Assembly (NCBI RefSeq): GCF_000003605.2
Contig: NW_003126883.1
Location: forward strand, 501,928-529,711
Direction of reading: 5' to 3'
Source of the DNA: Saccoglossus kowalevskii
Lineage: Eukaryota > Hemichordata > Enteropneusta > Harrimaniidae
DNA: 27,784 nucleotides
Shown: piece by piece, positions 1 through 27,784 of the stretch
Numbering within the stretch: position 1 is the stretch's first letter
Layout of the letters: the number at the start of each line of letters is the position of its first letter
Notes under the pieces: model-generated
What the model saw: the letters and a program-made list of their open reading frames with translations, nothing else
The model's database searches: none
Told to the model about the DNA's origin: nothing
Program-made: the position numbers and the translations under genes

Positions 1-314
1 TTATACCATCGACACTGTTCCTTATCCACGGTTACTAAAAACAAACTCAGTAAATCAGTGTTGTGGCGTATTCCAAAACGAAGCGACACGGGTATCCAGT
101 GGCAACATATTTAATAAATAAGTAACCATGATGAATCCATAAACTCTAGATTTATACCGGCGATTTGTGGGTATCATAGTTATATTTTCTTGCATCTGGA
201 CACATTACATTATGCTATTAACTTGTTCATGCTGACATGTCTATCCATAACTGCGGAACCTTGATAAATGTAAAAAGTTCGCATTTGAGTTGTGCTATGA
301 ATAAAATAGGTACA

Positions 315-683
315 GCGCTACCTACGGTGGAAATATGCTACTGCGATCGTTTTTATATTCGTGTGACACCACCAACGTTCAATATTTGTCATATTTGTCT
401 GATGTCTATAGTGTATTCGTTTTGTAAGTTGACCAAGTTTTGCAACTGCGCCACCAGCGTTAGCTATTGAAATTCATTTGTTTATTTGAATGTATTATAT
501 CGCCCCCAGCGTGATTCCTCAAGATACTTTTGTTTTAGCTGCTCATGTCTCCATTTTAAAAATACTGGGTAGCACCACTAACGGTCATATTATGAACTGC
601 TTTCGTTTTGTCATTAGATGACAACACTGTACTAAAATATATTTTGTTTTTGGTATTTATTGTTATACCGCCACCATCGTATG
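315..683. repeat. Cluster of six GC(R)CCACCA-CGT type motifs
   Basis: Six irregularly spaced variants of a GCGCCACCARCGT motif start near 315, 366, 448, 501, 571 and 668, in otherwise AT-rich DNA. The best copy is GCGCCACCAGCGTT at 448-461. Several copies follow a T-rich, ATAT-like stretch, which suggests diverged tandem units rather than chance. The reverse complement contains a GGTGGCGC core resembling part of CTCF-type sites, but the match is incomplete. No gene was recognised in bases 1-833. Confidence 0.4.
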
Positions 684-833
684 TACAAAGAAAATAATAT
701 TGTATTTGTCATAACATGGCAACCACATATTCACATATTGGCACGAGTAATACAGTAGAGTTTTAGTAGCGAGAACACGTTGATCAAGAAAATCTCGTGA
801 TACCGCTCTACGAGTTTACTTGTAAGGCCGATA

Positions 834-1004
834 TCAAGAAGTGACCAGGGTCAGTAGATTTACTTTATTTCTGAATCGTTTGGCGCTAAATAAAACAGCA
901 GCAGACGACAGTAACCCGTACGTGAGGCACAACAGCTCCAGCTTGCGACGACGATTGACCCTGCCTTTATTTTGTTCTTGGAGGCGTTTTTCTTGTTTGG
1001 TCAT
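834..1004 (-). CDS. Small basic single-span membrane protein, or first coding exon of a type II membrane protein (partial)
   Basis: I do not recognise this gene. From the ATG at 1004-1002 the minus strand reads 56 codons. The N-terminus is very basic and Gln/Arg/Lys-rich (residues about 1-21). A hydrophobic segment of about 20 residues follows (LELLCLTYGLLSS and onward), then another basic stretch (KRFRNK). This is the layout of a type II signal-anchor protein, cytosolic N-terminus in. A possible splice donor (AAA before GTAAAT) falls after KRFRNK, so this may be a first exon whose partners lie beyond the left edge. Otherwise it ends at the stop at 834-836. The block is clearly more GC-rich than its surroundings. 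The opposite strand is also open but gives a less protein-like sequence. The start was chosen over an in-frame upstream codon because it is the first ATG and has a purine-rich context. Confidence 0.35.
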   Translation of the reverse strand: MTKQEKRLQEQNKGRVNRRRKLELLCLTYGLLSSAAVLFSAKRFRNKVNLLTLVTS

Positions 1005-1249
1005 CCTTGTCGGCAATAGGTAAATAAAATACGGCCGGACATGGAGCTATGAACCACAACCAGTTCAGAACTTCTGAAGGTACTGTTGGCTCCAAGGTTT
1101 CTATGGGATTTAAAACAAATTGTCACCGAGTTTTTCTAACACAATTTACTATATAGCTAGCTAGTGAACAAAAGGGATGAAGGCTCCCACAATTTCCCTC
1201 CACAATTTTGAAACTGGAAAAAACAGATGAAAGAAAAGCCAACTTTAAT

Positions 1250-1481
1250 TTAAAGGGCAGTGGTCGTTGCGCTGCGTATGTGCGACATTTGCGTTGATAA
1301 ACATTGATTTTCCCACAATCCAATGCGCTCTTTCTTCCTTTGACTCCTTTGATGCCTTCCAATCACCAAAAAATAATATCTAATTGAATCTTGGTAACGT
1401 CTGAGTTTGTACTGGTTGATCTGCCCAACAGTCAAAGTCGCCATCTTTGTTTGTATGAGATCCATATATACTGCCCTTTAA
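1250..1481 (+). mobile_element. Miniature inverted-repeat element, copy 1, TTAA-flanked
   Basis: A 224-bp element lies between TTAAAGGGCAGT (1250-1261) and its exact reverse complement ACTGCCCTTTAA (1470-1481). TTAA on both sides may be a target-site duplication, as used by piggyBac-like elements, but it could also be the outer part of the terminal repeat. There is no transposase reading frame, so it is non-autonomous. Internal blocks recur in two other copies in this window: TTGATAAACATTGATTTTCC, a block around GGTAACGTCTGAGTTTGTAC, and AGTCAAAGTCGCCATC. Confidence 0.6.
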
Positions 1482-1553
1482 TTTATAAAACATACTAGTT
1501 GAAATTTCACCAACGTCTTACATGTACTTTACCGATATTAACGAATACTGATC

Positions 1554-1687
1554 GGTGTGTACGGTTTTACCGACACATTTGGAGGCGTGCCAGTGGCGTA
1601 TTTAAAATTGGTCATGCATCAGTCACATTATGAACCACAGCAGGGTCATGGATCAGTTAGTCTCGTACTGGTAAAACCGTACACACC
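1554..1687. repeat. 18-bp perfect inverted repeat pair enclosing about 98 bp
   Basis: GGTGTGTACGGTTTTACC at 1554-1571 is matched by its exact reverse complement at 1670-1687. The enclosed 98 bp have no reading frame of interest. It could be the terminal repeats of another miniature transposon or a long hairpin. I see no convincing target-site duplication at the outer edges. Confidence 0.65.
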
Positions 1688-2940
1688 AGCTGAAAACTAT
1701 CCTACAGGATGGTCGTACAGTTTATTATAGTACAAATGTAATTACTTTGCTATTCAATTTATGAATTGTAGTTTTGACCAGTATTCTTTGGATGATTTCA
1801 GCCTTTTATGTTTAACATGTGCACATACATCTTCATTCAGAAAAACATTTTGTGTACCTTCCCTGATCTCATTTTACTTCACAACATCTATCTTTCGAGG
1901 TTTATTTATTTATTTCAAGACAATATATTTTTTCTAATTTTGGTGAATTTGTTGTATACATTCTTGATATATGCTTAATTTCACAAGTGAATTTAGTCTG
2001 AAATCCACACATTCCATGTACACTTAAGAATTATTTGTAAATTTATCAAAATCTTACTAGCATTGACGGCATCTAGAGTGAAATCTTGGGACACTTGTTT
2101 TATATCAGTAACTAGAATTATTTGTTGACTGTCGACAAACAAACAAGTTAGTTTGCTGGCTTATTATTGAGTCAAAAAGAAGCCATATACCCGGTACAAC
2201 AAAAATTTGAACATAAAAATAACAAAACAAGCAAAGATGTAGATTATTTCACATCAGCTATCTGAACAAATAATTATGTTCATATTTGGCTGAATTAGTG
2301 AACCAGCCTGTTTAATTTGTTTCATCAGAAGCCAACTTGAGTACTTTTCCCAACTCTACATCACAACAGATTCAACTGAACAAGACTAGTACTAGTACAA
2401 TACAAGTCTGTCTATCATACACATTTACTAATTTATTCACAATACATGTACCTATAATGTAGTTTTTTAATACCGTTACATTTGTTATTTTTATAAGGGG
2501 CGTGTTTTCAACGTTGTCACTGAGGCATATTCAAAGATTATGTATGACATTGTATTTATTTATTTCTGATTTTATCATTTTGTACATACTGCATTTAGGG
2601 AAACATTTGGTGTTGTCCAGCCATTGGTAACTCAATCGTAGAAATAAAGATGTCTATGGGTCTAATAAACAGGTATGTGAAACATGGAAACACAAAGATT
2701 CAAAGGTGTAGGTTTATATCTTTCCAGTAATAGATAGATACACCAACACAGCTATTTCCTGCCTAGTGATCATACGGTTGACTTGCTAGAGGAAAATATA
2801 AACTTAAGCAAAAATTAGGTGGTCCAACTACAGTAATAATAATAACTAAATCATCAGAGGATTTAGTAAAGTAAAGAGAATAACAAGACATAAATAAACA
2901 AATTTAATAAAAACAAACAGTTAAACTGAAAAAATAAAGA
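1688..2940. other. AT-rich intergenic DNA, nothing recognised
   Basis: No protein-like reading frame, RNA gene or clear repeat seen. The right part (about 2820-2940) is A-rich and may be the 3' non-coding end of the LINE remnant that follows on the minus strand. Confidence 0.5.
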
Positions 2941-3730
2941 CTAAAGAAATATCAAAATAATAACTTCAATATTCTCGCAACTTGTAGATTGATTTATAGA
3001 TACCAGGGTAGTATGTTTAAGGTATAGTAAAAGGGCTTTTGCATTTTTCATTACCTCAAGAAAAATGTCATCCGGTAAATTAGACTTGAGATCACAATCT
3101 TCAAAAAGTCTTTTCCTTTCACTTTTAAAGGAAGGGCATTTAAGGATAAAATGCTTCTCATCAAGAGAATTTATATTACAGCTTTTATATGTTCTGTCAT
3201 CTAACAAAACTTTTGGTTTGTTCCTTCTCCCTAGTTCAATCTCTAGATTGTGATCACTAAATTTACTTAACATTTTTCGAAGGTTATTTTTGAGATAATT
3301 TTCAAACTCAAAACAGTAAGTCCTTAATTTATTCCTTTTATCATCCTTACTATTTGCTTTTGTTAATTGATTTTTCCAAGACAACATGCAATTGTTTGTC
3401 AGTTTTAATTTAATTACTTTTGACGATTACTGTTACACTAAATTTTTCTTCAATTTTGCTATTATGTTCCCCTAATATGTTGTCTACATGTTTAATCCAT
3501 GTTGACTGCGATTTTAGAGTTTCATTTAAAGCAGCCTTATGGATATGTTACCAGACAAAGTGCCCAGTCAATACCAGTATTTAATTTGTGAAACTGAGGC
3601 CTTCATTCTAAAAGGAGTTTTGCCGAATTCACCCCTGATGCCTAAAACAAAACGATAGAACTGATTACACACCTGTTCCAAGTTATTGGCATCATTTGAT
3701 AATTCACAAGCCCAATGTAATGTAATGTGT
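2941..3730 (-). mobile_element. Degenerate non-LTR retrotransposon (LINE) reverse-transcriptase C-terminal end
   Basis: Read on the minus strand, two frames together look like the region downstream of the reverse-transcriptase core of LINE ORF2 proteins. The upstream part (about 3730-3550) reads LHWACELSNDANNLEQV, then FYRFVLGIRGEFGKTPFRM and a QIKYW segment, typical of the linker after the palm. The downstream part (3387-2941) is an open frame of 148 codons with a C-x-INSLDEKHFILKCP segment, the usual Cys/His stretch near the C-terminus of such proteins, followed by SERKRLF. Stops and frame changes separate the two parts, so the copy is dead. The clade cannot be assigned from this piece. Confidence 0.65.
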
Positions 3731-4483
3731 ATTGAACACACTTTGAAGAAATTTATTTGTAGGTTATTTTGTGTTGTTTAGTTTTTCATTTGACAAATAA
3801 TATTGTTTGGCAAGAAAATCTGTAAACTGCTTTAATTTTGTGAAAGTCAGTGAAATTCATGAAATTTTATAACAGAGGTCATATGAAACAGAGTGCAAGT
3901 GACTTTCGTAATACATGTAAATAAATAAATGCAACAGCTGGTTAACAGGCTCTATTTTTTCGAAAGAGAAATGGAGAAAACAGATGGAGGCAGCTGGGGT
4001 AAAGGACAGTATAAAGTTAATTTAAAACACTTCAGACATAATCTAAAAAATATTTTAATTTCAATCAAATTAAAAGTATTCCATGGAATAGTTTATACAC
4101 TGATAACATAATCAGATCCTAATGGTTAGTAAAAGACATCAATAGTCTTACAAAAATATATAATACAACAAGTCATTGAGATTTACACACTCTCTTTCAC
4201 ATAATAATACAGTAATAATAAAAAACATGGATGAAACTATTTTGAATCCGAACTGTGAGAGATTGATGAACATACAAGCGTGGAGAGAAATGCAGATACA
4301 CAGAGGTTAAACTAAGTCCCTGTTTTCAGCTAACAATAATAAAAGAGAGATGAATGTGTATAATTCTCAATACGATATATTATTATACGATAATACAGAA
4401 GTGTAAAGGAATGCATGTTACATCCTGAGAAGCAAGTCAAATTGCTCTTCGGTTATTGTAACCAATTGTTTCTATTTACATCA
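3731..4483. other. Intergenic DNA and 3' flank of the NUDT14-like gene, nothing else recognised
   Basis: AT-rich sequence downstream of the stop at 4484. It should hold the 3'UTR of the minus-strand gene. I could not pick a convincing poly(A) signal close to the stop codon. Confidence 0.4.
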
Positions 4484-4718
4484 TTAGTTTTCATGATTTT
4501 TGGCCTTATTTGCATAAAACCACATAAATGCAAACTGAAGATTGGGAGGTTTTGGTATAGATTCATCCATGATGAAGTGTTTGGTATCTTTTAATGGGAG
4601 TTCTATAACTTCTATCATCTCCCCTTCTTCTGTTAAACCTCCGCCAGCAGCCACCTTCATTTCATCTGTCACTTCCACATAGTATAATGTCTGTAGACTA
4701 CCAGATGTACCAACATTT
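4484..4718 (-). CDS. NUDT14: NUDT14-like exon 5 (C-terminus)
   Basis: The acceptor ATTTACAG is followed by residues 133-209 and the TAA stop at 4486-4484. It encodes GSLQTLYYVEVTDEM and the GGGLTEEGEMIEVIELPL loop, plus a C-terminal helix ending AKNHEN. Confidence 0.9.
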
Positions 4719-7700
4719 CTGTAAATGAATAAAATATGAATAATCAATTTCTATTTACTTTGGATGGTTGGGTGTTTTTACTCATATTCCCACAATGAAA
4801 TCCATCTCTTTGATTATTTATTGCCATTGAATGAAGTGCATTTATTTTACTCCAGTGTGCAAAGCACACAACATGAGTGAGCAGTTTTCTTTTCTGTGTG
4901 TACATATGTATGTATAAAATGTGGTATATACCACCTATAATATTTGTGTTGATAAACATTGATTTCTTCCCACAATCCAATTTGCTTTTCTGAAAGAAAT
5001 TGTGAGTATGAGTTTTGACCTGGGCGCAGCACGCACTTATTACCACCAGTGACACCTTCCAATCAATAAAGAAATTACATAGTTAAAGCTTAGTAACGCC
5101 TCAGTTTGTACAGTCAAGGGTGTCATCTTTGTTCATACAAGTCACATATCTTGTGAAACGACCACCACCCTTTAATTACCTAATTTGCATAATAATTAGT
5201 ACATTTTCAGTTTTTTCATAGATATCTGAAGATATCATCTATTAATTGAATCTTATTAAATTGAAGCTAATATTAAATTTTGAATTAGTTTTAAATACAC
5301 CTCCAATAGGGGTTCTTTATGAGCTTTTTTCAATTTTTTTTTGTGTAGTTGGACAACTTCAAATTCCACATACTGTTATACAATATCATAAACCATGTGC
5401 GTATTTCTTGCAAATTGTTTTTGCTAATTCAAGAGCATTTACCTGGACAAAAGCGTTCTTCAAACAAACCTGTTTAGGCAAGCAAGTAAAAATAAGTGTG
5501 TGAAGCTTGCATACAATAGATAGTTTTACTGAAATATTATAGCAAGTAAAATCGATGGACATGATGTTGATAGAGGAAATTTGCAAATAAAGCAGTGGTT
5601 TAAATTTAAACTAGCTTTTGCAAAATACAAAAATACCTGGTTGAAGTTATTCTTTCTAAACATTCCACTTTTACATCATATCCACATTCCTCAAGAATTT
5701 CTTGTTTTGCCAGCTGTTCTATACTGCCCGATTTATCAACCAGTCCAGCACAGAGTTCAAAGGTCATTCCAAGACTACCTGGAAACTTAGTTGTGTCAAT
5801 TCTACCATTTTCTACTTCAACCCTAGCAGCATACACAGCTAAGAAGTTGAATAAGTATAATTAGCTTGACATATTGACATTTCAAAAGCGAAAAAAAAAG
5901 GCTGTGTAGTCTAAGAAATAGTGCATTATCTAATATACTGACTTTAAAATGTCATCAATATTATGTTATGAGAATGATGTTTGAAAAGAGTTATACATGG
6001 GGAATTATTGCAAAAAGATACAGCTGATAGGGTTTTAAATATTTATTTAATTTGTCTGAAACAGTGCATACATTTACTCTGATATATTTTTTATGATAAG
6101 GTTAACACAATATTGCAATATTTTTATTATTGATGAGTTATTAAATTTATTTTCTCACATATTGTTGAGAATGCATATCATTGACGAATATTTAACTACT
6201 GTAAAATTTTCATGATTCAGTAAAAGAGAACCTGTTTACAATATGTACCCAAAATCATGTGACATATTTACAATTAAAATGCACAACTGCACATAAAATA
6301 TTTTTAACAATGTCATAATTTTATTATTACACGCCTTCCGGGTGTCAGATTTTCAAATGTGAACAGTTTCATCTTAATAATGTTAACTTTTGCAAACTTT
6401 CATACTTTTATTACATTTTTACATTGAGACTTTGAAGTTGGTAGAATGTAAAGTACAAAAAGGAACAAAAAAACAGCATAGTGTATATAAGCCTTACCTG
6501 GTCTAAATTGTTTTACCATTATGAATACTTTTCTTGTAACATTAAATATCAAAATAATAACACTAAAAAAGAAAAACATTGTTCAGGTAATTATTTTCGT
6601 CATCCTCATTTTCACTGCTATATATTAAATAATTTATAGTACACAGCAGTATATGCACCAACGTAGTGTAGCCAAAGGAAACATTAAAATGGAAATACAA
6701 TAAATATTTGTTACAAACCATACTAACCATATCTTTCTGATGCAGGGAGCCATTTTAGCAGTATTTGCCTTCGACTAGGAAATAAGGATGCCCCTATAAA
6801 TAATCTGGAGTATGTTTACATCACTGCCTTGAGAGCCCTGGGTCGCCTCAAGCCTTCCAAGTTTTCGGTCGACTGCTATGCATTTTCGCAACTGAAACAA
6901 CTGGGCAGTTTTTACCACCCCTGCTCACATTGCCAGGGAAGCTTCATGATGATTATTAACAAAATTATTTATAGCTAATTTTCTCAAACATAAAATGCAA
7001 CAGACCAATGCAATCATGTAACACTACTTTCTTCTTCCTTCGAGAGCCCTTTCATTGACATGAGTAACTACGACCACATCACTTGTGTCACCCAAAGGCA
7101 GCAACGCAAACGCACTCCTGGAGAATTTAACCAACTTTTTGACTACCTAGGTCACTTTTTCAAAGCCAATGTGGTTGACAGTGTCACAATCTCTTTCACA
7201 GTTTAAAATCTTGATCCTTGATTTCGATAACTGGTCCTTTTTGTGGCATATTCATTGCTAATAAATATTCAAAAAAGAGAAACAAACGTGCATTTGCACA
7301 AAAAATTCCACTTGTCAGGGAAGCATAAATCAGATCCAAGATGAAAAGCTGCCTTCTCTTTGCTCATCAGTTTTCAATCATACTACTCATTAGCAAAAAA
7401 AACCACATGGTGCTTTCCTTAGACATGTTGTGGTAATGTCGCATCAGACCAAGATAACAGAAAAAAAAAATTGTTACAAATTTATTTTTAAAAGATTGTA
7501 TGAAACAATGAAAGATGTCTATTTTGAAAAAAAAGAAACATGGGAAAGCTTAGAATAATGCATAAGGCCTTCACAATTAGAAACTTGGAGGTAAATTTGA
7601 AAGAAAAAAATCTGCACAAGGAATTGTACGAAAAAAAAATCTTACAAATGTTTATTTGAAGATCCAGCTCAAAGCTATGTGCAGAAAAAAATAACATTCC

Positions 7701-9230
7701 TTCACCCAAAATTGTTAATGATCAACACTTAATTCAAGTGTATTAATAAATAGTACTCGATAATGGAACAACTTTTACACTCAAAGTACTATTTACAAAT
7801 CATGTTTATTTTTTTTAGTTTTTGGCACAAGTATGGGTCACAGGTGAGGTTTCATTTTTTACAATGTTACTGTATATCTACAACGAAACTTATGTACGAG
7901 TATTGTAAAGTAGTAATATAACAATTTTATACGAGAAACTTTTATATACAGTCTAGGGACTGTGACATTACCGGTAATAAAACTTTGTATCTAATATCAC
8001 CCCGAGACAAGGGTTACGCACACAAAAGACAATCCATCACACTATAAACCAAGAATATGACTCTCCCCTGGCACTTATCTTGTCTATAAAGCCACTTATG
8101 TGGGAGTAACCAGTGACCCATGCCTAAATTGGAATTCTCATATAGAAAAAATTGTGAAAACCATTAGTCCCAAAGTGAGCATTATATCTTGCATTCGTCA
8201 CTATGTTCCCAGTTCAATTCTCATCCCACTTTACAACACACTTATTCTCCCACACTTAATGTACTGTATTGAAATCTGGGGAAACACATACCCAACACTT
8301 CTTGAACCAGTTCTGCTCTTACAAAAAAAAGTTGTACGCCTTATCACATTCTGCTCCTCTTTTTATCCAATTATGCATACTTGATATTCACAAACTTTGT
8401 AAATTACAAACCTGTCTATTTATCTTCGACAACAGATATGCACATAGCCTCAATAAGTATGTTAATGATTACCCAGATTGCTATCCCACAAGGTATCTAG
8501 CAGTAACTTGTCAATTCCTGTTGCTCAACTTACAGTTTCACAACATAATTTTAAATTTGCTGCAGTAAAACACTGGAATTCACTTCCAGACTCCCTCAAA
8601 AACATCAACAACAGAAACAAATTTAAATATGAAATGAAACATTATTTGCTTTGTTAAATTCCTCGATTACGTCCCACTTCCTTTCCTTTACTAGTAAATT
8701 GTCAATTTCTACTTGACAGTCTGGGCCATGGACTGGACTAGTCTATAAGGACTATTTCCATGGTCCACACCAGAATTACTACTATTGTATTTTGTTTATA
8801 AGTTTTGTAATAATGGTCATTCTGGTGAAATAAATAAATAAACTTCCGTACATGGCATAGTCATCATGGTTGGTTGGATGAATTTCTTTTTACATTTTCT
8901 CCAGTCTGTTCTAAAGTAGTATGCGAAATTCTTTAGGATAGTTTCAAGTTCAAATGTCCCGCCTTTTCACATGCGAAAGCTGTTAATATATTTAGAAATA
9001 GGGATTCACGTTTGACTCACCTGTTATACACCTTCATATAGTCCCACGTCTTATCGATTCCATCCTGTCGATAAACAAAACAAACGCACAATAAAATAAA
9101 TGTTTGAATATGTTATAAACAATAAAATCACGTATCCGTCACGAACCTGTTTATAATGAATTCTGAACGGTCTGATATATTTGGAATCTGTACACGGAAG
9201 TACACGAACATCAGCAATGTTGTCTGCCAT
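4484..9230 (-). CDS. NUDT14: UDP-sugar pyrophosphatase, NUDT14-type Nudix hydrolase (five coding exons, 209 aa)
   Basis: Exons on the minus strand: 9230-9147, 9064-9021, 6562-6498, 5838-5637 and 4718-4484. They sum to 630 bp, every junction has GT and AG, and all phases agree, giving 209 residues plus stop (human NUDT14 is about 222). Family landmarks are all present: YIRPFRIHYKQ near the N-terminus, KTWDYMK, VKQFRPAVYAARVE, the FELCAGLVD lead-in, the Nudix helix around residues 96-118 ending ILEECGY, then a GSLQTLYYVEVTDEM segment and a GGGLTEEGEMIEV loop. The family hydrolyses UDP-glucose and related nucleotide sugars to UMP and sugar-1-phosphate with Mg2+, in the cytosol, as a dimer. The metal-binding glutamates E111, E114 and E115 are present. 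The usual Arg of the Nudix box is Gln here (Q110); as I recall, human NUDT14 has Lys. The start MADN fits the family length. An in-frame upstream ATG at 9320 would add 30 residues, but a GTAAGT donor there suggests 5'UTR splicing. Confidence 0.92.
4921..5175 (+). mobile_element. Miniature element, copy 2 (diverged), inside NUDT14-like intron 4 and upstream of exon 5
   Basis: It shares ordered blocks with copy 1: GTGTTGATAAACATTGATTT then CCCACAATCCAAT, CACCTTCCAATCA, then AGTAACGCCTCAGTTTGTAC, then GTCATCTTTGTTCATAC. The right end is CACCCTTTAA (TTAA at 5172-5175). The left terminal repeat is not recognisable; a 14-bp perfect palindrome GTGGTATATACCAC (4921-4934) lies at about the expected edge. 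The stretch between the first and second blocks differs from copy 1. Confidence 0.5.
5637..5838 (-). CDS. NUDT14: NUDT14-like exon 4 (Nudix box)
   Basis: The acceptor is TTCTTAG and the donor GTATTT. The exon is 202 bp and encodes about residues 66-131, including FPGSLGMTFELCAGLVD and the Nudix helix QEILEECGY. It begins and ends inside codons whose phases match exons 3 and 5. Confidence 0.9.
6498..6562 (-). CDS. NUDT14: NUDT14-like exon 3 (65 bp)
   Basis: A long T-tract acceptor (TTTTTTTAG) is followed by 65 bp and the donor GTAAGG. With the split codons it reads S-VIILIFNVTRKVFIMVKQFRP-A. This is the beta-strand block containing the family VKQFRP motif that must join exons 2 and 4. The intron on its 5' side is 2,458 bp and carries two insertions. 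Confidence 0.88.
6727..7206 (+). pseudogene. Broken, GC-richer coding fragment in NUDT14-like intron 2; possible Sec23-like trunk-domain remnant
   Basis: One frame on the plus strand (6745-7203) reads as protein-like sequence with only two internal stops, both in an AT-rich insert at about 6960-7030. The two flanking blocks are in the same frame. Block one contains LEYVYITALRALGRLKPS, FSVDCYAFSQLKQLGSFY and then HPCSHCQGSFMMI. Block two starts SSFESPFIDMSNYDHITC and continues through QQRKRTPGEFNQLFDYLGHF. The order V-D-x-Y-A, L-x-Q-x-G, a Cys, G-x-F-M, then S-F-x-S resembles the stretch of Sec23 proteins around VDIYA...GYMVM...DSF, from memory. The last part does not clearly fit Sec23. It is not part of NUDT14, which reads on the other strand. 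It could be a captured gene piece or a dead processed copy. Confidence 0.3.
7985..8842 (+). mobile_element. 5'-truncated LINE (non-LTR retrotransposon) with (AAAT)n tail, in NUDT14-like intron 2
   Basis: From about 8085 the plus strand encodes a typical ORF2 C-terminal section. It reads TYVGVTSDPCLNWNSHI, IRHYVPSSILIPLYNTLILP, LMYCIEIWG, LLLQKKVVRLITF. After a frameshift near 8340-8390 come LCKLQTCLFIFDNRY and then HWNSLPDSLKNINNRNKFKY. This order (LGV-D-LNW-HI, then P-L-Y-C-WG, then WN-LP-F) is standard for CR1/L2/Jockey-like reverse transcriptases. The copy ends in three AAAT repeats at 8828-8842, a usual LINE tail. Weak reading frames with stops extend left to about 7985. It is 5'-truncated and frameshifted, hence inactive, and lies antisense to the host gene. 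Confidence 0.75.
9021..9064 (-). CDS. NUDT14: NUDT14-like exon 2 (44 bp)
   Basis: The acceptor is TCGACAG and the donor GTGAG. The exon encodes DGIDKTWDYMKVYN plus two bases of the next codon. The intron before it is only 82 bp (9065-9146). It is too short to be noticed as an open frame, but it aligns with the conserved K-x-W-D-x-M-K block of the family. Confidence 0.85.
9147..9230 (-). CDS. NUDT14: NUDT14-like exon 1 (residues 1-28)
   Basis: The exon runs from the start ATG at 9230-9228 to CAG, followed by the donor GTTCGT at 9146. It ends on a codon boundary and encodes the N-terminal strand ending IRPFRIHYKQ. Confidence 0.85.
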
Positions 9231-9484
9231 TTCACTGTCGATGACGTAAAAGTTGGTTGGTTGAATATTTTTTGCGACAATATGCAAGAAGAAACACGAC
9301 TTACGGTAGCCTCGTTCCATAGAGGTTTATGCACTTAACGGAAGAGTAGAGCAGTTATAGAAACTTACATTATTTACTCTGGATATCTAAAAAAATGGTT
9401 TTATAAATAGAGTTTTGTTAGGATGTGAAATAATAAAAAGTGCTTATTGTTTTAATTTTCGAGTAGGAAAACATATTTTATATA
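9231..9484. promoter_or_regulatory. Probable bidirectional promoter region between NUDT14-like and C6orf120-like genes
   Basis: The divergent first exons leave a short interval here. ACGGAAG (ETS-like) occurs near 9338-9344, and again as ACGGAAGT inside NUDT14-like exon 1 (about 9194-9201). A TATA-like TATATATATAT run at about 9479-9489 could serve the rightward gene. The exact start sites cannot be read from sequence. Confidence 0.4.
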
Positions 9485-9489
9485 TATAT

Positions 9490-9620
9490 GGGATCGAGGA
9501 TGAAATGCGGAAGTTGCCCAGCTCGGAGAATATAACCTGTTACTCTGATTTGAGATGTTTGACAAATATCGCGCGTAATTCTTGTTCATACAATCAGAAC
9601 GGCCAGAACCTGAACCCGAG
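9490..9620 (+). other. Probable non-coding first exon of the C6orf120-like gene
   Basis: The exon is inferred from a strong donor, GAG then GTAAGA, at 9621. It pairs with the acceptor TTTTTCAACAG ending at 10151, giving a 531-bp intron. It contains no in-frame coding continuation into the main protein: the frame crossing the junction stops just past the main ATG. The left edge is uncertain. Confidence 0.45.
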
Positions 9621-10176
9621 GTAAGACTGTGTTTTATAAAACTAACTCCACGATAAAAAATACAGGCATCAGCCATAGCTTATGCTCTGATTCCCTGGAC
9701 GATAGATTTACGCTTGACCCAACAAAACAATGTGTGAAAAGGGACGCAGACTACTTTCACGGAACTCACAGCATCTCTCTATTGCTTCAAATATCATTCA
9801 CAATCGCGAGTCGTGTCGACGCATTCACAAGAAGGAATACAAAATTAAATATATAAATGGAAGTTTCTCAGTCATTTTCTTTTAAAGATATGAATCCTTT
9901 TCATGAAAATACTTTATTATCACTGTAAAGTTTGACAATTTTTTTTGATATTATTGTTAAAATACAAAAATTGTCAACAGAAAATTTCAGAAAAATAACA
10001 AATCATTATTCCCATTTTAAAATCGTTTCTATACCAATATATGCTTGTGGTAGGAGTTACTCTCAGAGGTCTACTTCCATGTTCTTTGCAGAATATTTAT
10101 CTCTGAATATTATCAATATATAAACTTTATTATCGTTTCATTTTTCAACAGATCTCAATATCCTGGTACATATCCA

Positions 10177-10191
10177 ATGTTACTATGGTAA
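10177..10191 (+). promoter_or_regulatory. Four-codon upstream ORF overlapping the main start
   Basis: ATG TTA CTA TGG TAA begins 8 bases before the C6orf120-like ATG at 10185 and terminates across it. Ribosomes that start here would end 4 bases past the main start codon, so it could dampen translation or lead to reinitiation. Confidence 0.4.
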
Positions 10192-10679
10192 CCTGCATGT
10201 TATTCAACAGCTTGTATTTGTACATCTGCCTTATTCTGATTCTTATTGGTCCGCTGTGTTACGGACAACAGTTAATACATGGCTTTTCTGGCAGGATTGG
10301 CGCCGGCAACTATACCTACTATAGATTGGCAAAAGAAGGTGCCATGGCCCTTGTACTAGATACCTTAGAAGGGGATGCTGATATTTATATCTCAAGTTTA
10401 ACACTGGCTCCATCTTTTGAAGAATATGAACTGCAATCAGCAACATGTGGTCAAGACATAGTGGAAATACCTATGGAAATGTCTCGTCCAATTGGCGTTG
10501 CTGTTTATGGCCATGTTTCGTGTATGGAGTCTTCGTATCGGTTAAGTGTATTGGTGGATAAAGTGGATTCTTCCGAACTGTCTAATTCCAAAAATCAGCA
10601 CTATGAAACAGGAGAAGAGAGTCTCCTTTGGACTATTTTTGTAAATATTCTTAAAATCCTATTTGATGTATTAGTATGA
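10185..10679 (+). CDS. C6orf120: UPF0669 family secreted protein, C6orf120 homologue (164 aa)
   Basis: A complete single-exon coding sequence. Residues 1-27 form a signal peptide (LYICLILILIGPLCYG core). The conserved family body follows: GRIGAGNYTYYRL (36-48), then a GDADIYIS motif (63-70), then PSFEEYELQSATCGQD (76-91) and RPIGVAVYGH (101-110). After a polar linker, the C-terminus is hydrophobic: EESLLWTIFVNILKILF (144-160). Human C6orf120, as I recall it, has the same blocks in the same order and the same SATCG motif. Cys88 and Cys113 may pair. N42-Y-T is a possible N-glycosylation site. The molecular role is not established; the human protein is reported as secreted and linked to T-cell apoptosis. 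The start was chosen because it gives a full signal peptide. The coding part lies wholly in one exon, after a probable 5'UTR intron. Confidence 0.9.
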   Translation: MVTCMLFNSLYLYICLILILIGPLCYGQQLIHGFSGRIGAGNYTYYRLAKEGAMALVLDTLEGDADIYISSLTLAPSFEEYELQSATCGQDIVEIPMEMSRPIGVAVYGHVSCMESSYRLSVLVDKVDSSELSNSKNQHYETGEESLLWTIFVNILKILFDVLV

Positions 10680-10780
10680 AATGCAAAAGAAAAAAACGTT
10701 TTTGAGTAACTGAAATTTGCAATTGAGGTTTAATCATAAATTATTGATTAAGTGATAGTGTTTGATTAGTTATATTTTTT

Positions 10781-10786
10781 ATTAAA
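10781..10786 (+). terminator. Variant poly(A) signal ATTAAA
   Basis: ATTAAA lies 102 bases after the C6orf120-like stop codon in AT-rich DNA. The position suits a short 3'UTR. T/GT-rich sequence follows weakly. Confidence 0.4.
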
Positions 10787-13700
10787 TACATTATAAATGT
10801 TGACAGCATTAAGTGTTCTCACGATGGTAGTGTGATCACAGTGTTATGCGCCACAAAAAGTGTTCGCTTTTTGTGATTTTGTGATGATCAATTTAGTTTC
10901 TTTGTATGGCAAATTCAACCATAGTCCATCTATTCTGGATTTTGCCAAGTGCCACAGTCATTGTGTAACACACGTGTGAACACACAACACTTTTCACATT
11001 GATTGTATATGTTGCATGGTACCCACATTGAACATGACAGGGTATAGGTACAGTGGCACTTCAACTCCTAGACAATCAGAACACATTTTGCAATTTGATT
11101 TTGAATTGACAATCGTCAATCCACTACAGCAGGAGAACACCTAACGCATGGAAACATCTTATCAAAATGGTATAACAATTCACATGAGATAGTATGATAC
11201 GTTTGATTTGCTGAATTTTAGGAGTTGTAATTTTTGGATAACGAATTGTTTCACAGTATTAATTAAGCAAATTGCTAATCTACTCAATTTACACTGTATG
11301 TGATTTTCAGTTTTGATTATGACTACCGGTATGTTTATTTTTATAAATGAGTAATAAATGCTTTAGGTGATTGCACCCAAAAATGTAATTGAAAAATATA
11401 TGAATTTGTCATTAATTTTCTAATGAACCACATTAATATTGTGGGACTCCCATGGTGCATTTCATTAGAGACAACTAAGCTTATGGAATTGTTCAATTGT
11501 TAGGTACTAATCAATTTCTGGATATTACATCATGGTGGTTTAGCCATGTTCCCAAATTAAGGCTCATAGTGCCGTATGCTGCCATAACATATTTGTTTGG
11601 CCTCAAAAGTGGCATTAATATTGTAGCATGTATTGTAGTCCAAGTTCAGATGAGTTAAAAAAAAAACAGAACATATTTCACCTCTGTGTGTTGATCCGTC
11701 CACACCTGTAATCTCAGACATGCCTGGGCCACTTACATTCAAACTTGACATACACATCTTACATTATACAACTGTATCATATATGCACATGCGCATTTAT
11801 TTCATGGTACAATTCAAGATTGCTGAGCAACTGCCATTTTAATGCTAAAAAAATCATCAAAATCAATCATTTGTGCCCTTCTGGAACTTGATCTCATTTA
11901 ATTCAAACTTAGTATGTCCATTGAACATATTGGGTCATTGATCCATGCCCTTTTTTACCAGATTGAATGTAAAGTGGCTCACTGGTGACAAATGCTGTTC
12001 TAGGGCCATATCTAATGTCTTGATCACATTCAAACTTTGCAAGTACATTATACATCAGGTCACACATGTTTCATAATTAAATTCAAGATGACCATTGTTT
12101 AGCTAATCTACCCTTTTCTTTTGGATGTCTAGTGTTAGACAACACTTTTAAAAAATATCAATGAAGACTGTATCATTTTCAATAATATATAAGTGAATCC
12201 TGTTAAGTGTTGGATGCCAGAATAAATAACACATACCTCTCCTAGTAACCAGTAACTATGCAAAACTATTTGTATGTAACAGTGGTGAAAAATACACAGT
12301 TTAATCCATTTCATATACTGTATTTTCTTTAAACAAGTACTGTTAATCCATTTTTTTTGTGAGGAGATAATATGCTGTTACAGTTAAACTCTATGGTAAT
12401 AATTTGTGCATGGCTCTGAGTAGACTGATATGTGCTGTTAAATTTTGTCATACAAATATACGCTAATTACGATATATTCAAATACTGTTTCTGCAGTTTA
12501 GTTTAGAAGAATAAAAGCAATTGTTGCGGTTAATCATATTTTATTTACGCTACAGTATTTGCTTTATTGGTAGTTCATAAGTAAACAACAGAGGTGTGTC
12601 TATAATCAAAATAAATACAATATTTGGTCTAATGGTGAATAACAACATGTGTGACATATTTACCACTCAGTCTGAATATTCACAGTATCAATCACTGTTA
12701 TACAGTACATACATGTCACATACCAGTTCCAAAATCACTGATAAGGGTCTAAAATAGCTAGACTGATTGATCAAAACGAAGAAAATCTATGAATACATAA
12801 ATTCTTAATTTTATGCTTTATTGTTTTAATGTTATTCTTTAAAAATGAACTGTACTGGGGTAGGTACTCCTGAGTATGATTACACTGATATTATGTCATA
12901 CTTGGAAATGAATTTTGGGACTACCTTGTATCAATTTGTATCAATTATTTTGGTCTTTTGAAAGTTTTGTAATAACAATGTATCATCGGAAGTATTTTTT
13001 ATACAGGGTATTAATTGTATGTGTATGTAATTGGGTTACTTAGTTTTACAGTTTTACCTGAAATGCAGTGTATTTGAGTTGACCATTAATTTCATCAAAA
13101 AACAATTCAATCCATCAATTCATTAGCACGATGCAGTTATCTGGTTCATCAGGGAGGCTAATTATGTTTGATCTGAACAGCTGTCTGTTCACACTGCAGT
13201 ATAATTTAAACATTCTTTCTGAACTAGCAAACACTTATAGCAGGGGAGAATGATGTGATATCAGATAGGGACTATAAGGCCTATCCGTTCAATGTGTTGT
13301 GTATCCTCTAATTGTTTGCCTGTTGATCTTTGTAAAGAATAAATACAAAGAAACAAAGCAATGGAACAAGAAACTTCCACAGCATAGACTGACTTGTAAT
13401 ATTGGTCACTATATTTTCCTCACATATTGAACTATGTACTTCTGAAAAGTGTATTGATCAACCTTAATTAAGGAAAACCACTATTGAGTCATTCTTTTAT
13501 AAAAACACTTTATGTAATTTTTAGTTTTCAGTTGACTGTTTCGAAAAATAAATGAAAGGGTATAACCCTTACTTGATTTATAATTCATGTTTTGACTTTT
13601 TTAATCCCTGTTTCAGGTGCAGCCATGAGCCTGAAAGGCGGACTATTAATTCTTATATCAATTTTTCGTCTGTGACGTCTCTAACATTTTCTCAGAAATT

Positions 13701-14756
13701 CTGCAGCAGATATTGTTGAAACTTGGCAGGTTGATGAACAAGTCTCTGCCGAAAATGCAATTTTTTTTTCCAGATCTGAAAATCCTAAGTGGGTCTTTTT
13801 CAGGATTTTCATCAAAAACTACCTCTCCCAACATCACTGAGAGAACAACTGAGCATGCTCAGAATAAATAATTAGCTTAGATTGTAATGCTACTAAGGGT
13901 TTTTAGTGATGTCATGACCTTGATCTGATATAATTAGTTGATTGCACAATAATTACAACTTTGTTTTTCTATATCACTCAATAATAGAAAATGTCAACAA
14001 ACATCTCTGAAGGTTTGTATATCAAATCAGTTTTGAATCACTCATCTCTATGGTGGCTTGTGAAGTGAAAATGTCAGAAATTGACAAAATTATCAATGGC
14101 TCTAATAAGCTACCGTACATCTCAATTAATTTGCATTGAATTAGCAATTAATTACACAGGAGCACATTCAGTTTATGTCTTGTGGTGCAGAACTGCAAAC
14201 TTAATGCTGTCTGACTGTATATGTACAAATATTCAAAACCGGTGATTATATGGTAAGATATATGTTATTGCGCCCTCAATGTCTGATAATGCATCTACGT
14301 TTGAACGTTTTTGGTGGCGCTCTCTTTGATAATCTTACACACTGCACAACGTCTGCATGTAACCACATTGATACAAGAGAACTGGTGATGGTTGTAGAAC
14401 CATAACTACCTCAGCTCAAAGATTGTTATGTAATACATGGGAAAGTGAAGGGAAATGTATTGTAATGTTACCTCTGTGTAATTTACAATATATCTGAATT
14501 AACCTTCACTGTGAAGGACAATATGGGAATTGACTTAACTGACTGGTAGAAGCAAGGCTGGTCAAATTTTGCGAAATAGTAGTTAGAATTTCCAGATACC
14601 GTGACGCAATCGACACATTGTGGGATATCAAAATAGGGATGATAAACAGCAAGCGATATTTTCAGAAATGTAGTTGGAATTGAAGCAAAGGAGTGGCCTA
14701 TTAATCCATGAAACATACTCACACATATCCGTACATATCATCCTGTCTTATTGTGT
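10787..14756. other. Long AT-rich non-coding stretch, no gene recognised
   Basis: I found no protein-like frame on either strand. The segment at about 13610-13960 (GTGCAGCCATGAGCCTG to about GTGATGTCATGACC) is somewhat less AT-rich than its flanks and may be an old dispersed repeat, but I have no second copy in the window to prove it. The rest looks like ordinary intergenic DNA. Confidence 0.5.
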
Positions 14757-15271
14757 GTGGGTGTCGCATACGACTTATTTACCACTTCCGTGTCACTGAG
14801 AATGTTCTAGAACCGTACTGTGTCTGGGTGGAATATTCTAGATTTGTTTAGAAACTGGTTGAATAGGTAATGGAACACTGTAGGAGGCAATAGAAGGTAA
14901 TGGAACATTCTAGAAATTTGTAGTAAGTTCCAGACTCATTATGTATGCTGATGTAATGGTCTATTTATAGACAGTGTGGGTATATACAGGAGAGTTGTTC
15001 AGCACTGAGATCAGATCGGAGATCTCGTTGAATTGTATTGGAGTTTAAGTATCTAGTCATTGGAGTAGTGGAGTTTTACCGCGTTATTGTACTTGATGTT
15101 TGCAGAGTATAATAATACCAGTACCAGTTGAACCTCATCTGTTGGCTCCGTGTTCGTATTTTATCATCGCCGCCAGGGAAGTCTTTCTGTTACTGTTGCC
15201 ATTTTGGTATTTGAACCACCACACCTGTACTATACCAATTACGGTAATATTACGTTGCGTGTGACAGTGGG
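14757..15271 (+). mobile_element. Solo LTR of an LTR retrotransposon (505 bp, GTGGG target-site duplication)
   Basis: The element runs from TGTCGCATACG (14762) to TTGCGTGTGACA (ends 15266). The termini are TGTC...GACA, with a short imperfect inverted repeat TGTCGCA/TGTGACA. The 5-bp GTGGG occurs immediately before (14757-14761) and immediately after (15267-15271), as expected for integrase-made duplications. Inside are a TATTTATA box (14962-14969) and upstream repeats: AGGTAATGGAACA occurs at 14865-14877 and again at 14895-14907, 30 bp apart. No primer-binding site, internal region or second LTR follows, so it is a recombined solo LTR. The superfamily cannot be decided from the LTR alone. The intact duplication suggests a fairly recent insertion. 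Confidence 0.75.
14800..14915 (+). promoter_or_regulatory. Heat-shock elements in the solo LTR (two perfect, one near-perfect)
   Basis: The pattern GAAnnTTCnnGAA, the three-unit binding site of heat-shock factor HSF1, occurs exactly at 14800-14812 (GAATGTTCTAGAA) and 14903-14915 (GAACATTCTAGAA). A third copy at 14831-14843 has two perfect units and a degenerate third (GAATATTCTAGAT). All lie upstream of the TATA-like box at 14962, in the U3 part of the LTR. Confidence 0.6.
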
Positions 15272-15992
15272 CAAAGCTGTCATATACACAATCGGAAAAA
15301 TGTGTTATTACTGTAAATAATTATGAGCAATAAAAACTTAAATTTAGAAAAACTATGAACAATTAATAAGAAAAATATGTGATTTGCTGTACAGTTTCCA
15401 GAAAAATATGAAGTGCATACGAGTCGTCAAAACGTACAGTTTGGTGACAGTTTGAAATGATACCAAGATTTAACAATTCCATGAGAACATCGTATTAACC
15501 CCTCATTCACATTGTGCAAATACAAACAAGACATTAAACCTTCTTGATAGTAACAAGTAAGTGTTGTATAAATCCGAATGAAAAGTCCGGAGTCACGGCG
15601 AATACTTCTAGCGAGTCACCCCTCTAAAAACGTCATAACTGTGTCAGTGGCATTGAACTTTGCTCTTCCATAAAGCAGTAGTTTCCATCTTCAAATAATC
15701 AAAATAACCTTGATACCCCGGCGAAGCATGTCTATTGTTACACAACGACTGTCCAAAGGGATTTTCGTCTTCTCAATTTATCAAGATAAACGTCCCAAGG
15801 TTGTTTTGTTTACTAGAAGGACATGTCTTTTGGCAGCATTTCTTGTATTAATTTCCATTACACAAAAAAATAGCAAATTAGCAAAGGATTTTTATGGCGG
15901 GGGGGGTCCAAACTTTAAAATAAAATATAAACTATATTAATGATTTTTTATATTATACAAAAACAAATTGAATATTTTTTTCAACGGGGGGG
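15272..15992. other. Non-coding DNA up to the assembly gap, with poly-G tracts
   Basis: No gene recognised. Two G homopolymers occur: G8 at 15899-15906 and G7 at 15986-15992, the second ending exactly at the gap. Confidence 0.5.
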
Positions 15993-16199
15993 NNNNNNNN
16001 NNNNNNNNNNNNNNNNNNNNNNNNNNNNNNNNNNNNNNNNNNNNNNNNNNNNNNNNNNNNNNNNNNNNNNNNNNNNNNNNNNNNNNNNNNNNNNNNNNNN
16101 NNNNNNNNNNNNNNNNNNNNNNNNNNNNNNNNNNNNNNNNNNNNNNNNNNNNNNNNNNNNNNNNNNNNNNNNNNNNNNNNNNNNNNNNNNNNNNNNNNN
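15993..16199. other. Assembly gap (207 N)
   Basis: A run of 207 undetermined bases. Any reading frame drawn across it is meaningless. Confidence 0.99.
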
Positions 16200-16659
16200 A
16201 AAATTATATCAACACTACTTGATCAAATATTCAAAATGTGCCATTATACATGGAAATCTTCTATACATGTACACGTAGAGTAATATTCTGGTATTGTTTC
16301 GAGAAATGTAAACATTTATCACAGAATAAATGATGTTCTCGTTGTTGTTTTCAATATGTCTTATTTCAGAAGATGTAGTATAACATTTCTTACATTAAAG
16401 TCTTACAATAATTCTTTTTTTCTTGGGATTGAGAAATCAAAAATATCGAAAAAAAAACGATTGTTTCAACTGGCATGTAATTGTATTTGAAAAACAAATC
16501 TCCAATATACAGAAGTGTTGGAGAGAAAACGTTACTGTTACATTTGACATAACTTCACATTTCAATGTCGAGGAATTCAGTCCAGAAAACCCGTAACCCC
16601 ACATTTGTATGAATTGCACGTGCGAATTATAAGTTCCACACATAGCTAGCTGTACTGCT

Positions 16660-16728
16660 AAACGATAGAGTTATTCTGCAAAGTGTCGTAACCATGGTGA
16701 CGCAGCAATGATTCGGATGATATTTGAA
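16660..16728 (+). repeat. Diverged direct repeat, left copy
   Basis: About 65 bp containing GTCGTAACCATGGTGAC followed by GATTCGGATGATAT. It aligns with the copy at 17405-17466 and includes an RFX X-box-like core (GTAACCATGGTGAC, 16688-16701). Confidence 0.45.
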
Positions 16729-17404
16729 GTCATGAAAGTAAAATATTTTAATTGATTATCGCCAGTTTATTACAAGTTCTGGACAAGTTATGAAACTGTA
16801 TTTCAGATTTCTTACGCGATCAAGATAGCTTGGTTATTCGGTGAATATGTGTTTTAATATTTGATCTTGAACTTCTTCAGAATTTCAATTCAGATTGCAT
16901 AGTTATAATTCAGCTCAATAAATACAATTTAAGTATTCCCCCTTGATAATGACAAGATATGCTATTACAGGTGGTTCCATTACCAATGTTACGTTTTCCA
17001 TCCTTTAACAACTTAAAAAGTTTCACACATACCCTCTATTACTAGTCTGACACAATATTCACTCCTGGTCCAGTCAACTGTCACGCAATTGTGACATTTA
17101 CAGAGACTGATTGCACCGATGCGCATCGCGGGTAAATGAACTATAGGTTCGTTCATCTTAGGTTGTACAACACTTGAACCAAATTTGTTAATTTTGCGAT
17201 AACGGCTGACGGGTCATTAATATTGCAAGGGTGTCCAAGTTATAATCTGACAAATTATTGTTTCATCTGATAAAAATAATGATACATATGTGCTTCCCAA
17301 ATTGTCTTTGTGGGGGGAACAAATTCTGCCTCGAAGTGGGTGCCAAATATATGCCCTTTCTTCAACATAGATACAGCAAAAAGATAGTCAGACAGGGTTG
17401 TGCA

Positions 17405-17466
17405 GTTTATTCGGGAAAAAGTCGTAACCATAGTGACAAATGTGATTTGAATGATATCTCACAATG
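17405..17466 (+). repeat. Diverged direct repeat, right copy
   Basis: Contains GTCGTAACCATAGTGAC and GATTTGAATGATAT, matching the left copy about 735 bp upstream in the same orientation. Sequence between the two copies is not obviously related to any element I know. Confidence 0.45.
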
Positions 17467-20400
17467 AATAGACCCCGGGGATAGACGGAATTTTGTGAAG
17501 TTATAGTGACTATGACTGGTAGTTTGAAAGATCCTGAACCGTAAGATAGCGAACCTCGTTTTTGGCATTGTGGTTCTTGATATTTTTCGGGTATCTTGTT
17601 TAATTTGCATTTGTTCGTGCTTTTCGCTCCATCTACAATTGAACATATTGTAAATGTGCAGTACGTTTTTACATTGCCTACATGATACACAGGTATTCTC
17701 TGCTGTTTTTGGTTTCAGTCAATTATAATATATATTATCAGTTGCATTTAGCGCCCACCAAAAATGCTCGTCCGTCAATTTTTAAATAATGTATGTTAAA
17801 ACAACAATAGCGTATTTGAATTAAATTGAGGTAGTTATCTGCATGTAAGCTTACTTGGAACTTTTTCGTTTTTGTGAAATTTAATTTTAGTCAGTATACT
17901 AAGGGAAACGGGTTCATTAGCGCCACCAACTCGTAAGGGCTCATCCCAGCGAGGAAGGTTCACGAGGCAATTCTAAACATATCGACATCTACAACAATTC
18001 AAGCGGATTAATAGTTTAGCAGAATTTCAAGTTAAGGTGACTTTAGTGAAAATTTGGTGGAATTATGTTGTTAATTATAACATGTTTAACTAAGGAGTTA
18101 ACAAGTCTAACTACGATATAGACTTTCCGTTTTCGACATTGTGAAATTCTTTCGTTTTTATGCAGACAAGTAACGGAAAGAAAACAGAAAGTCTTTATCG
18201 CATTGTTGTCGGTGAATTTGATGACGTGGTCGAAAAAATGCCGAGGAAACACTAAAATCCGATTGTATCCATTTGCATAGTAAACGTCAACAATCTACCC
18301 AGTTGTCCGGTGGAAATAATTTCCAACTTCTGCGCATGGCCGAGATCGATACCACCGGCCAAAATTTAAGAACATACATTCATCTTACATTCAAGCTGTA
18401 GTCGTGCCACTCCTTGGACCTACGTTTGTAAAGAACTTGGTGCGAGCCCTCATTAAATCAGCCTCAAAGAAAGGAAACCAAAGCTCTTTTTATTTTCAGT
18501 GTTTTTAGACATTCAGTCACCGTTCAGTGCAATGAACTCTAAATATACACAGGACAGCCTAATGGGCAAGGATACAAACAGAGGTCAACTGGGGTCATTC
18601 ACAATGCAGTTGTCGCCTTTCGTTCTACTAGCAGTCGGTTGTCAAGATAATAAAGTTATGGGAGCTATATGATTTAAATTAGAGTCTATTCACGATGACC
18701 AGTGACCGACTATAATAGGGGTATGTTTTAATCCAGGAAAATATTTCATGCAGCAAACTTACTTTACGAATACTGTGCAAGACAAAACGGGGCTTGAAAT
18801 GGCGTCGCATCAGCGAAAATATTGAGCACTATTAATAAATAAAGACATAATATAACGACTCCTAACATAAATAATAATAAAGCCAGTAAAGGATTGACGT
18901 GATTTGATGTGTTTATTATTGGGTATTATGATTTGGTATGCTCAAATACGTATTAAAATGCTTTGACGTTATGTGTTCATATCTCGGATCATGACATCAT
19001 CCCATACACAGACGCGTCCGTCGTCTATAAACCTCCGACTCTAACTATCAACTAAACAGTCTCCGTCACCGATAAACTTAGCTTAACTATCAACTAAACA
19101 AAACAATCTAGTACAGTGTGTAAAATAAAACTTACAGAAAAACAAAGAGAATTAATAGTCATCATTAGAAGGTCACTGTGAAGATTGTATAATAAATTAT
19201 ATCGACCAACTCAGATCACATAACGATGGAAATACAATCGATTGTAATATGAAAATGAAAACATGAGCTTATTCCAAAATATAACTGTAATAATGAAATC
19301 AATATTGCTCAGTTTAATTTAAAATGTTATTCATCATAATTCAGCAGTTGAAATTGTTCAAGTTTTAATCAAATTAAATTTAAATTTACATTGTGTATTT
19401 TGACTATTTAAAGAAAAACAGAACACATTTCCAACAGTTCTTCTATTTAATATAGCTACAGTCATGTGCAGCTGTCATCGGGTCACGTGCGCTTATTTAC
19501 ACAATCATGCTAGTGACTCACTATCTGTGGAATGCATATGCCAATCTTTTGAGAGAAATTAGCCACGGTACTATCAATCTGAGGTTTCAGGCCACGCAAC
19601 CCAATAAAGGCACACCCCCAAATGTTAGACGCCCAGTGTATGTAATTACAGCCCCTTAATTCTTCAAAGACATCATGGTTCGTGTTTTACATGTGATTGT
19701 CGAAAAACATTATCCATATTTACGAGCTAGTATGTAAATATTTCTGGTTCACATTTGTTATTAATAAATCATATATCATAGAGTGTATGGTGATCGGACG
19801 GACATGGCACAGTAATCATGTCGATACTATCGAGTTTGGTTACACGTTCTTTCATTGAAAACACGTATAGGATTGCGTACAGAGTGTCATACAAGTACTA
19901 TGTTCTGAAAGAGACCATTCTACTTGAGAGTGGCTTTTGCCATACCGGCTTACTCTATACGTACCTCGCAGTAACAGATCTAACATCATATATAAGCGCT
20001 CTTCGCCTGACTAGAACTTAGGAATGGTCTTTACATTTAAAAGTTTGGCTGTGTATGCTGAGTGCATTTCATTTAGTCGACATTTATGTATATTCGTCAC
20101 CCGGATTTCTTTACCGGTCTATTGCATTTGACTGCAATAGAACTAGTACTTTTAATGACCCCCGTGTGTTACAATGCATTCTCGAAGCAAGTGCTGTCTC
20201 CTTGACAACTGGTAACTATTGAGCTTTGAATCTGTTTAAATAGATGTAAATACACGTAATCGTGGTCATGAATAAAACTGGTGGAATTACAACATCTATT
20301 CCAGATATTATCTGGGTAGAGAAAACAGCGGTACATTGTAAACGCGGTGTCGGATCGTAAATCAATAGAGGTTAAAGGTGAACTTAAATAAAGAGTATTC

Positions 20401-20619
20401 ATTAATCATAAATACTTATGTTGCTGTGAGATTAATCACTTTTTACTGGCATGTAGTGCACTACTTGTACGACTGTTGTAATATAATACACCAATTTATA
20501 AAAACGACGTGAATGACTTACACCTGGTCTTGCACCACTCTGTTGAAGACGTTTCATCATTACCGAGTCTATTAAACGACATCACCTGTCGTGCAGTCAA
20601 TATACATACTACATGATGT
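17467..20619. other. Non-coding stretch, no gene recognised
   Basis: No convincing exons. One short reading frame from the ATG at about 18339 (MAEIDTTGQNL...) is only about 21 codons. A 17-bp direct repeat TAACTATCAACTAAACA occurs at 19042-19058 and 19084-19100. The right end holds the 3' flank of the minus-strand coiled-coil gene. Confidence 0.45.
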
Positions 20620-22140
20620 CTAAAAAAGTTTTTTAAATTTGCCTCCTTTCTTTTTCTTCCCCGATTGCTCATCTTCTGCTGTAGGCTGGTTCACGTTCTG
20701 CTGCGACGACGCTTTGAGGGCAGCTGTCTTTACCTCCTCCGTTAGTGACTTTATTTTACTTTCAGCGGTAGAAAGTTTGGATTTCATACTAGTTATTTCT
20801 TTCTCAAGTTCTTTAATTTTGTTGTCTTTCTCCCCCACTGTAGCTGTTAGTTTGTCATTTTTAATTGAGGCCTCCGATTTTGATGTTGCCGCTTCTTTCT
20901 CAAGTTGTTTGATTTTGTCTTCTTTCTCTGATAGAGTCTTTGAGACGGTCTGTGACCGAGTCACTTGCAGTTGCAGATCCGCTTTTTCGCGCTCTAATCG
21001 TTTCAATTTCTCATCCTTCGCTGTAACGTCTTTGGCGATTTCTTTGTTTTTAGTAGATTCCAATTTAAGAGCGTTATTCTCTCGTTCCAGTTTCTTGATT
21101 GTCTCATCCCTTTCTACCAAACTTTTCGAAATGTCTTCCATTCTCGACAATTTGTCACGAAGAGAGGCGTTTTCGATTTCCATTTCTTTACTTTTATCAC
21201 CACTTTCTGAAAACTGTTTCATCATATTTTCCATGTCGGCGCGGATATTTTCAGTCATTTTTTCTTGAATCTCAGTAGCGTTTTTCTTGACGGTGTCCAT
21301 TTTTGTTGACATGTCTTGAACCATTTTACTCAATACACCTTCAATGTTTTGTGTAGCCGATTTGTTATCTAACATAATGCCTTCTAGTTTATCCTCCAAT
21401 AAAATCATTTTTTCCATGATTTCCAAATCTCTGTTCTCCTGAATTTCTTTATCTTTCTCCCCATTGACCATGGCAGCTGGTGGAGTATCCGGTTGCCTGG
21501 TTACCTCTTCTAATATTTTGAAATTCTGCTCTTCTAATTGATTAATACGCTCGTGTAAAGATGTTAGTTTTTCAATCGTGTCCAAACTGGAAAGACTGTT
21601 GTCGGTGGCCACGGAGTCCATACGTTCTTCTAAAACTCCAAGTTTGTCCAACACGGAAGAAGACGACGAACGACTGGCATTAAACTGGTCTTCATCATAC
21701 CTCATCGATGTAATGAGCTCTTCGGACCCGTCACTATCGGGCGTTTTGAGGTCGCGAACCTCTGGACTTCTAATTTTCGGCTCTTTCAGTCGAGTCGAAC
21801 TTGAATGCGAGGGTGACGATAATGGAGACGATTTAATTTTTCGTTCCGTGAACTGTGCCGACGTCGACGTATATTTGTGCCCTGCTGTTTGTGCTGACGT
21901 TTTCTTGGGGGAATGTTTGTTACTGCTTGGCATGGGTATTCCTGAACGCCGCATTACTGGCAATTTACTACCCGGTGATGGCGATGGCTTGCTGTACGCT
22001 ATCCGGCTGACACTCTCATGACCCCTTGTATTTGACATCATTGTATTGTCATACTGTGGGTATTGGTCAATCTCGTGACCGCCATCGTCGTAGTAATATT
22101 CGTCATATCCGTAGTCTTGTGTATCTGCGTTGTAGGCCAT
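20620..22140 (-). CDS. Uncharacterised 506-aa coiled-coil protein with SxIP-like motifs
   Basis: I do not recognise the family. It is a single uninterrupted exon, from an ATG in good context (GAAAATGG) to TAG at 20622-20620. Residues 1-31 are rich in Tyr and Asp (DYGYDEYYYDDGG). Residues about 45-130 are basic and Ser/Pro-rich and include SKLP (58-61) and RRSGIPMPSS (SxIP at 66-69), the type of short motif by which microtubule plus-end proteins bind EB1. Acidic and Ser-rich spacers lead to helical segments (165-215, 235-310), then a long coiled coil (about 317-475). Within the coiled coil, I-K-x-L-E-(R/K)-E recurs at residues 348, 379, 410 and 442, a 31-residue spacing. The C-terminus is a basic tail ending KKKKGGKFKKLF. 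A cytoskeletal or scaffold role is an inference only. The composition argues strongly for a real gene. Confidence 0.85.
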   Translation of the reverse strand: MAYNADTQDYGYDEYYYDDGGHEIDQYPQYDNTMMSNTRGHESVSRIAYSKPSPSPGSKLPVMRRSGIPMPSSNKHSPKKTSAQTAGHKYTSTSAQFTERKIKSSPLSSPSHSSSTRLKEPKIRSPEVRDLKTPDSDGSEELITSMRYDEDQFNASRSSSSSVLDKLGVLEERMDSVATDNSLSSLDTIEKLTSLHERINQLEEQNFKILEEVTRQPDTPPAAMVNGEKDKEIQENRDLEIMEKMILLEDKLEGIMLDNKSATQNIEGVLSKMVQDMSTKMDTVKKNATEIQEKMTENIRADMENMMKQFSESGDKSKEMEIENASLRDKLSRMEDISKSLVERDETIKKLERENNALKLESTKNKEIAKDVTAKDEKLKRLEREKADLQLQVTRSQTVSKTLSEKEDKIKQLEKEAATSKSEASIKNDKLTATVGEKDNKIKELEKEITSMKSKLSTAESKIKSLTEEVKTAALKASSQQNVNQPTAEDEQSGKKKKGGKFKKLF

Positions 22141-22262
22141 TTTCCTGACAGTATATCCAATAAAACGTAGTTGTTGTAGTGGCTACTTCGATTGATTCGG
22201 TTCACTGATTTAACGACAGTGTCTAATTCTGACGTATGTATCCAGCAGCGCTAGAGTGTTTA

Positions 22263-23007
22263 CTGCAAAAAGAACAGCGAGAAATACGTTGATAGCGGCA
22301 CACATACACACAAAGTTAATATTAATATAGAGTCACACATCCCATGTATAACTAGTCACAACAAGTCCAAGGTCTTGAGCTGATGGACACTTGCAATGTG
22401 ACAGTAAAAGACTGAATAAACATTCACATTAAACACGAGTAGACACAAGTATCAGATTGAACTTCGTGTTTTGGCGTCAGTGACATATTTACATGTATAA
22501 CGACACTCTACAATAAATTCAGTAAGTTGGTCATATACCGCGTGGCAGCAGACAACTGCGTTCAAACCAACACACTGGACGGAAAGCATTTAGTATGCAT
22601 TGTATATTTTAAACCACTCACTTTGTATTGCTTTTTTTCCACCACAGTAATATGGGTGTGACTGGACGAGTTCGCATTAAATAAGCTGAATGGATGTCAA
22701 GTTGTGCATTCTACTAGGTCAAAATATAGCACAGTTTTGTACATAAATCCACAAAATACAGCATAGTCATGGATTGTGTCTGTTAATCACCCGAGGGGAT
22801 AATATCCCATGTGTGATCGGCGACCTTCTCACGGAATTAATTAAACGTATTCAAGGTATCAGTGTGCTGGACGTTACAAGTACATTGTAGTCCAATCGTG
22901 GAGTCCGGCCAAAATCGTATACAATGGGCTCAATTGAAAGCGACGTTTGAAAGCAAACTGACACTGTAACACCGTTGGAGTCGATTGTTGAACCCAAAAC
23001 TATTTAC
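22263..23007 (-). other. Probable 5'UTR intron of the coiled-coil gene
   Basis: On the minus strand a strong acceptor (TTCTTTTTGCAG, AG at 22264-22263) lies 122 bases upstream of the ATG. A donor (AAG before GTAAATA, GT at 23007-23006) lies 745 bp further up. A TATA-like TTATAAG at about 23158-23164 could place transcription start near 23130, giving a short non-coding exon 1 at about 23008-23130. Confidence 0.4.
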
Positions 23008-23130
23008 CTTACTGGCTGAATCCTATATTAGTCATAAAACAAACGAGGGAACTTCTTCAGCGGCGAGTCGACAGAGTCCTGTGCAGGATATTCAAGTTCT
23101 CGCCGTTTGATCTTCAAGGGTAGTGCCTCC

Positions 23131-24729
23131 CACCGGGAGAAAACAACCAACTGAGTTACTTATAATATTTGCGGAATGACATCATTGAAAACAATGACAC
23201 CGCCACTGATAGGAAACATCCGGGATACTTAGTTGTGGCGTGGAGGACAGCTTGACACATGTGTTACATAGTTCACGAGTTCATATTACACCAAGCCGGT
23301 CTGGGCGTAGATTAGAAAATGTTATAATAATGAACACATGCGTTACGTGTTTTCTAGAAAACAATACTTGCATCTAGATATTTTCCTCTTTTAATTAAAT
23401 TAATTACTAGTAGTTTGTTTAAATTGATTTTAATTTAATGAACGCAGAGATGGAACATGAAACTACTAACAGAATTTGCAAATAATTCAATTAATGTGAA
23501 AAATAATTGATGTAATTACAGTTGGTATCACGATGTCTGGACTGACACGTACTTTGTAATGAAAGCAATAGGTCAGTATTTACTGAAAGATGGAAACATA
23601 ACTCCAAATTATGGACAGGCGGACTCCTTGGCGAGCCACGGTTGGAGGTCATACAGATGTACAAAAAAACACGCCACCTGGTGGCCACATTGATTGATGT
23701 TGTCGTCCGTGCCATATTTACGATATTTCTTCACCAACACTTCGGGAGGGGAATAAGATCAATGTTTTTTGCACCAGTGCTCATGCGTGGCCCATCACTG
23801 AATGAAAATTTGTATTTTACTGCAGTTATTATGATATAGGTCATACAATATATATACATGCCACAAGGTTGAATGACGTCCATCTGTATTTCAATATTCA
23901 AACGACGTACGAATGGTGATGACGTGTTCAATATAAATAGATGGACATATGATCGACAACAACGCAGATGACAATAATAACACTAATTATAATAAAATAC
24001 CCTCGCCTTATGGATCAGCGCACTTTTTTCAGATGCGAGGACACTTTTAGCCTCAGCTACAAACTCATTGCTGGTTGCCGCGGGATGGCGCTACTAATGC
24101 GAGGACGTTGCGCTGTATTCTTACCAGCAACCCCCCTCATGGCTAAAATGGACTGTCCCTCAGTGTTTCGCAAATACATAGTACTCACAGCACTCATACC
24201 CGGTACCCCGTCTCCGGAGAAGGGGTGCAAGTGGTAAATTGATCTCAGTTCAATGGCAACGCCGTAAAGTAAACAAACGCAGTCGTCGCACTGTAAAAGA
24301 GTCGCTTACAGTCATACATCGTCTTCGTGGTGCAACAACCTGCATTATCGAAATAATTGTATCCTAACATACCGTGATACTGATATATAGTCCAGTTTTC
24401 GCATGAAAAGTATTTTGTAAACATTTTTAGCATAAAACGATGCATTTCAGAAAGTTTCAAGTTAAAGAGAAAGTAAATACAAAACAATCATCAATGGCAA
24501 TGCACATTCCCTGTGTTGTTTTACCAGTAACCGATCTCTGTGTTCAGTACAAGTCACATATATACCAAAATGACTCCATCCATCATCTGTATGTCGATTC
24601 AATGCAATATGACTGGGAGTGAATGGACTGATACAATGTAATATTATTATCGCATATACAGACTGGAAAACTATGCTGGGCATTGGTAACATAAAATGAT
24701 CATCGGCTATTTTTATTCTAATGTAATTA
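23131..24729. other. Upstream region, no gene recognised
   Basis: Contains a moderately GC-rich open frame at 23968-24237 whose translation resembles no family I know. It has an ATGCGAGGAC direct repeat (near 24034 and 24097). I do not call it a gene. Confidence 0.4.
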
Positions 24730-25450
24730 AAAAATATGACATGCATACTATCCCAGTATGCATGATCACAATACCCTGTTCATCTACGAGAAATGACTCC
24801 AGACAAATTTACAGAATGCGATTTTAGAATTTTAGACAAAATGACCGTCAATTCAACAAATCTTATCAAGTCACACTAAATACTACATAACCTATGTTAT
24901 AGCTTGTGAGTATAGTACTTATGTATAAACTTTTAACTGACTCAGACGATATATATATTAGGCGAGGAATCGGTATATACATGTATACAAAGAAAATGGC
25001 CACCAATCAGCCATTTTTCTCGAATCTGGAAAAAATATGACGTGCACCTGTAACCTAATATGCATGATCCTGGTACAAAGTTTAAATAAAATCGTCTTGT
25101 TCATGTTAGAGAAACGATTCCGGAGTCGTTTACAGACTTCGATTTTATAATTTTAGACAAAATGGCCATCAATTCGACAAATTTGATCAATTCATAAAAA
25201 AAACATTCTTTATTATTATAACCAAATATGTATACAAAGATTGAATTAAATCGCACTATTCACCTGCGAGAAACTGTTGTGAACACGTTTACGTAATTTA
25301 ACAAAGTTGATGACCGAATGGCCCACATATTTGATCAAAATCGACGTGCATATTTAAGTCAACATACATAGTTTGTGTGTCAAGTTTGAATGTGATCAGT
25401 CAAAACATGTTCAAGAAATGGCCTCGAACGAACAGACGGACGAACGGATA
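24730..25450 (+). repeat. Diverged tandem repeat block
   Basis: Modules recur in order. TATGACATGCATACT (24735) is matched by TATGACGTGCACCTG (25035). GAGAAATGACTCC (24790) is matched by GAGAAACGATTCC (25109) and GAGAAACTGT (25268). ATTTTAGACAAAATG followed by a TCAATTC block occurs in two units, and ATGTATACAAAGA twice. Spacing is irregular, near 160 and 320 bp. The block ends in a short tandem of GAACGAACAGACGGACGAAC (25426 onward). No coding capacity is evident. It is probably an internally repeated non-autonomous element. Confidence 0.55.
24740..24764. repeat. 10-bp hairpin CATGCATACT-5 nt-AGTATGCATG
   Basis: A perfect inverted repeat with arms at 24740-24749 and 24755-24764 and a five-base loop. 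It lies at the left edge of the diverged tandem block and may mark its boundary. Confidence 0.6.
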
Positions 25451-25655
25451 CCAACGTAACAGTAACGGATTTCATTACTGCTTATACATATGAAAACGGA
25501 TAACTATAGATATAGATGCTGATAATTACAAGCACGTTGATTGTTACCGAACATTTCGCCTGAGACGTCTGGTATTATTTCGATATTATTTCAAAAATAG
25601 ATATCTTCATTTACCATTAATTGTACATACATGTAACAAGCTGACCAATGACGTC

Positions 25656-25961
25656 TTGCCAGAAAAAAATGGACGTGTAAAAGTGTTATTTGCTCTCTGT
25701 TACGTTAGTGGGAAAATATTTCTCCGAAATAGTATTGGTGTCTCGCAGTCCCGGTTGTGGAATCTTCTTGTAGAATCAGTTGGACAGTTGGAGTGCATAC
25801 AATCTGGTTACGATTGCCTAATGATACGTGCTGCATCAATATTCACTGTTAATAACATTGGATATTGTGGGTGCTGTCGTCATTGTAAATCCTTATTTCC
25901 TCGCCATACCTGGGACGGTGGCGTTTACTTTCATAGAATATCTACAAATCATTTGCTCTAA
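25656..25961 (+). other. 101-codon open frame, coding status doubtful
   Basis: An ATG-initiated frame with a Cys-rich part (YCGCCRHC near residues 70-77). The translation resembles no family I know, and no splice or signal context supports it. It is listed because it is the longest unexplained frame in the right third. More likely chance. Confidence 0.15.
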
Positions 25962-26188
25962 ATAGACCCTCGCTCTAAACTCAAATCCAAAACAGACGTT
26001 TGTAGGATTATCAGTCAGTAGATAGAAGCGCGTTTCAGAATTCTCATACCAGCATGAGTAAAAAAAAAACAATAACAAGAAGAGTGATTACATGCAAGAG
26101 CAGAGGACATGATGTCAAAATATATTTTCATTTGATGGTATGTGCTTGAAAAAAAAAGTAACTATATAGGGTATATAAAAACATTTTG

Positions 26189-26493
26189 TAAAGAGCAGTG
26201 ATATGGGTCTCATATAAACAACGATGGCGACTTTGACTGTTGTGCAGATCATGGAGTTAAAAAGGACCTTTTCTAGCTCCAAGCGCAGATCAACGAGACA
26301 GTATAAACTGAGACGTTACCAAGCTTTAATTGGTTAATTTACGGTGTAATCAGTTAGCCCGAGTAGAAATTTATACTTGTAATTACTTTAGACAAAATGA
26401 CAAAATCTTATTATCGCATTGGGTTATGGGAAAATCATTGTTTATCAACACAAATGTCGCATATGCGCGGTGCAACGACCAGCGCCCTTTAAA
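26189..26493 (-). mobile_element. Miniature element, copy 3 (inverted, about 305 bp)
   Basis: Opposite orientation to copies 1 and 2. Terminal sequences are TAAAGAGCAGTG (left) and CGCCCTTTAA (right). Read on the minus strand it contains GGTCGTTGCACC, then TTGTGTTGATAAACAATGAT, then AAAGCTTGGTAACGTCTCAG, then AGTCAAAGTCGCCATC. It carries internal sequence missing from copy 1, so the copies share ends and core blocks but differ in their filler. Confidence 0.55.
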
Positions 26494-26671
26494 TTCAAAA
26501 TCTCTAGTTTTTTAGGGAGTCTAAGAGTGCTGACTTACTAGACTATGCAGAAAGGAATTCATGATTACAGAAAAAAATGAGAACTTCAACCCTATTATAT
26601 TCTCAAAGGCTAGATCAGGTTGAAAGCAAATTACAGTTGTTTTGTTTTTGTTTTGTTCTGATACAGTAAAC

Positions 26672-26723
26672 CACGGTCCCTCTATAGAGGGACTGTGAGT
26701 AAACTAAAATCACGGTAACCGTG
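26672..26723. repeat. Two adjacent palindromes
   Basis: GTCCCTCTATAGAGGGAC (26676-26693) is a perfect 18-bp palindrome that extends to 26 bp (26672-26697) with one mismatched pair. CACGGTAACCGTG (26711-26723) has 6-bp arms around one base. Both share a CACGGT edge, as if from terminal repeats of one element. Confidence 0.6.
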
Positions 26724-26822
26724 CTAAAATCAAGGCACATTGTAGTCTGATAGTTTGACATGGTCGGCAATAGCTATTGCGCCATCACCGACGGATTCAT
26801 TTGAATGTAAACTACGTCAGGA

Positions 26823-26830
26823 TGACGTCA
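26823..26830. promoter_or_regulatory. CRE-type site TGACGTCA
   Basis: A perfect 8-bp CREB/ATF palindrome, preceded by a half-site-like TACGTCA at 26813-26819. No adjacent gene start is evident, so a function is unproven. Confidence 0.25.
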
Positions 26831-26872
26831 GGCTTTTGCTGGTTCCCGCCTCAAGTGTCATAGCCTATCAAC

Positions 26873-26955
26873 TTGCCATTCGCAACGGACGCCGGGAACC
26901 AGTGAAACGCCAGGCTCTGCATTTGCTGGTTCCCGACGTCCCTTGCGATCGGCAA
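26873..26955. repeat. 30-bp imperfect inverted repeat (hairpin, 23-nt loop)
   Basis: Arms 26873-26902 and 26926-26955 pair at 26 of 30 positions, with ten consecutive pairs next to the loop (CGGGAACCAG against CTGGTTCCCG). The 14-mer TTTGCTGGTTCCCG at 26922-26935 also occurs at 26835-26848 as a direct repeat. The region is GC-rich within AT-rich flanks. Confidence 0.6.
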
Positions 26956-27378
26956 TTTAATAAACACAGAGATTGAACACGAGGCTACTAAATGGTATTT
27001 GTCCTTGACGCAATATAATCATACATGTATATGACGAATTCAACGTAGCAAATCCCGAACGTATTGAGACAACATATATATGATCAGAGGTACATTAATT
27101 AAATACATACATAAAAACTGTATATACAACAAGAAAACAATATTATCAATGTTAAACAAAAACTCATGGAAATGTAATATTTTAATTTTTATCTTCAAGT
27201 ACCAGTAATATTTCTTTACTGTATTTTTATGATAAGTATAGTTTCAATTTTTTAGAATAGTTTGTTATACCTTTATTACATCTGTGTTCAGCTAAATTTA
27301 TTTGACACAAAACTTTGTATCTACAATACATTGTCCATGGTCAAGAAACTAAACTATTAACAACACAATAAAAACACG

Positions 27379-27402
27379 ACAACAACAAACAACAACAACA
27401 AA
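27379..27402. repeat. Short (AAC)n microsatellite
   Basis: Imperfect ACAACAACA repeats in an A-rich tract. Confidence 0.6.
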
Positions 27403-27784
27403 GAAAAACAAAGTTTTAGATATAATATATAAATTTTATAATAATATATAAAGTTTGTTATTGTTAACAAGTTTTAAACTATATTGCATTTGAATCAATA
27501 TTCAAATAATGATACACTAGCAATAAATAGCGTAATATTACAAAGCAATTGTTCACGGCTCTATTTATTCGAGGTATAATTTTTACCGGAATACGGGTAA
27601 GAACCGCATATAAGAACCTCGCTCTGATTGGCTGACACTACGAACTGGCTGCCTAGCACGCTCAAAATTCACCTCACGCATGCTCACTTCACTGTTTTCG
27701 TACCAGAATCGTAGCGAGAATGAAAATAGTGCAATGTAATGTGATTTTTACCATCGCTATTTAGGTTTTGATGAATATCTGACT
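27403..27784. other. AT-rich DNA grading into a GC-richer right edge, no gene called
   Basis: From about 27580 the sequence becomes GC-richer and contains an inverted CCAAT box (CTGATTGGCTGA, 27625-27636) near a CATATAAG element (27607-27614). This could be a promoter for a gene beyond the edge, but no start codon or exon can be supported. Confidence 0.25.

What the first reader, a model, noticed from the sequence alone, without database searches (positions are those of the whole stretch)
14757..15271. Solo LTR carrying a heat-shock enhancer
A 505-bp solo LTR with a perfect GTGGG duplication has two exact GAAnnTTCnnGAA heat-shock elements and a third with two intact units, all within 116 bp upstream of a TATA-like box. 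The elements and duplication are seen in the sequence. That HSF1 binds such sites is established, and the Arabidopsis element ONSEN is a known heat-driven LTR retrotransposon. That this family is heat-activated in its animal host, or donates heat response to neighbouring genes, is inference.
Basis: partly seen in the sequence, partly recalled or inferred. Interest (0 to 1): 0.72.

Follow-up and report, generated by a model that had tools for sequence, protein, structure and literature searches.

The report
LTR family carrying heat-shock promoter elements
This is one of many copies of a retrotransposon's control sequence in an animal genome; most copies examined carry two perfect heat-shock-factor binding sites, so heat may switch the element on, but that has not been measured here.

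Summary
Bases 14762-15266 are a 505-bp solo LTR between GTGGG duplications, with exact heat-shock elements (HSEs) at 14800 and 14903 and a two-unit one at 14831. All 40 scored best hits, window included, are 96-100% identical. Of 41 copies read, 27 have perfect 5-bp duplications and 38 keep both exact HSEs. In a sample found by the primer-site junction, 15 of 23 family LTRs keep both, 7 one, 1 none. GAANNTTCTAGAA occurs 1164 times against 141 for the reversed pattern; 70 of the first 100 listed form the LTR's pair, so one family may supply 16-20% of all 5009 exact three-unit HSEs (extrapolated). One host HSP70 gene has a near-identical site upstream. Against: constraint on the sites is weakly and inconsistently supported, HSE2 is broken in 10 of 23, no canonical HSF1 was found, and heat induction is untested. 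Best reading: an ONSEN-like heat-responsive promoter in an animal, probably Ty3/gypsy-type, family. It is a new member of a known kind.

The parts
14757..14761 (.). Left copy of the 5-bp target-site duplication GTGGG
   Evidence: 27 of 41 family copies read have perfect 5-bp duplications
14762..15266 (+). Solo LTR, 505 bp, TGTC...GACA
14800..14812 (+). HSE1, GAATGTTCTAGAA, exact three-unit heat-shock element
   Evidence: letter for letter in 30 of 30 other copies; exact units in 17 of 23 primer-site-linked LTRs; lies in the longest invariant run, 14791-14813, of 30 copies
14831..14843 (+). HSE2, GAATATTCTAGAT, two intact units
   Evidence: third unit reads GAT, TAT or (one copy) GGT in 30 other copies; first two units kept in 13 of 23 primer-site-linked LTRs
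14873..14885 (+). Degenerate HSE-like site GAACACTGTAGGA in the first copy of a repeat 30 bp apart
   Evidence: reads GAACACTGTAGAA in L086, L092 and L097
14903..14915 (+). HSE3, GAACATTCTAGAA, exact three-unit heat-shock element
   Evidence: letter for letter in 25 of 30 other copies as aligned; exact units in 20 of 23 primer-site-linked LTRs
14962..14969 (+). TATTTATA, TATA-like box
   Evidence: same in 29 of 30 other copies
14981..14986 (+). TATATA, likely TATA box
   Evidence: same in 29 of 30 other copies; role inferred
15011..15017 (+). TCAGATC, initiator-like; A at 15013 is 32 bp from the TATA box start
   Evidence: same in 29 of 30 other copies; role inferred
15111..15116 (+). AATAAT, possible weak polyadenylation signal; no AATAAA or ATTAAA in the LTR
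   Evidence: role inferred
15267..15271 (.). Right copy of the 5-bp target-site duplication GTGGG

Best explanation
This is a solo LTR, presumably left by recombination between the two LTRs of a young, multi-copy, probably Ty3/gypsy-type retrotransposon (SCAN-type Gag) in an animal genome. Its U3 is built like a heat-shock promoter: two exact three-unit HSEs and a weaker one lie 110-213 bp upstream of an initiator-like A that follows a TATA box. Inferred steps: on stress the host's HSF trimer binds HSE1 and HSE3, recruits polymerase to the LTR, and the element is transcribed and copied. Each insertion, and each solo LTR left behind, adds high-affinity HSF sites to the genome. Shown: LTR, duplications, family, retained sites, genome-wide site counts. 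Not shown: HSF binding, heat induction, effect on host genes.
For: Two exact sites this close are very improbable by chance. 38 of 41 copies keep both, 3 keep one. Of 23 primer-site-linked family LTRs, sampled without regard to the HSEs, 15 keep both, 7 one, 1 none. In those 23, substitutions at the 27 HSE unit bases are 5 of 528 cells against 247 of 9505 at other non-CpG bases (random draw P 0.036; 18 of 390 slid masks as low). GAANNTTCTAGAA is 8 times commoner than its reversed control (1164 against 141); 70 of the first 100 sites listed form the LTR's pair, and 4 of 4 such pairs fetched for a check align to the LTR. One host HSP70 gene has GAATGTTCTGGAA, 12 of 13 letters like HSE1, 336 bp before its exon-1 match. 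The one HSF-type domain found has the SFVRQ recognition helix that PMC11059408 gives for HSF1, HSF2 and HSF4. LTRs of another type with the same primer-site junction have no GAANNTTC or TTCNNGAA in the stretch read (L087, L089).
Against: No expression or binding data. The family is young (mean pairwise identity 0.975 over 31 copies), so retention is largely expected. In 30 best hits HSE unit bases vary as much as other non-CpG bases (12 of 810 against 193 of 12960, P 0.60); likewise in 40 (16 of 1078 against 220 of 17090, P 0.68); pooling 63 copies gives P 0.34 for all 27 bases, and P 0.017 arises only after leaving out the variable unit of HSE2, a choice made after seeing the data. Deletions in the 23 primer-site-linked LTRs fall on HSE unit bases more than elsewhere (93 of 621 against 431 of 9936 cells). 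No canonical HSF1 was found; the single HSF-type domain is closest to HSF5. Of three HSP70 upstream regions examined, only one has an exact three-unit site. [quoted passage not shown] thaliana has functional HREs or heat response.
Confidence: 0.6

Rival explanations
1. The HSEs are inherited passengers: an ancestral active copy had them, the family is too young for them to decay, and the LTR is not heat-driven today because it is silenced or its promoter uses other sites.
For: High identity of copies; no excess conservation in 30 or 40 best hits or in the pooled 27-base test; HSE2 and its surroundings often deleted.
Against: Lower substitution at HSE unit bases in the 23 primer-site-linked LTRs; HSE1 lies in the longest invariant run of 30 copies; a copy only about 89% identical still carries the pair (L107), though it was picked for having the pair.
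Confidence: 0.22
2. The sites serve HSF-dependent germline or developmental expression without heat: an HSF5-, HSF1- or HSF2-type factor drives the LTR in germ cells, where a retrotransposon must be expressed to be inherited.
For: The only HSF-type domain found is HSF5-like. PMC11059408 describes mouse HSF5 as male-germ-cell specific under non-stress conditions (title and abstract start, passages).
Against: The same paper says mouse HSF5 prefers a single GAA triplet, not the three-unit HSE, so a three-unit array would not be needed. Absence of HSF1 may be an assembly, masking or search gap.
Confidence: 0.12
3. Some solo LTRs have become host heat-response enhancers, wiring neighbouring genes into the heat response as Helitrons do in Caenorhabditis.
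For: The family supplies an estimated 16-20% of the genome's exact three-unit HSEs (extrapolated). One solo LTR (L019) lies about 18 kb upstream of an HSP70 gene of mitochondrial type (type recalled) on the same strand.
Against: The window copy lies beyond the 3' ends of the gene and open frame on its two sides. One LTR within 18 kb of one of three HSP70 genes is expected by chance at roughly 0.1 (own estimate from about 600 candidates in 572 Mb).
Confidence: 0.1
4. The GAANNTTCTAGAA motif is read by another factor, or is a structural palindrome with no HSF role.
For: TTCTAGAA is a palindrome and the sites overlap AGAACA- and CATTC-like half-sites (sequence; the factor names TEAD and glucocorticoid receptor are recalled).
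Against: Exact 5-bp periodicity of three alternating units in two sites, and a near-identical site upstream of a host HSP70 gene.
Confidence: 0.05

Closest known systems
ONSEN / COPIA78 of Brassicaceae (PMC3907296: passages and part 1 of 2 of the discussion; PMC5059998: abstract and one results section)
   Same: HSEs in the LTR of a retrotransposon; in ONSEN the strong site arose by duplication of a proto-site, and here HSE3 lies in one copy of a duplicated short unit.
   Different: Plant Ty1/copia, in A. thaliana mostly one four-unit site plus a gap site, no CG in the promoter, and measured heat response; here an animal, SCAN-Gag element with two three-unit sites, 15 CpG in the LTR and no heat data.
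Bovine leukemia virus LTR (PMC10236774, passages)
   Same: An LTR of an animal retroelement with an HSE through which HSF1 activates transcription in reporter assays, per that review.
   Different: Exogenous retrovirus, one short two-unit site; here a genomic family with two three-unit sites.
Drosophila copia (as discussed in PMC3907296)
   Same: Animal LTR retrotransposon with heat-shock consensus sequences.
   Different: According to that discussion copia lacks at least three more nGAAn copies required for high-affinity HSF binding; here two complete three-unit sites.
HSE-bearing Helitrons of Caenorhabditis (PMC6927752: abstract start and passages; PMC8896005: passages)
   Same: A mobile element carries a substantial share of a genome's HSEs.
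   Different: DNA transposon; HSF-1 binding and heat-response effects on genes are reported there, nothing of the kind is measured here.
Dictyostelium DIRS-1 (passage and reference titles in PMC2685390)
   Same: Heat-shock promoter in terminal repeats.
   Different: DIRS-type element with inverted terminal repeats; tyrosine recombinase and lack of target duplication are recalled.
Heat-inducible LTR elements of C. elegans (PMC4714518, passages)
   Same: A subset of animal LTR retrotransposons is heat inducible.
   Different: Normally prevented by HRDE-1; the terms heat shock element and HSF-1 do not occur in the main text.
TCN3 and TCN12 of Cryptococcus (PMC12810828, passages)
   Same: Putative HSEs in the LTR.
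   Different: Fungal; temperature-dependent mobilisation was measured there.
Gmr1-type Ty3/gypsy elements (PMC4131045, passages)
   Same: SCAN domain in the Gag-side frame.
   Different: Reverse transcriptase and integrase not seen here (interior reads N).

Membership tests
LTR retrotransposon (solo LTR) | TG...CA ends and short direct target duplication | tested here: met
   27 of 41 copies read have perfect 5-bp duplications, 27 different sequences; one of them (L022, TATAT) lies in an AT repeat and is uninformative
LTR retrotransposon (solo LTR) | Other copies flank an interior with primer-binding site and polypurine tract | tested here: met
   primer-site junction in 3 and purine-rich tract in 3 of the 41; 29 primer-site junctions genome-wide, reversed control 0; 23 of 25 such LTRs fetched are this family
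LTR retrotransposon (solo LTR) | No interior at this locus | tested here: met
   duplication directly on both sides; no Pfam family at E 0.01 in six frames nearby
Ty3/gypsy, Gmr1-type | SCAN-like capsid and CCHC knuckle in Gag | tested here: inconclusive
   one element (L048): SCAN 33.6 bits over cut-off 27; CCHC 14.8 bits, under its cut-off of 20.8. SCAN found in over half of Gmr elements only, in frogs, per PMC4131045
Ty3/gypsy, Gmr1-type | Integrase placed before reverse transcriptase (recalled) | not tested
   much of the interior reads N in L048, L049, L050; not pursued
Heat-responsive LTR retrotransposon (ONSEN-like) | At least one contiguous three-unit nGAAn site in the LTR, kept across copies | tested here: met
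   38 of 41 copies have two, 3 have one; of 23 primer-site-linked LTRs 15 two, 7 one, 1 none
Heat-responsive LTR retrotransposon (ONSEN-like) | Sites more conserved than the rest of the LTR | tested here: inconclusive
   for 27 unit bases: P 0.60 in 30 copies; P 0.036 in 23, 0.68 in 40, 0.34 in 63 pooled
Heat-responsive LTR retrotransposon (ONSEN-like) | Transcription rises on heat and depends on HSF | not testable with these tools
   no expression or binding data held
Heat-responsive LTR retrotransposon (ONSEN-like) | Host has a canonical HSF1 | tested here: inconclusive
   one HSF-type domain found, closest to HSF5; an HSF4 query finds only that locus

The most novel reading that the evidence does not exclude
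A single animal LTR retrotransposon family has become a leading source, perhaps a fifth, of the exact three-unit heat-shock elements in its host genome, and some of its many solo LTRs now act as heat-inducible promoters or enhancers, so that past heat-driven bursts have rewired the host's heat response.
Probability: 0.25. Interest if true: 0.8.

Novelty: new member of a known kind. Interest (0 to 1): 0.57.

Why it matters
Among the papers seen here, the mechanism of a heat-driven LTR retrotransposon is worked out best in plants (ONSEN). An animal family with two exact HSEs per LTR and many dispersed solo copies would give a natural experiment on whether stress-responsive transposons seed stress-responsive genes. 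Comparing heat induction of genes near LTRs that have two, one or no sites is directly testable in one RNA-seq experiment.

Tried and rejected
Similar DNA in phages, plasmids, IMG/VR and GTDB contigs: nothing related. Phages and plasmids gave no match. Two viral patterns gave no hits; a third hit one contig that holds a 20-bp match only. A genome contigs gap pattern gave none. A 17-mer hit 15 genome stretches and 1 viral stretch (L002-L017), and the LTR aligned to none of these 16 at E 1e-5. Rfam and tRNA scans of the window: nothing. Pfam on the window (six ORFs; six frames of 1-9900, 11500-14761, 15267-19000 and 18000-27784) gave only C6ORF120/UPF0669 above its cut-off. DNA folding of the LTR: ordinary, z -0.47. 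HSF5 as the obvious driver was set aside because mouse HSF5 prefers a single GAA (PMC11059408). Literature: ten searches of open-access papers, mostly seen as titles and abstract starts. Besides copia, C. elegans elements and the bovine leukemia virus LTR named above, I noticed no paper in those listings on an HSE-bearing LTR family of an animal; the listings are capped and subscription papers are missing.

Full report
What is there. The LTR at 14762-15266 is 505 bp, begins TGTCGCAT, ends GTGTGACA and is flanked by GTGGG on both sides. Exact three-unit sites are at 14800 and 14903, and a site with 8 of 9 unit bases at 14831; one search also lists an overlapping 8-of-9 site at 14908 and several sites with two mismatches in 14700-15300. 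All three main sites have TA between the second and third unit. Start-to-start spacings are 31 and 72 bp, both close to whole helical turns (own arithmetic; may be chance). A repeat 30 bp apart, AGGTAATGGAACACTGTAG at 14865 and AGGTAATGGAACATTCTAG at 14895, shows HSE3 lying in one copy of a duplicated unit whose other copy is a degenerate site. In ONSEN the strong site is reported to have arisen by duplication of a proto-site (PMC5059998, abstract and one section); the likeness is a lead, not a test.

Is it chance? In 2000 simulated windows for each of Markov orders 1, 2 and 3, two exact sites this close occurred 0, 1 and 0 times, never with a third. In 100 dinucleotide shuffles of the window, 4 had two or more exact sites anywhere. 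The window had been read for striking things, so this is a check after the fact; the family evidence matters more.

Family. A search of the host genome (572,110,611 bases, 4830 contigs) with the LTR gave 597 candidates, of which the tool scored 40. All 40 covered at least 501 of 505 bases at 96-100% identity, the window's own copy included. I read those 40 plus a second LTR in one locus. Of 41, 27 have perfect 5-bp duplications, 3 join a primer-site-like sequence, 3 join a purine-rich tract, 7 have no duplication, and 1 has N in the flank. The 27 duplications are all different, so these are separate insertions; one lies in an AT repeat and says little. 38 of 41 carry two exact three-unit sites and 3 carry one. 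Mean pairwise identity of the first 31 is 0.975. The two LTRs of single elements differ at 5 of 488 (L025) and 10 of 441 (L050) aligned bases, gaps not counted.

A less biased sample. Best hits to a copy with HSEs are biased to copies with HSEs. I therefore searched for the junction between LTR end and primer site: 29 places with up to 2 mismatches, reversed control 0. Four were already in hand (L025, L042, L053 and the 5' LTR in L050: two, two, one and one exact sites); the other 25 were fetched. Two (L087, L089) have a different LTR sharing only the last bases and the primer site, with no GAANNTTC or TTCNNGAA in the stretch read. Of the other 23, 15 have two exact sites, 7 have one and 1 has none. 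By position, HSE1 is exact in 17 of 23 and HSE3 in 20 of 23; the first two units of HSE2 are kept in 13 of 23 and no copy has GAA as its third unit.

Constraint. In those 23, substitutions at the 27 unit bases are 5 of 528 cells against 247 of 9505 at other non-CpG bases (random draw P 0.036; 18 of 390 slid masks are as low). In 30 best hits it is 12 of 810 against 193 of 12960 (P 0.60), and in all 40 it is 16 of 1078 against 220 of 17090 (P 0.68). Pooled over 63, the 27 bases give P 0.34. Leaving out the third unit of HSE2, which I decided after seeing it vary, gives P 0.035 in the 23, 0.106 in the 40, and 0.017 pooled (8 of 1442 against 453 of 25641; 1 of 390 slid masks). Deletions in the 23 fall more often on unit bases (93 of 621) than on other non-CpG bases (431 of 9936). 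HSE1 lies inside the longest invariant run, 14791-14813, in the first 30 copies. Selection on HSE1 and HSE3 is possible but not demonstrated; HSE2 looks dispensable.

Share of the genome's HSEs. GAANNTTCTAGAA occurs 612 + 552 = 1164 times; the reversed pattern 66 + 75 = 141 times. In the first 100 places listed, 70 form 35 same-strand pairs of GAATGTTCTAGAA then GAACATTCTAGAA, 62-105 bp apart; 16 more are single sites of those two kinds; 14 are others. I fetched four of the 35 pairs and all four align to the LTR, at 87-97% over their aligned pieces; of two single sites fetched, one is in an LTR (C13) and one is not (C53). GAANNTTCNNGAA occurs 2516 + 2493 = 5009 times, reversed control 914 + 915 = 1829. 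If the first 100 are typical, about 815 to 1000 sites, or 16-20% of all exact three-unit HSEs, lie in this one family. In the first 100 places, 18 are in such pairs by my own count. The reversed control differs in dinucleotide content and is crude.

The host. It is an animal by my reading: a C6ORF120/UPF0669 gene (10107-10679 +, E 1.1e-42) lies in the window (the family's animal distribution is recalled). HSP70 matches lie on C449, C1346, C3049 and, weakly, C1729 and C3372. The C1346 gene (AVGIDLGTTYSCVGV) has GAATGTTCTGGAA 336 bp before its exon-1 match. No exact three-unit site was found in the 1500 bp before the matched exon in L066 (C3049) or L074 (C449; that match starts at profile position 18, so it may not be the first exon). 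One HSF-type DNA-binding domain was found (C2986, in a 453-residue open frame; 1 match from 2 candidates), closest to HSF5 among solved structures (68.9 bits, against 53 for HSF4 and 45.6 for HSF1). An HSF4 query finds only that locus. HSF1 may be split over exons, in a gap or masked. PMC11059408 (passages) says HSF1, HSF2 and HSF4 have SFVRQ in the recognition helix and mouse HSF5 has SFIRQ; the host's domain has SFVRQ.

What kind of element. The sequence after 5' LTRs, TCTGGGGGCTCGTCCGGGAA, resembles a tRNA-Pro primer site (recalled, not tested). An open frame just inside one element has a SCAN domain (33.6 bits, cut-off 27) and a sub-threshold CCHC knuckle. In frogs the SCAN domain was reported in Gmr elements only, a Ty3/gypsy type (PMC4131045, passages). 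Much of the interior reads N and was left alone, so the class rests on one domain in one element.

Mechanism. Anatomy supports a promoter: TATATA at 14981, initiator-like TCAGATC with A at 15013, HSEs starting 110, 182 and 213 bp upstream of that A. By analogy with ONSEN, where HSFA2 binds the LTR and transcription depends on HSFs (PMC3907296, passages and part of the discussion), and with the bovine leukemia virus LTR, which HSF1 activates through an HSE in reporter assays (PMC10236774, passages), the host HSF would bind on heat and drive the element. That step is inference. For this copy, the UPF0669 gene and the 520-residue frame converge on the LTR from 4.1 and 5.4 kb away, so an effect on their promoters is not expected; a sense transcript from the LTR would run toward the 3' end of the minus-strand frame.

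Verdict. The heat-driven reading is the best one but unmeasured. It belongs with ONSEN-like heat-responsive LTRs in how it probably works; membership needs heat data. The estimated genome-wide share of exact HSEs is the most interesting addition.

Noticed in passing
L025 / L051 (C2039): A short element: LTR, about 411 bp of interior (with a 50-base N run) carrying primer site and purine tract, then LTR; a possible miniature or internally deleted derivative of this family.
   Followed up: partly
L087 (C4432), L089 (C4770): LTRs of another type with the same primer-site junction; L089 has 47-bp tandem repeats upstream and neither has an HSE core in the stretch read.
   Followed up: partly
L019 (C3049:292343-292847) and C3049:266776-273941: A solo LTR with both HSEs about 18 kb upstream, same strand, of an HSP70 gene of mitochondrial type (type recalled); chance about 0.1 by own estimate.
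   Followed up: no
L062 (C2986:30528-30842): The only HSF-type DNA-binding domain found in the genome is HSF5-like, in a single 453-residue frame; no canonical HSF1 turned up.
   Followed up: partly
C46:274710-274758: Three GAATATTCATGAA sites in a row at 18-bp spacing, a small HSE-like tandem array.
   Followed up: no
window 1244-1480, 4942-4991, 26189-26499: Pieces of another dispersed repeat, about 83-89% alike, in both orientations.
   Followed up: no
window 26866-26962: An imperfect palindrome of about 100 bp, 78% self-complementary.
   Followed up: no
window 20620-22182, minus strand: A 520-residue open frame with weak coiled-coil-type matches, ending GKKKKGGKFKKLF; no Pfam family reached its cut-off.
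   Followed up: partly
window 8061-8384, plus strand: An open frame that looks like the end of a non-LTR reverse transcriptase protein (recalled resemblance); Pfam finds nothing.
   Followed up: no
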